Part shown: piece after piece, positions 1-64,000 of the stretch
How the letters are laid out: every line of letters begins with the position of its first letter
Position numbering within the stretch: the stretch's first letter is position 1
Source: Sphingomicrobium aestuariivivum
Lineage (GTDB): Bacteria > Pseudomonadota > Alphaproteobacteria > Sphingomonadales > Sphingomonadaceae
Assembly: GCF_024721585.1 (NCBI RefSeq)
Contig: NZ_CP102629.1
Span: 2,180,501 to 2,244,500 of the forward strand
DNA: 64,000 bases
Direction of reading: 5' to 3'
Notes under the pieces: generated by a model
Told to the model about the DNA's origin: nothing
Database searches by the model: none
What the model saw: only the letters and a program-made list of their open reading frames with translations
Position numbers and translations under genes: made by a program

Positions 1-496
1 CATAAGGCTCGTCGCCCATCTCCCAATTGTGCACGTTGCGGAAGGTCAGCACCTTGTCGGCCGAGCCCGACGGCACCATCACTTCGCCCGCTTCCCACGG
101 GAAGTCGGCATAGCGGACTGTGCTGCCATAGGCAGGATTGGCCGCGACGAACTCGCGCACGCGGCTCAGGCCCCGCTCGCTCGCCACCGAGTAAAGCGTG
201 CCGCCATCGCCCAGATAGGGCGCGAGGATCTGCGTGTAATAGCCGCCGCCCGGCCAGATCTCGACCACGGTGTCGCTCGGCTGCACTTCGAAGAAGGCCA
301 GCGTCTCTACCGGATGGCGATAGGGATCGCGCGCCACGAAGGCCTCGTCGCGAAAGCCCATGCCGACCGCATCGCGGATGAGGTCCTCGAGCACCGCGGT
401 GCCGATCGCCTGGCCGATATCTTCCGCGCCGTAGTTGGCACAGGCCCCGAGTCCCATGGCGGCAAGCCCCGCCGCACCGGCCATCAAAATCCGCAT
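1..496 (-). CDS. Methyltransferase-like lipoprotein (3' part beyond window)
   Basis: The gene reads leftwards off the window edge, so only the first ~165 residues are visible. The N-terminus is a short hydrophobic signal ending in a lipobox (LGAC, Cys at about residue 20), which suggests an outer- or inner-membrane lipoprotein facing the periplasm. Residues ~70-95 contain VEIWPGGGYYTQIL, which resembles motif I of class I SAM-dependent methyltransferases (normally E/DxGxGxG) with Trp-Pro in place of the usual residues. Such exported methyltransferase-like proteins are common in Sphingomonadales and may not methylate anything. The start at 496 is chosen for the signal peptide; an in-frame ATG at 484 is the alternative. 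Confidence 0.7.
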   Translation of the reverse strand, partial: MRILMAGAAGLAAMGLGACANYGAEDIGQAIGTAVLEDLIRDAVGMGFRDEAFVARDPYRHPVETLAFFEVQPSDTVVEIWPGGGYYTQILAPYLGDGGTLYSVASERGLSRVREFVAANPAYGSTVRYADFPWEAGEVMVPSGSADKVLTFRNVHNWEMGDEPY

Positions 497-567
497 GATC
501 CGTCTCCCTGTTCTAATCGATACGCATGCCTAACGATTACGCGACGCGCTTCGTTGCGCAACAGTAA

Positions 568-599
568 AGGCCGCACCTGTCGGGGGACAAGCGCGGCCT
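568..599 (-). terminator. Intrinsic terminator after cpaF
   Basis: A 14-bp stem (AGGCCGC outer arm, TGTC/GACA inner arm, two wobble pairs between them) closes a CCCC loop. Read on the minus strand it is followed by TTTACTGTT. It lies about 30 bases past the cpaF stop and before the lipoprotein gene. Confidence 0.7.
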
Positions 600-629
600 G
601 CTGGTCGTCTGTAGGAGCGGAAAAGGTGT

Positions 630-2126
630 CTAGAGGCAGGCCTCGAGATAGGGCTGGTCGAAGCCGAACTGCTTGGCCTTTTCCATCGTATAGGGACGCA
701 GGCCCATCGAGCGATATTCGCCGATGATTTTCCCGTCGGGCGTCTCGTCGTGATATTCGAACTTGAACAGTTCCTGCGTCACGATGACATCGCCTTCCAT
801 CCCGATCACCTCGGTGATGTTGGTGGTGCGGCGCGAACCGTCGCGAAGGCGCTTCACCTGCACGATGAGGTCGACCGAATCCGCGATCTGGCGCGAAATC
901 GCGTCCTTCGGGATCTTGATGTCGCCCATCATGACCATGTTCTCCATACGCGCGAGACATTCGCGCGGGCTGTTGGAGTGGAGCGTCGCCATCGAGCCGT
1001 CGTGGCCCGTGTTCATCGCGGCCAGGAGGTCGAAACATTCCTGGCCACGGATTTCGCCGAGGATGATGCGGTCGGGACGCATACGCAGGGCGTTGATGAC
1101 GAGGTCGCGAATGGAGATCGCGCCCTGGCCTTCGAGGTTGGCGGGACGGGTTTCGAGCGGCAGCCAGTGCGGCTGCTGCAGCCGCAGTTCGGCGGCGTCT
1201 TCGATGGTGATCACGCGTTCGCCCGGGTCGATCATCTTCGACAGGGCGTTGAGCATGGTCGTCTTACCCGAACCCGTACCGCCCGAGATGACGATGTTCA
1301 TGCGGCTCGCGCCAGCGATCTTGAGGCAGGTCGCCATTTTCTCCGACATGGAGCCGAAACCGCGCATCATGTCGATGGTAATCGGCTTGTCGGAGAACTT
1401 ACGAATCGAGATCGCCGTGCCCTTGAGCGACAGCGGCGGGATGATCACGTTCACACGCGAACCATCCTTCAAGCGGGCGTCGGCCAGCGGGGTGGTCTGG
1501 TCGACGCGGCGGCCGACCTGGTTCACGATGCGCTGCGCGATCTGGAACAGATGCTCCTCGTCGCGGAACTGGATCTTGGCGAGCGTGAGTTTGCCCTTGC
1601 GCTCGATGAAGGTCTGGTCGGGACCGTTGACCATGATGTCCGAGACGGCCGGATCGGCGAGAAGCTCTTCAAGCGGGCCGAGGCCGAGCAGTTCGTCGAC
1701 CAGCACCTTTTCCAGCGCGAACTGTTCGCGGCGGTTCAGCGTGATCTTCAGCTCGCCCAGCACTTCGGAAATGATCGGGCGGAATTCCTCGGCCAGCTCG
1801 TCCTTGCCGAGGGTGGCAGCGGCCTCGGGATCGACGCGCTCGAGCAGGCGGGGAAGGACCTGGTCCTTGATCTTGTTGACGCTGGCCTCGAAGCCTTCGC
1901 CGCTATTGTCTTCCTTGTGATCGGAATTCATGCGGTCGTTGAGCTTGTCCATCGCGGACAGGCTCGCGGCACCGCCGCCGGAGGAAGAGGCTTCCTCTAC
2001 GGGCGGAAACTGATCGCTTTCGGTATCCTCGCTGGGGGCCGGCGCAGGCCCGCCCTTCATCGGGCGTGCGACACCGAAGCTGGGCCGAGCGCCACCGACA
2101 TTTCCTCGCTTACCGAACGCATTCAT
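630..2126 (-). CDS. cpaF: CpaF/TadA-type pilus assembly ATPase
   Basis: A 498-residue member of the GspE/VirB11 secretion ATPase superfamily, CpaF branch, which powers Flp/Tad pilus assembly from the cytoplasmic face of the inner membrane. The first ~70 residues are low-complexity and Gly/Pro/Ser-rich. The N-terminal domain (~80-250) is followed by the RecA-like core with Walker A GGTGSGKTT at 282-290, then the Asp box (ITIEDAAEL), Walker B (ILGEIRG) and His box (GHDGSMATLHSNSP). Length and motifs match an intact enzyme. The start at 2126 has GGGGAT just upstream. The rest of the tad/cpa cluster is not next to it in this window. Confidence 0.93.
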   Translation of the reverse strand: MNAFGKRGNVGGARPSFGVARPMKGGPAPAPSEDTESDQFPPVEEASSSGGGAASLSAMDKLNDRMNSDHKEDNSGEGFEASVNKIKDQVLPRLLERVDPEAAATLGKDELAEEFRPIISEVLGELKITLNRREQFALEKVLVDELLGLGPLEELLADPAVSDIMVNGPDQTFIERKGKLTLAKIQFRDEEHLFQIAQRIVNQVGRRVDQTTPLADARLKDGSRVNVIIPPLSLKGTAISIRKFSDKPITIDMMRGFGSMSEKMATCLKIAGASRMNIVISGGTGSGKTTMLNALSKMIDPGERVITIEDAAELRLQQPHWLPLETRPANLEGQGAISIRDLVINALRMRPDRIILGEIRGQECFDLLAAMNTGHDGSMATLHSNSPRECLARMENMVMMGDIKIPKDAISRQIADSVDLIVQVKRLRDGSRRTTNITEVIGMEGDVIVTQELFKFEYHDETPDGKIIGEYRSMGLRPYTMEKAKQFGFDQPYLEACL

Positions 2127-2179
2127 CGCGATATCCCCATGGATTCGTGTCTGGTCGGTAATGGTGAATAGGATGCAAA

Positions 2180-2200
2180 CTTTTAGAAAAGCCTAATGGG
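2180..2200. promoter_or_regulatory. Palindrome plus CTAATGGG motif upstream of cpaF
   Basis: CTTTTAGAAAAG (2180-2191) is followed after one base by CTAATGGG. The same arrangement (CTTTTCTAAAAG, three bases, CTAATGGG) occurs at 22210-22232 upstream of parC. It lies in the 76-base gap between the glycosyltransferase stop and the cpaF start. It may be a shared operator or promoter element; the function is unknown. Confidence 0.3.
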
Positions 2201-2202
2201 GA

Positions 2203-3786
2203 TCAGTCGCCTTGCCGCAGCCGCTTGCGGATCATTCGGAAACCGCGGGAAGGGTCATAGTCGTCGCGCGGCCTGTCCTTGGCGTTGGAGACGGTCAGCT
2301 CGCTCACCGGTTCGCGATAGCGGTAATGGCAGATGTTGGACGCCAGCTCTCCCGGCAGCCGCTTGACGAGACCCATAGGATAGACCCGCACCACTTCCAG
2401 TTTTCCGCCGAGCAGGCGTTCGCTCCACAAGGCGCAGTCGATATCGACTTTCACGATCAGTTCGGGCGCATCGCTCGACAGGGGGAGGAGCCGGTCGGCC
2501 CCTTCGACCAGCGCGAGGTGTCGCCGCGTCTCCGCGTCGGTCTCGATCTTGCCGGGGTGGTCGGCGATCGCCTTTGCAATCGCAGGCTCGATTGAGCGGA
2601 TTTCGCGCTGCACCGCGATCCCGAAGGCGCCTGCAAGGAGCACGGATGCGACCACCGTGGCCGCGGCAAGACGGACACCACCACGCCACAATGCCCGGAC
2701 CTGTATGGCGAAGATGAGGGACGAGCATAGAAGGGGGACCAGCAGCATGCGCGGCTTGGGGTCGATCGCAAGTGCATAGACCAGGCCGAAGAGGAAATAG
2801 AGCCCAACGAGGGTCGTCCACTTGATCACGCTCCGGTCGTGTCCTGTCAGCCGCTTCCAAGCCAATGGAAGGATGAACAGGTTGAGGAGCAGGGTCAGCC
2901 CTCCAGCACCATTGAGGAAGAGGTTCAACGGCCCGTCGACGAGCCAATGCACCCTGAACCCCGGGACATGCCTCCAATTGGCAATGAGCTGGCTGTTGAA
3001 AAGCGGTGGTCCCTCGGCCACTTCGCCGCGCAGTTCGGTCGAGGGCACTGCCGTATGGCCGAGCGACAAGGCGCGCCGATGGAAGGGGTCCCCCGTCTGC
3101 AGTCCGAAAACGAGCATTTCGACGAGCAAGGGCAACAGGAAGGCGGTGACGGCGAGCGCGATGTGGCGCACGGGCGCCTTCAGCGCGAGGGCGCCCAAGG
3201 CTAACGGCAATGCGGCAAGGAGCGCGGTTTCGCGGACTTGGAAAGCCAGTCCGAGCAGGAGCCCCGACAGCAGGATGGGCCGTGCGTCATGTCGGTCGCC
3301 GTAATGGAGCAAGGCCAGCGTCGATCCCGCCAGCAGGGCAAGTTCGATCGGTTCGACGCTCGGCTGGTACATCTTGATCGTCGCTGCGGGGATCGCGAGC
3401 AGCAGCGTGGCGACCATCCATCCTATTGGTGGCCCGGCGAGCCGGTTGCCGATCCGCGTGATCAGGAAACAGAGGGCGAGAAAGGCCAGGAGATAGGGCA
3501 GTCCGACCGCGAACCGGCTTTCTCCGAGGAGGCCGGTGGAAAGGGCGAGGGGGGCGATGACAGGCCAGCGCCCCTGCCAGTGGTCACCCGGCAGGCACGG
3601 GCCGTTCTCGACCCAGCAGCGCGCGGCATTGAGGTACTGCCAGTCGTCCCACGCACCGCCTATGTAACCGACCGGATTGACGATGAGGATGAAGGCGAGC
3701 AGCGCAAAGAAGGCGAGCATCCACGGGCGCTCCTCGCGCGTCACCCATCCCCGGCCAGCTTGGGTCCACGAAAAAGAGCCGTGCAT
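2203..3786 (-). CDS. Polytopic membrane glycosyltransferase-like protein (GT-C/GT39 type)
   Basis: A 527-residue protein with about ten hydrophobic segments and a soluble C-terminal part of roughly 130 residues. An Asp-Asp pair in the first periplasmic loop (WDDWQY, D47-D48) right after the first membrane helix is typical of GT-C enzymes that transfer sugars from lipid-phosphate donors to proteins or lipids. A later VRETALL segment also fits that family. The substrate cannot be told from sequence. The start at 3786 has GGGGGAG 8-9 bases upstream. It lies downstream of the ATP synthase operon on the same strand with a 77-base gap, but functional linkage is not obvious. Confidence 0.65.
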   Translation of the reverse strand: MHGSFSWTQAGRGWVTREERPWMLAFFALLAFILIVNPVGYIGGAWDDWQYLNAARCWVENGPCLPGDHWQGRWPVIAPLALSTGLLGESRFAVGLPYLLAFLALCFLITRIGNRLAGPPIGWMVATLLLAIPAATIKMYQPSVEPIELALLAGSTLALLHYGDRHDARPILLSGLLLGLAFQVRETALLAALPLALGALALKAPVRHIALAVTAFLLPLLVEMLVFGLQTGDPFHRRALSLGHTAVPSTELRGEVAEGPPLFNSQLIANWRHVPGFRVHWLVDGPLNLFLNGAGGLTLLLNLFILPLAWKRLTGHDRSVIKWTTLVGLYFLFGLVYALAIDPKPRMLLVPLLCSSLIFAIQVRALWRGGVRLAAATVVASVLLAGAFGIAVQREIRSIEPAIAKAIADHPGKIETDAETRRHLALVEGADRLLPLSSDAPELIVKVDIDCALWSERLLGGKLEVVRVYPMGLVKRLPGELASNICHYRYREPVSELTVSNAKDRPRDDYDPSRGFRMIRKRLRQGD

Positions 3787-3863
3787 CGCTTGTCTCCCCC
3801 ATCGGGAAGGCTAGCGGCGCACGGCCCTAATTCAAGTGTGGCGTGATCGCGGCGCGGGAGGAG

Positions 3864-4124
3864 CTAGCCCTCGACCTTCTCCGCCAGCACGGTCAGGCCC
3901 TTGGTCCCGACTTCGGCGAAACCGCCCGAGACGGTGACGCGCTTGGGCTCGCCGCCGGCGCTCTCGTGGATCTCGAGCTGGCCGTTCTTCAGCGTGGTCA
4001 TGAAGGGCGCATGGCCCTCCATCACGCCGAAATCGCCCTCGACGCCGGGGACGACGACCATGTGCACCTCGCCCGAGCGGACGAGCTTTTCAGGGGTCAC
4101 CAGTTCGAAGTTCAAGGCCATCAT
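3864..4124 (-). CDS. atpC: ATP synthase F1 subunit epsilon (short form)
   Basis: An 86-residue epsilon subunit, part of the F1 central stalk that couples gamma rotation to the c-ring. Only the N-terminal beta-sandwich is present ([22 protein letters not shown] is the family signature). The C-terminal two-helix domain that can block ATP hydrolysis in E. coli and Bacillus is absent, as usual in sphingomonads, so epsilon inhibition is unlikely here. Its ATG overlaps the stop of the preceding small gene in an ATGA junction, indicating translational coupling. It is the last gene of the atpHAGD-x-C operon. Confidence 0.93.
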
Positions 4125-4315
4125 ACGATCCCGTCTATCGCCGTATCGAATTGCGACACGGCCTGTGCAAACTTGTCCCGGCAGCCCGGGTTACAGAAGC
4201 CGACGACATGGCCCCGATAGAGGGTCAGGCTGTCAGCCTGCACCGGGTCGCCCGACCAAGGGCAGACCCGGTTCACGCAGTCCTCGAGGCGAAGTTCCGG
4301 CTGGTCCTTCGCCAT
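4121..4315 (-). CDS. Small YHS/TRASH-like cysteine protein in the ATP synthase operon
   Basis: A 64-residue soluble protein placed between atpD (5-base gap) and atpC (4-base overlap). It has cysteines at [10 protein letters not shown] near the N-terminus and a [15 protein letters not shown] segment near the C-terminus. The latter closely resembles the FCnxxCxxxF core of YHS/TRASH metal-binding domains. The arrangement suggests binding of a soft metal or a heme/copper-related role. Proteins like this are sometimes labelled glutathione S-transferase by automatic transfer, which the sequence does not support. Its role in or near the ATP synthase is unknown. Confidence 0.75.
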
Positions 4316-4320
4316 GAGGG

Positions 4321-6682
<2,362 letters not shown>

Positions 6683-6701
6683 TGGTGCTTCTCTCTCTGC
6701 C

Positions 6702-6728
6702 CGTCATCCCCCCGCCGGGAGGATGACG
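6702..6728 (-). other. Hairpin between atpA and atpG
   Basis: CGTCATCC pairs with GGATGACG (8 bp), with a further CCC/GGG inner stem. No T-run follows in either direction, so this looks like an mRNA processing or stability hairpin between two operon genes rather than a terminator. Confidence 0.45.
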
Positions 6729-6741
6729 CTGATTTGATCTC

Positions 6742-8271
6742 TTAGGCGAACTGCTTGGAGAAGTCGGTGAGCGCGCTGCTCAGCTTCTCGGCGGTATCGT
6801 CTTCGAGCTTCTTGGTTTCGCGGATGGTGACGAGGACGTCATTGTGCTCGGCACGCATGTAGCTGAGCATCGCCGCTTCGTAGCGGGTCACGTCTTCGAC
6901 CTTCACGTCATCGATGAAGCCCTTGGTGCCCGCGAAGATCGAGGCGACCTGTTCCTCGACCGGCATCGGCGAGAACTGCGGCTGCTTGAGGAGCTCGGTG
7001 AGACGAGCGCCGCGAGCAAGCAGCTTCTGGGTCGAGGCGTCGAGGTCCGAACCGAACTGCGCGAAGGCAGCCATTTCGCGATACTGCGCGAGCTCGAGCT
7101 TGATCGAGCCGGCGACCTTCTTCATCGCCTTGGTCTGCGCGGCGCCACCGACGCGGCTGACCGAGAGGCCGACGTTAATCGCGGGACGGATGCCCTGGTA
7201 GAAGAGGTCGGTCTCGAGGAAGATCTGGCCGTCGGTGATCGAGATCACGTTGGTCGGGATGTAGGCCGACACGTCGCCCGCCTGCGTTTCGATGATCGGC
7301 AGCGCGGTCAGCGAGCCGGCGCCATTGTCTTCGTTCATCTTCGCCGCGCGCTCGAGGAGGCGCGAGTGGAGATAGAAAACGTCGCCCGGATAGGCTTCGC
7401 GGCCCGGCGGGCGGCGCAGCAGGAGCGACATCTGGCGGTAGGCGACGGCCTGCTTCGAAAGGTCATCGTAGCAGATGACGGCGTGCATGCCGTTGTCGCG
7501 GAAATATTCGCCCATCGCGCAGCCGGTGTAGGGCGCGAGGAACTGCAGCGGGGCCGGCTCCGAGGCGGTCGCGGCGACGACGATCGAATATTCCATCGCG
7601 CCATTTTCCTCGAGCGCGCGGACGATCTGCGCGACGGTCGAGCGCTTCTGGCCGACGGCGACATAGACGCAGTAGAGCTTGGCGCTCTCGTCGTCGCCCG
7701 CATTGGCACCCTTCTGGTTGATGAAGGTGTCGAGCGCGACGGCCGACTTGCCGGTCTGGCGGTCGCCGATGATCAGTTCGCGCTGGCCGCGGCCGACGGG
7801 AACGAGCGCGTCGACGGCCTTGAGACCGGTCTGCACCGGCTCGTGGACCGACTTCCTCGGGATGATGCCCGGAGCCTTGACTTCGACGCGGCTGCGCTCG
7901 TCGGTGACGATCGGGCCCTTGCCGTCGATCGGGTTGCCGAGCGCGTCGACGACGCGGCCGAGCAGGCCCTTGCCGACGGGCACGTCGACGATGGTGCCGG
8001 TGCGCTTGACGGTCGAGCCTTCGCGGACGCCGGCGTCCGAACCGAAGATGACGACGCCGACATTGTCATGTTCGAGGTTGAGGGCCATGCCCTGCACACC
8101 GCCTTCGAACTCGACCATTTCACCGGCCTGGACCTTGTCGAGGCCGTGGACGCGGGCGATGCCGTCGCCGACCGACAGGACGCTGCCGGTTTCGGTGACT
8201 TGCGCTTCGGCGTCGAAATTCTCGATTTCGTCGCGGATCACACGGGAAATTTCAGCGGCACGGATATCCAT
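6742..8271 (-). CDS. atpA: ATP synthase F1 subunit alpha
   Basis: A 509-residue regulatory/non-catalytic nucleotide-binding subunit of F1. It carries the P-loop [13 protein letters not shown], the arginine-finger region ([17 protein letters not shown]) and a full-length C-terminal helical bundle. It is preceded by atpH with a 20-base gap and followed by atpG. Length and motif content are standard. Confidence 0.97.
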
Positions 8272-8291
8272 GTTCAGCCTTTCATCGAGCC

Positions 8292-8855
8292 TTATTGGGC
8301 GGTGCCCGCCATCTTGGCGGCGAGCGAATTCAGTTTGGTTTCAACGGAAGCGTCGATCAGCTCGGAGCCGAGCTGGATGCGAACGCCGCCGAGCAGCGAG
8401 GGATCGACCTTGGTATCGAGCGACACGGTGCGACCGGCGCGCTGCGACAGCTTGGTCTCGAGCGTCTTGGCCTGCGCGTCGGTCAGCGCACGGGCGCTGG
8501 TGACGGTGGCGCGGGCCTCGCCCTTGTGCGCGGCGACCAGCGCGTCGAACACGCGGATGGCGGCGCCGAGCTGCGTCAGGCGGCCGGCCTTGGCGAGCAC
8601 CCCGAGGAAGTTCTTCGACAGCGCGTCGAGCTTCAGCTCGTCGGCGATCTTGCCCATCGTGCGGGTCGCGTCCTCACGCGACACGGCGGGCGATTCGATC
8701 ATCGCATTCAGGTCGGGCGCCTGGTCGAGCGCCGCGCGAACACGCGAAAGGCTCGCCTCGACCGTGTCGATTTCCGACCGGTCTCGTGCGAGTTCGAACA
8801 GTGCAGTCGCATAGCGTCCTGCCAAGCTGGCCTTCATGCCGCTGCCAATATCCAC
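8292..8855 (-). CDS. atpH: ATP synthase F1 subunit delta
   Basis: About 187 residues; this subunit (OSCP family) joins F1 to the peripheral stalk. The body [15 protein letters not shown] is the family N-terminal signature and the C-terminal [18 protein letters not shown] segment is intact. I place the start at GTG 8855, which has GGAG ten bases upstream and gives the usual few residues before [10 protein letters not shown] 8837 is the alternative. The open frame continues far upstream but that extension is not protein-like. It is the first gene of the operon; the F0 genes are not in the window, as usual in alphaproteobacteria. Confidence 0.92.
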
Positions 8856-9066
8856 CTGGGGTAAGCTCCGGGTTAGCGATCCTGATGTCATGCGTAAAAG
8901 GAGGCAGGCGGGCGATTCCCCGAAGAGAAAAATCCGCTGCCCCCGCATGGGTTGGCGCGCCCCTAGCAAGGGGTGGACGATGATGCAAGGCACCGCCCGC
9001 CGCTTTCGCGACGAGGCGCGCAAAAGCGTCTCCCGCCAGCCTGCCGCCGCCGCTATCCTCGGCGTC

Positions 9067-9588
9067 ATGCCCGCGCCCGAATCGATCCGCCTCGTTACCG
9101 GCGCCTGCCGGCTCGGCCGCTTCGTCGCCGGCATGGCGGGCGACCGCCTCGTCGGCCTGTCGCTCGGCGACGGCAAGCACCGCAGCGACCGCTGGCTCGC
9201 GCAGGCCGCCGGTGCCGCGCAAGAGGGGGGAAGCGAGGCCGCCACCATCGCCGCCGCACTCGATCGCCCCGGCAGTACCAGCCCTTTCGAGCTCGCCCCC
9301 GAAGGCTCCCCCTTCCAGCAGGCAGTCTGGGCCGAACTCTGTCGCATCCCGACGGGCGAGACGCGCAGCTATGCCGATATCGCGGCGGCACTGGGCAAGC
9401 CCGGCGCCGAGCGTGCCGTCGGCACCGCTAACGGGGCCAATCCCATCGCCGTCTTCATTCCTTGCCACCGCGTCATCCGCGCCGATGGCGGGCTCGGCGG
9501 CTATGCCTATGGGCTCGCCATCAAGGAGGCGCTGCTTGCCGCCGAAGGGGCGCTCGTCCCGCCCACGCAACAGACCCTCGCCTTTTGA
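9067..9588 (+). CDS. ogt: Methylated-DNA--protein-cysteine methyltransferase
   Basis: A suicide repair protein that transfers alkyl groups from O6-alkylguanine to its own cysteine. The active-site motif is IPCHRVI, preceded by the DNA-binding helix-turn-helix region (GETRSYADIAAALGKPGAERAVGTA) and followed by GGLGGYAYGLAIKEALL. At ~173 residues it is the Ogt-type form without the Ada regulatory domains. The start at 9067 fits the family; upstream in-frame ATGs exist but give unlikely extensions. It is transcribed divergently from the ATP synthase operon. Confidence 0.88.
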   Translation: MPAPESIRLVTGACRLGRFVAGMAGDRLVGLSLGDGKHRSDRWLAQAAGAAQEGGSEAATIAAALDRPGSTSPFELAPEGSPFQQAVWAELCRIPTGETRSYADIAAALGKPGAERAVGTANGANPIAVFIPCHRVIRADGGLGGYAYGLAIKEALLAAEGALVPPTQQTLAF

Positions 9589-9636
9589 CCGTGTTTTTGG
9601 TTCGTTTTTGACGATAAGGCGCGTTACAGCTTGGTC

Positions 9637-10869
9637 ATGGCCACGCTAGCGCCCGATCAAACGCGCCTCGATGCGCCGTCCGCCCGGGACGACAGCCTCG
9701 CCGCCGCGCGCTTCATCGACCGCATGCTGTTGAATGTCTGGCGCAGCGGCATGAGCCCGCGCCCGAGCCTGTCCCCCGGGGCGCTCGTCGATCATGCGGT
9801 GAAGGCAGAGGGCAGGGCACCCGCGCCGGGCGACTGGGAAGAACGGCTCGCCATCCTCACTCGCAGCCTCGCGGAAGAAGCGCAGCTGTCGCCGCTCGGG
9901 CGCGCCATCGCCTTCGGCCAGATCGTCCGCAAGATCCGCTGCCGCATCCGCGCCGAGGAGCAATGGGAGCGCGATCCCTCCATTCTCGACCGGCCGGTCG
10001 AACGCCCGCTCGTCATCGTCGGCCAGATGCGTTCGGGCACGACACGGCTCCATCGCTTGCTCGCGCAGGACCCCGGCTTCATCCACACGCGGGCTTACGA
10101 GACGATGATCCCCGTGCCGACCGGCGGGCGATTGGAAACGCGCCCGCTGACCGTCACCGCCAACCTCCTGTTCCTGCGCGCGCTCAACCCGCTGCTTGCC
10201 GCGGTCCACCCGACCGGCCCCTTCCAGGCCGAAGAGGAATTCGGCTTCCACGCGATGAGCATCTTCGGCGCCCAGTTCGAGGGACAGTGGCAGGTCCCGG
10301 CCTTTGCCCGCCATTGCGAGACCTGCGACCGCGACGCCGTCTACGCCGAATTTCGCAAGACGCTACAGACCATCGCCACCGTGCGCGGCGAACCTGCGGA
10401 CAAGCCGTGGGTGTTGAAAGCGCCGCAATTCACGCAGGACATGGACGCGCTCCACGAGGCTCTTCCCGACGCGCGCTACCTTTTCCTCCGCCGCGACCTC
10501 GCGCAGGTCGTCGGCTCCTCGGCGAGCCTCGCCTTCCAGCAGGCGCGCGTCCAGTCGCGCCATGTCGATCCGCATGCGGTGGGCGCCGAGTGGCTGCGCA
10601 AGACCAGGCTGCGGCACGACCGCGTCGACGACTTCCGCGCGCGCCATCCCGATATCGAGGCGCTCGATGTCTGTTTCGACGAAGTGGGGCGCGACTGGCG
10701 CGGCCAGATGCGGCGCATCTACGCCTTCCTCGGCCGCGATCTCGACACGAGGGTCGTCAATGCGATGGAAAGCTTCCTCGGCAAGAGCAAGGCGCATCAC
10801 AAGCACCGCTACCGGCTCGAGGATTTCGGACTGACCGAAGAGCGCGTCCGCGCCGCTTTCGGGCAATAA
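9637..10869 (+). CDS. Sulfotransferase-family protein
   Basis: A 410-residue protein whose central P-loop-like segment PLVIVGQMRSGTTRLHRLL binds the 5'-phosphosulfate of PAPS in the sulfotransferase family. The 3'-phosphate-binding region is visible as RYLFLRRDLAQVVGSSASL. The N-terminal ~110 residues are helical and variable. The acceptor is unknown; bacterial members modify glycolipids, polysaccharides or small molecules. The ATG at 9637 is preferred over a TTG six bases upstream. It runs convergent with the next gene. Confidence 0.82.
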   Translation: MATLAPDQTRLDAPSARDDSLAAARFIDRMLLNVWRSGMSPRPSLSPGALVDHAVKAEGRAPAPGDWEERLAILTRSLAEEAQLSPLGRAIAFGQIVRKIRCRIRAEEQWERDPSILDRPVERPLVIVGQMRSGTTRLHRLLAQDPGFIHTRAYETMIPVPTGGRLETRPLTVTANLLFLRALNPLLAAVHPTGPFQAEEEFGFHAMSIFGAQFEGQWQVPAFARHCETCDRDAVYAEFRKTLQTIATVRGEPADKPWVLKAPQFTQDMDALHEALPDARYLFLRRDLAQVVGSSASLAFQQARVQSRHVDPHAVGAEWLRKTRLRHDRVDDFRARHPDIEALDVCFDEVGRDWRGQMRRIYAFLGRDLDTRVVNAMESFLGKSKAHHKHRYRLEDFGLTEERVRAAFGQ

Positions 10870-10879
10870 GGGGCAGGGC

Positions 10880-10904
10880 GGGGCGCACCGTCGCGGCGCG
10901 CCCC
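10880..10904. terminator. Hairpin between convergent genes
   Basis: GGGGCGC pairs with GCGCCCC, with a small inner CCG/CGG stem. It lies in the 45-base gap between the convergent sulfotransferase and peptidase genes. T-runs are weak on both sides, so terminator function is plausible for both directions but not certain. Confidence 0.45.
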
Positions 10905-10914
10905 TTGATACGTC

Positions 10915-12492
10915 CTAGCCGCCGCGACGCTCGCGTTCGGCCTTGGCTTCGGCTTCGGCGCGCGTCAGCGGGCGCAGTTCCTCGATGACGGGGGCGAGCT
11001 CGCCCTCGTCGATCTGCGCCAGCAGCTCGTGATATTTCTCGGTCCGCTTGCCGCCATGCGGGTCCGAGGCGAGCGGCAGCAACACCGTGCGCGCCGCATC
11101 GGGACGGTTCTCGGTGAGCAGGACATGCGCCAGCGTGCGCCGCACGATCGGCGAGAAGGGCGCGAACTCATAGGCCTGCTCGAGCGCGATCAGCGCGGTC
11201 TCGGTCATCGGCTCGTCCGAGAAATAGTAGCTGAGGTAATAGCCCAGCATGACCTCGGCGTTGCGCGGGTCGATCTGGCTCGCGCGGCCGTAATAGCGGC
11301 GCGCCTCGGCCCAGTGCGATGCATCCTCCTCGGCCCGCTTGGCCGCGATCCGCGCGAGGAAGACATTGGCGCGAAGATGGTCGGGATCCTGCTCGAGGAT
11401 TTGCTTGGCGACCGCTTCGGCGCGGTCGAGATTGTCGCCGTCAAACTCGGCTTCCACGAGCGCGTTCATGACCGGCACGCTGCCCGGATACTGGCCAAGG
11501 ATCTCGCGCATCCGCCCCGCGGCGAAGTCGGCGCGGCGCTCGTCCCAGCCGGCCTGCGATTCGATGAACAACTCCATGACCGCTTCTTCGTCGGGTCCCA
11601 GCGGCGTCACCGTGGCGGTGGCGGGCTCGTAATTCTCGAAGGTGACCTCGGTCAGCGGCGCGCGGCTGCCGCTGAAACGGTCGATCTCGCGCTTCAGCTG
11701 GTCGAGATCGCCGAACGCGGCCTTGGCCGCCTCGATCGATTCCTCGCCCGCATTGAGGCGGCGCAGATAGTCGGCGAGCTGTCCCTGCCGCTCGGGCGTG
11801 AAGGACAGGTAGGTCGTCAGGAGCCAGCCATAGCCATAGCTCTGGATATAATCGGCATAGCGCATCTTCTCGGGCGGATCGAACATACGGCTGATGTCAT
11901 AGCTGGTCTGGAGAAGGCCGCCGCGCGCGGGCGGGCGCCCGACGACGAAGCCGTCTTCCTTGAGATCGATCGTGCCGAACAGTTCGGCAAAGCCTTCGCG
12001 ATACCAGGCCGGATAGGCCGCCGCGCCGTGATGGAACATGAAGTAGTGCGTATATTCATGGAACATCACTTCCTCGACGGTGGCGCGCTTGCGCTCGAGC
12101 CGTGCGCCGCGGCCGCGCAGGTCGCGGCCATATTCGGTCGGGGTAAAGGCGACCGACTGGCCCTCGCGGGCGCTGAAGAAGCCGCCCACGCCGCGCCGGC
12201 CGGCCAGCCTGCCCATGTCCTCGATGTCGCCGACCTGGAAGATGACGAGCTTGCGTTCGGCGGCGAGCGGCGCCTCCTTGCCAAGATTGCGCATGAAGCG
12301 CAGCGCATCGTCGAGCCGCTCGAGATTTTCGGCCAGCTCGCGGGCATCCTCGCCCTCGCCGCTCGAATAGACGATGAACTTGTCGGTCTCGGCCTTCCAC
12401 CAGTCCTGTGCCATCGCCGGCGTGGCCGCCACGGCCGCCATCATCATGCCCGTGGCCGCGAGCACGGCCTTGTCCGTCAGTTTGGAAAACAC
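10915..12492 (-). CDS. Exported HExxH peptidase-like protein with TPR repeats
   Basis: A 525-residue protein with a signal peptide (cleavage after AMAQ, about residue 29). The middle carries HEYTH (145-149), and 17 residues later an EGFAE segment with E166, which together give the zinc ligands of a gluzincin-type metallopeptidase. The C-terminal half holds TPR-like helical repeats. A periplasmic protease or protein-binding role is likely. The start is GTG at 12492 with GGGGGA eight bases upstream. The next upstream gene is a diverged copy in tandem. Confidence 0.72.
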   Translation of the reverse strand: MFSKLTDKAVLAATGMMMAAVAATPAMAQDWWKAETDKFIVYSSGEGEDARELAENLERLDDALRFMRNLGKEAPLAAERKLVIFQVGDIEDMGRLAGRRGVGGFFSAREGQSVAFTPTEYGRDLRGRGARLERKRATVEEVMFHEYTHYFMFHHGAAAYPAWYREGFAELFGTIDLKEDGFVVGRPPARGGLLQTSYDISRMFDPPEKMRYADYIQSYGYGWLLTTYLSFTPERQGQLADYLRRLNAGEESIEAAKAAFGDLDQLKREIDRFSGSRAPLTEVTFENYEPATATVTPLGPDEEAVMELFIESQAGWDERRADFAAGRMREILGQYPGSVPVMNALVEAEFDGDNLDRAEAVAKQILEQDPDHLRANVFLARIAAKRAEEDASHWAEARRYYGRASQIDPRNAEVMLGYYLSYYFSDEPMTETALIALEQAYEFAPFSPIVRRTLAHVLLTENRPDAARTVLLPLASDPHGGKRTEKYHELLAQIDEGELAPVIEELRPLTRAEAEAKAERERRGG

Positions 12493-12639
12493 GCGAAAAA
12501 TCCCCCACTGGATTCAAGAAACGCTTCAGGCTGAAAATGTTAATGCCAAAGCCCTGCCTGTCCAGCAGGCGCGCGCGCCGACAAGGGGCGCGGGCGTCAC
12601 TTCCGGCTCGAGAGTCGCCGAAAAGTCACGCCTCCCGCT

Positions 12640-14115
12640 TCAGGATGCGCCGTCGACAGTAGCAGCAGCCCGTTCCTCGATCTCCGCGAGCATCTCGCGC
12701 GCCTGCGCCGCCCGCTCGGGATGATGGGGATCGTTGACGACGGGGACCATCAGCCGCCGTACTTCGGCCACGCGCCCCTGCCGCCCGAGCGCTTGGGCCG
12801 CGGTCATACGCATGTTGAAATCCTGCGGCGCCTTGGCGATCGCCGCGACCAGCCCGTCGACCGCCATGTCGGTCGCCCGCCCGTGGCGCTCCTTCGACAC
12901 GCGATAGTAGAGCTTCAATGCCTCGGGATCCTCGGGGTCGAGCCGGTTGGCCGCCGCCGCCATCCTGCTCGCCTCGGCATAGAGGCTCTCGTCCTCTTCC
13001 TCGTAGGCGCGCTCGAGCAGCGCCCGCACCCGCAGCAGCATCGGCTCGGCCTTGCCGGGGCGCAATTCCATCGCCCGCGCCGCCGCCTCGTCCGCCGCCT
13101 GCGGGTTCCCGCGCGCCAGCTCGGCCATCGCCAGCACCGTCATGAACAGTCCCGACCCGCCATTCTCGGTTTCCATCGCGCGCAGGCGGGGAAGGAGGTC
13201 CTCCTCGTCCTGGTCGAGCCACAGCGCCAGATAATGCGGGATGGCCGCGCCATCGCTTTCGCTCAACGCGGCGACCGTAACCGACGGCGTCGCCACGCGC
13301 TCGGGGCCGAGTTCGAGATAGCCCAGCCGCGACCTGCGGTAAGACGCCAGTTCCTCATCGAGCCGCGCGAGGTCGCCAAAGGCGGTGCGCGCCGCCTCGC
13401 CCGACGGCAAGCCTTCGGCCATGAGGTCGAGATAGCGCGCGAAATGCTGCCGACGCGTCGGTTCGAAGGCGACATAATGGGTCAGCAGCCAGCCCGTCGC
13501 ATAGAAGCGCTGCCCGTCGCTGCCCCATTGCCTGTTCTGGAGATCGAACAGCCGGTCGACCGGCATGATCCCCTCGCGCTGGAGGACCCGCGCCGCGCGG
13601 ACCGGCACGTCGCCGATGCGCACCGCGCCATCCTTGTCGCTGCGCGCGGTGGAGAAGAATTCGGCCCATCCCTCGACCAGCCAGGCCGGCATCGGGCCAT
13701 CCATGTCCTGGAGCAGAAGGTGATGCGAATATTCGTGCACCAGCACGTTCATCCGCCACTCGGCACGCTGCCCCTCGATGTCGGGCACCACCGCCAGCGG
13801 TCCCATCTCGCGATAGGTGTAGAAACCGCCCGCATTGCCGACCCCCGCAAGGCGGCGCACGACCTGCTCGCTGTCGAGCATGAAGATGGTGACACGGTTG
13901 CCGTCGCCGACCGCCGTATCGGGCTGCGCGCGCACGACGCGGATAGCGCTGTCGATCCGCTCCAGTTCCTCGAGCCGCTCGCGCAGCGTGTCTTCGGACA
14001 AGGTCGAATAGACCACGAAATGCGGACTCTCGGCGCGGCGCCACTGTTCGGCATCGGCCGGCGAGGATAAGGCAATCGCCGAGGCGAGAAGCGGAAGGAT
14101 GGAAAGAAAACGCAA
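12640..14115 (-). CDS. Exported HExxH peptidase-like protein, paralogue of the next gene
   Basis: A 491-residue protein with a signal peptide (ending near ADAEQ, residue 23), HEYSH at 127-131 and a downstream EG motif (E148) completing the gluzincin zinc site. Helical TPR-like repeats fill the C-terminal half. It aligns along its length with the gene at 10915-12492, including GGFxxxRE, WLVEGWAEFF versus WYREGFAELF, and shared repeat spacing. The two are therefore tandem duplicates that have diverged strongly. The start is TTG at 14115 with GGGGG eight bases upstream. The substrate is unknown. Confidence 0.7.
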   Translation of the reverse strand: MRFLSILPLLASAIALSSPADAEQWRRAESPHFVVYSTLSEDTLRERLEELERIDSAIRVVRAQPDTAVGDGNRVTIFMLDSEQVVRRLAGVGNAGGFYTYREMGPLAVVPDIEGQRAEWRMNVLVHEYSHHLLLQDMDGPMPAWLVEGWAEFFSTARSDKDGAVRIGDVPVRAARVLQREGIMPVDRLFDLQNRQWGSDGQRFYATGWLLTHYVAFEPTRRQHFARYLDLMAEGLPSGEAARTAFGDLARLDEELASYRRSRLGYLELGPERVATPSVTVAALSESDGAAIPHYLALWLDQDEEDLLPRLRAMETENGGSGLFMTVLAMAELARGNPQAADEAAARAMELRPGKAEPMLLRVRALLERAYEEEDESLYAEASRMAAAANRLDPEDPEALKLYYRVSKERHGRATDMAVDGLVAAIAKAPQDFNMRMTAAQALGRQGRVAEVRRLMVPVVNDPHHPERAAQAREMLAEIEERAAATVDGAS

Positions 14116-14178
14116 GAGACTGACCCCCGATAGGCTTCGGCGCGCCCACCATTGACCGATCCGCCGCGGCGGACAAGC

Positions 14179-15732
14179 TCAGCCGCGCGCCCATCCCGCA
14201 TCGGCCGGCGTCAGCGTGGCAAGGAAGTCACGTGCGCTCTCCCGATATTCCGCCTTCCGCTCGTCCCCCATCCGATCCCAGGTCGCGAAGATACGCCCGA
14301 TGCGATGGTTGCCCTCGAGCTTGTCGCGGTTGCGGTCCATGAAATCCCAGTAGAGCGCGTTGAAGGGGCAGGCATCCTCGCCGGTTTTCTTCTTCACATC
14401 ATAGCGGCAGTGCCGGCAGTAATCGGACATCTTGTTGATGTAATTGCCGCTCGCCGCATAGGGCTTGGAGGCCATGTCGCCGCCATCGGCGAACAGCGCC
14501 ATGCCGACCACATTGGGCTGCTCGACCCATTCATAGGCGTCGGCATAGACGGTGAGGAACCAGTCCTGCACATGGTCAGGCCGGACCCCCGCGATCAGCG
14601 CGAAATTGCCGAGCACCATCAGCCGCTGGATATGATGCGCATAGGCATGCTCGCGCGTCGTCCGCACCGCCTCGGCCATGCAATGCATGTCGGTCTCGCC
14701 GGTCCAGTAGAAGTCGGGCAGGTGGCGGCGGTTGCCGAAGAAATTCTCCTCGCCATAGTCCGCATCCTCCCACCAGTAGATGCCGCGGATATATTCGCGC
14801 CAGCCGAGGATCTGGCGGATGAAGCCTTCCACCGCCTCGATCGGCGCCTTGCCGTCCCGATAGGCCTGCTCGGCCTTCCGGCAAACCTCGAGCGGATCGA
14901 GCAGCCCGCAGTTGATGCTGGTCGAGAGAAGGGCATGGTTCATGAAATCCTTCCCCGTCAGCATCGCGTCCTGCGTCGCCCCGAAGCAGGGCAGGCGGTT
15001 CGCGATGAAATCGTCCAGCGCTTGCCCCGCCTGCGCCGCCGTCACCGGCCAGCCGAAGCCTTCGAGGCTGCCGAAATGGTCGCCGAAGTGGCCCGCCACG
15101 AGGTCGAGTACTTCCTGCGTGATGTTGTCGGGCTCGAAGACTGGCCGTTCGGGAAAGTCGGTGTCGGGATCGGCGCTGTCGCGGTTCTCGGCATCGAAGT
15201 TCCAGCGCCCGTGGGCCGGCTCCTCTCCGTCCATCAATAAGCCCGTCTTCAGCCTCATCTCGCGATAGAAATGCTCCATCCGCAGTCCGCTGCGCCCCTG
15301 CGCCCAGGCGCAGAATTCGGCGATCGAGCAGATGAAGCGCGTGTCGGGCAGGATGGTCATGGGCAGACCGAACTGGTGCTCCCAGCCGGCGATGGCATCC
15401 ATCACCCGCCGCTCGCCCGCCTCGACGATGCGGATCGCCTCCACCTCGTGCCGTTCCAGCGCCCGCTCGACCTCACCGGTGAAGCTGCCCGAATTGCCGG
15501 CATCATCGAGCTTCACATAATCGACGGTGAAGCCCTTCTCTTCGAGCTCGGCGGCGAAATGCCGCATCGCCGAAAAGAGCAGCGCGATCTTCTGGGGGTG
15601 GTGTTTGACGTAGGTCGCCTCGTCCCACACCTCCATCATCAGCACCACGCAGGCGGCGGGGTCCTCATCGGGCAGGCTGGCGAGGTCGTGGCTGAGCTGG
15701 TCGCCGAGGACGGGAACGAGGGTCGTGGCCAT
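14179..15732 (-). CDS. FeS-type bacterial cryptochrome/(6-4) photolyase family protein
   Basis: A 517-residue flavoprotein of the FeS-BCP branch (PhrB/CryB type), which repairs (6-4) photoproducts or senses blue light. The N-terminal alpha/beta domain opens with LVPVLGDQLSHDL, typical of the deoxyribodipyrimidine photolyase-related family. The C-terminal helical domain has cysteines in SINCGLLDPLEVC and DYCRHCRYD...DACPFNALYWDF, which match the [4Fe-4S] and FAD-binding region. Repair versus signalling cannot be decided from sequence. The start at 15732 is the first ATG. It follows priA in reverse order with a 39-base gap. Confidence 0.85.
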   Translation of the reverse strand: MATTLVPVLGDQLSHDLASLPDEDPAACVVLMMEVWDEATYVKHHPQKIALLFSAMRHFAAELEEKGFTVDYVKLDDAGNSGSFTGEVERALERHEVEAIRIVEAGERRVMDAIAGWEHQFGLPMTILPDTRFICSIAEFCAWAQGRSGLRMEHFYREMRLKTGLLMDGEEPAHGRWNFDAENRDSADPDTDFPERPVFEPDNITQEVLDLVAGHFGDHFGSLEGFGWPVTAAQAGQALDDFIANRLPCFGATQDAMLTGKDFMNHALLSTSINCGLLDPLEVCRKAEQAYRDGKAPIEAVEGFIRQILGWREYIRGIYWWEDADYGEENFFGNRRHLPDFYWTGETDMHCMAEAVRTTREHAYAHHIQRLMVLGNFALIAGVRPDHVQDWFLTVYADAYEWVEQPNVVGMALFADGGDMASKPYAASGNYINKMSDYCRHCRYDVKKKTGEDACPFNALYWDFMDRNRDKLEGNHRIGRIFATWDRMGDERKAEYRESARDFLATLTPADAGWARG

Positions 15733-15771
15733 GGCGCCCCAGCGGCTGGCGGGGGCGGGTCGTTCCCGACC

Positions 15772-17931
15772 CTAGACGAAGGAATAGGGGTCGACGTCGA
15801 CCGCCACGCGCACCTTCTGCGGCCAGTCGACCTTCGCGAGCCAGTCACGGATCGCCGCCTGTACGTCGACGCGTCGCTCGGCATGGACCAGCAGGCGCTG
15901 GCGGTGCCGTCCGCGCAGCATGGCGAGCGGGGCGGGCGCGGGGCCGTAGATCGCCACGCCCTCCATCTCGGGCCGCGCGCGCCCGAGGTTCTGGGCGATC
16001 AGCTTGGCCGCTTCCTCGTCCTCGCTGCTGACGATGATTGCCGCGAGGCGCCCGAAGGGCGGCATGGCAGCGGCGCGGCGCGCCTCGGTCTCGGCGGCGA
16101 TGAAGGCGGGGGCATCGCCCGACACCAACGCTTCCATCACCGGATGGTCGGGCTCGTGGGTCTGGATGAAGACGCGCCCCGGTTTGTCGCCGCGTCCCGC
16201 GCGTCCTGCCACCTGGCTGACCTGCTGGAAGGTACGCTCGGCCGCGCGCAAGTCGCCGCCTTGCAGCCCGAGGTCTGCATCGACCACGCCCACCAGCGTG
16301 AGGTTGGGGAAGTGATAGCCTTTGGTGACAAGCTGGGTGCCGACGACGATGTCGATTTCGCCAGCTTCCATCGCCCGCACGAATTCGGCGGCACGCGCCG
16401 GGCTCCAGATCGTGTCCGATGTGACGACGGCGGTGCGCGCCTCGGGAAAGAGCGCGGCGACCTCGTCGGCAATCCGCTCGACCCCCGGACCGCAGGCGAC
16501 GAGGCAATCTTCCTCGCCGCACTCGGGGCAGGCCTTGGGCGGTGGCATGACATTGCCGCAGTGGTGGCAGGCCAGCCGCGCCATCAGCCGGTGCTCGACC
16601 ATCCAGGCGGTGCAATTGGGGCATTGGAAACGGTGCCCGCAATTGCGGCACAGGGTCAGCGGGGCAAAGCCGCGGCGGTTGAGGAAGAGGAGGCTCTGCT
16701 CGCCCGCCTCGAGATTGGCCTCGAGCTCGCGCACCAGCCGTGGCGCCAGCCACTTGCCGCGCAAGGGCGGGTCCTGCGTCAGGTCGATGGCCGAAAGCTC
16801 GGGCAGGCGCGCTTCGGCATGGCGCTCGGCCAGCCGCACCTCGTCATAGCGCCCGATCTCGACCATGTGCCGCGTTTCGATCGCGGGAGTGGCGCTGGCA
16901 AGGATGATCGGGAATTGCTCGAACTGCCCGCGCATCACCGCGACGTCGCGGGCATGATATTGCACGCCTTCTTCCTGCTTGAAGCTGGTCTCGTGCGCCT
17001 CGTCGACGATGATGAGCTTCAAGTCGCGATAGGGAAGGAAGAGGCTGGAACGCGCGCCGACCACGACCTTCGCCGTGCCTTCCGCAATCCCGCGCCACGC
17101 TCGCCGCCGCTCCGACCCGCGAAGGTCGGAGTGCCACGCCACCGGCATCGTGCCGAAGCGCCGCTCGAAGCGCTGGAGGAAGGGTTCGGTGAGCGCGATT
17201 TCGGGGAGCAGCACGAGCACCTGGCCGCCCTGCCTGAGCGCCTCGGCAAGCGCCTCGAAATAGACTTCGGTCTTGCCCGAGCCGGTGATGCCGTCGAGCA
17301 GGATCGGCGCGAAGCCGCCGCCGATGGCACCACGCAGTCGGTCGGCGGCGGCGGCCTGTTCGGGTCGAAGCTCGACCGGCGAGAAGTCGGGATCGGGCTG
17401 CGGGAAAGGCGCATCGGCATCGACCTCGACCGCCTCGAGCGCGCCGGCCTTGACCAGACCGCGCACCACCGCGTCGGACACGCCCGCCTTGGCGGCGAGT
17501 TCGCGCACGCTGCCCTGCCGCCCCTCGAGTTCGCGCAGCGCTTTCTCGCGGGTCGCGGTGAGGCGTGGCGGGACGAGGCCGGTGAGGCGATATTCGACCA
17601 GCTGTCGCGGGCTGGCGAAGGCCGCGCTCGGGAGCATCATCCGCAGCACGCTGGCGAGCGGCGAGCAGTAGTAGGTCGCGGTCCACTCGGCGAGGCGGCG
17701 GAGCTCGGCCGACAGCGGCGGCACGTCGATCGCGCCGATGAGGGGGCGCAGGCGATTGTCGCCGACTTCCTCGGTCGGCAGCCGTTCGGGCTCCCACACC
17801 ACGCCGGTGAGCTGGCGGGGCCCAAGCGGCACGGTGACGAGCGTGCCGGGCGGTGCCTCGACGCCCTCGGGCAGCTTGTAATCGAGCGGCCCCAGTGCGG
17901 CGTTCAGCGTGACGACGCGAACGCGCTCCAC
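15772..17931 (-). CDS. priA: Primosomal protein N' (replication restart helicase PriA)
   Basis: A 719-residue superfamily 2 helicase that reloads the replisome at stalled forks. It carries Walker A (GITGSGKTEVYFE), a DEAH box (VDEAHETSF) and the zinc-binding insert with paired cysteines (CRNCGHRFQCPNC, CHHCG, CPECGEEDC). The N-terminal DNA-binding domain begins RVVTLNAALGPLDYKLP. The start is GTG at 17931, four bases after the purC stop, with AGGA inside the end of purC. The frame is open to 18000 but the extension overlaps purC and is not family-like. Confidence 0.93.
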   Translation of the reverse strand: MERVRVVTLNAALGPLDYKLPEGVEAPPGTLVTVPLGPRQLTGVVWEPERLPTEEVGDNRLRPLIGAIDVPPLSAELRRLAEWTATYYCSPLASVLRMMLPSAAFASPRQLVEYRLTGLVPPRLTATREKALRELEGRQGSVRELAAKAGVSDAVVRGLVKAGALEAVEVDADAPFPQPDPDFSPVELRPEQAAAADRLRGAIGGGFAPILLDGITGSGKTEVYFEALAEALRQGGQVLVLLPEIALTEPFLQRFERRFGTMPVAWHSDLRGSERRRAWRGIAEGTAKVVVGARSSLFLPYRDLKLIIVDEAHETSFKQEEGVQYHARDVAVMRGQFEQFPIILASATPAIETRHMVEIGRYDEVRLAERHAEARLPELSAIDLTQDPPLRGKWLAPRLVRELEANLEAGEQSLLFLNRRGFAPLTLCRNCGHRFQCPNCTAWMVEHRLMARLACHHCGNVMPPPKACPECGEEDCLVACGPGVERIADEVAALFPEARTAVVTSDTIWSPARAAEFVRAMEAGEIDIVVGTQLVTKGYHFPNLTLVGVVDADLGLQGGDLRAAERTFQQVSQVAGRAGRGDKPGRVFIQTHEPDHPVMEALVSGDAPAFIAAETEARRAAAMPPFGRLAAIIVSSEDEEAAKLIAQNLGRARPEMEGVAIYGPAPAPLAMLRGRHRQRLLVHAERRVDVQAAIRDWLAKVDWPQKVRVAVDVDPYSFV

Positions 17932-17935
17932 CGGC

Positions 17936-18727
17936 CTAGTCCTTGCGCTCGCGCTTCTTCTTGGCGCTGTCGAAGTCGAGCACCGCGCTTTCCTCGCCAT
18001 CCTCGGGCTGGAGGAGGCCGAGGCGGCGGGCGACTTCCTGATAGGCTTCGGCGATTTCGCCGAGGTCCTGGCGGAAGCGGTCCTTGTCGAGCTTGCGGTT
18101 CGAGGCGATGTCCCACAGGCGGCAGCTGTCGGGCGAGATTTCGTCGGCGAGGATGATGCGGCTGTAGTCGTTTTCCCAGATGCGGCCGAATTCCAGCTTG
18201 AAATCGACGAGGCGGATGCCGATGCCGGCGAACAGGCCGCACATGTAATCGTTCACCCGGATCGCCATGTCGGCGATGTCGTTCATCTCTTCCTGGCTGG
18301 CCCAGCCGAAGCAGGCGATATGCTCCTCGGTCACCATGGGATCGCCGAGCTTGTCGTCCTTGTAGTAATATTCGATCACGGTGCGCGGCAGCTGGGTGCC
18401 TTCCTCGATGCCGAGACGCTTGGTCATGGAGCCGGCCGCGACGTTGCGGACGACGACCTCGATGGGGACGATCTCGACCTGGCGGACGAGCTGTTCGCGC
18501 ATGTTCAACCGGCGCATGAAATGGGTCGGCACGCCGATGGTGTGGAGCGAGGTGAAGATCTTCTCCGAGATGCGGTTGTTGAGCACGCCCTTGCCCGCGA
18601 TCTGCCCGGTTTTCTCGGCGTTGAAGGCGGTGGCGTCATCCTTGAAATATTGGATGATGGTGCCGGGTTCGGGACCCTCGTAGAGGATCTTCGCCTTGCC
18701 TTCGTAGATCTGCCTGCGCCGTGCCAT
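17936..18727 (-). CDS. purC: SAICAR synthetase
   Basis: A 263-residue phosphoribosylaminoimidazole-succinocarboxamide synthase, which joins aspartate to CAIR in purine synthesis. It starts [18 protein letters not shown], the normal family N-terminus, with GGGGA six bases before the ATG at 18727. The ATP and substrate-binding motifs ([31 protein letters not shown]) are all visible. An upstream in-frame start at 18742 is less likely. It is co-transcribed with priA. Confidence 0.96.
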
Positions 18728-18756
18728 GCTTCCCCGCCTCAACTGGTTGAAATCGG

Positions 18757-18785
18757 CCTATAGGAGGTTGGGCGGGACGGGGCAA
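18757..18785 (-). promoter_or_regulatory. Candidate purC promoter
   Basis: On the minus strand TTGCCC and TATAGG are separated by exactly 17 bases, ending 30 bases before the purC ATG. The fit to a housekeeping sigma-70 promoter is moderate. Confidence 0.4.
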
Positions 18786-19110
18786 TTGGCTGTGTAGGGA
18801 AGCGCCTCCTGTTGGAGAAAATCGGGGGTGTGTCCACTTCGTCCACTTGTGGAACTTTTCGGGGCCAAGCCGCTGATTTTGCACGGCCCGTGCCGCTGTC
18901 GGCGGCGGTGCAGGGCGAGGAAAAAAGCGCGGCGAACCGCCGTGAACCCGCGCGAGCGGCGGGGCGATGCGGGGAGGGTGTCGGTCATTCGAGAACATAG
19001 ACCGAAACGGGCGCTGTAGGACAGCGAACGCAACCCGACGCCAGGAGGTTTTACAAGCTTGACAATTCAAGACGTAATACCAAAACTTTTGAAAAACTTC
19101 GGGGCTCAAT
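18786..19110. other. 325-base intergenic region between purC promoter and RT gene
   Basis: No convincing gene is present. The left two-thirds is GC-rich like the host, and the last ~70 bases turn AT-rich. Visible elements: a direct repeat GTCCACTTC/GTCCACTTG (18832-18849) that also forms the palindrome TCCACTTGTGGA (18842-18853); GAAC-N7-GAAA at 18993-19007, one base off the alphaproteobacterial LexA box; AGGAGG at 19043-19048; and TTGACA at 19059-19064, a perfect -35 hexamer without a clear -10. A short TTG-initiated frame (19059-19163) follows AGGAGG and overlaps the RT gene out of frame. The RT promoter must lie here, and a structured RNA cannot be excluded. Confidence 0.5.
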
Positions 19111-22100
19111 GTGAAAATAGCAAGTTGGGAAAGTATTTCCCTCGACGACATTCGAAAGGCTTACCGTAAAGCAAAGGCTGATTGCTTTTTTGAGCGATCT
19201 CTGCCCCTCGCGGAACGCTTTGCATCTTATGAGATGGATCTAGAAGAGAATTTGAGTTCTCTGCAGTGCGAGCTTGTGAAAGGCGCTGTGAGTGAAGTAT
19301 TAGAGAGAGATCCGCTCGAATTTGCGGTCTGGGGAAAGGTGTTAAAGCCATCGAAAAGCACTTCAGTTAGCTCTGATGACGCTTGTTTTGACACTGAAAA
19401 AATTAACAGTCTCCAATTCGATCAAGCAAATGGTGGCACTGCAAAATTTAGATCAGTCGGCCTTTTCGCGGTCGAAACCCATATAATTTCTGCTCTATGG
19501 CTTCTCACGGTCGGTGATCGCTTGGACAAGCTATTAAGCGAAAATGCAAAAGGCTCGAGAATAAACCGACTTCCGAAAAAGGGCAGTGATAGCGCTGGGG
19601 ACATTCATGCAGAATCTCTCGGGACGTTTGAGCCGTATTTTTTGCCATATTCTGAATGGCGAGATCGCGGCCTAGCGGCCATGCGAGACGAAATCGAGAA
19701 GGGGGGTCGCGTTACCGCCATCACGACGGATTTGACCGACTTCTATCAAACAGTTGACCCCTCGTACATTACTTCGGGCGAATTTAGAGAGAGGTATGGC
19801 CTAACATATTCACGAGTTGAGACTGACTTAAATCGCGCCTTGATATCGCTGATGAGGCGTTGGAATACTAAGATTTCAGAAGAATTGAATTTTGAAAAGG
19901 TCGACCCGATTGGTGTGCCGGTAGGTCTTATGGCATCAAAAGTTCTCGCAAACGTTGCCCTTATAGAGCTAGATGAAATATTCGAGACCTCTATTCGACC
20001 ATACTACTACGGCAGATATGTAGACGACATTTTCATTGTTTTCCGATCGGATGGCATCGACAGTCTAGAAGGCTTTTGGGCACTACTGGAGCAAAACTCG
20101 GCGTCGATAAAGAAAGGAGCGGAAAAGGTAAAAATCTCGATCTCGTATCATCGCCCAGAGTTTAAAATTGTTGATAGTAAAACAAAGCTGTTCAAGTTGA
20201 AAGGCAGGGCGGGTCGGGACACTATTGACAAAATTGATGACGAAATTCGATCAATTTCAAGTGAACGTCGATTGCTGCCAAGTGTAGACGACCTAATAGA
20301 GGGGAGGTCGTCTGAGGCCCTCGTGCTTGGGGATGCGCCAAATTCGGAACCCACCAGTTTGATGCGCGCAGGGGGGCTGACGGTTAAGCGCTTGGCGTGG
20401 GCATTGAAGCTCAGAAACATCGAATATCTTAATCGTTTGCTCCCGCCCGATCAGTGGGAGCGGGAGCGAACAAACTTCTTTGAGTTCGCTCGAGTACATC
20501 TCTTAAATCCGAATGCGATTCTGGAGCATGTTGATTCCATTTATCGGATGTTCGGAGTGGCGGTGGCTTGTCGTGATTGGAGAGAGGCAGAGAAGCTCCT
20601 CAAGACAGTCCTCGAGTCCTTCAAAGCAATATCCCACAACAAGTTCATCAGTACTAAAGTTGATGGTTTCTCGTGCGACCATGAAGCTTGGCTCGCGCTG
20701 GAGGGGACTTTCCTTAAGGCTTTGGCGGACGCGGCCCTGAAAAATATCGGGTTTGGAAACCTCTGTCGGACGAGAAGCGATCAAAGGAGCATGCAAAACG
20801 TATTAATGACTGCTGGTCTGCCCTTGGGTGAAGAGGAATTGAGGCGGCGCTTCTTGTCAATCTATACTTCTGACTGGTCCACGATCCCTTTGAAAAGTCG
20901 CTATCCTCTAACAGCGATGGCGGCACATGTAGGGAGGCAAATGGGAAGACTTAGCTTCGATGACGTATGGGACTACGATCGTCGGAGTTTTGAGCTAGGC
21001 CTGTTTTGCATTGAGGCGTCGATGTCCCCTTATTTTAGGGAATTTATCCGCGAGCCGTTGGAGGCCGAAGAGGCGCTGATATCCAAATGTGTGAATTCTC
21101 TAAGGTATCCAACGCGTCCTTTTTCGCCGGGGGAGATATATGGTTTGTTGCCGACCACTTGCGGGTGGACTGAGAGCCGTGACGGTAGGCCGGTGTGGGC
21201 AAAACTGGTCCGCCTCTTAAGAGGCTCATGGGTGAGTGATGAAAACTTATTGTCAGTGAGCGAAGCACCAATGTCGGGCGGTAGTGGTCCGACAAGGCAA
21301 ATGATTAATCGTGAAGAGAAGGTCGTACGTCTAGGTATCTCCAGCTATAAGACGGCTGGTGCTGACTGGAGGCTCATGGCTGCAGGCCAACCGCTCGTAA
21401 CTGCCAAAAGGCATAAACAAATTTCTACTATGATTAATATGGCGATTAAAGCTGACCCAAAGCCGACACACCTAATACTGCCCGAGCTCGCCTTGCCGCA
21501 TGAGTGGCTATCTGATGTCGCGGCTGTTCTCGCTCGGAGCAATATCAGTCTTATTAGCGGTGTTGAATATTACCATTACCCTCACCGTAAGGTCGGCAGT
21601 TCTGCCTTTATGAACCTCAGAAGTGACGATTTAGGCTGGCCAATTTGGCTATCATTGTTCCAGCACAAATCGATCCCGTCACCTCGTGAAGGAGACGAGC
21701 TAGAGAAGGTCTATAATTTAGCCTGGGAGTGCCCGTCCTTGCGCAAGCCAATCTATGTGCACGGCGAATTTGCATTCGGTACATTGATTTGTTCAGAGCT
21801 CCAGAATTTGAGCTATCGTAAGAACGCTCAGGGGAACGTTGATTGCCTTATAGTTCTCTCTTGGAACCAAGACCTTGCAACTTTTTCATCGTTAACTGAA
21901 GGCGCGGCTTTGGATGTCCATTCATATATCGCCGTAGTCAATAATAGAGCGTACGGAGATAGTCGTGTCCGCGCTCCTGCGATGAAAAACTTTGAAAGGG
22001 ATATCTGCCGCGTAAAAGGTGGAGAGAATGACCATATGCTAGTTGTTGAACTTAATCCTTATGACTTGCGGCGGTTCCAGTCTCGATACACGCGGCTTAC

Positions 22101-22173
22101 GGACCCTATGGATAAATTTAAAGCGCGGCCGGAAGATTTCGAGATAGCCAATTACCGAAGGGTAATTCCCTAG
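19111..22173 (+). CDS. Reverse transcriptase-nitrilase fusion, class 1 defence-associated RT (DRT1/UG1-like)
   Basis: A 1020-residue single polypeptide. Residues ~1-400 hold a reverse transcriptase domain: motif A TTDLTDFYQ (D207), motif B GVPVG...ASKVLAN (268-281) and the catalytic YVDD at 303-306. A helical linker (~400-730) follows. Residues ~735-1015 form a carbon-nitrogen hydrolase (nitrilase) domain with a complete triad: E792 (LPELALP), K853 (QHKSIPSPREG) and C894 (LICSEL). RT plus C-terminal nitrilase defines class 1 DRTs, which protect bacteria from phage. The start is GTG 19111, since a stop lies in frame at 19090; GGGG is seven bases upstream. The gene is AT-rich and uses ATA, AGA and TTA codons rare in its neighbours, so it was probably acquired horizontally. 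No partner gene is adjacent. Confidence 0.9.
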   Translation: MKIASWESISLDDIRKAYRKAKADCFFERSLPLAERFASYEMDLEENLSSLQCELVKGAVSEVLERDPLEFAVWGKVLKPSKSTSVSSDDACFDTEKINSLQFDQANGGTAKFRSVGLFAVETHIISALWLLTVGDRLDKLLSENAKGSRINRLPKKGSDSAGDIHAESLGTFEPYFLPYSEWRDRGLAAMRDEIEKGGRVTAITTDLTDFYQTVDPSYITSGEFRERYGLTYSRVETDLNRALISLMRRWNTKISEELNFEKVDPIGVPVGLMASKVLANVALIELDEIFETSIRPYYYGRYVDDIFIVFRSDGIDSLEGFWALLEQNSASIKKGAEKVKISISYHRPEFKIVDSKTKLFKLKGRAGRDTIDKIDDEIRSISSERRLLPSVDDLIEGRSSEALVLGDAPNSEPTSLMRAGGLTVKRLAWALKLRNIEYLNRLLPPDQWERERTNFFEFARVHLLNPNAILEHVDSIYRMFGVAVACRDWREAEKLLKTVLESFKAISHNKFISTKVDGFSCDHEAWLALEGTFLKALADAALKNIGFGNLCRTRSDQRSMQNVLMTAGLPLGEEELRRRFLSIYTSDWSTIPLKSRYPLTAMAAHVGRQMGRLSFDDVWDYDRRSFELGLFCIEASMSPYFREFIREPLEAEEALISKCVNSLRYPTRPFSPGEIYGLLPTTCGWTESRDGRPVWAKLVRLLRGSWVSDENLLSVSEAPMSGGSGPTRQMINREEKVVRLGISSYKTAGADWRLMAAGQPLVTAKRHKQISTMINMAIKADPKPTHLILPELALPHEWLSDVAAVLARSNISLISGVEYYHYPHRKVGSSAFMNLRSDDLGWPIWLSLFQHKSIPSPREGDELEKVYNLAWECPSLRKPIYVHGEFAFGTLICSELQNLSYRKNAQGNVDCLIVLSWNQDLATFSSLTEGAALDVHSYIAVVNNRAYGDSRVRAPAMKNFERDICRVKGGENDHMLVVELNPYDLRRFQSRYTRLTDPMDKFKARPEDFEIANYRRVIP

Positions 22174-22209
22174 AGGTTTATGTTCGGAGACATGTCGAGC
22201 TGACAGAAT

Positions 22210-22232
22210 CTTTTCTAAAAGAGACTAATGGG
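22210..22232. promoter_or_regulatory. Palindrome plus CTAATGGG motif upstream of parC
   Basis: CTTTTCTAAAAG (22210-22221) and CTAATGGG (22225-22232) lie between the RT stop and the parC start. The pair recurs upstream of cpaF at 2180-2200. The palindrome could also act as a weak transcription stop for the RT gene. Confidence 0.3.
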
Positions 22233-22269
22233 ATGACACCCATAGGGCACCCGACCTAAGCTCGCTTGC

Positions 22270-24531
22270 ATGACCACCGAATCCGTCCCCGACCAGATCA
22301 TCGACGAACCCTTTTCGAGCGCGCTGAGCGAACGCTATCTCGTCTACGCGCTCTCCACCATCACGGCGCGCTCGCTGCCCGATGTGCGCGACGGCTTGAA
22401 GCCCGTGCATCGCCGCCTCCTGTGGGCGATGCGCAAGCTGAAGCTCGATCCCGCCGGCGCCTACAAGAAGTCGGCGCGCGTGGTGGGCGATGTCATCGGT
22501 AAATATCACCCGCATGGCGATGCGTCGGTCTATGACGCGATGGTGCGATTGGCGCAGGACTTTTCGCTGCGCTACCCGCTGGTCGAGGGGCAGGGGAATT
22601 TCGGCAACATCGACGGGGATAATGCCGCTGCCTATCGCTATACCGAGGCCAAGCTGACCAAGACCGCGATGCGGCTCATGGCTGGGATCGACGAGGGCAC
22701 GGTGCCGTTCCGCTCGACCTATAATGGCGAGGAGGACGAGCCCGAGGTGTTCCCGGGGCTGTTCCCCAACCTGCTCGCCAATGGCGCGGCGGGGATCGCG
22801 GTGGGGATGGCGACCTCGATCCCGCCGCACAATGTGGGCGAGCTGTGCGATGCGGCGGTGCATCTGGTCGGCACGCGCGACGCGCGCGACGAGACCTTGA
22901 TGAAATATGTGAAGGGGCCGGACTTCCCGACGGGGGGCGTGCTGGTCGATGACGAGGCGGTGATCCTCAAGGCCTATGTGACGGGCAGGGGGTCTTTCCG
23001 CATTCGCGCGAAGATCGAGCGCGAGGATTTGAAGGGCGGGGCCTGGCAGCTGGTCGTGACCGAGATCCCCTATGGCGTGGCGAAGGGCAAGCTGATCGAG
23101 CAGATCGCGGGGCTGATCGGGGACAAGAAGCTGCCGATCCTCGGCGATGTGCGCGACGAGAGTGCGGAGGATATCCGCATCGTGCTCGAGCCGCGGTCGC
23201 GGACGGTGGATGCGCAGCTCTTGGAGGAGAGCCTGTACAAGCTCTCTGATCTCGAGAGCCGCTTCTCGCTCAACCTCAACGTGCTCGAGCATGGGCGGAC
23301 GCCGGGGGTGATGAGCCTTCGCGAGGCGCTGCTGTCGTGGATCGACTTCCAATATGACGTGATGCGCAATCGGGCGCAGTGGCGGATCGGGAAGATCGAT
23401 GACCGGCTCGAGCTGGTGCGCGGCTATCTCATTGCCTTCCTCAACCTTGATCGGGTGATCGAGATCATCCGCACCGAGGACGAGCCCAAGGCGGTGATGA
23501 TGGCCGAGTTCGGGCTGACCGACCGGCAGGCCGAGGCGATCCTCAACATGCGGCTGCGCAGCTTGAGGAAGCTCGAGGAGATGGAGCTCAAGGGCGAGGA
23601 AGAGAGCCTCTTGGCCGAGAAGGGCGAGCTGGAGGCGCTGCTCGGGGACGAGGAGCTGCAGAAGGCCAAGCTCAAGGAGGAGCTGCGCGCGCTCAAGAAG
23701 GATTACAAGGACGATCCGCGGCGCACCGCGGTGACGCCGGCGGCGGTGACGGCGGATGTCGACTGGACGCAGATGATCGACAAGGAGCCGGTGAGCGTGA
23801 TCCTGTCGAGCCGCGGCTGGATCAGGGCGATGAAGGGGCATGTCGACCTTGCCACCGTGCCCGAGATGAAGTTCCGCGAGGGCGACGAGGCGGCGTTCCA
23901 TTTCCATGCGCAGACGACCGACCGCATCCTCGTGGTGGCGGAGAACGGGCGGATCTTCACGGTGGGGGCGGACAAGCTGCCCGGTGGCAGGGGCTTTGGC
24001 GAGCCGCTGCGGCTGATGATCGATCTCGAGGGCGAGGTGGAGATCGTGACCGCGCTGCCCCTGGATCCCAAGGCGAAATATCTCGTCGCAGCGTCGGACG
24101 GGCGCGGGTTCGTGGCACTCGGCGAGAACCTCTCTGCCGAGACGCGCAAGGGCAAGCAGCTGGTGAACCTCAGGAAGGGCGCGAAGGTGAAGCTGGTGAA
24201 GCCCATTCCCGAAGGCGCCGATGCGATCGCGGTCGTGGGCGAGAATAGGAAGGTGCTGGTCTTCAGCCTCGAGGAGATGCCCGAACTGGCGCGCGGCGCG
24301 GGCGTGCAGCTCCAGCGCTATCGCGACGGGGGTTTGAGCGATGCCATCGGCTTCCGGCTGGAGGACGGGATCAGCTGGGCGATGGGCGGGGGCACGCGCA
24401 ACCGCACCGAACCGGACATGACGCCGTGGAAGGTCGTGCGCGGGGCGGCAGGGCGCATGGCGCCGCAGGGTTTCCCGCAATCCAATGCCTTCGTGCCGCC
24501 CGTCAAAAAGAATGACGAGGCGCAGGATTGA
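22270..24531 (+). CDS. parC: DNA topoisomerase IV subunit A
   Basis: A 753-residue type IIA topoisomerase subunit that cleaves and rejoins DNA to unlink daughter chromosomes. The catalytic tyrosine is Y124 in AAYRYTEAKL. The winged-helix region contains KYHPHGDASVYDAM (quinolone pocket), where Ala85 replaces the Ser80 of E. coli ParC and Asp89 matches Glu84. The C-terminal ~250 residues form the beta-pinwheel with repeated blades. Length and lack of a GyrA box favour ParC over GyrA. The start at 22270 is the first ATG. parE is not in the window. Confidence 0.93.
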   Translation: MTTESVPDQIIDEPFSSALSERYLVYALSTITARSLPDVRDGLKPVHRRLLWAMRKLKLDPAGAYKKSARVVGDVIGKYHPHGDASVYDAMVRLAQDFSLRYPLVEGQGNFGNIDGDNAAAYRYTEAKLTKTAMRLMAGIDEGTVPFRSTYNGEEDEPEVFPGLFPNLLANGAAGIAVGMATSIPPHNVGELCDAAVHLVGTRDARDETLMKYVKGPDFPTGGVLVDDEAVILKAYVTGRGSFRIRAKIEREDLKGGAWQLVVTEIPYGVAKGKLIEQIAGLIGDKKLPILGDVRDESAEDIRIVLEPRSRTVDAQLLEESLYKLSDLESRFSLNLNVLEHGRTPGVMSLREALLSWIDFQYDVMRNRAQWRIGKIDDRLELVRGYLIAFLNLDRVIEIIRTEDEPKAVMMAEFGLTDRQAEAILNMRLRSLRKLEEMELKGEEESLLAEKGELEALLGDEELQKAKLKEELRALKKDYKDDPRRTAVTPAAVTADVDWTQMIDKEPVSVILSSRGWIRAMKGHVDLATVPEMKFREGDEAAFHFHAQTTDRILVVAENGRIFTVGADKLPGGRGFGEPLRLMIDLEGEVEIVTALPLDPKAKYLVAASDGRGFVALGENLSAETRKGKQLVNLRKGAKVKLVKPIPEGADAIAVVGENRKVLVFSLEEMPELARGAGVQLQRYRDGGLSDAIGFRLEDGISWAMGGGTRNRTEPDMTPWKVVRGAAGRMAPQGFPQSNAFVPPVKKNDEAQD

Positions 24532-24581
24532 TCCGAAACGGGACGGAATGGGAAGGTTCACAAACGGCTTGAATACTAGCC

Positions 24582-24600
24582 GTTAACCCTTCGCGTTTAA
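24582..24600. promoter_or_regulatory. GTTAAC-N6-CGTTTAA motif before the GGDEF-EAL gene
   Basis: GTTAAC (24582-24587), six bases, CGTTTAA (24594-24600), ending 11 bases before the GGDEF-EAL ATG. The identical pattern occurs at 62825-62843 upstream of a PilZ gene. The TTAA halves recall CtrA boxes (TTAA-N7-TTAA) but the spacing is 10. Confidence 0.3.
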
Positions 24601-24611
24601 GGCGGGGGCCC

Positions 24612-26402
24612 ATGCAGGCGACCGTGCCCCTCCAACCCGCCCCCGTGGCGAGCGCCCCGCGCAACGGGCGTGGCATGTCCGTCGAGGACTGCCAACTGCT
24701 CGCCGCGCTGCCGATCGCGGCAGGGGTGGTGCACCTCGATGAAGAGGGGGAGCTGGGGCTCGACGCCTGGAACCCGAAATTCATCGAGACGATCACCGGC
24801 GGCCAGCTTCACCTCGATGCGCGCGCGATCCTGAAGGCCGCTGCGGGCGGGCCGATCGGCGCCTTCCTCAAGGCCTATCTCGCCGATCCGGCGAACGCCC
24901 CTGACGAGATGGAGCGGCAGGACGGATCGGGCGTGCACCGCCGCTATTTCCGCCTGAAGGCCGCGCCGCTGGGCGGGGCGGGGGCGATGCGGCGCTGCCT
25001 CCTCAGCCTCGTCGAGGAAACACAGGAGAAGCGCACGCAGGAGCATCTCAGGAACCAGATGCTGCAATGCTCGCTCACGGGCCTGCCCAACCGCCTCGCC
25101 TTCACCGACGCGATCGAGGCGGTCGCGGGCGACAAGGCGCGGGCCGACGGCTATGCGATCCTGCTGGTCGACCTCCTCCGCTTTTCGCGCATCAACCAGT
25201 CGATGGGCTCGGTGGTGGGCGACGAACTGCTCATCAGCTTTGCCAGCCGCCTCGTCGGCGGGCTTCGCGACGGCGACATGCTGGCACGCGTCGGCGGCAA
25301 CGAATTCGGCATCCTCTTTTCGGTCAAGGGCGGGGCGGGCGATGCGGTCCGCGCGGCGGAGCGCATCGCGCGGCTGATCGAGGAGCCCTTCACCCTGTCC
25401 GACCTCGACATCCGCGTCGACGGGGCGATCGGCATCGCGCTGCTCAGTCATGGCGAGGACGGCGAGGAGCTGTTCCGCAACGCCCAGTTCGCGGTCAAGC
25501 AGGCCAAGCTGGCGGGCAAGCCCACTATCTACGAGCCCGAACAGGCGGTGGCGGCGCGGCGGCGCTTCTCGATCGAGACCGAACTCAGGCGCGCCTTGGA
25601 ACGCGACGAGCTCGACCTTGCCTACCAGCCGCTCATCGAACTGAAGACGGGGCGCGTCACCGGCTTCGAGGCGCTGGCGCGCTGGAACCATGCCGAGCGC
25701 GGCGAGATCGGGCCGTCCGAATTCATTCCCGTCGCCGAGGAATCAGGCCTCATCCTCGAGCTCGGTCGCTGGGCGATGGACAAGGCGGCGCGCACGCTGT
25801 CGGGCTGGGACAATGCCGAGGGGCAGGTCCTGCCGATCAACCTGTCGGTCAACCTGTCGGCGATCCAGGTGGCGCGCGACAATGTGTCGGAAATGGTCGG
25901 CACGACGCTCAGGACCCACAAGATCGGCGGCGAGCGGCTGACCATCGAACTGACCGAAAGCGCGATCGTCCAGGATCCGGCGCGGGCGACCAAGGTGTTC
26001 GAGGCCATCAAGGGCCTAGATGCCAATCTCGCGATGGACGATTTCGGCACCGGCTATTCGAGCCTTGCCTATCTCCAGCGCCTGCCGATCGACCTTCTCA
26101 AGATCGACCAGCGGTTCATCAAGGGCATGCTGTCGGACAGGGACAGTATCGCCATTGTCCGCGCGATCCTCGGCCTTGCCGACGCACTCGGCATGAAGAC
26201 TACCGCCGAGGGGATCGAGAGCGTCGAGCTGGCGACCACGCTGGCGGGGCTCGGCTGTGCCCACGGGCAGGGCTTCCATTTTTCGAAGGCGGTCGATGCC
26301 AAGCGGGCGCTGGCCTATTGGCGGGCGCGCGAGGAAAAGGCACTGCGCGAAGGCACCATCGCGGCTAGCCCGATCGGGAGGGTCCGGCATGGCCGAGCGT
26401 GA
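24612..26402 (+). CDS. GGDEF-EAL cyclic-di-GMP signalling protein
   Basis: A 596-residue cytoplasmic protein. Residues ~25-135 form a PAS-like sensor region, ~150-310 a GGDEF domain and ~320-585 an EAL phosphodiesterase domain. The diguanylate cyclase signature reads GGNEF (228-232): Asn230 replaces the metal-binding Asp/Glu, so cyclase activity is probably lost. The EAL domain keeps FEALARW (353-355), the metal-site DDFGTGYSS and the DLLKID segment, so it should degrade c-di-GMP. The downstream PilZ gene overlaps its end by 14 bases, which points to a shared transcript. Confidence 0.88.
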   Translation: MQATVPLQPAPVASAPRNGRGMSVEDCQLLAALPIAAGVVHLDEEGELGLDAWNPKFIETITGGQLHLDARAILKAAAGGPIGAFLKAYLADPANAPDEMERQDGSGVHRRYFRLKAAPLGGAGAMRRCLLSLVEETQEKRTQEHLRNQMLQCSLTGLPNRLAFTDAIEAVAGDKARADGYAILLVDLLRFSRINQSMGSVVGDELLISFASRLVGGLRDGDMLARVGGNEFGILFSVKGGAGDAVRAAERIARLIEEPFTLSDLDIRVDGAIGIALLSHGEDGEELFRNAQFAVKQAKLAGKPTIYEPEQAVAARRRFSIETELRRALERDELDLAYQPLIELKTGRVTGFEALARWNHAERGEIGPSEFIPVAEESGLILELGRWAMDKAARTLSGWDNAEGQVLPINLSVNLSAIQVARDNVSEMVGTTLRTHKIGGERLTIELTESAIVQDPARATKVFEAIKGLDANLAMDDFGTGYSSLAYLQRLPIDLLKIDQRFIKGMLSDRDSIAIVRAILGLADALGMKTTAEGIESVELATTLAGLGCAHGQGFHFSKAVDAKRALAYWRAREEKALREGTIAASPIGRVRHGRA

Positions 26403-26676
26403 TCCCGGCATGACCGGCAACGGGAGCGGCGCGCGCAGTGTGCGCATCGACCTTGCCCAGCCCGGCATGGTGACCGACAGCGATGGCGGCCGCGTGGCGG
26501 TCATCGTGCGCGACCTGTCGAAGGACGGGTGTCGCCTGTCGACCGACGGCTCGCTGATCGAGGGCGAGCAGGTCATGCTCGCGGTCGGCAAGGGACAGCC
26601 CGTTCCGGCGCTCGTTGCCTGGGCGCTCGGCGACGATGCGGGCTTGCATTTCACGGCGCCCGCCGCCATCGGGTAA
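26389..26676 (+). CDS. Small PilZ-domain protein
   Basis: A 95-residue single-domain protein with the PilZ core VIVRDLSKDGCRLSTDG (DxSxxG element) and the closing WALGDDAGLHF strand. PilZ domains bind c-di-GMP, but the upstream RxxxR motif is imperfect here (RSVR), so binding is uncertain. The start at 26389 has GGGAGGG six bases upstream and lies inside the 3' end of the GGDEF-EAL gene, implying translational coupling with it. Confidence 0.75.
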   Translation: MAERDPGMTGNGSGARSVRIDLAQPGMVTDSDGGRVAVIVRDLSKDGCRLSTDGSLIEGEQVMLAVGKGQPVPALVAWALGDDAGLHFTAPAAIG

Positions 26677-26787
26677 CGCTGTTCGTTACGGTAGCGTTAG
26701 AAAAACTAATCCAGTATAGTATTTTGTATTGCGTCATGCGCGGGTTTACGGCAGTTTCCCCTCATGAAGCTCGGGGGAAGAAGTTTG

Positions 26788-27060
26788 ATGAGGCGTAAAG
26801 TCGGCGAAGTGAAACGCGCCAAGCGGATCGAGGTCAATCACGAAGGCGTGCTGGTCGCCAGCGACGGGGTCGAGAGCCCCGTGACCGTCATCGACCTGTC
26901 GGCGGAAGGCTGCCGCCTCAAGACCGACGGCACCCCCATGATCGGCGAGGACGTGCGGCTGCGCGTCGGCCGCTCGGGCGACTATCCGGCGCAGGTGCGC
27001 TGGGCGCTGGGCGACGAGGCGGGGCTGCGCTTCACGGGGCCCGCCGAACCGCCGGCCTGA
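26788..27060 (+). CDS. Small PilZ-domain protein, second copy
   Basis: A 90-residue PilZ protein related to the one just upstream: DLSAEGCRLKTDG and WALGDEAGLRF are shared nearly word for word. A basic KRAKR run stands where RxxxR is expected. The start at 26788 has GGGGGAAG nine bases upstream; ATG 26764 is the alternative. The 110-base gap before it is AT-rich (TTAGAAAAACTAAT, then GTATAGTATTTT) and probably contains its own promoter. Confidence 0.72.
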   Translation: MRRKVGEVKRAKRIEVNHEGVLVASDGVESPVTVIDLSAEGCRLKTDGTPMIGEDVRLRVGRSGDYPAQVRWALGDEAGLRFTGPAEPPA

Positions 27061-27137
27061 GGGCATAGCCTCCCTATTTTTCCGAAAAATTCGCGACGGG
27101 ATTGAACCGGACGCGCGCTGCGGTGCACCTTCTTTCC

Positions 27138-27689
27138 ATGAGTAAGGGGCATCGTCTCGAGGGCCGTGCGCTCGATGGCTGGCTGGTCGCCGGCGCGCGG
27201 GCGGGCGAGAAGCGGTTGGCGGCGGCGCTGGTGCGGCGCTGGCAGCCGCGGCTCGTCGGCCATGCGCGGCGCTTGCTGGGTGGTCCCGGCACGGAGGATG
27301 TCGTGCAGGCGAGCTGGGCGGCGATCTGGAAGGCGCTGCCGACCCTGCGCGAAGAGCGGGCCTTCGGGACCTTCGCCTATCGGATCGTGTCGCGCCAATG
27401 CGCGCGCACGATCGGCAGGCGCCAGCAGCGGCGCGCGCTGGATGCGGCAGTGGCGGCCGAGCCGGCCCAAGTCGAAGCGCCGCCCGAGGGCAATGAGCGC
27501 GAGCGGCTGGCGGCGGCGATGGCGCGGTTGTCGCCCGCGCACCAGGCCGCGCTCAGGCTGTTTTATTTCGAGGACATGCGCGTGGCCGAGATCGCCGTCG
27601 CGCTCGACGTGCCGCCGGGCACGGTGAAGACCCGGCTGATGCATGGACGCGCCGCCTTGCGCGCGGCGCTGGAAGGAGAAGGGAAATGA
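27138..27689 (+). CDS. ECF-type RNA polymerase sigma factor
   Basis: About 183 residues with sigma region 2 (~35-95; DVVQASWAAIWKALPTL...FGTFAYRIVSRQ) and region 4 (~130-180; LSPAHQAALRLFYFEDMRVAEIA, then the HTH VPPGTVKTRLMHGRAAL). Regions 1 and 3 are missing, as in extracytoplasmic function sigma factors. The ATG at 27138 is preferred to a TTG at 27102. Its stop overlaps the start of the next gene (ATGA), a membrane protein that may be its regulator. Confidence 0.85.
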   Translation: MSKGHRLEGRALDGWLVAGARAGEKRLAAALVRRWQPRLVGHARRLLGGPGTEDVVQASWAAIWKALPTLREERAFGTFAYRIVSRQCARTIGRRQQRRALDAAVAAEPAQVEAPPEGNERERLAAAMARLSPAHQAALRLFYFEDMRVAEIAVALDVPPGTVKTRLMHGRAALRAALEGEGK

Positions 27690-28051
27690 GTGATCTCGAC
27701 AAGAGGATCGCGGAACTGCTGCGCGAGGAAGAGGATGCGCTGGTGGCCGACTGGGAGGCCAATGAGCCGGGCTATTTCAGCCAGGCGATGGGGCTGTTCA
27801 AGGGGCGCACCGGCTGGCCGAGCATGGTGCTGTTCGTGACGCAGGCGGTGATGTTCATCGCCGGCGTCTGGATGGCGCTGAAATTCTATGCCGCCGACAA
27901 TGTGCTCGAGGCGCTCCACTGGGGGCTGCCCGCCGCCGTGCTGGTGCTCGGCGCGCTGGTGTCGAAGCTGGCGCTGTGGCCGCAGATGCACATCAATCGC
28001 GTGCTGCGCGAGTTGAAGCTGATCGAATACCAGCTGGCGCGGAAGGACTAG
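27686..28051 (+). CDS. Small two-helix membrane protein paired with ECF sigma (DUF6768-like)
   Basis: A 121-residue protein with a charged cytoplasmic N-terminus (MSDLDKRIAELLREEEDAL), a membrane helix at ~46-66 and another at ~76-96, then a charged tail. It overlaps the sigma-factor stop by four bases, a gene order seen for DUF6768 proteins. By position it could be an anti-sigma or accessory factor. No zinc-binding anti-sigma motif (HxxxCxxC) is present, so that role is only inferred. Its stop overlaps the convergent CCA gene. Confidence 0.65.
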   Translation: MSDLDKRIAELLREEEDALVADWEANEPGYFSQAMGLFKGRTGWPSMVLFVTQAVMFIAGVWMALKFYAADNVLEALHWGLPAAVLVLGALVSKLALWPQMHINRVLRELKLIEYQLARKD

Positions 28052-29274
28052 GCGTCGCTGTCCGAGCGGGCGCAGGCGAGGTGACGTTCGACGATCGCGT
28101 CGAACGTCGCATCGTCGGCGAAATCATTGTCGATCCACTCGTTCTCGATGGCGCGCAGGGTGCGGGCGACCATGGGGCCGGCCGCGAGGCCCATCTTGAT
28201 GAGGTCGCCGCCCTTGACCGGGAGCCTCGGCACGTCCCAGCGCTCGATATAGCGCACGGCGTCCTCGCGGCTCTTGCCCGAGGCGCTTTCCCACCAGGGG
28301 GTGAGCGCGATGCGGTCGATGGCGAAGAGCGGGCCGAGGCGATAGGCGAGCTCGCGCGCGCTGCCCTCGGCGGGGACGGCGGCGGAGGACAGGCGGTCGC
28401 GCTGTTCCTTGGAGAATTTGAGGCGGCTGGCGACGTCCCGCGCGACATCGGGGTCGCGCGGCAGCAGCGCGGCGAGGCGGCGGATCGGGCGGAACTTGCG
28501 CCCCGATGCCTGCTCGAAGACGAGGAGCTGCTTCAGGCGCTCGACGCCCGCGGCGCTGATCTCGGGGAGAACAGGTTCGAAGATGCCATTGGCCTGCATC
28601 ACTTCCACGGTGGCGTGGGGGTCGGGCAGGGCGAGGAGCTTCAATAGCTCATCGGCGATGCGCTCGCGCGACAGCGATTTGAGCGTGTTCGCCATGTCGG
28701 CGCAGGCCGCGAGGCCGTCGGCGTCGGGCGCGCCCTCGGCAAAGCGGGCGTGGAAGCGGAAGAAACGCAGGATGCGAAGGTGGTCCTCGGCAATGCGCGC
28801 GCGCGGGTCGCCGATGAAGCGGATGCGGCGCGCCTCGAGATCGGCGAGGCCGTCGTGATAGTCGAAGATCTCGCCCGTCTTCGGGTCGGCGTAGAGCGCG
28901 TTGATGGTGAAGTCGCGGCGGTTGGCGTCTTGGTGCCACTCGGTGGTGAAGGCCACGGTGGCGCGGCGCCCGTCGGTGTCGACGTCGGCGCGCAGGGTGG
29001 TGACCTCGACCACCGTGCCCTGGCTGACCGCGGTGATGGTGCCATGGTCGATGCCGGTGGGCACGGCCTTGATGCCGGCGCCCTCGAGATAGCCGATGAC
29101 GCGCGGGGGCTCGTAGATGGTGGCGACATCGAGATCGGAGACGGGGGCACCAAGAAGGTGGTCGCGCACGGCGCCGCCGACGAGGCGCACGCCGCCCTTG
29201 TCGACATGGAGCGCGTCGAGCAGTTCGGTGACGCCCGGGCGGGCGAGGAAAGGCTTGGGATCGAAAGCGGTCAT
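28048..29274 (-). CDS. cca: CCA tRNA nucleotidyltransferase
   Basis: A 408-residue class II nucleotidyltransferase that adds or repairs the 3'-CCA end of tRNAs without a template. Motif A reads LVGGAVRDHLLGAPVSDLDVATI with the two catalytic aspartates, motif B RRDFTINAL, and the base-selecting motif D is EDHLRILRFFRF. It is the last gene of a minus-strand run DUF1285-NUDIX-cca, four bases after the NUDIX stop. Confidence 0.92.
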   Translation of the reverse strand: MTAFDPKPFLARPGVTELLDALHVDKGGVRLVGGAVRDHLLGAPVSDLDVATIYEPPRVIGYLEGAGIKAVPTGIDHGTITAVSQGTVVEVTTLRADVDTDGRRATVAFTTEWHQDANRRDFTINALYADPKTGEIFDYHDGLADLEARRIRFIGDPRARIAEDHLRILRFFRFHARFAEGAPDADGLAACADMANTLKSLSRERIADELLKLLALPDPHATVEVMQANGIFEPVLPEISAAGVERLKQLLVFEQASGRKFRPIRRLAALLPRDPDVARDVASRLKFSKEQRDRLSSAAVPAEGSARELAYRLGPLFAIDRIALTPWWESASGKSREDAVRYIERWDVPRLPVKGGDLIKMGLAAGPMVARTLRAIENEWIDNDFADDATFDAIVERHLACARSDSDA

Positions 29275-29278
29275 AAGG

Positions 29279-29857
29279 TCAGCGTTGGAGGCGGCGCGTG
29301 AGGTTGACGATCATCGCCGCGGTGGCTCCCCAGATGTCATGGTCGGAATAGTCAATGCGCCAGTAACGCCTTTGGCGCCCACGCCAAGTTAATTCTTCCT
29401 CGCGCTGGCGGGCGGGGTCGAGAATATGGTCGAGCGGGGCCTCGAACAGTGCGTCGACCTCGGCGGGATTGGGGCGGAGGTCGAGGTCGGGGGGGACGAT
29501 GCCGACGATCGGCGTGACGACATAGCCGGTGCCGGTGACATAGTCTTCGAGGCTGCCGACGAGGCGGACATGATCGCGGGGCAGGGCGATTTCCTCCTCG
29601 GCCTCGCGCAGCGCGGCGGCGACGGCGTCCTCGCCGGGATCGAGGCGGCCGCCGGGGAAGCTGACCTGGCCGGCATGGGTGCGCATGGCGGCGTTGCGGC
29701 GGGTAAGGAGGAGGCCGGGGCGTTCTTTTTCAGTGATGGCGACGAGGACGGCGGCGGGCTTGGCCTCGGGCCATTCATGGGGGTCGAGGTCGGCCTCGAG
29801 CACGGGGGCTTCGAGCGGCTGCGCGAGCGCGGCGGTCAAGCGGTCAAAGAGGCTCAT
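29279..29857 (-). CDS. NUDIX hydrolase, CoA pyrophosphatase type
   Basis: A 192-residue NUDIX protein. The Nudix box reads SFPGGRLDPGEDAVAAALREAEEEI (split here: GGRLDPGED and REAEEEI are the metal-binding parts), and the region just before it (LLTRRNAAMRTHAGQVSFPGG) is the UPF0035 signature of CoA pyrophosphatases. It probably cleaves CoA or acyl-CoA to phosphopantetheine and 3',5'-ADP. The start at 29857 is preferred because the longer frame runs into the preceding gene. It is co-transcribed with cca. Confidence 0.85.
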   Translation of the reverse strand: MSLFDRLTAALAQPLEAPVLEADLDPHEWPEAKPAAVLVAITEKERPGLLLTRRNAAMRTHAGQVSFPGGRLDPGEDAVAAALREAEEEIALPRDHVRLVGSLEDYVTGTGYVVTPIVGIVPPDLDLRPNPAEVDALFEAPLDHILDPARQREEELTWRGRQRRYWRIDYSDHDIWGATAAMIVNLTRRLQR

Positions 29858-29864
29858 CGCGGGA

Positions 29865-30440
29865 TCAGCCGAGCGCGAAGAAGGCGCCGTCCGACCAGAT
29901 GCCGGGCGGGTCGGCGTCTTCGGCAAGCGCGATTTCGGCGAGTTCGTAATAGACGGGACGGTCGAGTTCGGCTTCGAGGCCGTGGTCGAGCGGGCCTCGC
30001 ACGTGGAGGCGGGGGGAGGGGCCCTCGGGCGTCTCCTCGATGCGGATCGGGTGGTCGGGGCCGGCGATGACGCTGTCGCCCGTGTCGAGGCGGAAGGCGA
30101 GGCGGCGCGCCTTGCCTTCGCCCTCGCTCTTCATCGCGACGGCACGGAAGGGCGTGCGCTCGACCGCAATCGAGAGCTTTTCCACCGGGGTGACGAGGAC
30201 GTGGCTGCCGTCCGCCTCGCGGCGCAGGACGGTCGAGAAGAGGCGGACCATCGCGGGGCGGGTGATCGGGCGGCCCTGGTGGAGCCAGCTGCCGTCGGCG
30301 CGGATGACCATCTCGCTGTCGCCGCAATGTGCAGGGTTCCAGCGCTCGACCGGGGGCGCGCCGCCCGAGGCTTCGAGCTGCGCGGCGAGCGCCGACAGGC
30401 TCGATCCTTCGAAGTCGGCGGGAGGGCGCGTGTCGGGCAT
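29865..30440 (-). CDS. DUF1285 family protein
   Basis: A 191-residue protein matching DUF1285: PPVERWNPAHCGDSEMVI, DGSWLHQGRPITRPAMVRLFS and LVTPVEKLSIAVER are the conserved blocks. The family is widespread in proteobacteria, folds as two small beta domains and has no established activity. It is seven bases upstream of the NUDIX gene, and the DUF1285-NUDIX-cca order recurs in alphaproteobacteria, which hints at a role in nucleotide or tRNA housekeeping. Confidence 0.82.
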   Translation of the reverse strand: MPDTRPPADFEGSSLSALAAQLEASGGAPPVERWNPAHCGDSEMVIRADGSWLHQGRPITRPAMVRLFSTVLRREADGSHVLVTPVEKLSIAVERTPFRAVAMKSEGEGKARRLAFRLDTGDSVIAGPDHPIRIEETPEGPSPRLHVRGPLDHGLEAELDRPVYYELAEIALAEDADPPGIWSDGAFFALG

Positions 30441-30506
30441 GGACCTGCCCTAGCGCTTCCGGTGCGCGCTTGCCTAGGGGCAGGGGGGCGGCTAGCGCAT
30501 GGGGCC

Positions 30507-31232
30507 ATGACCAAGGCCGCCCTCGTCACCGGCGCGCGCCACCGCATCGGCGCCGCCATCGCCGCGCATCTTGTCGACAAGGGCTGGCGCGTCTTCGCCC
30601 ATGTGCGTTCGCAGGATGATGACGTGCCCGAGGGGTGCGCGAAAGTGGTGGGAGACCTTGCCGACCCCGACATCGGCGCCGCGCTGTTCGCGCAGGTCGA
30701 GGGGCCGTGCGACCTCCTCGTCAACAATGCCGCGGCCTTCGAGCATGACGGGCTCGAGGCGCCCGACGCGGCGATGTTCGAGCGGATGATGGCGGTGAAC
30801 GCGCGCGCGCCGATGCTGCTGACCAGCGCCTTTGCCGCGCACGGGGCGAGCGGGGGCGATCGTTCGATCGTCAACATTCTCGATGCCAAGCTGGCCGCGC
30901 CCAACGCCGATCACCTGAGCTACACCCTGTCGAAGGCCGCGCTGGCGGGATTGAACGAGGTCAGCGCGCGGGCGCTGGCGGCGGCGGGCATCCGCGTCAA
31001 CGCCATCGCGCCCGCGCTGATGCTGCCCTCCGGGCCGCAGGACAGTGAAGATTTCACCCGCGTCCACGACCTCAATCCGCTCGGGCGCGGGGTAGAGCCC
31101 GCGCACCTTCTCGAGGCGCTCGACGCGCTCGTGGACAATCGCGTTCTGACCGGCCAGACGCTCTGGCTCGACGCGGGGCAGCGCTATCTCGCCCTGCCGC
31201 GCGATGTCGCATTTCTGGGAGAAAATCAGTGA
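30507..31232 (+). CDS. Short-chain dehydrogenase, pteridine/dihydromonapterin reductase-like
   Basis: A 241-residue Rossmann-fold SDR. The cofactor motif TGARHRIG with Arg-Ile-Gly is the NADPH-specific form seen in pteridine reductases and FolM, rather than the usual TGxxxGIG. NNAAAFE and the catalytic YTLSK are present. The start at 30507 is the ATG directly before TKAALVTGA. Its stop overlaps the following dihydroneopterin-aldolase-like gene in a GTGA junction, which supports a role in tetrahydrofolate or tetrahydromonapterin formation. Other SDR activities remain possible. Confidence 0.8.
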   Translation: MTKAALVTGARHRIGAAIAAHLVDKGWRVFAHVRSQDDDVPEGCAKVVGDLADPDIGAALFAQVEGPCDLLVNNAAAFEHDGLEAPDAAMFERMMAVNARAPMLLTSAFAAHGASGGDRSIVNILDAKLAAPNADHLSYTLSKAALAGLNEVSARALAAAGIRVNAIAPALMLPSGPQDSEDFTRVHDLNPLGRGVEPAHLLEALDALVDNRVLTGQTLWLDAGQRYLALPRDVAFLGENQ

Positions 31233-31636
31233 CGGACACCATCGAGGGGCTGGCGGTGCATCGCCCGAGGAGCCTTCGCCTGTTCCTCGATTCGCTCGAG
31301 GTCATGGCCGATATCGGCTTCCACGATTTCGAGATCGGCACGCCGCAGCGGCTGAAGATTTCGGCCGAGGTGTGGATCGCGGCCGACCGGCTGCCGGCGG
31401 AGGACGAGGAGGCGCATGCATGGAATTACGACCGGCTGCGGACGACCGTCGTCGAGCTCGCCGCCGCGCGCCGCTACAACCTGCAGGAAGCGCTGGTCCA
31501 AGCGATTTTCGAGCGAATTGCATCCATGTCGGGTGTCGAGGCGTTGAGAATTCGTTCGGTCAAACCCGACATCTATCCCGACGCCGAAGGTGTCGGCGTG
31601 GAAGTGGCGAGTTTCGGCGGAACGTGGCCTGAGTGA
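31229..31636 (+). CDS. folB: Dihydroneopterin aldolase-like protein
   Basis: A 135-residue T-fold protein. Residues matching the FolB active site are present: E in IGFHDFE, Y in NYDRL, E in NLQEALV and the catalytic K in RSVKPDIYP. In folate synthesis FolB cleaves dihydroneopterin to 6-hydroxymethyl-dihydropterin. The start is GTG 31229 with GGGAGA seven bases upstream, translationally coupled to the SDR gene. Epimerase activity (FolX-like) cannot be excluded. Confidence 0.8.
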   Translation: MTDTIEGLAVHRPRSLRLFLDSLEVMADIGFHDFEIGTPQRLKISAEVWIAADRLPAEDEEAHAWNYDRLRTTVVELAAARRYNLQEALVQAIFERIASMSGVEALRIRSVKPDIYPDAEGVGVEVASFGGTWPE

Positions 31637-31712
31637 GATGACTTGAAGCCGACGGAGAGTCGCCGAGGGAACAATGGCCCTTGCGGCCCTGATGGGTGGG
31701 CGATAGAGAAGC

Positions 31713-31805
31713 GCGCTGTTGTCGATGATACGTTAGTACACGACAGCGCCGAATCAGTGGGCCGTGCGTTGTACGTCGGCCTGGTCCGTGGCTCCCCCGC
31801 CACGG
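31713..31805 (+). promoter_or_regulatory. Structured leader of the tonB mRNA
   Basis: Two stem-loops precede tonB: GCGCTGTTGT pairs with ACGACAGCGC (31713-31722 with 31740-31749, one wobble), and CCGTGGC pairs with GCCACGG around a TCCCCC loop (31786-31792 with 31799-31805). GAGGAG then leads to the tonB ATG. No T-run follows either hairpin. The region is 194 bases long with no gene. It may be a regulatory leader or hold the promoter. Confidence 0.35.
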
Positions 31806-31830
31806 GTGAACCGAGGAGACGAGCGACTTA

Positions 31831-32514
31831 ATGTCCTACGCAAGCAGACGAGAAATGGGCTCGGGCAACAAGACGGGGACGATCATTATCGTCGCCCTGA
31901 TCCACGTTGCCCTGGGCTACGCGCTGGTCAGCGGGCTGGCGCTGCGCGTCGTTGAAAAGGCGGCGGAGGATCTCAAGACCTTCGACGTCGAGAACGAGCC
32001 GCCGCCCCCGCCGGAAGAACCGCCGCCCCCGCCGCCCGAACCGCAGCAGGTCCAGACCCCGCCGCCGGTCGTGGCTCCGCCGCCGATCGTGCGCACCAAC
32101 CCGCAGCCGCCGCCCGTGACCACGGTCAACGTGGCACCGCCGCCGCAGGTGACGACGACCGCTCCGGTCACGCCGCCCGCGCCGACGCCGCCGGCACCGC
32201 CGCCGCCGCCGCGCATCGAGCCGGCCGCACCGCGTGGTGACGTCCGTGGCCTGTTCTCGGGCGACGACTATCCGAGCCGTGCGCTTCGCAACGAGGAAGA
32301 AGGTTCGGCCCGTGCCCGCCTGACGATCGGGACCAACGGCCGGGTGACCGGTTGCACGATCGTGCAGTCGACCGGTTCGTCGAGCCTCGACGATGCGACC
32401 TGCAAGGTGCTCCAGCGCCGGGCCCGTTTCACCCCCGGGACCGACAGCACGGGTGCGAAGGTCGTCAGCGAATATACGACCCCGACCATCGTGTGGCGCA
32501 TCCAGGGGCGCTAA
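31831..32514 (+). CDS. tonB: TonB energy-transducing protein
   Basis: A 227-residue protein with one N-terminal membrane anchor (~20-40), a proline-rich periplasmic spacer (~55-140; runs of Pro with Glu, Val and Gln) and a C-terminal TonB domain. The domain is recognisable by GRVTGCTIVQSTGSSSLD and ARFTPGTDSTGAKV. It passes proton-motive energy from ExbB/ExbD to outer-membrane receptors. It heads the tonB-exbB-exbD-exbD operon. Confidence 0.92.
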   Translation: MSYASRREMGSGNKTGTIIIVALIHVALGYALVSGLALRVVEKAAEDLKTFDVENEPPPPPEEPPPPPPEPQQVQTPPPVVAPPPIVRTNPQPPPVTTVNVAPPPQVTTTAPVTPPAPTPPAPPPPPRIEPAAPRGDVRGLFSGDDYPSRALRNEEEGSARARLTIGTNGRVTGCTIVQSTGSSSLDDATCKVLQRRARFTPGTDSTGAKVVSEYTTPTIVWRIQGR

Positions 32515-32555
32515 GCGCTCTTCATTTCAAGATTTCATCATAGGAACATCGACCC

Positions 32556-33350
32556 ATGACCATTGAACTTCTTATGGCCGCAGCGGCCGGCGAAAACCCC
32601 TACGGCCTCAAGGCCGCCCTCGAAGAAGGCGGCCCGATCGCCATCGGTACCTTTGCGGTGCTGGTGATCATGTCGGTGGGCACCTTCTACATCCTCTTCA
32701 CCAAGTTCATGCAGCAGCAGAAGATCATCAAGCAGGGCAATGCCGTGCGTGCGGCCTTCTGGAACGCGGGCACCCTCAAGGGCGGCGCCGACAAGCTCGA
32801 CAAGAAGAGCGCCTACCGCGCCATCGTCGAGGACGCCCTCGTCGCGCAGGAACAGCACGGCAAGCTGACCGACCCGGTCGACCAGCACGAGTGGATGCAC
32901 GGTTCGCTCGAGCGTTCGAAGACCTCGATCGGCAACCGTCTCGGTGAAGGCCTCGCCTTCCTCGCGACCGTCGGTTCGACCGCGCCGTTCGTCGGCCTGT
33001 TCGGTACCGTCGTCGGCATCTACCGCGCCCTCGTGAAGATCGGTGCCTCGGGCCAGGCCGACATCTCGACCGTCGCCGGTCCCGTCGGTGAAGCGCTCAT
33101 CATGACCGCCGTCGGCCTGATCGTCGCGGTTCCCGCGGTGCTCGCCTACAACTGGCTGATCCGCCGCAACAAGGGCATCATGGAAGACCTTTCGGCCTTC
33201 ACCACCGACGTCCACGGCTACCTGATGTCGGGCGGCAAGGTGAAGCCGGTCATGGCGACCGCCGCCGCGACCAAGCCGGCCCCCGCCGCGGCGCCGAAGC
33301 CGGGTGTCCAGGCTGGTGGCGCGCCGGTCAAGCCGACCGTCCGCAAGTAA
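32556..33350 (+). CDS. exbB: ExbB/TolQ/MotA-type proton channel protein
   Basis: A 264-residue inner-membrane protein with three helices. A first helix at ~28-50 is followed by a long cytoplasmic loop, then two more helices (LATVGSTAPFVGLFGTVVGIY and GEALIMTAVGLIVAVPAVLAYN), the conserved MotA_ExbB blocks. The C-terminus is Ala/Pro/Lys-rich. It forms the pentameric stator with ExbD. It is preceded by tonB (41 bases) and followed by two ExbD genes. Confidence 0.93.
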   Translation: MTIELLMAAAAGENPYGLKAALEEGGPIAIGTFAVLVIMSVGTFYILFTKFMQQQKIIKQGNAVRAAFWNAGTLKGGADKLDKKSAYRAIVEDALVAQEQHGKLTDPVDQHEWMHGSLERSKTSIGNRLGEGLAFLATVGSTAPFVGLFGTVVGIYRALVKIGASGQADISTVAGPVGEALIMTAVGLIVAVPAVLAYNWLIRRNKGIMEDLSAFTTDVHGYLMSGGKVKPVMATAAATKPAPAAAPKPGVQAGGAPVKPTVRK

Positions 33351-33365
33351 GCCTGCCCGTGGAAG

Positions 33366-33390
33366 CCGGGGCGGCATTGCGCCGCCCCGG
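33366..33390 (+). other. Intercistronic hairpin between exbB and exbD
   Basis: CCGGGGCGGC pairs perfectly with GCCGCCCCGG around ATTGC, 15 bases after the exbB stop. No T-run follows. Such hairpins often lower read-through or protect the 3' end of the upstream message, which would raise ExbB over ExbD as their unequal stoichiometry requires. Confidence 0.5.
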
Positions 33391-33468
33391 TCTCCCGCCC
33401 TCGCCGCGGCGCCTTCGCGCCGAGCGGAAATCCGAGGGACGAAAGACGAAGTAGAAGGATAAGCGCCC

Positions 33469-33960
33469 ATGGGCATGAATGTTGGGATGGAGCAATCGGG
33501 TGAAGATATCCCGATGTCCGACATCAACACGACGCCGCTCGTCGACGTCATGTTGGTTCTCCTCATCATCTTCCTGATCACCGTCCCGGTGGTGCTCGAA
33601 ACCGTCCCCGTGCAGCTGCCCGAGGTCCAGTACGAGCCGACCGAATCCAAGCCCGAGAACGTCAACCTCTCGGTGCGCGGCGCTGCTGACGGTAGCTGTG
33701 AAGTCTATTGGGGCGTCACGCCGGTCACGAGCGAGGAACTGCTCGACCGCGCGGTCGCCCAGCTCGAAGCCGCAATCGAAGCCGCTGGCGGGGTCGACAA
33801 CATCACCGACGAGAATATGCCCGAAGCGCATATCCGCGGTGACGTGAACACCCCCTACAAGTGCATCGGCGGCGCGATCTTCACCATGCAGCGTGCGGGT
33901 TTCGCGCGGGTCGGCTTCATCTCCGAACCGCCGGCCGGTACCGCCGTCCGTCGCCTCTAG
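33469..33960 (+). CDS. exbD: ExbD-type biopolymer transporter, first copy
   Basis: A 163-residue protein with one N-terminal membrane helix carrying the proton-relay aspartate: DINTTPLVDVMLVLLIIF. The periplasmic domain has an insertion with two cysteines (DGSCEVYW, YKCIGG) that the following ExbD lacks; they may form a disulfide. It works with ExbB and TonB. Confidence 0.92.
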   Translation: MGMNVGMEQSGEDIPMSDINTTPLVDVMLVLLIIFLITVPVVLETVPVQLPEVQYEPTESKPENVNLSVRGAADGSCEVYWGVTPVTSEELLDRAVAQLEAAIEAAGGVDNITDENMPEAHIRGDVNTPYKCIGGAIFTMQRAGFARVGFISEPPAGTAVRRL

Positions 33961-33978
33961 AACAAGGAGCAATTCGCC

Positions 33979-34410
33979 ATGGCAATGTCCTCCACGGGTG
34001 CCGACGACGATACCCCGATGATGGACATCAACACGACGCCGCTTATCGACGTCATGCTGGTGCTCCTCATCATGTTCATCATCACCATCCCGGTGCAGAC
34101 GCACGCGGTGAAGCTCGATCTTCCGCAGGATGACGGCTCCACCAACCCGCCGCCGGTCGACCCGATCAAGAACAAGATCGTGGTCACCGAGTCGGACGAG
34201 GTGCTCTGGAACGGCAGCCCGGTCAATCTTGTCCAGCTGCGCCAGTTCCTCGACATCTCGCAGCAGCTCCCGGTGACCCCCGAGCTGCACCTGCAGCCCG
34301 AACCCAACGCCCGTTACGAAACGGTCGACGAGGTTCTCGCCGTGACCAAGCGTGCGAGCGTCGAGAAAATGGGTTTCGTGGGTAACGAAGCTTATGTGAG
34401 CGAGTTCTAG
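33979..34410 (+). CDS. exbD: ExbD-type biopolymer transporter, second copy
   Basis: A 143-residue ExbD paralogue, 18 bases after the first. The signature DINTTPLIDVMLVLLIMF includes the essential Asp in the membrane helix. The periplasmic domain is shorter and lacks the cysteine pair. Two different ExbD subunits in one operon are common in sphingomonads and may form mixed dimers. A strong terminator follows at 34437. Confidence 0.92.
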   Translation: MAMSSTGADDDTPMMDINTTPLIDVMLVLLIMFIITIPVQTHAVKLDLPQDDGSTNPPPVDPIKNKIVVTESDEVLWNGSPVNLVQLRQFLDISQQLPVTPELHLQPEPNARYETVDEVLAVTKRASVEKMGFVGNEAYVSEF

Positions 34411-34436
34411 GGAACACGCTTTCACGAGACAGGAAG

Positions 34437-34462
34437 GGGCGGTCTTCGGGCCGCCCTTTTTT
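34437..34462 (+). terminator. Intrinsic terminator of the tonB-exbB-exbD-exbD operon
   Basis: An 8-bp stem (GGGCGGTC with GGCCGCCC, one wobble) is closed by a TTCG tetraloop and followed by six Ts. It lies 27 bases after the second exbD stop. Confidence 0.9.
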
Positions 34463-34520
34463 GTGGTCTTGCGTCGGCGATGATATAACGTCACTTTGAC
34501 GGAGGTTTGCTGGCGTGGCT

Positions 34521-34568
34521 GGGCTTGGTGCCGGGCTTGGTGCCGGGCTTGGTGCCGGGTTTGGTGCC
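34521..34568. repeat. Four tandem copies of a 12-bp unit
   Basis: GGGCTTGGTGCC occurs three times exactly and once with one C-to-T change, directly head to tail. The unit length is a multiple of three and the minus strand reads as repeated Pro-Gly-Thr-Lys, but no credible gene covers it. It sits upstream of the third exbD gene and may vary in copy number. Confidence 0.85.
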
Positions 34569-34679
34569 GGGGCTGGATGTGTGGCCGTCACCAACGGGCC
34601 GCGGGCCGAGTTTGCCTGGCCTGGCCTCCCCTTGGCTTAGGCCGGGTTGGCGTGGCGCTGGAGCAGGAGGAGAATTGTC

Positions 34680-35093
34680 ATGACCGAGGATCGGACACAG
34701 GCGGTGATGGTCGAGATGAACACCACGCCGTTGATCGACGTGATGCTGGTGCTGCTCATCATGTTCATCATCACCATTCCCGTGCAGAGCCATGCGGTGA
34801 AGCTCGACCTGCCGGGAGAGGCGCCCGAGATCACCGTGCTCGAGCCCTTGCGCAACAAGGTGGTCATCACCGCCGAGGACCGCATCCTGTGGAATGGCGA
34901 GACGGTCGGGCGGACGCAGCTGCGCACCCTGTTCGACCTGACGCTCGAGATGGATATGGAGCCCGAGCTGCATCTCCAGCCCGAAGCGGACGCGCGATAC
35001 GTGCTGGTCGACGAGGTGCTCGCCGATGCGGGGCGGGCCGGGGTGACGAAACTCGGATTCGTCGGCAACGAGGGCTATGCGCGGGCCTTCTGA
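34680..35093 (+). CDS. ExbD-type biopolymer transporter, third copy
   Basis: A 137-residue ExbD paralogue, most like the second copy (MNTTPLIDVMLVLLIMFIITIPVQ and a shared C-terminal KLGFVGNEGYAR). The start at 34680 has GGAGGAG seven bases upstream. It is separated from the main operon by a terminator and the tandem repeat, so it has its own promoter or depends on read-through. The C-terminal 40 residues nearly duplicate those of the second copy, pointing to a recent local duplication. Confidence 0.88.
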   Translation: MTEDRTQAVMVEMNTTPLIDVMLVLLIMFIITIPVQSHAVKLDLPGEAPEITVLEPLRNKVVITAEDRILWNGETVGRTQLRTLFDLTLEMDMEPELHLQPEADARYVLVDEVLADAGRAGVTKLGFVGNEGYARAF

Positions 35094-35129
35094 ATGGGCG
35101 GATGAGCCGTCGTGTGACGTCGCCGCGTC

Positions 35130-36839
35130 CTAGCCGAAGGTGAAGGCGTAGGCGGCGGTGCCGGCGTCGAGGAAGCGGATCTCGATCCTGCGGCGGGCGG
35201 TGCCGTCCTCTTGGCGGACGAGCTGGTAGAGGCGCTCGTCGGTGATCGTGCCATAGCCGCCCGCATCCACGTCCACGCCTGCATCCTTGCCCGGTGCCTT
35301 GCCGTCGAGGAGCAGGCGGAAGCGGCGGGGTTGGCCGTCGTCGCTGCCGAGGACGAGATTGAGGTCGCGTGCGGCGAAATTCATGACGATGTCGGCATTG
35401 TCGGCGCGGGTGACGGCGCGGCGCGGCTCGACCGTCCAGGTGCCGCCGAAACCCCATTGGTCGGGTGCGAGCGGGTCGGGGAAGCGGTAGCGCGCGCTCG
35501 CATTGCGATCGATGCCCTCATTGGCGTTATTGGCCATGCGTTTCCAGCCGACATAGGTCTCGGGGGTACGACCCGCGGTGCGCGCGGCCTGCATCTCCTG
35601 TGCGGCGAAATCGGGGCCGTCGGCTGCGGCACCGACCGGCTTGCCGGCTTCGGCGAGGAGCATGCGGATGGCGGCTTCGGTCTTGTCGTAGCTGCCCTCG
35701 CCGAAGTGATGGTAGCGCAGGCGCCCCCTGGCATCGATCAGGTAATGGGCGGGCCAGTAGCGGTTGTCGAAGGCGCGCCAGATCGACCAGCGGTTGTCGA
35801 GCGCGACCGGATAGGTGATGCGCGCGTCGCGCACGGCCTTTTCGACATTGGCGCGCTTGCGCTCGAAGGCGAATTCGGGGGTGTGGACGCCGATCACGAC
35901 GAGGCCGTCGCCGGCGTAGCGCTCGTGCCAGCTGCGGACATAGGGGACGGCGCGGATGCAGTTGATGCAGCTGTAGGTCCAGAAATCGATCAGCACGACC
36001 TTGCCCTCCAGGTCGGCGGCGGTGAGCGGCGGCGAATTGATCCAGCCGGTGGGGCCGGGAAGGCCGGGGAAGGCGCCTTCGTCGGGGAGCGGCCCTGCGA
36101 GCGAGGTGGTGAGCTCGGGCGCGTCCATCCCGAGGATGCGGGCGAGGCGGTTCTCGAGGCTGTTGGTCGGGCCCGATGACAGGTTGGCGAGGAGGCGGGT
36201 GTCGAGGCCCAGCGCGATGGCACCGACCCCGAGGAGGATGAGGAGGCCGAGTGCTTTCTTGATGGTCTCGCCCGCGCCGAGGCCGCGCTTCATGGCGGCG
36301 AAGACACGGCCGCCGACAAGCAGGGCGAGGGCAAGGCTGGTGGCAGCGCCGGCGGCATAAGCGAAGAGAAGGAGCGCGGTCTCGCCGCTCGCGCCCGAGA
36401 GGGCGGCGCCGGTCAGGATGAGCCCGAGGATGGGGCCTGCGCAGGGCGCCCAGAGGAGGCCGGTGGCGACGCCGAGGGCGAGGCTCGAGAAGAGGCCGGC
36501 GCGGCCTTCGTGGCGGGCGGAGAGCTTTTCGCCCATGCGCACCAGCGGGCGCGTCACGGGATCGGCGAGGCGGGGGAAGAGGAGCATGAGCGCGAACAGG
36601 CTCATGACTCCAAGCGCGATCCAGCGGCCGATGCTGTTGGCGGTGCCCGCCGCCTCGCCCGCCACGGCGGTGAGGGTGGCGACAGCTGCGAAGGTCGCCG
36701 CCATGCCGAGGAGCATGGGCAGGCCGTTCGTGAGGAAGGGCTTGTCGGCGCGCGCGAAGACGAAGGGGAGGACGGGCAGGATGCAGGGGCTGAGGATGGT
36801 CAGCACCCCGCCGAGATAGGCGAGGAGGAGGATGAGCAT
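35130..36839 (-). CDS. dipZ: Cytochrome c biogenesis protein DipZ (CcdA-thioredoxin fusion)
   Basis: A 569-residue membrane protein. The N-terminal ~230 residues are a CcdA/DsbD-beta electron carrier with cysteines in SPCILPVLPF and WAPCAGPILG. After it come a thioredoxin-like periplasmic domain (DFWTYSCINCIRAVPY, CINC active site, ~300-400) and a C-terminal beta-sandwich of the DipZ type (~430-569). It carries electrons from the cytoplasm to periplasmic disulfides. The gene starts three bases after msrB, so the pair probably supplies and uses reducing power for methionine repair. Confidence 0.9.
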   Translation of the reverse strand: MLILLLAYLGGVLTILSPCILPVLPFVFARADKPFLTNGLPMLLGMAATFAAVATLTAVAGEAAGTANSIGRWIALGVMSLFALMLLFPRLADPVTRPLVRMGEKLSARHEGRAGLFSSLALGVATGLLWAPCAGPILGLILTGAALSGASGETALLLFAYAAGAATSLALALLVGGRVFAAMKRGLGAGETIKKALGLLILLGVGAIALGLDTRLLANLSSGPTNSLENRLARILGMDAPELTTSLAGPLPDEGAFPGLPGPTGWINSPPLTAADLEGKVVLIDFWTYSCINCIRAVPYVRSWHERYAGDGLVVIGVHTPEFAFERKRANVEKAVRDARITYPVALDNRWSIWRAFDNRYWPAHYLIDARGRLRYHHFGEGSYDKTEAAIRMLLAEAGKPVGAAADGPDFAAQEMQAARTAGRTPETYVGWKRMANNANEGIDRNASARYRFPDPLAPDQWGFGGTWTVEPRRAVTRADNADIVMNFAARDLNLVLGSDDGQPRRFRLLLDGKAPGKDAGVDVDAGGYGTITDERLYQLVRQEDGTARRRIEIRFLDAGTAAYAFTFG

Positions 36840-36842
36840 GGA

Positions 36843-37343
36843 TCAGGCGGGCCGGAAGCGGAGCGCGAGGCCGTTGATGCAGTGACGCTTGCCGAGCGGC
36901 GGCGGGCCGTCGTCGAAGACATGGCCGAGATGGCCGCCGCAGCGGGCACAATGCTCCTCGGTGCGGATCATGCCCAAGGAGGTGTCTCTCGCATAGCCGA
37001 TGCGGCCCCTGGCGATGGGCGCCTTGAAGGCAGGCCAGCCGGTGCCGCTGTCATATTTGGCGCTGCTCGCGAAGAGGGGCTGGTTGCAGCCCGCGCAATG
37101 ATAGGTGCCGCGGCGCTTTTCGGCGTTGAGGGGGCTCGAGAAAGCGCGTTCGGTGCCCGCCTTGCGCAGGATGCGGAAGCGCTCGGGGCCGAGCTGTCGG
37201 CGCCATGCGGCCTCGCTCTTCGACACGGGGAAGCCGGACCGGTCGACGCGCGCGCCGCCCGCTGCCAGCGCGTAGGCCGCGCCTGCGCATCCCGCGGCGG
37301 CGGTGCCGAGGAACAGGCGGCGGGTGATCGGGGCGGCGGGCAT
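36843..37343 (-). CDS. msrB: Exported peptide-methionine (R)-S-oxide reductase
   Basis: A 166-residue MsrB with an N-terminal signal (ITRRLFLGTAAAG, Tat-like twin Arg), so it acts in the periplasm. Zinc-binding pairs CAGC and CARC and the catalytic Cys in KRHCINGLALRF are present. It repairs methionine-R-sulfoxide in proteins. The start at 37343 has AAGGAA seven bases upstream; a longer GTG frame to 37370 is less likely. It is co-transcribed with dipZ. Confidence 0.9.
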   Translation of the reverse strand: MPAAPITRRLFLGTAAAGCAGAAYALAAGGARVDRSGFPVSKSEAAWRRQLGPERFRILRKAGTERAFSSPLNAEKRRGTYHCAGCNQPLFASSAKYDSGTGWPAFKAPIARGRIGYARDTSLGMIRTEEHCARCGGHLGHVFDDGPPPLGKRHCINGLALRFRPA

Positions 37344-37431
37344 GACGGCTTTCCTTGGAACGTCTCTCACCCTTCCAATCGCACGGGAAGCGTGAAAGGT
37401 TACAGATGGGCAAAGGAAGGGGGCACCCCCA

Positions 37432-38118
37432 ATGGACTTTTACAAGCTCATCAAGTCATTGGACGACCTCGTCTACGAGGTGCTGTCGTGGCTCTATTTC
37501 TACCCGCGCACGCTGCTCCGCGTGATCTTCAAGCCATTCGGGCTGATGAAGGACACACACGAGCAGATGCTCGAGGATGACGATCCGGCCTTCGGGGACC
37601 GCATCGCGCCGCCGCTGTTCCTCGCCATTACGCTGGTGCTGATCCACGTCGTGGAACTGGCGATCGACCCCAAGGGCGGGGAAGTGGAATATTCCAATCC
37701 GGTCGTCGCCAACTTCATGGCCGACGACAAGAATTTGCTCGCCTTCCGCATCGTTCTCTACGGCATCCTGCCCCTGATCGCGGCGGCACGGCAGCTGACC
37801 TACCAGGGGGTCGCGATCAGGAAGTCGAGCCTCAAGAACCCCTTCTATCCGCAATGCTATGCGGCGGCGGGGTTCACCGTACTGACGAGCCTTGCCATCT
37901 TCGGCACGCAGGCCGCGATCGGCAACGAGGAAGGCATCCGCGCCGTCTTCTGGCTGTTCGGCGGTATCCTGCTGTCCTTCGTCTGGCTCGGCTTTGTCGA
38001 GGCGCGCTGGTTCCACCGCGTGGTGGAAACGAGCCGCGTCAAGGCGCTCGGCCATGCGCTGATGGTGCTCGGCATGTGGAGCGCGCTCGCCCTCACCCTG
38101 ACGATCCTGATCGCCTAG
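37432..38118 (+). CDS. Multi-pass membrane protein (Yip1-like)
   Basis: A 228-residue protein with a cytoplasmic N-terminus and about five hydrophobic segments (~60-78, ~105-122, ~148-166, ~177-195, ~208-226). Its pattern resembles Yip1-type permease-like proteins of unknown function found across alphaproteobacteria. There are no catalytic motifs. The stop overlaps the convergent ABC transporter gene by four bases. Confidence 0.6.
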   Translation: MDFYKLIKSLDDLVYEVLSWLYFYPRTLLRVIFKPFGLMKDTHEQMLEDDDPAFGDRIAPPLFLAITLVLIHVVELAIDPKGGEVEYSNPVVANFMADDKNLLAFRIVLYGILPLIAAARQLTYQGVAIRKSSLKNPFYPQCYAAAGFTVLTSLAIFGTQAAIGNEEGIRAVFWLFGGILLSFVWLGFVEARWFHRVVETSRVKALGHALMVLGMWSALALTLTILIA

Positions 38119-39884
38119 GCGGCAGCCACGCTGTCGAACTGGAGCTTGGCGAGGCGGGCATAGAGGCCGCCGCGCGCGATGAGCGCGTCATGCGTGCCTT
38201 CCTCGACGATCCGGCCCTGGTCCATGACGAGGATGCGGTCGGCGGCGCGCACGGTCGCGAGGCGGTGGGCGATGACGATGGTGGTACGGGTGCCCATCAG
38301 CGCATCGAGCGCCGACTGGACGCGCGCCTCGCTCTCGGCGTCCAATGCACTGGTCGCCTCGTCGAGGAGGAGGAGCGGGGCGTCCTTGCGCAGGAGTGCG
38401 CGGGCGATGGCGAGGCGCTGGCGCTGGCCGCCCGAGAGGCGCGCGCCGCCTTCGCCGAGATAGGTGTCGAGGCCTTGCGGCAGCGCGCGCAGGAAGTCGT
38501 CGGCATGGGCGGCGCGGGCGGCTTCCCAGATCTCCTCGTCGCTGGCGTCCCAATGGCCGTAGCGCAAATTGTCGCGGGCCGAGGCCGCGAAGATCATGAC
38601 TTCCTGTGGCACCATGGCGATGCGTTGGCGCAGCGCCTCGGGGTCGACGGTGGCGATGTCGACATCGTCGAACAGGACGCGGCCGGCGTCGGGATCGTAG
38701 AAGCGCTGGGCGAGCTGGAAGATGGTGGTCTTGCCGGCGCCCGAGGGGCCGACCAGCGCGACCAGTTCGTCGGGCTTGATGTCGATGGCAATGCTGTCGA
38801 GCGCGACATCGTCGGGGCGCGTGGGATAACGGAAGGTGACGTCCTCGAAGGTGAGGCGGCCGCGAGCGGGGCTGGGCAGCGGCGCAGGATTGGCGGGCGC
38901 GGTGATGGTCGGCTCGACCTGCATGAGCTCGTTCAGGCGTTCGGAAGCACCGGCAGCGCGCAGGAGCTGGCCATAGACTTCGGACAGGGCGCCGAAGGCT
39001 CCGGCGAGGAGGCCGCCGTAGAGGACGAAGGCGAGGATGGTGCCGCCGGTCATGGTGCCCGCGCGCACGTCCAATGCGCCCTGCCAGATGGTCAGGGTGA
39101 TGGCGGCGAAGAAGAGGGTGATGGCGATGCCGGTGAGGACCGCGCGCAGGAAGATGCGGCGGCGCGCGACGGTGAACACCTCTTCGGTGACGCCCGAGAA
39201 GCGCTCGGCCTCGCGGTGCTGCTGGCCGAAGGCGAGGACGATCTTCATCGCCGAGAAGACCTCTGAGGAGACGGTGCCGACGTCGGCGAGCCGGTCCTGG
39301 CTGGTCTTGGAGATCGCGCGCACTTTCCGCCCGAGGAAGATGATCGGCACGAGGATCAGCGGGATGGCGAGGAGCAGCAGCCCTGCGAGCTTGGGGCTGA
39401 GCGCGATGATGATGCCCGCGCAGGCCACGCCGAGAACGAGGTTGCGAAGCGCGACCGAGATGGTGACGCCGACGGTCTGCTCGATGATCGCGGTATCCAC
39501 CGTGATACGGCTGGTGATCTCGGCGGGGCGGTTTTCCTCGAAGAAAGACGGCGACAGGCGCATCAGGTTGCGGTGCACGGCAAGGCGGATGTCGGCGACG
39601 ACGCGCTCGCCCATCCAGCTGACGAAATAGAAGCGTAGCGCGGTGGCGATCGCCATGATGACGACGAGCAGCAGGAGATATTGGAACCAGCGCGCGATGT
39701 CGCCGTCGGAGGTGAAGCCGCGGTCGATGATGAGCTTGAGGGCATAGGGGATGCCCGCGGTGGCTGCCGCCGAGACGAGGAGCGCGAGGCTCGCGGCGAG
39801 GATCTGCCACGGGTAGCGCATGGCGATGTTCCAGACCATGCGCAGGTTCGAGATCGGCTTCTTGGGCGGCGGTTCGGCTTTCAT
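38115..39884 (-). CDS. MsbA-type ABC exporter (fused permease and ATPase)
   Basis: A 589-residue half-transporter. Six membrane helices (~20-320) precede an ATPase domain with Walker A GPSGAGKTT, signature LSGGQRQRLAIARAL, Walker B LLLLDEATSALD and the switch His in VIAHRL. It exports lipids, lipopolysaccharide precursors or drugs as a homodimer. No neighbour fixes the substrate. Downstream is a small gene on the same strand. Confidence 0.88.
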   Translation of the reverse strand: MKAEPPPKKPISNLRMVWNIAMRYPWQILAASLALLVSAAATAGIPYALKLIIDRGFTSDGDIARWFQYLLLLVVIMAIATALRFYFVSWMGERVVADIRLAVHRNLMRLSPSFFEENRPAEITSRITVDTAIIEQTVGVTISVALRNLVLGVACAGIIIALSPKLAGLLLLAIPLILVPIIFLGRKVRAISKTSQDRLADVGTVSSEVFSAMKIVLAFGQQHREAERFSGVTEEVFTVARRRIFLRAVLTGIAITLFFAAITLTIWQGALDVRAGTMTGGTILAFVLYGGLLAGAFGALSEVYGQLLRAAGASERLNELMQVEPTITAPANPAPLPSPARGRLTFEDVTFRYPTRPDDVALDSIAIDIKPDELVALVGPSGAGKTTIFQLAQRFYDPDAGRVLFDDVDIATVDPEALRQRIAMVPQEVMIFAASARDNLRYGHWDASDEEIWEAARAAHADDFLRALPQGLDTYLGEGGARLSGGQRQRLAIARALLRKDAPLLLLDEATSALDAESEARVQSALDALMGTRTTIVIAHRLATVRAADRILVMDQGRIVEEGTHDALIARGGLYARLAKLQFDSVAAA

Positions 39885-39909
39885 GCCCCCGCCCTAGGAA
39901 AAAAGCGCC

Positions 39910-40323
39910 TCAGGTGCCAGCGGCGAGATCCAAAAAGTAGAGCTGCGTGTGCAGCCGCCCGCGGCGGTCGACGGTCATGGAGACGCCATAGGGATGGCCG
40001 CGGGTGGCCTTGTCATCGAGGACGACGCGCAGCCGCTCGTAGCGCGCGGCGAAGGCGCCCATCGGCATCGTCACGGGATCGATGGCGACAGGGAGCGATT
40101 TGTCGTCGCGGTCGAGACAGGCGAAGGCCATGTCCTGCAACTCGTCGGTGACGAGATTGATGCGCACGCGTAGCTTGGCGCATTCGGGGGGCATGGCGGC
40201 CTTCACCTCGCGCATCACGCGGAAGAGGATTTCCTCATATTCATCGGCAGCGCCATGCGTCATCTCCACCGGCAGGCCCACGGGCTGGGCCGTGCCGAGG
40301 GCGAGGGAGAGCAAGGCGGACAT
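39910..40323 (-). CDS. Hypothetical protein
   Basis: A 137-residue protein starting MSALLSLALGTAQ. I do not recognise it. It is mostly alpha/beta with YEEILFRVMREVKAAMPPECAKLRVRI forming a helix-strand, and RLHTQLYFLDL near the end. The N-terminus is mildly hydrophobic but not a clear signal. The start at 40323 is the ATG giving a normal length; the frame is open to 40419. It is read towards the ABC exporter gene with a 25-base gap. Confidence 0.55.
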   Translation of the reverse strand: MSALLSLALGTAQPVGLPVEMTHGAADEYEEILFRVMREVKAAMPPECAKLRVRINLVTDELQDMAFACLDRDDKSLPVAIDPVTMPMGAFAARYERLRVVLDDKATRGHPYGVSMTVDRRGRLHTQLYFLDLAAGT

Positions 40324-40404
40324 CGGCGCATGGTGCCCGAAAGCCACGACATTGCAAGCGCGGGCCCCGCTTTCTCCCGCTTTTGCAGCGCACAAATTTT
40401 TAAC

Positions 40405-40432
40405 TTGGCAACGGCACAAAGCCCGCTAGGCT
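40405..40432 (+). promoter_or_regulatory. Candidate promoter of the PHA depolymerase gene
   Basis: TTGGCA and TAGGCT are separated by 16 bases, 35 bases upstream of the ATG. The fit is moderate. Confidence 0.35.
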
Positions 40433-40467
40433 TCGTTGCCGAATGGAACCCATTTTCAGGAAACTCA

Positions 40468-41697
40468 ATGCTTTACGACGCCTATGAGGTGCAGCGCACG
40501 CTGATGGCCGGCGCCAGCAAACTGGCGGGTCTCAGCGCCGGCTGGCTCAGCAACCCGTCCAATCCCTTCGGCTATGGCCAGATGGGGCCGATGATGGCCG
40601 CGGGGCTCGATGTCTTCGCCCATGCCGCCGCGCCGCGCGGCAAGCCCGACTTCGGTTTCACCGAGGTCGTGGTGGACGGAAAGAGCGTGCCGGTCGACGA
40701 GGATGTGCTGGTGCGCAAGCCCTTCGGCAACCTGCTCCACTTCCACAAGAAAGGGATCGAGGGGCAGGAGCCGCTCATGATCGTGGCACCCATGTCGGGG
40801 CATTTCGCCACGCTCCTGCGCGGCACGGTCGAGCGCATGCTGCCGGGGCATGAGACCTATGTCACCGACTGGGCGGACGCCAAGCTGGTACCGCTGGCCG
40901 ACGGGCATTTCGACCTCGACAGCTATATCGATTACCTGATCGAATTCGCGCAGGCGATCCATGAGGAGACGGGCAAGCGCCCGCACCTTCTTGCCGTGTG
41001 CCAGCCCTCGGTGCCGGCCTTTGCCGCGACCGCGATCATGAACCGCGACAAGATGGAGGCGACGCCGAAATCGCTGACCATGATGGGCGGGCCGATCGAC
41101 ACGCGCGAATGCCCGACGGCGGTCAACACGCTGGCGACCCAACGCCCGCATGCCTGGTTCCAGCAGAATGCCATCGCCACCGTGCCCTATCTCTATCCGG
41201 GCGCGGGGCGGAAGGTGTATCCGGGCTTTCTCCAGCTCGCGGGCTTCATGACCATGAACCTTGGCGATCACATGACGAGCCATTGGGAGATGTTCAAACA
41301 TCTCGTCGTGGGCGACGAGGAAAGCGCCGACAAGACGCGCGAATTCTACGAGGAATATCGCTCGGTCGCCGACATGACGGCCGAATTCTATCTCCAGACG
41401 GTCGACGTGGTGTTCCAGCGCCACCTGCTCCCCGAAGGCGAGTTCACCCACAAGGGCGAGCTGGTCGATCTCGGCGCGATCGAAGAGACCGCGCTGCTCG
41501 CCATCGAGGGCGAGCGCGACGATATCTCGGGCATCGGCCAGACCAAGGCGGCGCTCGATCTTGCCACCGGCCTTGCAGAGGAAAAGAAGCAGTATCTCCT
41601 CGCCAAGGACGTCGGCCATTACGGCATCTTCCACGGCGGCAAGTGGCGCGACAAGATCGCGCCGGTGGTCGAGGAGTTCATCCAGAAGCACGCCTGA
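40468..41697 (+). CDS. phaZ: Intracellular polyhydroxyalkanoate depolymerase
   Basis: A 409-residue alpha/beta hydrolase of the intracellular PHA depolymerase family. The nucleophile is a cysteine in LLAVCQPSVPA rather than serine, as in Ralstonia PhaZ. The partner Asp is in EGERDDISG and the His in KDVGHYGIFHG. It mobilises stored polyester granules. The start at 40468 has AGGAAA four bases upstream; the frame is open further to 40255. A thiolase and a MaoC hydratase 6 kb away could supply monomers, but no synthase is in the window. Confidence 0.9.
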   Translation: MLYDAYEVQRTLMAGASKLAGLSAGWLSNPSNPFGYGQMGPMMAAGLDVFAHAAAPRGKPDFGFTEVVVDGKSVPVDEDVLVRKPFGNLLHFHKKGIEGQEPLMIVAPMSGHFATLLRGTVERMLPGHETYVTDWADAKLVPLADGHFDLDSYIDYLIEFAQAIHEETGKRPHLLAVCQPSVPAFAATAIMNRDKMEATPKSLTMMGGPIDTRECPTAVNTLATQRPHAWFQQNAIATVPYLYPGAGRKVYPGFLQLAGFMTMNLGDHMTSHWEMFKHLVVGDEESADKTREFYEEYRSVADMTAEFYLQTVDVVFQRHLLPEGEFTHKGELVDLGAIEETALLAIEGERDDISGIGQTKAALDLATGLAEEKKQYLLAKDVGHYGIFHGGKWRDKIAPVVEEFIQKHA

Positions 41698-41784
41698 ACG
41701 GGCTTGAACCCCCGGCGCTTTTTGCGCACCTTTCGCGCGAGTGTCCGTGGGGTCGGCCACGAACTTTATCCGGGGGGATTTTCC

Positions 41785-42759
41785 ATGTTGCGTTTCCTGA
41801 TGGGGGCGGCGGCCCTGGCGAGCCTTTCCAGCCCCGTGCCCGCGAGTGCGCAGGTGCACCAGCCGTCGACGCGTTGGCAGGTGGATTTCGGTGCCGAGGG
41901 GTGCGTCGCGCTGCGCGATTTCGCGGGCGCGGACCGCACCTATCACCTCGTCGTCAAACCCAATCTCATCGGCCAGCGCTACGAGATCGCGCTGATCGAG
42001 AACGGCTGGCGCGGCGAGACGCAGTCGCGCGAGGGCACTTTGAGGTTCGACGGGGCCGAGCAGGAAGTGCCGGCGCTGCGCTATGCCGACAAGGAAAACG
42101 GGCGCGTGGTGACGAGCTGGTTCGCCGACGACCTGACGGACCTTGCGGATACCGAGCGGCTCGACCTCCAGTTCGCGGGACAGCGCATGGCACTGGCGCT
42201 CACGCAGACCGCCATGGTGGTCGAGGCGCTGGAGAGCTGCCGCGTCCAACTCGCCGACTATTACAATATGGACGAGAGCAAGCTGGCCGAGGGGCCCAAG
42301 GGCGACAGCATGGTCTTCCATGCGCGCAATTACCCCAAGTTCCTCGGGCTCGACGGCGAGGAAGGGATCATCCGCGCCATGCTGTTGCTCGACGATGAGG
42401 GCAGCGTGGTCGACTGCTCGCTCCTGAGCTTTGCAGGCGATGCGATCTTCATGGCGCATAGCTGCGGCATGCTTCACGAGCTGGCCAGGTTCGAACCCGC
42501 CATCGGGCTCGACGGCAAGCCGACGCGCTCGGTCCATGTCACGCCCGCAATCCACTGGCGTATTGTCGGCAACAAGAGCGATGCGCTGACCGAGGAATTC
42601 CTCGCCCGTGACGCGGCGCTGTGGGGCGGCGCGCGCGAGGAGGAGCCGCTGGTGCTCGAGAGTCGCAAGGATAGCGACCGGCGCGAGGGCAGCCGCAACA
42701 ATGCGGTGCGCGGCGGCGACGACAATGGCGGCCAGTTGCTGCGCCCGCCGGGCAAATAG
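41785..42759 (+). CDS. Exported protein with TonB-C-like domain
   Basis: A 324-residue protein with a signal peptide (cleavage after ASAQ, residue 23). Residues ~185-265 resemble the TonB C-terminal fold (AMLLLDDEGSVVDCSLLSFAG... ARFEPAIGLDGKPT), with two cysteines. The last ~50 residues are charged and probably disordered. Similar free TonB-C proteins in sphingomonads have no known role; receptor-side regulation of uptake is one idea. The start at 41785 is the ATG before the signal peptide. Confidence 0.65.
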   Translation: MLRFLMGAAALASLSSPVPASAQVHQPSTRWQVDFGAEGCVALRDFAGADRTYHLVVKPNLIGQRYEIALIENGWRGETQSREGTLRFDGAEQEVPALRYADKENGRVVTSWFADDLTDLADTERLDLQFAGQRMALALTQTAMVVEALESCRVQLADYYNMDESKLAEGPKGDSMVFHARNYPKFLGLDGEEGIIRAMLLLDDEGSVVDCSLLSFAGDAIFMAHSCGMLHELARFEPAIGLDGKPTRSVHVTPAIHWRIVGNKSDALTEEFLARDAALWGGAREEEPLVLESRKDSDRREGSRNNAVRGGDDNGGQLLRPPGK

Positions 42760-42760
42760 G

Positions 42761-44089
42761 CTATCGCGCGTCGCGTTTCGCGAGGCCCCAAGAGGCGATG
42801 CCGCCCGCGATGGCGGCGGTGACAGACATGACGATCAAGGCGCGGTGGAAGCCGTCGAACAGGGCGGCGCCCGAGAGGGCGAGGATCCCGCCCAACAGCG
42901 CGACGGCGACGAGGTTGCCGGTGCGGCTGACCGCATTGTTGAGGCCCGAGGCAGTGCCGGTGAAGCGGTTTTCCACCGCGCTCATGACGGTGGAGGTGAG
43001 GGGCGCGACGGTTATCGCCATGCCCGCCGACACGGTGAGCAGGCTGGGAAGCACGGCGGTCCAATAGCTGGCGCCTTCCTCGATGCGCAGGCCGAGGAGC
43101 AAACCTGCGGCGACCACGAGCGGCCCGATGGTGAGCGGGAGGCGCGCGCCGATGCGCTCGGCAAGGCCGCCCATGAGCGGGCTGCCGAGGCCGATCAGGA
43201 GCGGGAAGGGCATGATCGCGAGACCTGCGCGGGTCGGGCTGTAGCCCGCGCTTTCGATCAAGAGGTAGGGAAGCAGCAGGAGCATGCCGCCGAGCGCTGC
43301 GTAAAGCAGGAAGGTGAGGAGGTTCAAGGCCAGCACCGCACGTGCGCCGAACAGGCCCAATGGCATCATGGCCTTCTCGCCGACGCGATGCTCGATCCAG
43401 AGGAAGAGCGCGAGAATGGTGAGTCCCGCGCCGCCCCACAGGATGACGGCGCGGTCGAAGACGCCGTCGAGGGACCAGCTGGTGAGCGTATAGGCGATGA
43501 GGCCGAGGCCGAGGGTGGCGGTGGCGGCGCCCTTCACATCGGTATGACCGCCCGCGTCGGGGACGACCTCCTCGACCTTCATGAGCGCGACGGCGATGGC
43601 GGCGAGCGCGAGGGGCAGCGGCACCCAGAAGATGAGCTGCCAGCCCAGATTGTCGACGATGGCGCCGCCCGCGAGCGGTGCGACCGCGCCCGCGATGGCT
43701 CCGGCGGCGGCCCAGGTGCCGACCGCGCGGCCGCGCGCTTCGCCCGCAAAGGCGCCGTTCAACAGCGACAGGCTGTTGGGCAGGAGCAAGGCAGCGCCGA
43801 CGCCCTGGATGGCGCGGCCTGCGGTGATGGTGGCGAATTGGGGCAGGAGGGCTGACAGGAACCCGCCGGCGAAGAACAGCGCGACCCCGATGACGAGCAG
43901 GCGGCGGCGGCCGTGATGGTCGCCGAGCGTGCCGCCGAGGAGGAGCAGCGCCGCGACGGGCAGGTTGAAGGCGTTGACCATCCACTGGAGCTGCGCGGGG
44001 CTGGCATCGAGGTCGGCGCGCATGGCGGGCAGGGCGACGTTGATGAGCGAGGCGTTGACGAAGGCGAGGCTCGAGGCGAGCACCGCCAT
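42761..44089 (-). CDS. MFS drug/efflux transporter (DHA2-like)
   Basis: A 442-residue transporter with about 14 hydrophobic segments. Motif A (GGTLGDHHGRRRLL) and motif C-like (AAAIAGAVAPLAGGAIVDNLGWQLIFW) are typical of the EmrB/QacA family of proton-coupled drug exporters. The substrate is unknown. It stops one base from the end of the convergent TonB-C gene. Confidence 0.85.
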   Translation of the reverse strand: MAVLASSLAFVNASLINVALPAMRADLDASPAQLQWMVNAFNLPVAALLLLGGTLGDHHGRRRLLVIGVALFFAGGFLSALLPQFATITAGRAIQGVGAALLLPNSLSLLNGAFAGEARGRAVGTWAAAGAIAGAVAPLAGGAIVDNLGWQLIFWVPLPLALAAIAVALMKVEEVVPDAGGHTDVKGAATATLGLGLIAYTLTSWSLDGVFDRAVILWGGAGLTILALFLWIEHRVGEKAMMPLGLFGARAVLALNLLTFLLYAALGGMLLLLPYLLIESAGYSPTRAGLAIMPFPLLIGLGSPLMGGLAERIGARLPLTIGPLVVAAGLLLGLRIEEGASYWTAVLPSLLTVSAGMAITVAPLTSTVMSAVENRFTGTASGLNNAVSRTGNLVAVALLGGILALSGAALFDGFHRALIVMSVTAAIAGGIASWGLAKRDAR

Positions 44090-44172
44090 GATGAGCGTCC
44101 AGCGCGGGCAGCGTTGCTCGCCGCCCTTCTCGTTGCTCGCCCCGGGGCGGCATTCGCCAGGGGCTTGCGTGC

Positions 44173-44772
44173 TCAGGGGCTGGCCTTGGGCTCACGCGTG
44201 AAGAAGCGCGCGATGGCGCGGCGGGCGGCGAGGATCAGCCAGAGGGTGAAGCCCACGAGCATGAGCGCGATGACGAGCGCGGCGACGGGGTTGAGGATCG
44301 CCAGCGCGAGGAGCGAGCCGGTGGCGATATCCTCGCCGGCGGACACCACGACGTTGGAGACGGGCTCGGGGCTCATGTTGACCGCCGCGCGCGCGCTGGC
44401 CTTGCCGGCATGGGCGGCAAAGGCGGCGCCGCCGCCCAGCAGGAAGGCACCGACCTGGAAGGCGGGATCGCCCGCATCGATGATGGCGAGGCTGAGAAGC
44501 GCGCCGCCGAGCGGGCGCAGGAGGCTGTGGATCGAGTCCCAGGCGCTGTCGACCCAGGCGATCTTGTCGGCGAAGAATTCTGCGAAGGTGCCGCCCGCCG
44601 CGATGGCGAGCACCCAATTGTTGGAGAGGACCTGCAGCCCTTCGAGCTCCTCGGGCAGGGGTACCCAGCCGAACTTCATTCCGAGGCCGGTGATGAAGGT
44701 GACGAGATAGAGCCGCCAGCCCGCGAGCAGGCTTGTCGAGGCGGCGAGCGCGATGAGTTCGACAGCGTCCAT
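44173..44772 (-). CDS. DUF4126 membrane protein
   Basis: A 199-residue protein with four or five hydrophobic stretches (LIALAASTSLLAGWRLYLVTFI, WVLAIAAGGTFAEFFADKIAWVD, and a C-terminal pair). The FFADKIxxVDxxWDxxHxxxRP block is the DUF4126 signature. Function unknown. The start at 44772 is the first ATG giving this length; the frame is open much further upstream without family similarity. Confidence 0.78.
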   Translation of the reverse strand: MDAVELIALAASTSLLAGWRLYLVTFITGLGMKFGWVPLPEELEGLQVLSNNWVLAIAAGGTFAEFFADKIAWVDSAWDSIHSLLRPLGGALLSLAIIDAGDPAFQVGAFLLGGGAAFAAHAGKASARAAVNMSPEPVSNVVVSAGEDIATGSLLALAILNPVAALVIALMLVGFTLWLILAARRAIARFFTREPKASP

Positions 44773-44892
44773 GAGCCGCCAACGGGGGAAGGGGCGCGGC
44801 GGTTGCGGGAAGCGTCGAGTGGCCGCCCAAAATGGCGGTTGTCTTTCGCTCGGTCGCCGCGCAAGCTCGGCGCAATCAACAGGGGACCGCCG

Positions 44893-46176
44893 ATGAAAAC
44901 CACCTTCGCCGCCGCCATGCTCGCCGCCAGCCTGCTCTCGAGCCCCGCGCTGGCCGCCGACACCATCCTTGCTGGCAATCTCATCGCCGATGCGTCGGAA
45001 GGCGCGATCGGCCCGGCGACCATCGTGGTCGACGAGGGGCGGATCGTGTCGGTGACGCGCGGGCTCGATGCGCCGCGCCATGGCACGGTGCACGACTGGT
45101 CGGACAAGACGGTGATGCCGGGGCTGATCGACCTGCACGTCCATCTGAGCGGCAATCCGTCGGGGGATTATTGGCAGGCGGCGACGACGCCGAGCGAATG
45201 GAATGTCATCCTCGGGGTGGCCAATGCCGAGACGACGCTGCGCGCGGGGTTCACCACGGTGCGCGATGTCGGTTCGCGAGGAAACCAGAGCGTCCACATG
45301 CTGCGGCGTGCGACGGCGAACGGGGTGGTGCCGGGGCCGCGGATCGTCTCGGCGGGCAGCTCGATCGCGATCATCGGCGGACATGGCGACGTCAACGGCT
45401 TCCGTCCCGAGGTCAATGAGCTGCTCGATGATGGCTATAATTGCACGGGGCCGGTCGAATGCGCCGCCAAGGTGCGGCTCGCCAGCCAGAATGGTGCCGA
45501 TGTCATCAAGATCACCGCAACGGGCGGGGTGCTCTCGCAGCAGGGGCGCGGGCTCGAGGCGCATTTCACCGATGCCGAGATGAAGGCGATCGCCGACACG
45601 GCGCACAGCCTGGGATTGAAGGTCGCCGCGCATGCGCATGGCGCGCGCGGGATCGAGGCGGCGGCGCGCGCTGGTATCGATACGATCGAACATGCCACCT
45701 TCGCCGATGACGATGCATTGGAAGCGATGGCCGAGAATGGCACCTATTTCGTGCCCACGCTGCTCGCTTTCCGCGGGGTCACCGAGATGATGGGCGAGGG
45801 CGCCTATACCGAGGTGGTCAACGCCAAGATCCGCGAAGTCATGCCGCAGGTCGGCAAGCCCATCGCCACCGCCATCCGCATGGGCGTGCCGATCGCTTAT
45901 GGTACCGATGCGGGCGTGTTCGCGCACGGCCGCAACGCCGAGGAGCTGGGCATGCTGGTGAGCTATGGCATGAGCGAGGAGCAGGCATTGGAGAGCATCA
46001 CGACGGTGGCGGCGCGCGCGCTGGGGATGGAGGCCGAGATCGGGCGCATCGCGGTGGGCATGAGCGCCGACCTCATCGCCTTCGACGGCGACCCCTATGA
46101 GGATGTCACCGTGCTCGAGGAAGTGGATGCGGTGATGGAGCGCGGGCGCGTCTACGCGGGCCACGGCGCGCGATAG
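44893..46176 (+). CDS. Exported metal-dependent amidohydrolase
   Basis: A 427-residue protein with a signal peptide (cleavage after ALA, residue 21). The TIM-barrel metal ligands are DLHVHL, the Lys in VIKITATGGV, AAHAHG, EHATF and the Asp in YGTDAG. It belongs to the group of periplasmic imidazolonepropionase/Xaa-Pro dipeptidase-like amidohydrolases common in sphingomonads. The exact substrate is not predictable. The start at 44893 has AGGGGA six bases upstream. Confidence 0.85.
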   Translation: MKTTFAAAMLAASLLSSPALAADTILAGNLIADASEGAIGPATIVVDEGRIVSVTRGLDAPRHGTVHDWSDKTVMPGLIDLHVHLSGNPSGDYWQAATTPSEWNVILGVANAETTLRAGFTTVRDVGSRGNQSVHMLRRATANGVVPGPRIVSAGSSIAIIGGHGDVNGFRPEVNELLDDGYNCTGPVECAAKVRLASQNGADVIKITATGGVLSQQGRGLEAHFTDAEMKAIADTAHSLGLKVAAHAHGARGIEAAARAGIDTIEHATFADDDALEAMAENGTYFVPTLLAFRGVTEMMGEGAYTEVVNAKIREVMPQVGKPIATAIRMGVPIAYGTDAGVFAHGRNAEELGMLVSYGMSEEQALESITTVAARALGMEAEIGRIAVGMSADLIAFDGDPYEDVTVLEEVDAVMERGRVYAGHGAR

Positions 46177-46227
46177 ACCAACGGCTGGAGCGCTTCGACC
46201 AACGGGCTGGACGCCTGCCCCCTTATC

Positions 46228-46243
46228 GACTACATCTGTAGTC
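46228..46243. promoter_or_regulatory. BlaI/CopY-type operator palindrome
   Basis: GACTACATCTGTAGTC is a perfect 7-bp inverted repeat around TC and matches the ACTACAnnTGTAGT box bound by BlaI/MecI/CopY-family repressors. It ends 19 bases before the ATG of the DUF2807 gene, where it could block transcription. No BlaI-family gene is in the window. Confidence 0.75.
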
Positions 46244-46262
46244 ACAAAGAGGGAGACAGGTG

Positions 46263-46985
46263 ATGCTGACGAATTGGTTGAAGGCCGGAATGGCCAGCGC
46301 GGTCGTGCTAGGCGGAACGATGCTCATGTTCCAGCCGGGTTCTGCGAAGGCGGCCGAAATGACGACGGGCGTCCAGTCCTCGGTCTATAATGGCGGCGAG
46401 ATGGTCATCGGCTCGGGCAACCGCGTCCGCCAGGCGCGCCCCGTGAGCGCGGCGGTGCGCCGCATCGTCATCGAGGATGCGAGCGATCTCGACCTCAAGC
46501 AGGGTGCGCCCTCGCTGACGGTCGAGACGGACGACAATATCATCGACATGATCAAGACCCGCATCGAGGGCGACACGCTCTACGTGACCAGCAAGGGCAG
46601 CTATCGCACCCGTATCGGCGTGAAGGCGATGCTGACGCTGCCCTCGCTCGATGCGGCGACCATCAACGGGTCGGGCGACATCGACGTCACCGGCTGGCAG
46701 GGCGAGGCGCTCGACCTCGAGATCAACGGGTCGGGTGACATCATGCTCGCGGGCCGCGTCGAGAAGGTCGATGCGCAGGTGCATGGCTCGGGCGACATCG
46801 ACCTGCGCGGTGCGCGCATCGGGCGGCTTGACGTCGAGGTGGCGGGCTCGGGCGATATCCGGACCGGCGCCCCGCGCGAGGTGAAGGCCGCGGTCTATGG
46901 CTCGGGCGACGTCCATATCGACGGCAACCCGCGCATCATCGGTGCCACGGTCACCGGCACGGGCGACATCCACGGCGCCCACTGA
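46263..46985 (+). CDS. Exported DUF2807 (GIN-domain) protein
   Basis: A 240-residue protein with a signal peptide (ending near AKA, residue 31). Residues ~65-240 form repeated beta-helix turns with five copies of SGD/TGD (INGSGDID, INGSGDIM, VHGSGDID, VAGSGDIR, VYGSGDVH), the DUF2807 repeat. It is probably a surface or periplasmic structural protein. The start is ATG 46263 (GTG 46260 overlaps) with GGGAG upstream. It is controlled by the palindrome at 46228 and ends with a strong terminator. Confidence 0.85.
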   Translation: MLTNWLKAGMASAVVLGGTMLMFQPGSAKAAEMTTGVQSSVYNGGEMVIGSGNRVRQARPVSAAVRRIVIEDASDLDLKQGAPSLTVETDDNIIDMIKTRIEGDTLYVTSKGSYRTRIGVKAMLTLPSLDAATINGSGDIDVTGWQGEALDLEINGSGDIMLAGRVEKVDAQVHGSGDIDLRGARIGRLDVEVAGSGDIRTGAPREVKAAVYGSGDVHIDGNPRIIGATVTGTGDIHGAH

Positions 46986-47050
46986 CGAGGTTGGTGCGGG
47001 AACGAGCGACCTGTCGCGGGCCGCGCGCTGCCGAGCCGACGTGGAGAGGA

Positions 47051-47085
47051 GGGAGAGTGGGCGGCGAGGCCCGCTCTCCCTTTTT
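47051..47085 (+). terminator. Intrinsic terminator after the DUF2807 gene
   Basis: GGGAGAGTGGGC pairs with GCCCGCTCTCCC (12 bp, one wobble) around GGCGAG, followed by TTTTT. Confidence 0.9.
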
Positions 47086-47087
47086 CG

Positions 47088-47531
47088 TTAGTGCCCGTCG
47101 AGCGAGGCGTCCGCGCTGAGGTGCGTGCGCCAGAACCAGTGCGTGTAGGTGATGAAGAGGTGGCTCATGCCATAGGCCGCGCCCGCGACCATCGCCGGCA
47201 TGAGCGGGGCGTCGAACATGAGCTGCCCCGGGCTGGAAAAGATCCGACCCCAGAGTGGCCCGGTGACGGTGACATGGGCCATGATCGCGGTGGCAAAACC
47301 GAGCGACCCGTTGACCCAGCCGGGCAGCGGGCCGCGATCGAGGAGCGCCGACAGGCCGAGGAAGATGGCGAGGACGCTCAGTGTCGACGCCGCGGTGAAG
47401 CCGGCCCAGCTCAGCCAGATGGCCATGAATTCGCCGTCGGGGCGCAGGATATGCTCGAAATAGTCCGCGAGGGAGACGATCACGACGAGCAGCGCGAAGA
47501 TGCGGCGCTGGAAGGGGATGGAGCGGAGCAT
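47088..47531 (-). CDS. Small four-helix membrane protein
   Basis: A 147-residue protein with four hydrophobic segments (~12-28, ~40-62, ~75-92, ~102-125). I do not recognise a family. The start at 47531 (MLRSIPFQRRIFALLV) follows the thiolase terminator region on the same strand; the longer frame to 47675 crosses that hairpin and is unlikely. Confidence 0.55.
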   Translation of the reverse strand: MLRSIPFQRRIFALLVVIVSLADYFEHILRPDGEFMAIWLSWAGFTAASTLSVLAIFLGLSALLDRGPLPGWVNGSLGFATAIMAHVTVTGPLWGRIFSSPGQLMFDAPLMPAMVAGAAYGMSHLFITYTHWFWRTHLSADASLDGH

Positions 47532-47564
47532 GGGATGATGCTGCCGGCTCGGCGCAAGGCTGGC

Positions 47565-47601
47565 AAGAGAAAGGGGCCGGATGCGATCTGCACCCGACCC
47601 C
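47565..47601 (-). terminator. Intrinsic terminator after the thiolase gene
   Basis: Read on the minus strand, GGGGTCGGGTGC pairs with GCATCCGGCCCC (12 bp, two wobbles) around AGATC, followed by TTTCTCTT. It is 25 bases past the thiolase stop. Confidence 0.88.
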
Positions 47602-47626
47602 TCTGTCTCGTGGCTGGTTGCGAGGA

Positions 47627-48808
<1,182 letters not shown>

Positions 48809-48818
48809 TGTTTCTCTC

Positions 48819-49274
48819 CTAGGTGATGATGAGGCCGAGCCAGTCGGCGATGAGGGCGGGCTTGTCTTCACCATCGATCTCGACGGTGACGTTGTAATGC
48901 ATGAGGAGCTGGCCGGGCGCCTTTTCGGTCATGTCGGTAAGAACGAACCGGCCGCGCACTTTTTTCCCTGCCGCGACGGGCTTGAGGAAGCGCACACGCT
49001 CGAGGCCGTAATTGACCGCCATCTTCGTGGTGGCGGGCACGAGCATGACGTCGGCGCCCATGCGGGACAGGAGCGACAGGCTGAGGAAGCCGTGCGCGAT
49101 GGTACCGCCGAACGGGGTCTGCCTGGCCAACTCGGGATCGGTGTGGATGAACTGCCGGTCCTCGGTCGCCTCGGCGAAGTCGGTGATGCGCTGCTGGCCC
49201 ACCTCGATCCAGTCGGACGTGCCGATCTCGCTGCCGATGGCGGCGCGGATGTCATCGAGGGTGGCAACGGGCAT
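48819..49274 (-). CDS. MaoC-family enoyl-CoA hydratase/dehydratase
   Basis: A 151-residue hot-dog fold protein. [34 protein letters not shown] holds the catalytic Asp and His of R-specific hydratases (key residues D in ATED, H in IHTD). It is likely to hydrate short enoyl-CoA. The partner thiolase starts ten bases downstream. Confidence 0.85.
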
Positions 49275-49340
49275 GGGCTCTCCTTGGGCTGGAGGGCTAC
49301 CTTAACGTAAACGTCAAGACAAGTGGGTTTTGTTGAGCAA

Positions 49341-50129
49341 TCAATTGGCCCGGTGGTGCCGGCGCGCACCAAGATGGGCGATAAGGATCAGCGCGATACC
49401 GATAATGGCGGCACCGGCAATGAGTTGCGAGCGGTCGTCGGTCGCGAGCCGGTCGTAGGCGAGCAGGCCGAGGCCCCAGATGGTCGGGAAGGCGTAAAAG
49501 GCGTTGCCCTTGGCCCTGTGGAGGTTCCAGCAAATCCAGCCCGCGGCCGCTGCAAGCAGCGCGATGGCATTGGTCGTCGGGGTCAAGAGGCCCAGTTCCT
49601 CGGTGAAGATGCGATCCCAGTTGATGAAGACGGCGAGCGAGGTCCAGCCCGCGTAGAGGGCGACGGCGGCGCTGCAGAAGCGTTCGGCGAGGTCGCGGCC
49701 GCGTGCTTCCAGGCTGAAGCGGCGCATCGCGACGCAGATGGCGATGACATAAGGGGTGAAGATCAAGGCGGTGAGCCAGCCGCGCAGCGCGAGCGGGGAA
49801 AAGCTCTCGGCGATCGACCAGGCGCAGGACAGCGCCATTGCCGCCGCCCACCACCAGCCGGTGCGGCGATGGATTGCCATGGTGCGCCGCGAGGGCAGGG
49901 CCTGGATGACCGCCGCGACAAGCGTTGCGAGAAAGATCGGGCCCCAGATCGAGAAGGCAAGCTCGTAGGGGACGAGCAGTTCGGGGCCCGCCGCACTCTG
50001 GTCACCGACCTGGCGCCCGTAGCCGAGGACGTTGGGCAGGGCATTGGAGAGCGGGTAGAAGATGGCGAGGGTCAGGACGGCGGACTGGCGCGCATAATCC
50101 GCTGCGCTGGCGGTGCTGTGAGACGTCAT
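49341..50129 (-). CDS. Membrane protein, possibly TspO/MBR-like
   Basis: A 262-residue protein with seven or eight hydrophobic segments. YELAFSIWGPIFLATLV resembles the FsiWwpIY block of TspO/MBR-related proteins, but the protein is longer than TspO (~160). The function cannot be assigned. The start at 50129 is the first ATG. Confidence 0.55.
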   Translation of the reverse strand: MTSHSTASAADYARQSAVLTLAIFYPLSNALPNVLGYGRQVGDQSAAGPELLVPYELAFSIWGPIFLATLVAAVIQALPSRRTMAIHRRTGWWWAAAMALSCAWSIAESFSPLALRGWLTALIFTPYVIAICVAMRRFSLEARGRDLAERFCSAAVALYAGWTSLAVFINWDRIFTEELGLLTPTTNAIALLAAAAGWICWNLHRAKGNAFYAFPTIWGLGLLAYDRLATDDRSQLIAGAAIIGIALILIAHLGARRHHRAN

Positions 50130-50194
50130 GCAAGGCCAATGCGGGCCGCGTCGCGAGGTTCCGGCGTCATCCGCGGGGGCCGCGCCGCCGCGCT

Positions 50195-51523
50195 TCAGCC
50201 TTCCTCGCCGCCGCCACCCGTGTCGCTCGCCCCCGGCGCTTCGCCGCTAGACCCGCTGCCGGGCGCCTTCTTCACGCTGGTGATCGGCGGCAGCGGCGTG
50301 GAACCGCGCTGGGGCGCTTCTTCTTCGATCAGGCGGAAACCGGCCTCCGGATAGGGCATGATCATCGTGCCGTCGGGCGCCGAGGTGAAGGTGGTCTGGG
50401 TCGGATAGGCGAATTCGATGCCCTGCTCGGCGAACAGGCGCGTGATGGCGATGAGCACAAGGCTCTTGGTGCCGACCACTTCCTCGTAATCGTCGGTGTA
50501 GTGGTCGTAGATGAAGAGGAAGTCGATCGAGGAGGCCCCGAAGCCCGTGCAGATGGTTCGCACCGGCTGGATGTCCTCATGGTCGGCGATGGTGCTCTCC
50601 ACGAGCGCCTTCATGCGGGCAAGCAGCTCGGGCGGGGTCTGGTAGATGACGCCGAAGGGGATTTCGACGCGGCGGCGCTCGGCCAGCGCGATATTCTTCA
50701 CTTCCTGCTCGAGCAGCTGCGTGTTGCCGATCACGACCAGCTCGCCCGAGGGCGCGCGCAGGCGGGTGGTCTTGAGGCCGATCTTCTCGACCGTGCCGAA
50801 GGTGCCGGCGGCGCCGCCATAGTTGATCGTGTCGCCGCGGCGGAACGGCCGGTCGAAGACGATGGCGAGTGCGGCGAAGAGATCCGAGAAGATGCCCTGC
50901 GCGGCAAGACCGATGGCGATACCGCCGATACCGAGACCGGCGACCAGCGTGGTGACATCGACCCCGAGGTTGTCGAGGATGACGATGACGGCGATGGCGA
51001 AGACCGCGACATTGACCAGCACGCGGATGATGTTGAGCGCATTGCCAAGGGTGCTGTCGGGGTCGTCCTCCTCGGTCGCGGCCTTGGACTTGATGACGCC
51101 GATGATCAGCTCGCGCGCCCAGATCGCGCCCTGCAGCGTGGCCGAGACGATAAAGGCGATCTCGAAGATCCGCTCGAGGTTGCTCGGGATCTCGGTGTGG
51201 CTGACGACGATGTAGAAACTGGTGACCAGCATGAAGGTGAGGGTGGTCTTGGCGAGGACGCCCGCGATGATGCCCTTCCAGCTGGTGCGGTCCTTGGTCG
51301 ACCTGCGGTAGCGCCGCCCGATCGAGCGCAGGATGAGGAGAAGGCCGGCAAGGCCGAGCGCGACCGCGCTGCCGATCAGCAGCTCCTCCCAATAGGTGCC
51401 GAGCCAGTCGATGGTCGAGAGTACGGGCTCCTCGAGGCTCTGGACGGTTTCGTCGAGGACGGCCTGGTCCTCGCTGATGAGGTCGGCGGCGCGATCGATG
51501 GGGTTGTCGGTAGTCTGGGTCAT
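50195..51523 (-). CDS. MscS-family mechanosensitive channel
   Basis: A 442-residue protein with four hydrophobic segments and a pore helix of the MscS type (VAGLGIGGIAIGLAAQGIFSDLFA). The cytoplasmic beta/alpha domain follows (ERRRVEIPFGVIYQTPPELLARM). The N-terminal ~40 residues and the Gly/Pro-rich C-terminal tail (~395-442) are extensions beyond minimal MscS. It releases solutes on osmotic downshock or sets ion leak. The start is 51523. Confidence 0.88.
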   Translation of the reverse strand: MTQTTDNPIDRAADLISEDQAVLDETVQSLEEPVLSTIDWLGTYWEELLIGSAVALGLAGLLLILRSIGRRYRRSTKDRTSWKGIIAGVLAKTTLTFMLVTSFYIVVSHTEIPSNLERIFEIAFIVSATLQGAIWARELIIGVIKSKAATEEDDPDSTLGNALNIIRVLVNVAVFAIAVIVILDNLGVDVTTLVAGLGIGGIAIGLAAQGIFSDLFAALAIVFDRPFRRGDTINYGGAAGTFGTVEKIGLKTTRLRAPSGELVVIGNTQLLEQEVKNIALAERRRVEIPFGVIYQTPPELLARMKALVESTIADHEDIQPVRTICTGFGASSIDFLFIYDHYTDDYEEVVGTKSLVLIAITRLFAEQGIEFAYPTQTTFTSAPDGTMIMPYPEAGFRLIEEEAPQRGSTPLPPITSVKKAPGSGSSGEAPGASDTGGGGEEG

Positions 51524-51562
51524 TGCGCCCTTGTGTGGAGATGGTGGCGCCGAGTTGCAACC

Positions 51563-52603
51563 TCAGCGGCGCAGGAAGCGGCGCGCGAGGCGGCGCTGCC
51601 AGCCGGGCGGCGGGCCCTGTGCCTCGAGAAACGCAAGGAGCAGCGTCTCCTCGCGACTCATACGGCGGCGGGCGCGGCGCGGACGGCGGATCCCGCGCAA
51701 GGGGTCCCCGGGATGCTCCTTCACCGCCTCGAGGATGGCGGGGTGGATGTAGGAGGATCGCGTGACGGCGGGGGTGTTGGCGAGCGCTTCGGCGACGGGT
51801 TCGACGATGCGCTTGAGGGTGGGCGGCTTGTCCTCGGTCATCGCTGTCACCAGCTCCTCCATCGCCATCGCGCTCGCGCCCCAGGTGCGGAAATGCTTGG
51901 CGGTGATGTCGGCACGGGCAGTGGTGCGAAGGAAGTCGTTGACGTCGTTCGAATCCACCTGCCGCGGCCTGCCGTCCTCGCCGACATATTGGAACAGGTG
52001 CTGGCCCGGCAGCTCGTGACATTCGCCGACGATGCGCACGAGGGCGGGGTCGGTGATGGTGATGTCGCGCTCGACGCCATGCTTGGCGCGGTAGCTGAGC
52101 TTGAGGCGGGTCTTCAATTTCTCGACATGGCCCGCGGTGAGCGTGGTGGCGCCATAGCTCTTGTTCGAGCGCGCATATTGGCGGTTGCCGACGCGCAAAT
52201 GGTTCTCGTCGATCAGGCGGACGATGGCAGCGATGACCGTCTCGCGGCCAAGCTTGCGCTTGCGCAGTGCTTTCTCGACGCGCTTGCGGATGCGCGGCAG
52301 GCGGCGGCCGAACAGTTCGAGGCGGGCGAATTTCTCGGCTTCGGCGAGCGCGCGGAAACCGTCATGATAGCGATATTGCTTGCGCCCCTTCTCGTCATAG
52401 CCGGTGGCCTGGACATGGCCATTGGCGTCGCGGCAGTACCAGACGTCGCGATAGGCGGGTGGCACGGCGAGGGTGTTGAGCCGCTCGATGGTGCGCAAAT
52501 CCTTGATCCGCGTGCCGTCGGGGCGATGATAGCTCCACCCCTTGCCGCGTCGGATGCGCGCATAGCCCGGTTCCTCGTCGCTGGAATGCCGCAGTTGGCG
52601 CAC
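51563..52603 (-). CDS. Eukaryote-type DNA topoisomerase IB
   Basis: A 346-residue enzyme of the poxvirus/bacterial topoisomerase IB family. The catalytic Tyr is in TRSSYIHPAIL; the other active-site residues are visible in RVGNRQYARSNKSYGATTL (Arg, Lys) and FRTWGASAMA (Arg). It relaxes supercoils by single-strand nicking. The start is GTG 52603 with AGGA seven bases upstream. It is divergent from the PfpI-like gene. Confidence 0.9.
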   Translation of the reverse strand: MRQLRHSSDEEPGYARIRRGKGWSYHRPDGTRIKDLRTIERLNTLAVPPAYRDVWYCRDANGHVQATGYDEKGRKQYRYHDGFRALAEAEKFARLELFGRRLPRIRKRVEKALRKRKLGRETVIAAIVRLIDENHLRVGNRQYARSNKSYGATTLTAGHVEKLKTRLKLSYRAKHGVERDITITDPALVRIVGECHELPGQHLFQYVGEDGRPRQVDSNDVNDFLRTTARADITAKHFRTWGASAMAMEELVTAMTEDKPPTLKRIVEPVAEALANTPAVTRSSYIHPAILEAVKEHPGDPLRGIRRPRRARRRMSREETLLLAFLEAQGPPPGWQRRLARRFLRR

Positions 52604-52675
52604 GCTTCATCCTTCACTAACGGAAACGACAAGCGCGCCGCAGCGTTCGCGGTTCCAAACAGGCAGGAGTGAAAA

Positions 52676-53212
52676 ATGCAGGATCTATCGGGCAAGAAGG
52701 TGCTGATCATGGCAACCGAGGGCTTCGAGGAGCTCGAACTGACGGGGCCGCGCGACCGGCTCGGGGCGGCAGGCGCCGAGATCAGCATCGCCTCGCCCGA
52801 CCGCAATCCCTTCCGCGGGCGGGTGAAGGACGAGCCGACCATCTGGGTCCAGCCCGACATGCTGATCGAGGAAGCGAAGGTCGAGGATTATGATGCGCTG
52901 GTGCTGCCCGGCGGGGTGATCAACCCCGACCAGCTGCGCACCAACGAGGAGGCGATCAAGCTCATCAAGGCGTTCGACGAGGCGGAAAAGCCGCTCGCCG
53001 CCATCTGTCATGGACCGTGGCTGCTGGTCGAGGCCGACGTGGTGAAGGGGCGGACGGTGACGAGCTGGCCCTCGATCCGCACCGACCTGCGCAACGCGGG
53101 CGGCAAGCTCGTCGACAAGGCTGCCTGTGTCGACGGGCACCTCATCACGAGCCGCAATCCCGACGACGTCCCCGCCTTTTGCGAGGCCATTGCCGAGGCG
53201 GTCGCCGGTTAA
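52676..53212 (+). CDS. DJ-1/PfpI-family protein
   Basis: A 178-residue protein with the DJ-1 fold; the nucleophile elbow AICHGPWLL supplies Cys-His, and the N-terminal Glu in EGFEELEL supports it. Members act as stress chaperones, glyoxalases or deglycases. The start at 52676 has AGGAG five bases upstream. No neighbour fixes its substrate. Confidence 0.85.
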   Translation: MQDLSGKKVLIMATEGFEELELTGPRDRLGAAGAEISIASPDRNPFRGRVKDEPTIWVQPDMLIEEAKVEDYDALVLPGGVINPDQLRTNEEAIKLIKAFDEAEKPLAAICHGPWLLVEADVVKGRTVTSWPSIRTDLRNAGGKLVDKAACVDGHLITSRNPDDVPAFCEAIAEAVAG

Positions 53213-53291
53213 GCCCTTGGGCAGGCGAAAAATTTTACGGCCGGGCAAAAGCGTAAGAGACAATTCACCTTTGTCCGGTTAAAGCGCCCGC

Positions 53292-53861
53292 ATGTTTGAG
53301 ATTCTTCGCCTGCGTTCCGTCGCCGACCTCGCCATCGCTGCCTTCTTCGGGCTGTGCATCGGCTATTGCGTGCCCATCGTCCTCACCGCGGTCCTCGGCC
53401 CGTTGTCGACTGCGCCGGTCGGCGTTGCCGGCGTCATTGCCGGAATCGGCGCGAGCGTGGGTGCCTATTTCCTGCTGCGCTTCCTCGAACCCAAGGAGCC
53501 GACGCGTTACGAGGCGGGGCTGCTGGGCGCGGTACGCGTTACCCGCCGCGACGGCGAGGCGCCCGCCGCGGCGTTCGAACAGGCCGCTGCTGCCGCCACT
53601 GCTGCGGAAGCGGCACCGCAACCGGCCGCAGCAGCGCCGCAGCCGGCCCCCGTTCGGGTCGCCGTTGCCGATGTCCCGCCGGCGCCAGCGCCGGCACCGG
53701 TGATGGCGCCGCGTCCCGCCAGTGCGCCCGCTGCCGCCGCCACCCTCGAGGAAGTCCCGGCATCGCCGCTGATGCAGAAGAGCCCGCAGCGCCGCCGCCA
53801 GATCAATGTCGCGGTGGCCGCGGACGAATGTGACGCCGCCGATCAGCGCCGCAGCGCCTGA
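53292..53861 (+). CDS. Hypothetical membrane-anchored Ala/Pro-rich protein
   Basis: A 189-residue protein with two membrane helices (~10-33 and ~40-63), then a long Ala/Pro-rich disordered tail (~85-165) and a short charged end. I do not recognise a family. The start at 53292 is the first ATG after the PfpI-like gene. Confidence 0.55.
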   Translation: MFEILRLRSVADLAIAAFFGLCIGYCVPIVLTAVLGPLSTAPVGVAGVIAGIGASVGAYFLLRFLEPKEPTRYEAGLLGAVRVTRRDGEAPAAAFEQAAAAATAAEAAPQPAAAAPQPAPVRVAVADVPPAPAPAPVMAPRPASAPAAAATLEEVPASPLMQKSPQRRRQINVAVAADECDAADQRRSA

Positions 53862-53898
53862 GGAAGCGCGGGCCGCGCTCGCCACGGCGGGCGGGCCA

Positions 53899-54234
53899 TC
53901 ATGCCTCGGCCAGCGTCAGCGCCTCGATCTCGATCCCGATCGACCCGTCCTCGCCGTGGATCGGCGGGCAGGCGAGCGCGATGTCGGCGACGAGATGGCC
54001 CCCGATCTCGAACTCGGCATCCTCGAGCCCGTCGGTCAGCGCGCGGGCCGTTTCGGCAGCGTGCGGTGGTGGCAGGCGTAGCGAGATGCAGTGCCGCTCG
54101 CCCTGGTAGGTGAGCGAATGCCAATCGACTGAGCGGAATTCCCTTAGCAAAATCCTATCGCGTGGCAGGCCCGTGCGGTTGATCACGGCGCGCAGCAGGC
54201 TGGTGGCCGCGCTCGACAGCGGCGGACGCATCAT
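53899..54234 (-). CDS. Hypothetical protein, coupled to the 57-aa gene
   Basis: A 111-residue protein of unknown family, with a mixed alpha/beta pattern (RHCISLRLPPPHAAETARALTDGL, then GGHLVADIALAC). Its ATG overlaps the stop of the 57-residue gene in an ATGA junction, so the two are probably translated together. It lies on the opposite strand to the S24 regulator. Confidence 0.55.
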   Translation of the reverse strand: MMRPPLSSAATSLLRAVINRTGLPRDRILLREFRSVDWHSLTYQGERHCISLRLPPPHAAETARALTDGLEDAEFEIGGHLVADIALACPPIHGEDGSIGIEIEALTLAEA

Positions 54235-54404
54235 CGCGCCTGCTCCATATAGTCGCGGACCCGCGCGATGGTGCGCGGCCGCGGCTCGCGCCCGCGGCGC
54301 AGGTCGAAAACGAAGCGTGGATCCCCAACCACGTCCCGCCCGAATCGCGCCGCCGCCACATTGCTCGCCCTCAAATATTGTTCAACGTCTCGAAGTAGAT
54401 GCAC
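54231..54404 (-). CDS. 57-residue HTH-like small protein
   Basis: A short gene below usual length cut-offs. It begins GTG at 54404 after GGGG, reads VHLLRDVEQYLRASNV, continues FGRDVVGDPRFVFDLRRGR and ends RVRDYMEQAR, then TGA overlapping the next ATG. The pattern matches small sphingomonad proteins with a helix-turn-helix-like middle (FGRxxVxDPRxVxDLRRGR). A DNA-binding or regulator-partner role is inferred from the fold and from the divergent S24 regulator. Confidence 0.7.
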   Translation of the reverse strand: MHLLRDVEQYLRASNVAAARFGRDVVGDPRFVFDLRRGREPRPRTIARVRDYMEQAR

Positions 54405-54458
54405 GGTGTTACCCCATATCTCGCTCGCGACTCGGCACCGGGCTGTTGTTCCAATCCG

Positions 54459-54497
54459 TTTCCTACTTGTCTAGGAAAAAGCCTATCTGTATGTAGG
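54459..54497. promoter_or_regulatory. Paired operators in the divergent regulator promoter
   Basis: Two inverted repeats sit in the 100-base gap between divergent genes: TTTCCTA-N6-TAGGAAA (54459-54478) and CCTA-N8-TAGG (54482-54497). Their CCTA arms start 20 bases apart, two helical turns, a spacing fit for cooperative binding by a dimeric repressor. The S24 regulator itself is the natural candidate. Confidence 0.5.
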
Positions 54498-54504
54498 GCG
54501 GACC

Positions 54505-55149
54505 ATGAACGATCCGCGTGCAAGGCTGGAGGAACTCTGTCGGACGCAGCGGGTGGACTATGCCACCCTGTCGCGGCTGGTCGGGCGCAACCCCGCCTAC
54601 ATCCAGCAATATCTGCGCCGCGGCACCCCGCGCGACCTGGCCGAGCGCGACCGCGCGGCCATCGCCGCCTTCTTCGATGTGGACGAATCCGAGCTCGGCG
54701 CGCCGCCGCGTCATGCGGGCGGTACGGGCACGCTGGTGCGCGTCCCGCGGCTGCCGATCCGCGCTGCAGCGGGGGCAGGGTCGCTGAACGAGGAGCGCGC
54801 CGGCGGGGCGCATTTCGGCTTCGACCGCGGCTGGCTGCGCGACCTCACCGCCGCACGGCCCGAGGATTTGGCGGTCATCAAGGTCGAGGGCGATTCGATG
54901 GCGCCGACGCTGGCGGCAGGCGACGAGATATTGATCGACCGGTCCGACGGCGCCGAGCGGCTGCGTGACGGCATCTATGTCCTCCGGAAGGAAGATGCGC
55001 TGATGGTCAAGCGGCTCGCGCTCCACCCGATGGGGCGCAGCGTGACGATCCAGTCGGACAATCCCGCCTATATCGATTTCCCGGGCTGTGCGCTCGAGGA
55101 GATCGACCTCGTCGGGCGGGTGCTGTGGACCGCGCGGCGGTTGGGGTAG
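54505..55149 (+). CDS. HTH/S24 LexA-like regulator
   Basis: A 214-residue protein with an N-terminal helix-turn-helix (~15-60; YATLSRLVGRNPAYIQQYLRRG) and a C-terminal S24 domain. The Ser/Lys dyad is S131 (VEGDSMAPTL) and K169 (MVKRLAL). A LexA-type Ala-Gly cleavage bond may be AGAGS at ~90-93. It is either a self-cleaving stress repressor or a non-cleaving regulator with the same fold. It is not LexA itself, whose N-terminal domain differs. The start at 54505 is the first ATG. Confidence 0.82.
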   Translation: MNDPRARLEELCRTQRVDYATLSRLVGRNPAYIQQYLRRGTPRDLAERDRAAIAAFFDVDESELGAPPRHAGGTGTLVRVPRLPIRAAAGAGSLNEERAGGAHFGFDRGWLRDLTAARPEDLAVIKVEGDSMAPTLAAGDEILIDRSDGAERLRDGIYVLRKEDALMVKRLALHPMGRSVTIQSDNPAYIDFPGCALEEIDLVGRVLWTARRLG

Positions 55150-55221
55150 CTGCGGAAAAGCGCGGCGTTAACCTTGTTCCTTGGCCGGAACATTCACCAT
55201 TTCGCTTTAAGGCCTTGCCAC

Positions 55222-55431
55222 ATGGTCCCGCTGTTCATTGCCGACCGCGACATGTTCGCGGACGCCACCCTCCTCCTCGATCATTTCGGCCCGCGTGCGG
55301 GCGAGGAAGCGCGTGCCCGCGCCAACGCGGCACGGGCCAGCGACAATGTCCTGCGCTTCTGCCACTGGCGCCAGATCGAGCGGCTGGTCGGCCATCTCGA
55401 GACCCGCGAGGTCGAGGGCACGGTCCACTAG
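55222..55431 (+). CDS. Small hypothetical protein (DUF6961-like)
   Basis: A 69-residue protein starting MVPLFIADRDMFADATLLLDHFG, with a helix-rich middle (EEARARANAARASDNVLRFCHWRQIERLV). It resembles the small sphingomonad family DUF6961, of unknown function. The start at 55222 is preferred over 55174. Confidence 0.55.
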   Translation: MVPLFIADRDMFADATLLLDHFGPRAGEEARARANAARASDNVLRFCHWRQIERLVGHLETREVEGTVH

Positions 55432-55524
55432 GAAAGCGCCCCCGACGGCCCTCCCGCGATGGCCGGATCGGGACTGTAACGAAATTGCTGGGAATGCGGG
55501 CGAATCGCGGTTAGGCTCCGCCCC

Positions 55525-57552
55525 ATGAAAGGGATCGCGGGTCGCGGCGTAGCAGCCCTCCTGATGTGCGGGACGGGCTTGTCGCCCGCCTGGGCACAAC
55601 AAGCCGTGCCCGAACCCACCCCTGTGTCCGGCGACCCCGCGCAGCCTGAAACTCCCCAGCCTGCCCCGCTCGATGTCGATGTCGAGGCGCCGCTCGATCC
55701 CCTGCCGGGGCTCGACCTCCCTTGGCCCGAAGTGACCGGCGAGGAAGAAGACCCGCTGTTCGAACCGCTCGCCGACCTGATCGATGGCGAAGAGGTCGAG
55801 GTGGGCGAGATGCAATTGTTCGAGGGCGATCACCGCGATTATGCGTGGGAGCTGGTCGGGCTGCCCGAGGCGTCGGCTGATGCCATCGAGGACGATTTCG
55901 ATGCGCTGTCGGTGCTCGAGGCGGGGGACGGCGAGGCCGACAATGCCGCCCAGATCGACCGCCGCGCCAAGACCGACGTGCTGCTGCTCGAGCAGTTGCT
56001 TGAATCGCGCGGTTACTACGCCGCCGAGATCGATCTCGAATATGTCCCGCAGGTCGAGGAACTGCTCGTCCGCTTCATTGTCGAACCGGGCGAGCAATTC
56101 ATCTTTACCGAGGTCCTGTTGCCGGGTCTCGAGGCCACCGGCGTGGCCGAGCCCGAATTGCGCGAGGCCTATGGGGTGGAAGAGGGCGACCCCGTGCTCG
56201 CCGCCGAGGTCATCACCGGCACCGCCAAGCTGACCGAGCAGCTGGGGAGGAACGGCTATCCGCAGGCGGAACTGGGCGAGCGGCAGGTGATCGTCGATTA
56301 TGACAGTGCCACCGCCACGCTGGTCCAACCGGTCAGCCCGGGGCCGATCGCGGTCTATGGCGAGATTCTCATGGAGGGCGAGCCCCCGTTCCCTGCCAGG
56401 CATGTCGCGCGGCTGGCGCGGTTCGAGCCGGGCGAGGTCTATGACCAGGCCGAGATCGTCGACCTGCGCCGCGCGCTCATCTCGACGGGGCTCGTCTCGT
56501 CGGTCGTCATCGAGCCCGAGCCCAATGCCGACGGCAGCGTGGTCGATATCGCGGTCGCGCTCCAGCCCGCCAAGATGCGCACCATCTCGGGCGAGGTCGG
56601 TTACGGCACCGGCGAGGGCTTCCGCCTCGAGGGGCAGTGGCAGCATCGCAATTTCTGGAACCCCGAGGGCGCGCTGACGCTCGACGGGGTGCTGGGGACG
56701 CAGGAGCAGCTCGCCGCGGTCACGCTCATACGCTCCAACTGGCTGCGCCGCGACCAGCAACTGTCTTTCCAGGCGCTTGCCAGCACCATCCGCCGCGATG
56801 CCTATGAGGCGGATCTCGCGCAGGTCTCGGCGCGTATCGAGCGCGTCTCCGACTTCCTGTGGCAGAAGGAATTCACCTGGGGGGTGGGCGTCGAGCTCAT
56901 CGCCTCGAGCGAGCTCGACGTCGACGAGGAGCTGGCGCTCGAGCGGCGCCGCGCCTTCTATATCGGCGCGCTGCCGCTGACGGCCAAGATCGACCAGTCG
57001 AACGACCTGCTCGACCCTACCGACGGCTGGACCGTCGGCGGTTTCTTCAGCCCCGAATTCAACTTGAACGAGGGCGGCGACTTCTACCAGCGCGCCGCCA
57101 TCGAGGGCACCTATTACCACCCCTTCGGCGAGAAGGTGGTGGGCGCCGCCAAGGCGCGCTTCGGGACGATCACCGGCACCACCCGCGATGCGGTCGCGCC
57201 GACGCGGCGCTGGTATGCGGGCGGCGGCGGCTCGGTGCGCGGCTATGGCTACCAGGCGCTCGGGCCGCGCGATGCCTTCGGCGATCCGCTCGGCGGGCGC
57301 TCGGTCAGCGAATTCGCCTTGGAGGCGCGCGTGCGCGTCTGGGGGCCGTTCGCGGTCGTGCCCTTCTTCGATGGCGGACGGGTCAGCGCCGATGCCTGGC
57401 CCGGCAAGCGCGACTGGCAGTTCGGCACCGGTATCGGCGTTCGCTACCACAGCAATTTCGGGCCGATCCGCCTCGACGTCGGCACGCCCTTGAACCCGCA
57501 GGAAGGCGATAGCCGCATCGCGGTGGTCGTCGGGCTGGGGCAGGCCTTCTGA
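55525..57552 (+). CDS. tamA: TamA outer-membrane assembly protein
   Basis: A 675-residue BamA/TamA (Omp85) protein with a signal peptide, POTRA domains (~170-400) and a C-terminal 16-strand barrel. RWYAGGGGSVRGYGYQALGPRD is the conserved L6-type region and the chain ends with the aromatic GLGQAF. It works with TamB to move proteins or lipids to the outer membrane. Residues ~30-75 are Pro/Glu-rich. The start at 55525 is the ATG of the signal peptide. Its stop overlaps the tamB start by one base. Confidence 0.9.
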   Translation: MKGIAGRGVAALLMCGTGLSPAWAQQAVPEPTPVSGDPAQPETPQPAPLDVDVEAPLDPLPGLDLPWPEVTGEEEDPLFEPLADLIDGEEVEVGEMQLFEGDHRDYAWELVGLPEASADAIEDDFDALSVLEAGDGEADNAAQIDRRAKTDVLLLEQLLESRGYYAAEIDLEYVPQVEELLVRFIVEPGEQFIFTEVLLPGLEATGVAEPELREAYGVEEGDPVLAAEVITGTAKLTEQLGRNGYPQAELGERQVIVDYDSATATLVQPVSPGPIAVYGEILMEGEPPFPARHVARLARFEPGEVYDQAEIVDLRRALISTGLVSSVVIEPEPNADGSVVDIAVALQPAKMRTISGEVGYGTGEGFRLEGQWQHRNFWNPEGALTLDGVLGTQEQLAAVTLIRSNWLRRDQQLSFQALASTIRRDAYEADLAQVSARIERVSDFLWQKEFTWGVGVELIASSELDVDEELALERRRAFYIGALPLTAKIDQSNDLLDPTDGWTVGGFFSPEFNLNEGGDFYQRAAIEGTYYHPFGEKVVGAAKARFGTITGTTRDAVAPTRRWYAGGGGSVRGYGYQALGPRDAFGDPLGGRSVSEFALEARVRVWGPFAVVPFFDGGRVSADAWPGKRDWQFGTGIGVRYHSNFGPIRLDVGTPLNPQEGDSRIAVVVGLGQAF

Positions 57553-60500
57553 TGGCGGAGGCGGAAACGGGGGGCGCCAAGAAGCGCAGCCTGCCGCGCC
57601 GCGCGGCACGGCGCTTCGGCAAGGAATTGCTGACGCTGCTGCTCATCCTTGTCGGGCTGGCGGCGATCGGGCTGCTCGTGCTCGACAGCGCCATCGGTCA
57701 CCGCTTCATCGCCGACCGCATCGCCGCGATGGAGCGCGAGGATTGCCTCGAGATTCACATCGGGCGGATCGAGGGGTCGATCTATGACGACATGGTGTTG
57801 CGCAACGTGGAGTTGCGCGATCCGGAAGGCGGCTTCATCACCATTTCCTCGGCGGAGGTGGACTGGGCGCCGCTCGCATGGCTCTACAACAGCCTCCACA
57901 TCGACCGGCTCCACGCCGAGCGTGTGACGCTCGAGCGGCTGCCCGCACTGTGCCCCGTCGACCCCGATCCCGACAAGCCGATCCTGCCCGACTTCGACAT
58001 CCATATCGGCGATTTCGCCATCGAGCAGCTGGTCGTCGCCGAAGAGGTCAGCGGCACTGCGCGGCAGGGCAGCGCGTCCGGCGAGGTCACCATCCGGTCG
58101 GGCCGCGCGCTGGTGCGGCTCGATGCCGAGCTGGAGGGCGGCGACACGGTCGCGCTCAACATGGATGCCGAACCCGACAACGACCGTTTCGAACTGTCGC
58201 TTGCGGTGGATGCTCCCGCCGACGGGCTCATCCCCGAACTGGCCGGTCTCGAGGAAGCGATCGCGCTCAGGATCGCCGGCAAGGGGACGTGGACCAACTG
58301 GGAAGGGCAGGCGCGCGGACAGATCGGCGAGGTCGACGCGATCGATCTTGCGGTCCGCCTCACCGACGGGACTTATGAGGTGGACGGCCGCTTCGATCCG
58401 AGCGGGATGGTCGAGGGCACGCTCGCCAATCTGGTCGAGGGCGGGGTGGCGGTCGACAGCCGCTTCACCTTCGAGGACGGGCTCGTCGACGGCGAGGCGA
58501 TGCTGACGTCGGAGGCGGTCCGGCTGGTCGCCGATGGCGGGGTGCACCTTACCGACAGCCGGTTCGAGGGGCTCGACCTTGGCGTCGACCTGCGCCGTCC
58601 CGAAGCGCTGTTCGAACAGCTCGGCGGGGCGCGGCTGCGGCTGGTCGCCAGCCTCGACGGCGCCTTCTCCACTTTCGACTACGACTATCGCCTGACCAGC
58701 CCCGAGCTGAAGGTCGATGCGATCACCCTCTATGACCTCGCCGCCGAGGGTAGCGGGCGCTGGTCGCCCGCACCGCGGCGCGTGCCGCTCACCGCCAGTG
58801 CGGGCCGCGTGGTCGGCCTCGGCCTCGAATTCGAGCAGATATTGAGGCGGCTGCGGCTCCAGACGATGCTGGTGATCAGCGAGGACGGGCTGCGCAGCGA
58901 GGGATTGCGGTTCCGCACCGACAAGACCAGCGGCACCGGCAATCTCGACATGGATTTCGATACGGGCGCGATCGACTTCGATCTCGATGCGACGCTCAGC
59001 CAGTATCTCATCCCGGGCCTCGGCCTCGTCGATGTCGATACCGAGCTGGCGCTGCGCCCGGGGGGCGGCGGGCTCCAGCTCGACGGGCGCGCGACGGCGC
59101 GGGTGACGCGCCTCGACAACAGCTTCTTCGAAGGGCTGCTCGGCGGCAATCCGGTGATCGAGACGCGGCTCGCGCGCGGTGCCGACGGGGTCATCCGCTT
59201 TGCCGACACGACGCTCAGCTCGCCGCTGCTCGAGCTGTCGGGCTCGGGCATGCGCCGCAACGACGGCACCTTCTATTTCGAGGGCGAGGGCGTGCACGAG
59301 GGCTATGGCCCGCTGTCGGTCACGGTCGATGGTGTGATCAGCCGCCCCAGCGTCAGCCTCTTCCTCGAGAGCCCCAATGCCGCGCTCGGCCTCGCGGATG
59401 TCACGGTCAACCTCGATCCCAATGCGGCGGGCTTTGCCTATGACGCCGAGGGGATGAGCCGCTTCGGGCCGTTCACCAGCGAGGGCGACATCCTCCTGCC
59501 TGCCGATGACGGGCAGGCGGCGATCGACGTCGCCGACCTCACGGTCGCGGGCTCCTCGGGCTCGGGCCGCCTCGATATCGTGCCCGGCGGCTTTGCGGGC
59601 GACCTCGCTTTGTCGGGCGGCGAGATCGAGGGCACGCTGTCCTTCTCGGTTCCCGAGGGCACGCCCGAGGGCGTGTCGGCGCAGCGGATCGGGATGGACC
59701 TTGCCTTCGACAATGCCGCCTTCCCAGGCCCGCCCGCCATCGCCGCGCGCTCGGGCACGCTCGATGGCGTCATCCTCCTGACCGAGGCGGGGCTGAGCTC
59801 CGATTTCGACTTCGCGCTCAATCGCGCCACCATCGCCGGCCTCGATTTCGAGACGGTGACAGGCGAGGGACGGCTCGAGAATGGCAAGGGCAATATCAAT
59901 GCCTCCCTCGTCGGGCGCGGGCGCTCGGACTTCAGTTTCGAGCTGGCGGCGCAGATCGACATGGAGGTCATCCAGGATCCCGGCCAGTCGATTATCCTGT
60001 CGGGCTCGGGCAGCCTCGACGGGCGCCGCCTCGCGCTGGTCCAGCCGGCACGCTTCGAGATGATCGACGGCCAGTGGGTGCTGGGCGATGTCGACCTGCG
60101 CTACGGCACGGGCCGCGCGCGCGTGTCGGGGCTGACCGATGGCGGGCCGATCGATGTCGCGCTGACCGGCATGCCGCTGCGCCTCGTCGACCTGTTCGTA
60201 CCCGAGCTCGGGCTGTCGGGCACGCTGAGCGGCACGGCGAGTTACGATCCCGCCACGCGCAATGGCGCCGCCAGCATGCAGGTGCGCAACCTGTCACGCG
60301 CTGGCCTGCTACTCGCCTCGCGACCGATCGACATGGCGATCAACGCCAAGGTCTCGGGCGATGTCGCGGGCGCGCGCATCGTCATGGAGAGCGAGGGCGA
60401 GAGCATCGGCCGCGCCCAGCTCGGCTTCTCGCCGCTGCCCGAGGGCTCGCTGTTCAGCGCCATCCAGCGCGCGCCGATGCTGGCGCAATTCCGTTTCGAC

Positions 60501-61757
60501 GGGCCCGCAGGCACGCTGTGGCGCCTGTCCAATATCGAGCTGTTCGACCTGACAGGGCCATTGAGCGTCGCGCTCGATGCGCGCGGCTCGCTCCTGCGTC
60601 CGCGTGTCACGGGGGCGCTGCGCCTGACCGGTGCCAAGCTCGAGAGCCCCGTCACCGGCACCGAGATTACCGACATGGACGTCTATGGCCGGTTCCGCGG
60701 GTCGCGCCTGATCATCGACCAGATGAGCGGGCAGACGCGCGAGGGCGGCAGCGTGACGGGGACGGGCGACTTCGTCTTCCTGCCGGGCGGGGTGGGGATC
60801 GACGTCGGCATCCGCGCCAGCCAGGCCTGGCTCCTCAACCGGGACGATATCGGCGCGGCGGTCTCGGGGCCGATGCGGGTGCGCTCGGACACCGGCAATG
60901 GCGGCATCATCACCGGCGACCTGACGCTAGACGAGGGCCGCTTCCAGCTCGGGCAGGCGGGCCGCGTCGCGGCGGTGCCGAGCCTCGAGGTTATCGAACG
61001 CGGGACCGATCCCGACGAGATCATCGAGGTCGAGCGGATCGCGCCGTGGCGGCTCGACGTCGATGTCGCGGGCGGACCGCTGATCGTGAAGGGGCTGGGG
61101 CTGGATTCGCGCTGGACCACCGACGTCAATATCGGCGGCAGCGTGCTCGAACCGCGCATCCGCGGCTCGGCCGACCTGCAGTCGGGCGAGTACAGCTTCG
61201 CGGGACGGCGCTTCCGCGTCGAGCGCGGCGATCTCGACTTCACCGGCCAATATCCGCCCAACCCGACCATCGAGGTCGTCGCGGTGGCCGATGGCGCGGG
61301 GATGGACGCCGAGGTTCGCGTCACCGGCAATGCGCTCAACCCGAGCATCCAGTTCTCGAGCGCGGGCGTGGCCGACCAGGACGAGATCCTGTCGCGTCTC
61401 CTGTTCGGCACCTCGGCGGCCAACCTGTCGGCGGCCGAACTGGTCCAGCTCGGCGCGGCGGTCGCCAGCCTGCAGGGCGGCGGCGGGGGCGGGCTCGACC
61501 CGATCAACGCGGTGCGCTCGGCCATCGGGCTCGATCGCCTCCGCATCCTGCCGGCCGACGTGACGACGGGGCAGCAGACCGCGATCGGCGCGGGCAAGTA
61601 CATCACCCGCCGCCTCTATGTCGAAGTGATCACCGACGGGCAGGGCTATACGGCGACGCAGGCCGAGTTCCAGATCACCCGCTGGCTGGCCTTGCTGGCG
61701 GCGATCGACAGCACCGGACGGGCCGGCGCCAACGCGCGCTTCAGCAAGGATTATTAG
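57552..61757 (+). CDS. tamB: TamB envelope translocation/assembly protein
   Basis: A 1401-residue protein with one N-terminal membrane anchor (~25-50) and a long repetitive beta-rich body typical of the AsmA/TamB lipid-bridge family. The C-terminal ~350 residues are the DUF490/TamB domain (SGEYSFAGRRFRVERGDLDF, GLDRLRILPAD, GKYITRRLYVEV). It spans the periplasm from the inner membrane to TamA and is thought to carry phospholipids or client proteins. The tail ends NARFSKDY. It is coupled to tamA (TGATG junction). Confidence 0.92.
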   Translation: MAEAETGGAKKRSLPRRAARRFGKELLTLLLILVGLAAIGLLVLDSAIGHRFIADRIAAMEREDCLEIHIGRIEGSIYDDMVLRNVELRDPEGGFITISSAEVDWAPLAWLYNSLHIDRLHAERVTLERLPALCPVDPDPDKPILPDFDIHIGDFAIEQLVVAEEVSGTARQGSASGEVTIRSGRALVRLDAELEGGDTVALNMDAEPDNDRFELSLAVDAPADGLIPELAGLEEAIALRIAGKGTWTNWEGQARGQIGEVDAIDLAVRLTDGTYEVDGRFDPSGMVEGTLANLVEGGVAVDSRFTFEDGLVDGEAMLTSEAVRLVADGGVHLTDSRFEGLDLGVDLRRPEALFEQLGGARLRLVASLDGAFSTFDYDYRLTSPELKVDAITLYDLAAEGSGRWSPAPRRVPLTASAGRVVGLGLEFEQILRRLRLQTMLVISEDGLRSEGLRFRTDKTSGTGNLDMDFDTGAIDFDLDATLSQYLIPGLGLVDVDTELALRPGGGGLQLDGRATARVTRLDNSFFEGLLGGNPVIETRLARGADGVIRFADTTLSSPLLELSGSGMRRNDGTFYFEGEGVHEGYGPLSVTVDGVISRPSVSLFLESPNAALGLADVTVNLDPNAAGFAYDAEGMSRFGPFTSEGDILLPADDGQAAIDVADLTVAGSSGSGRLDIVPGGFAGDLALSGGEIEGTLSFSVPEGTPEGVSAQRIGMDLAFDNAAFPGPPAIAARSGTLDGVILLTEAGLSSDFDFALNRATIAGLDFETVTGEGRLENGKGNINASLVGRGRSDFSFELAAQIDMEVIQDPGQSIILSGSGSLDGRRLALVQPARFEMIDGQWVLGDVDLRYGTGRARVSGLTDGGPIDVALTGMPLRLVDLFVPELGLSGTLSGTASYDPATRNGAASMQVRNLSRAGLLLASRPIDMAINAKVSGDVAGARIVMESEGESIGRAQLGFSPLPEGSLFSAIQRAPMLAQFRFDGPAGTLWRLSNIELFDLTGPLSVALDARGSLLRPRVTGALRLTGAKLESPVTGTEITDMDVYGRFRGSRLIIDQMSGQTREGGSVTGTGDFVFLPGGVGIDVGIRASQAWLLNRDDIGAAVSGPMRVRSDTGNGGIITGDLTLDEGRFQLGQAGRVAAVPSLEVIERGTDPDEIIEVERIAPWRLDVDVAGGPLIVKGLGLDSRWTTDVNIGGSVLEPRIRGSADLQSGEYSFAGRRFRVERGDLDFTGQYPPNPTIEVVAVADGAGMDAEVRVTGNALNPSIQFSSAGVADQDEILSRLLFGTSAANLSAAELVQLGAAVASLQGGGGGGLDPINAVRSAIGLDRLRILPADVTTGQQTAIGAGKYITRRLYVEVITDGQGYTATQAEFQITRWLALLAAIDSTGRAGANARFSKDY

Positions 61758-61784
61758 GCGAGGGGAGCCGCGCTCCCCCCGGCC

Positions 61785-62759
61785 TCAATATTTCATATAG
61801 CCTTCGAGCTCTTCGCGCAGCGCCTCGACGCTGGGGGCGTTCCAGTGACTGGCCCAGGGGCTGTCCTGGTCGTCGCGGCGGGCGCGCTCGTCATGCTTCT
61901 TGAGATAGGCGGGGCTCTCCCAGCCCGAGGCGAGCTGCGGCTTGCTCTCGGCCAGCTTGGTGACGTTGAAGGGTTCTTCGAAGCACAGGCCCGCCTGGCC
62001 GCCGCGCGACCAGCTGACATGGGCGAAGATGGTGCCCGCCGCATCGAGGTCGAGGAGGAGGCCGACGCCGCGCGGGAAAACGGTGCGGCTCTCGATCAGC
62101 GCACCGCTTTCCGAGATGTTGCGCAGGCGCACGGGATGGGTGTCATGGTCGTAATGGACATGGCCCGACCAGATCAGCGGGTGGCGCCGAGCCGCGCGGG
62201 GCATGCGCTCGGTCTCGCCCTCCTCGCCATCCTTCTGCTGGAAGGGCGAGGGAGTGTAGGTCATGCCGTCGATATTGGCGGTCGGAAAGCTCTTGCGGAT
62301 GGTCTCAAGGAGGAGGTTGTCGCGGGTCGCGGCATCGCAGCCGATCTGCGTCTCGCTGGCGAACTGCATGCCGATGCGCCCCTCCTTGACCCAGCGCACC
62401 GCGGCCTCGATCTCGCCGCCGTCGCCAAGGTCGAGCAGCAGCGGCTCGAGATGCTCGGGAATATAGTCGAAGGCCACCATCGCGCCGCCGCCCGACAGGT
62501 TGATGAGATCGACGACATGGCGGATGCCGTCGGTCGTGGTAACGATGGCCTGTTCGGACTTGAGGCGATGGCGCTCGTCCTCGCGCATGTTCTTCCAGCG
62601 CGTCTCGTGGCGCGGGATGGAGATGGAGAGGAGGTCGTCCTCCCGCGTGGTGTGGCGCTTGGCGTGGTTCGGGCGCAGCAGCGGCGTATCGGCCTCGCTG
62701 CCCACGGGCGCGAGCCGGAGCCGGTCGCGGAAGTGCTTCATCGGGACTTCTTCTGCCAT
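61785..62759 (-). CDS. Protein with two PilZ domains
   Basis: A 324-residue cytoplasmic protein. PilZ-like domains are visible at ~65-140 (HRLKSEQAIV, NLSGGGAMVAF) and ~190-265 (ARRHPLIWSG, NISESGALIES). Only the second keeps NxSxxG fully; the RxxxR motif is not clear in either, so c-di-GMP binding is uncertain. The start at 62759 has GGAGAGAG before it (a GTG at 62762 is the alternative). The GTTAAC-N6-CGTTTAA motif lies 65 bases upstream. Confidence 0.75.
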   Translation of the reverse strand: MAEEVPMKHFRDRLRLAPVGSEADTPLLRPNHAKRHTTREDDLLSISIPRHETRWKNMREDERHRLKSEQAIVTTTDGIRHVVDLINLSGGGAMVAFDYIPEHLEPLLLDLGDGGEIEAAVRWVKEGRIGMQFASETQIGCDAATRDNLLLETIRKSFPTANIDGMTYTPSPFQQKDGEEGETERMPRAARRHPLIWSGHVHYDHDTHPVRLRNISESGALIESRTVFPRGVGLLLDLDAAGTIFAHVSWSRGGQAGLCFEEPFNVTKLAESKPQLASGWESPAYLKKHDERARRDDQDSPWASHWNAPSVEALREELEGYMKY

Positions 62760-62824
62760 CACACTCTCTCCAATGTGCCCGGCAGGGTTAATCGAAATTA
62801 GTTACGGGCCTCTTATGACCACTG

Positions 62825-62843
62825 GTTAACAGGCGACGTTTAA
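62825..62843. promoter_or_regulatory. GTTAAC-N6-CGTTTAA motif before the double PilZ gene
   Basis: GTTAAC (62825-62830), six bases, CGTTTAA (62837-62843). It matches the motif at 24582-24600 upstream of the GGDEF-EAL gene at all 13 fixed positions. It lies between the glnA terminator and the PilZ gene, where the PilZ promoter should be. Confidence 0.35.
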
Positions 62844-62847
62844 CGGG

Positions 62848-62880
62848 AAAGAAAAGGGGCCCGCGACTGGCGCGGACCCC
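62848..62880 (-). terminator. Intrinsic terminator of glnA
   Basis: On the minus strand GGGGTCCGCG pairs with CGCGGGCCCC (10 bp, one wobble) around CCAGT, followed by TTTTCTTT, 28 bases after the glnA stop. Confidence 0.92.
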
Positions 62881-62908
62881 GATCCCTTTGCAGCGAAGAG
62901 CGGCTGGC

Positions 62909-64000
62909 TCAGGCGCTGTAATACATGTCGAATTCGACCGCCGAGGGCGTGGTTTCCCAGCGCATGACCTCGTCCCACTTGAGATCCATATAGGCATCGA
63001 TCTGGTCGTCGGTGAACACGTCGCCCTTGGTCAGGAAGGCGCGGTCCTGGTCGAGCGCGATGAGCGCTTCGCGAAGCGAGCCGCAGACGGTGGGAACGTC
63101 GACGAGTTCTGCGGGCGGCAGGTCGTAGAGGTTCTTGTCCATCGCCTCGCCCGGATGGATGCGGTTCTCGATACCGTCGAGGCCGGCCATCATCAGCGCC
63201 GCATAGGCGAGATAGGGGTTGGCCATCGCATCGGGGAAGCGGAACTCGACGCGCTTCGACTTCTCGCCGGTCCCGTAGGGGATGCGGCACGAGGCCGAGC
63301 GGTTGCGCGACGAATAGGCCAGCAGCACGGGGGCTTCGAAGCCCGGCACGAGTCGCTTGTAGCTGTTGGTCGTCGGGTTGGTGAAAGCGTTGAGCGCGCG
63401 GGCGTGCTTGATGACACCGCCGATGAAGAAGAGCGCGGTTTCCGAGAGGCCGGCATAGCCGTCGCCCGCGAACAGCGGCTTGCCGTCCTTCCAGATCGAC
63501 ATGTGCACGTGCATGCCCGAACCGTTGTCCTTGGCGATGGGCTTGGGCATGAAAGTGGCCGACTTGCCGTAGGCGTGGGCGACCATGTGCACGACATATT
63601 TGTAGAGCTGCATGCGGTCGGCAGTTTCGACGAGATGGCCGTAGGTCAGGCCGAGCTCGTGCTGCGCGGGCGCGACTTCATGGTGATGCTTGTCGCAGGG
63701 CAGGCCCATCTCGAGCATGGTCGAGACCATTTCCGAGCGGATGTCCGAGGCGCTGTCGACCGGCGCGACGGGGAAGTAGCCGCCCTTTTCGCGCGGACGG
63801 TGGGCCATGTTGCCCTGCTCGTATTCGGTGGCCGAGTTGGTCGGCAGTTCGACGTCGTCGAGCTGGTAGCCGTTGCCGGCATAGCCGTCATGGAAGCGCA
63901 CGTCGTCGAACATGAAGAATTCGGCTTCGGGGCCGACGTAGAGCGTGTCGCCGATACCGGTCGACTTGAGATAGTTTTCGGCGCGCGTGGCGGTCGAGCG
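62909..64000 (-). CDS. glnA: Type I glutamine synthetase (N-terminus beyond window)
   Basis: The last 363 residues of glutamine synthetase, which makes glutamine from glutamate, ammonia and ATP. The frame is open to the window edge; about 105 N-terminal residues are missing. [14 protein letters not shown] holds metal-site Glu residues, [13 protein letters not shown] and the ATP-binding region are intact, and NRSASCRIP carries a substrate Arg. The adenylylation tyrosine is in [11 protein letters not shown], so activity is probably controlled by GlnE. It is followed by a strong terminator. Confidence 0.96.

Follow-up and report, generated by a model that had tools for sequence, protein, structure and literature searches.

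A divergent UG5-nitrilase reverse transcriptase gene between purC and parC of Sphingomicrobium aestuariivivum

The gene and its surroundings

The window, that is the whole stretch of 64,000 nucleotides that was analysed, carries a gene for a reverse transcriptase (RT) joined to a nitrilase, situated between purC (TIGR00081, 236 bits) and parC (TIGR01062, 786 bits). It is a single open reading frame on the forward strand with a GTG start and 3060 bases free of stop codons, and it matches its family profile nearly end to end. The initial annotation was right in describing a solitary gene and one polypeptide with both domains. The features of the locus are as follows.

19111..22173, + strand: UG5-nitrilase reverse transcriptase, 1020 aa, GTG start, no internal stop; PADLOC RT_UG5-nitrilase match over residues 2-1019
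19696..20205, + strand: RT catalytic core, residues ~196-365, with motif A D207, motif B GVPVG at 268-272 and YVDD at 303-306
20260..20262, + strand: Ser384, predicted DNA-priming residue, invariant in 79/79 and aligned to DRT1 S402
20353..20373, + strand: segment 415-421, with T415, M418 and G421 where the family consensus is D, R and D
20551..21330, + strand: poorly conserved region between RT and nitrilase, residues ~481-740, extent approximate; the RTasNitrilase profile begins at 481
21331..22140, + strand: nitrilase domain, residues ~741-1010 (E792, K853, E860, C894); profile aligned to the DRT1 9yfd nitrilase domain
22120..22140, + strand: C-terminal lid motif K1004-A-R-P1007-E-D-F1010, counterpart of DRT1 K1219-T-Q-P1222-A1223-G-F1225
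19048..22234, no strand: AT-rich inserted segment, probable extent; homology to the congener G583 breaks off before it and resumes after it, and that to G587 resumes at the same position
19059..19169, + strand: 36-aa frame started by TTG behind AGGAGG, overlapping the RT start

The gene is AT-rich in a core-gene setting, as had been remarked, with a GC content of 0.483 (0.48 when rounded; GC3 0.499) against 0.669 (12000-18900) and 0.673 (22270-29000) in the flanks. Homology to the congener G583 stops at 19024 by blastn or at 19047 by local alignment, and resumes at 22235 in both G583 and G587. Different defence modules lie upstream of parC in at least six of the 27 congeners examined. The AT-rich segment is foreign and was inserted where congeners have other defence modules, and this site is a place to seek more defence genes in the genus. 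A solitary gene between purC and parC might also encode a cellular enzyme with no part in defence, but this is extremely improbable in view of the foreign composition, of the other defence modules that occupy this site in congeners, and of the distribution of the protein, which has no match in 192 of the 199 genomes of the family and a full-length match in only two beyond its own genome.

No non-coding RNA had been apparent at the locus, and a search of 18700-22400 against the described RNA families of Rfam likewise gave no match up to E 1. Promoter- and terminator-like sites occur at chance level (3 vs 2.9 and 4 vs 3.7, respectively).

Family assignment and conservation

The window protein matches the PADLOC profile PDLC03780 (UG5-nitrilase) with 773 bits over profile positions 14-899 of 907, and Drt1a with only 79.5 bits, whereas five UG1 comparison proteins score 1257-1380 bits with Drt1a, which confirms them as such. 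Two further profiles match parts of it. UG5-small (PDLC03781) covers the RT part only (residues 11-390, 110 bits), and RTasNitrilase (PDLC03804), a profile of 397 positions that also matches C-terminal parts of UG1 proteins, covers residues 481-1008 (137 bits), although in the window protein the nitrilase is fused behind a UG5 RT.

Two RT trees were made, both with 13 kept of 16 chosen UG5 rows. In the second the window RT falls with these in a 14-row UG5 clade with support of 100/100; the first gave 90/94, with long outsiders. A motif filter had removed six retrons from the first tree, together with the UG5 rows L071, L072 and L120 as well as L129, L203, L032 and L034; these seven are absent also from the second tree, which regained four of the six retrons (L204 and L208 being absent). 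The long branches L037, L005, L214 and L026 joined oddly in the first tree, and they were left out of the second.

A grouping with four UG1 rows is rejected (p-AU 0.0037). The initial annotation had named retron, DGR and group II clades as placements that would count against it, and here groupings with four retron rows (p-AU 0.0008) and with four group II RTs (p-AU 4e-55) are both rejected. NF038233 has no match in the genome concerned, and TIGR04416 (group II) reaches only 27 bits against a cut-off of 300. As for a diversity-generating retroelement (DGR), the placement of the RT in UG5, in a tree without DGR rows, would speak against it. The repeats found in the short stretch 18700-22400 are two-copy repeats of 14-17 nt only, with one 16-nt inverted pair.

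Judged by its sequence, the window protein is thus a UG5-nitrilase DRT, and the earlier assignment to DRT type 1/UG1 has to be replaced. The class 1 label also gives way, since RT-nitrilases are filed under class 3 DRTs in the usage of the DRT1 study (PMC13275509). RTs of UG1 and UG5 that carry a nitrilase at the C-terminus had been published by 2021 (PMC8934634), and the window gene adds a new, divergent member to a family that PADLOC already lists. With the UG5-nitrilase RTs of PDLC03780, which are probably the DRT5L of the DRT1 study (PMC13275509), it shares the architecture, the full-length profile, the catalytic residues, S384 and the lid, while it differs from them in its ten departures and in being only 38% identical to its nearest relative among the matches listed. 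With DRT1/UG1 (PDB 9yfd) it shares the RT, the C-terminal nitrilase, an aligned serine at the priming position (at low local confidence) and a corresponding lid motif; on the other hand, the RT falls in a separate clade, the chain is of 1020 aa against 1229 aa in DRT1, and the middle between RT and nitrilase hardly aligns.

Searching genome contigs with the alignment A1 yielded at least 455 relatives, of which 80 were kept, whereas the single-protein search of these contigs gave no match. In viral contigs one near-full-length relative (L120, UG5-nitrilase by PADLOC) and four short RT matches were found, and phage records gave no match at E 1e-5. Conservation was evaluated on a family set of 79 sequences, the window protein included. 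D207, Y303, D305 and D306 of the RT (codons of D207 at 19729, Y303 at 20017 and D306 at 20026) and E792, K853 and C894 of the nitrilase (21484, 21667 and 21790) are identical in 79/79, which therefore is not due to chance; E860 is likewise identical in 79/79, and V304 in 77/79. The motifs D207, GVPVG and YVDD and the intact E792-K853-C894 triad are therefore confirmed as first read. Neither the window protein nor 12 nitrilase segments of the family match the Pfam nitrilase family, and support for the domain comes from PADLOC, from profile alignment to the solved DRT1 (9yfd), in which C894 corresponds to C1116, and weakly (E 0.015) from alignment to an NAD synthetase.

The putative priming serine, the lid and the divergence of the window copy

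S384 is the sole serine invariant in 79/79. Profile alignment places the priming serine S402 of DRT1 on S384 with low local confidence: two of six hhalign settings end before S384, and of the four others, which reach it, two yielded an identical result line, the posterior marks of the phmmer step are low around S402, and alignment of the preceding helix by eye leaves S384 and S402 two residues apart. The S402A mutant of DRT1 lacks immunity, and the DRT1 study finds no conservation of S402 among the other class 3 DRTs; it also reports that DRT5S and DRT5L are template-free with covalently bound DNA (PMC13275509). These two may be the small and large forms of UG5, as their class, their S/L suffix and the names used in PADLOC suggest. 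A review of May 2026 gives the DRT5 mechanism as not established. In a search for UG5-small in 299 genomes, the three strongest matches were UG5-nitrilases. Comparison of the window protein with its relatives suggests S384 as the DNA-priming residue. The C-terminal lid, which is essential in DRT1, is conserved as K1004-P1007-F1010, and K1004 is aligned to K1219, a residue called essential to DRT1 activity (PMC13275509).

Of 113 columns in which conservation reaches at least 95%, ten are changed in the window protein, including H213Q, D415T, R418M, D421G, P1005A and G1009D; three of the ten fall within residues 415-421, and P1005A and G1009D lie within the lid motif. This count is the third highest of the 79 (median 1), or the second when L059, whose count stems from its unmatched N-terminal part, is left aside. 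These changes, with an end branch of 2.1 against a median of 0.65, would fit a copy of the right family that is decaying or has lost its function. Such decay is nevertheless unlikely, as the frame runs its whole length without a stop, the catalytic residues, S384 and K, P and F of the lid are kept, and a Bacteroidota relative (L092) departs still more. The earlier inference from complete active sites to an active system holds as to the residues and is fair but weak as to activity, given the changed columns. Since the copy is divergent, its predicted activity is likely but unproven.

Proposed mechanism and its generality

The cooperation of RT and nitrilase, which the initial annotation called poorly understood, has been worked out in part for DRT1, which according to a description of 2026 synthesises DNA without a template, on a protein primer, and thereby controls its nitrilase; a phage helicase is required during infection, and the nitrilase mutant C1116A still makes DNA while losing immunity (PMC13275509). 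By analogy, the RT domain of the window protein would synthesise short DNA without a template, with S384 of the same chain as the covalent primer, and the DNA-bearing chains would assemble, making the nitrilase domain competent yet shut by the C-terminal lid. Phage infection would release this lock, and the nitrilase may then act on a vital compound so that the cell stops before phages mature.

That the gene is an abortive-infection system in itself, of the UG5-nitrilase family (class 3 DRT), is, in our judgement, probable. This reading is favoured because the profile match, the RT tree and the conserved triad and YVDD agree; because C894 is aligned with C1116, S384 (at low local confidence) with S402 and K1004 with K1219, residues on which DRT1 depends; because DRT5S and DRT5L, taken as the UG5 forms, are reported to be template-free and to bind DNA covalently; and because of the parC-upstream site and the defence neighbourhoods of the relatives. 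Abi polymerases, too, are reported to make protein-primed DNA without a template, and the DNA itself might be the toxic or sensing output in place of the nitrilase. This is quite improbable, as the nitrilase triad is invariant and the DRT1 nitrilase mutant is not immune in spite of its DNA.

Among the 69 relatives with flanks, 15 have BREX genes nearby and 10 have type I restriction-modification genes. These 25 might point to an accessory of such systems, but the other 44 are without any of PglX, PglZ, BrxL, HsdM and HsdR and the window gene sits between purC and parC, which makes a merely accessory role very unlikely. A Drt1b-like gene adjoins 3 of the 69. The Drt1b membrane partner, which accompanies about 18% of drt1 genes in the DRT1 study (PMC13275509), gave no match in the genome of the window, in a search whose controls were silent as well.

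What is new here is the alignment of S384 with S402, the conservation of the DRT1 lid, the modules upstream of parC and the BREX and restriction-modification neighbourhoods of the relatives. While S402 is unshared within class 3 according to the DRT1 study, here an invariant UG5 serine falls on its position, which is testable. It is an evenly balanced proposition that every RT-nitrilase defence protein, whether UG1 or UG5, has one priming serine directly behind the RT palm and a C-terminal lysine lid from a common RT-nitrilase ancestor, the DNA-locked nitrilase of DRT1 being general and the window copy, with its changes around both parts, a variant with altered locking. If S384 primes, a self-primed, DNA-locked nitrilase may be a general design.

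Assignment of the RT-nitrilase to UG5

The gene under study encodes a reverse transcriptase (RT)-nitrilase fusion and lies between purC and parC, priA being the next gene past purC.

17936-18742, minus strand: purC (TIGR00081, 236 bits)
19111-22173, plus strand: RT-nitrilase, 1020 aa, GTG start, no internal stop
22270-24531, plus strand: parC (TIGR01062, 786 bits)

Its GC content is 0.483 (GC3 0.499) and that of the flanks 0.669 and 0.673. In its own 2.35-Mb genome the gene matches only itself. A codon check confirmed D207, Y303, D306, E792, K853 and C894 at the positions named in the initial annotation. The start of the gene is overlapped by a 36-aa frame (19059-19169) with a TTG start and AGGAGG ahead of it, possibly reflecting translational coupling or a remnant.

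Pfam returned no nitrilase match for the window protein or for 12 nitrilase segments of the UG5-nitrilase family. A profile of these segments detects the solved UG1 RT-nitrilase DRT1 (PDB 9yfd) with E 2e-13 and glutamine-dependent NAD synthetase with E 0.015. Profile alignment to 9yfd pairs C894 with C1116 of DRT1, and the C1116A change in DRT1 abolished immunity (PMC13275509).

The window protein scores 773 bits with the PADLOC model RT_UG5-nitrilase (PDLC03780), covering 14-899 of its 907 positions; the model is matched by all eight members of the first alignment of relatives (A1), the window protein among them. Lower matches were a second UG5-nitrilase model (165 bits), RTasNitrilase (137), UG5_small (110) and Drt1a (79.5); five UG1 comparison proteins score 1257-1380 bits with Drt1a. 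A DRT1-type RT-nitrilase occurs in another genome of the same taxonomic family (G053; L129:291-3974, 1228 aa, Drt1a 1257 bits). In an RT tree of 34 rows the window RT groups with 13 UG5-nitrilases (support 100/100); an earlier RT tree, in which several long rows joined oddly, also placed it with UG5 (90/94). Constrained grouping with four retrons (p-AU 0.0008) or with four group II RTs (p-AU 4e-55) was rejected. The label of DRT type 1 (UG1) in the initial annotation does not hold, given the UG5 placement, the rejection of a grouping with four UG1 rows (p-AU 0.0037) and the low Drt1a score; nor does its label of class 1, as RT-nitrilases are placed in class 3 in the 2026 DRT1 paper (PMC13275509). 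C-terminal nitrilases on UG1 and UG5 RTs have already been published (PMC8934634), and the window gene is a further member of this described family.

Conserved residues, candidate priming serine and lid

Relatives were collected from the organism's own taxonomic family (two full-length besides its own copy; 199 genomes), the phylum (398 genomes; four more strong matches, one of them with internal stops), plasmids (five records at 80% coverage or more, of which one from E. coli and one from S. meliloti were used), a profile search of genome contigs (at least 455, of which 80 were kept) and viral contigs (one contributed). Among 81 loci (L040-L120), 71 yielded frames of at least 985 aa, one of which, L059, matches only from residue 180; the 71, the window protein and seven others form a set of 79 sequences. 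The genes on the E. coli plasmid (L008, CP088862.1) and the Sinorhizobium meliloti plasmid (L009, NC_018682.1) are annotated as "hypothetical protein", and a UG5-nitrilase gene interrupted by stops (L011) was excluded from alignments.

D207, G272, Y300, R302, Y303, D305, D306, E792, K853, E860 and C894 are invariant in all 79 sequences, and V304 is kept in 77. Five residues after D207, Y212 is kept in 77 and replaced by F in two; the position is presumably that of the dNTP-selecting aromatic residue of RTs. S384 is the sole invariant serine; the other hydroxyl residues kept throughout are Y300, Y303 and T668.

In DRT1, DNA is primed on S402, which lies in a part of the chain not resolved in the structure (PMC13275509). 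The phmmer alignment pairs S402 of 9yfd, with low posterior marks there, with the LSG-motif serine of L127, a UG1 protein; this column is S in all five UG1 rows. When hhalign compares the UG1 profile with the UG5 profile of 79 rows (Prob 99.7, E 7e-26), the alignment is ungapped from K357 onward and pairs this column with S384. With the RT alone, four of six settings gave the same pairing (two of the four with an identical result line) and two, including the default, ended before S384. Against the match between S384 and S402, a visual alignment of the preceding helices is shifted by two residues. S384 is likely the DNA primer of the window protein, as far as these alignments indicate. A priming serine common to both groups would contradict the statement of the DRT1 paper that S402 is not conserved in other class 3 DRTs (PMC13275509).

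The C terminus of DRT1, K1219-T-Q-P1222-A1223-G-F1225, covers the nitrilase pocket of the neighbouring chain, and K1219 and A1223 are called essential for activity (PMC13275509). In the hhalign result the window motif K1004-A-R-P1007-E-D-F1010 falls on its counterpart in L125, a UG1 protein. K1004 and P1007 are invariant in the 79 sequences; at position 1010, 71 have F and eight have Y. A1223 of DRT1 corresponds to E1008, a position occupied by D (35), E (31), I (9), V (2) or T (2).

The window protein is at most 37.6% identical to any relative compared. Of 113 columns with at least 95% conservation, 10 carry a different residue in it (family residue first: L151I, H213Q, D415T, R418M, D421G, Y476S, F666Y, A857S, P1005A, G1009D). 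By raw count it ranks third among the 79 (median 1); the count of L059, which ranks second, arises because its N-terminal part is unmatched. In a full-length tree of 30 rows the window end branch is 2.1 (median 0.65), within a 100/100 clade of 13. These changes may represent functional divergence or decay; the catalytic residues and S384 are unaltered.

Genomic neighbourhoods and the site upstream of parC

Neighbourhoods of at least 9 kb were surveyed at 69 loci, and neighbour clusters were identified by PADLOC on nine representatives and by tblastn for remaining members. Fifteen loci (L053, L063, L064, L066, L070, L079, L083, L085, L098, L102, L104, L107, L110, L111 and L114) have BREX-type genes (PglX, PglZ or BrxL) nearby, 13 of them with PglZ or BrxL; the evidence is BrxL alone at L053 and PglX alone at L066 and L114. 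For the PglX representative, the score as a type IIG enzyme (1704 bits) slightly exceeds that as PglX (1575). Another 10 loci have HsdM or HsdR of type I RM nearby, making 25 with BREX. The passages of PMC9716671 on reverse transcriptase, nitrilase and BREX contain no RT-nitrilase. A Drt1b/RTasTM-like membrane gene, a recognised DRT1 partner (PMC13275509), adjoins the UG5-nitrilase gene at three of the 69 loci (L077 by PADLOC; L075 and L120 by tblastn), on the opposite strand at L120.

parC was located in 40 other congeners and upstream DNA taken from 26, in all of which purC, DUF2939 and parC were mapped; frames were listed in 14 stretches and scanned with PADLOC in eight. Since purC falls within only nine of the 26, parC is the constant side. 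With eight of the 26 others scanned, at least six of 27 genomes, the window's own included, have a PADLOC-positive module immediately upstream of parC, no more than about 0.8 kb away, and all six modules differ.

Modules next upstream of parC
19048-22234 (window): UG5-nitrilase
L172:13511-15451 (G583): OLD-like
L175:5432-7287 (G077): NsnB/AAA_15
L177:5206-7001 (G599): HEC-01A/B
L190:4250-5960 (G585): RmrA/RmrT
L181:465-2757 (G617): type II methyltransferase with a weak REase match

The scanned frames of three further stretches (L182, L189, L192) were PADLOC-negative. Judged by its gene content, the stretch upstream of parC is a recurrent defence site. Homology between the window and G583 ends at 19024 (blastn) or 19047 (local alignment) and restarts at 22235. 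Homology to another congener, G587, likewise restarts at 22235; there a DUF2939 gene (L173:779-1276, minus strand) sits between purC and parC instead, and its protein has no match in the window's own genome. Only about 130 bases of the window (18916-19047) match a longer minus-strand frame of G583 (L172:12018-12854) and stop where the AT-rich insert starts.

Proposed mechanism

A May 2026 review still gives the mechanisms of DRT1 and DRT5 as not established (PMC13213688). In DRT1, priming, DNA-dependent tetramers and filaments, and a requirement for both active sites have been described, with Dda needed against T4; DNA synthesis by DRT5S/L is covalent and template-free (PMC13275509). DRT5L is presumably a UG5-nitrilase. 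On the best-supported reading, the window protein acts alone in abortive infection: DNA made without a template and primed on S384 would assemble and lock the nitrilase, and phage infection would unlock it; the proposal draws on the relevant residues being conserved and aligned with those of DRT1. S384 and the lid are predicted to be common to UG1 and UG5 RT-nitrilases, which would be the transferable gain.
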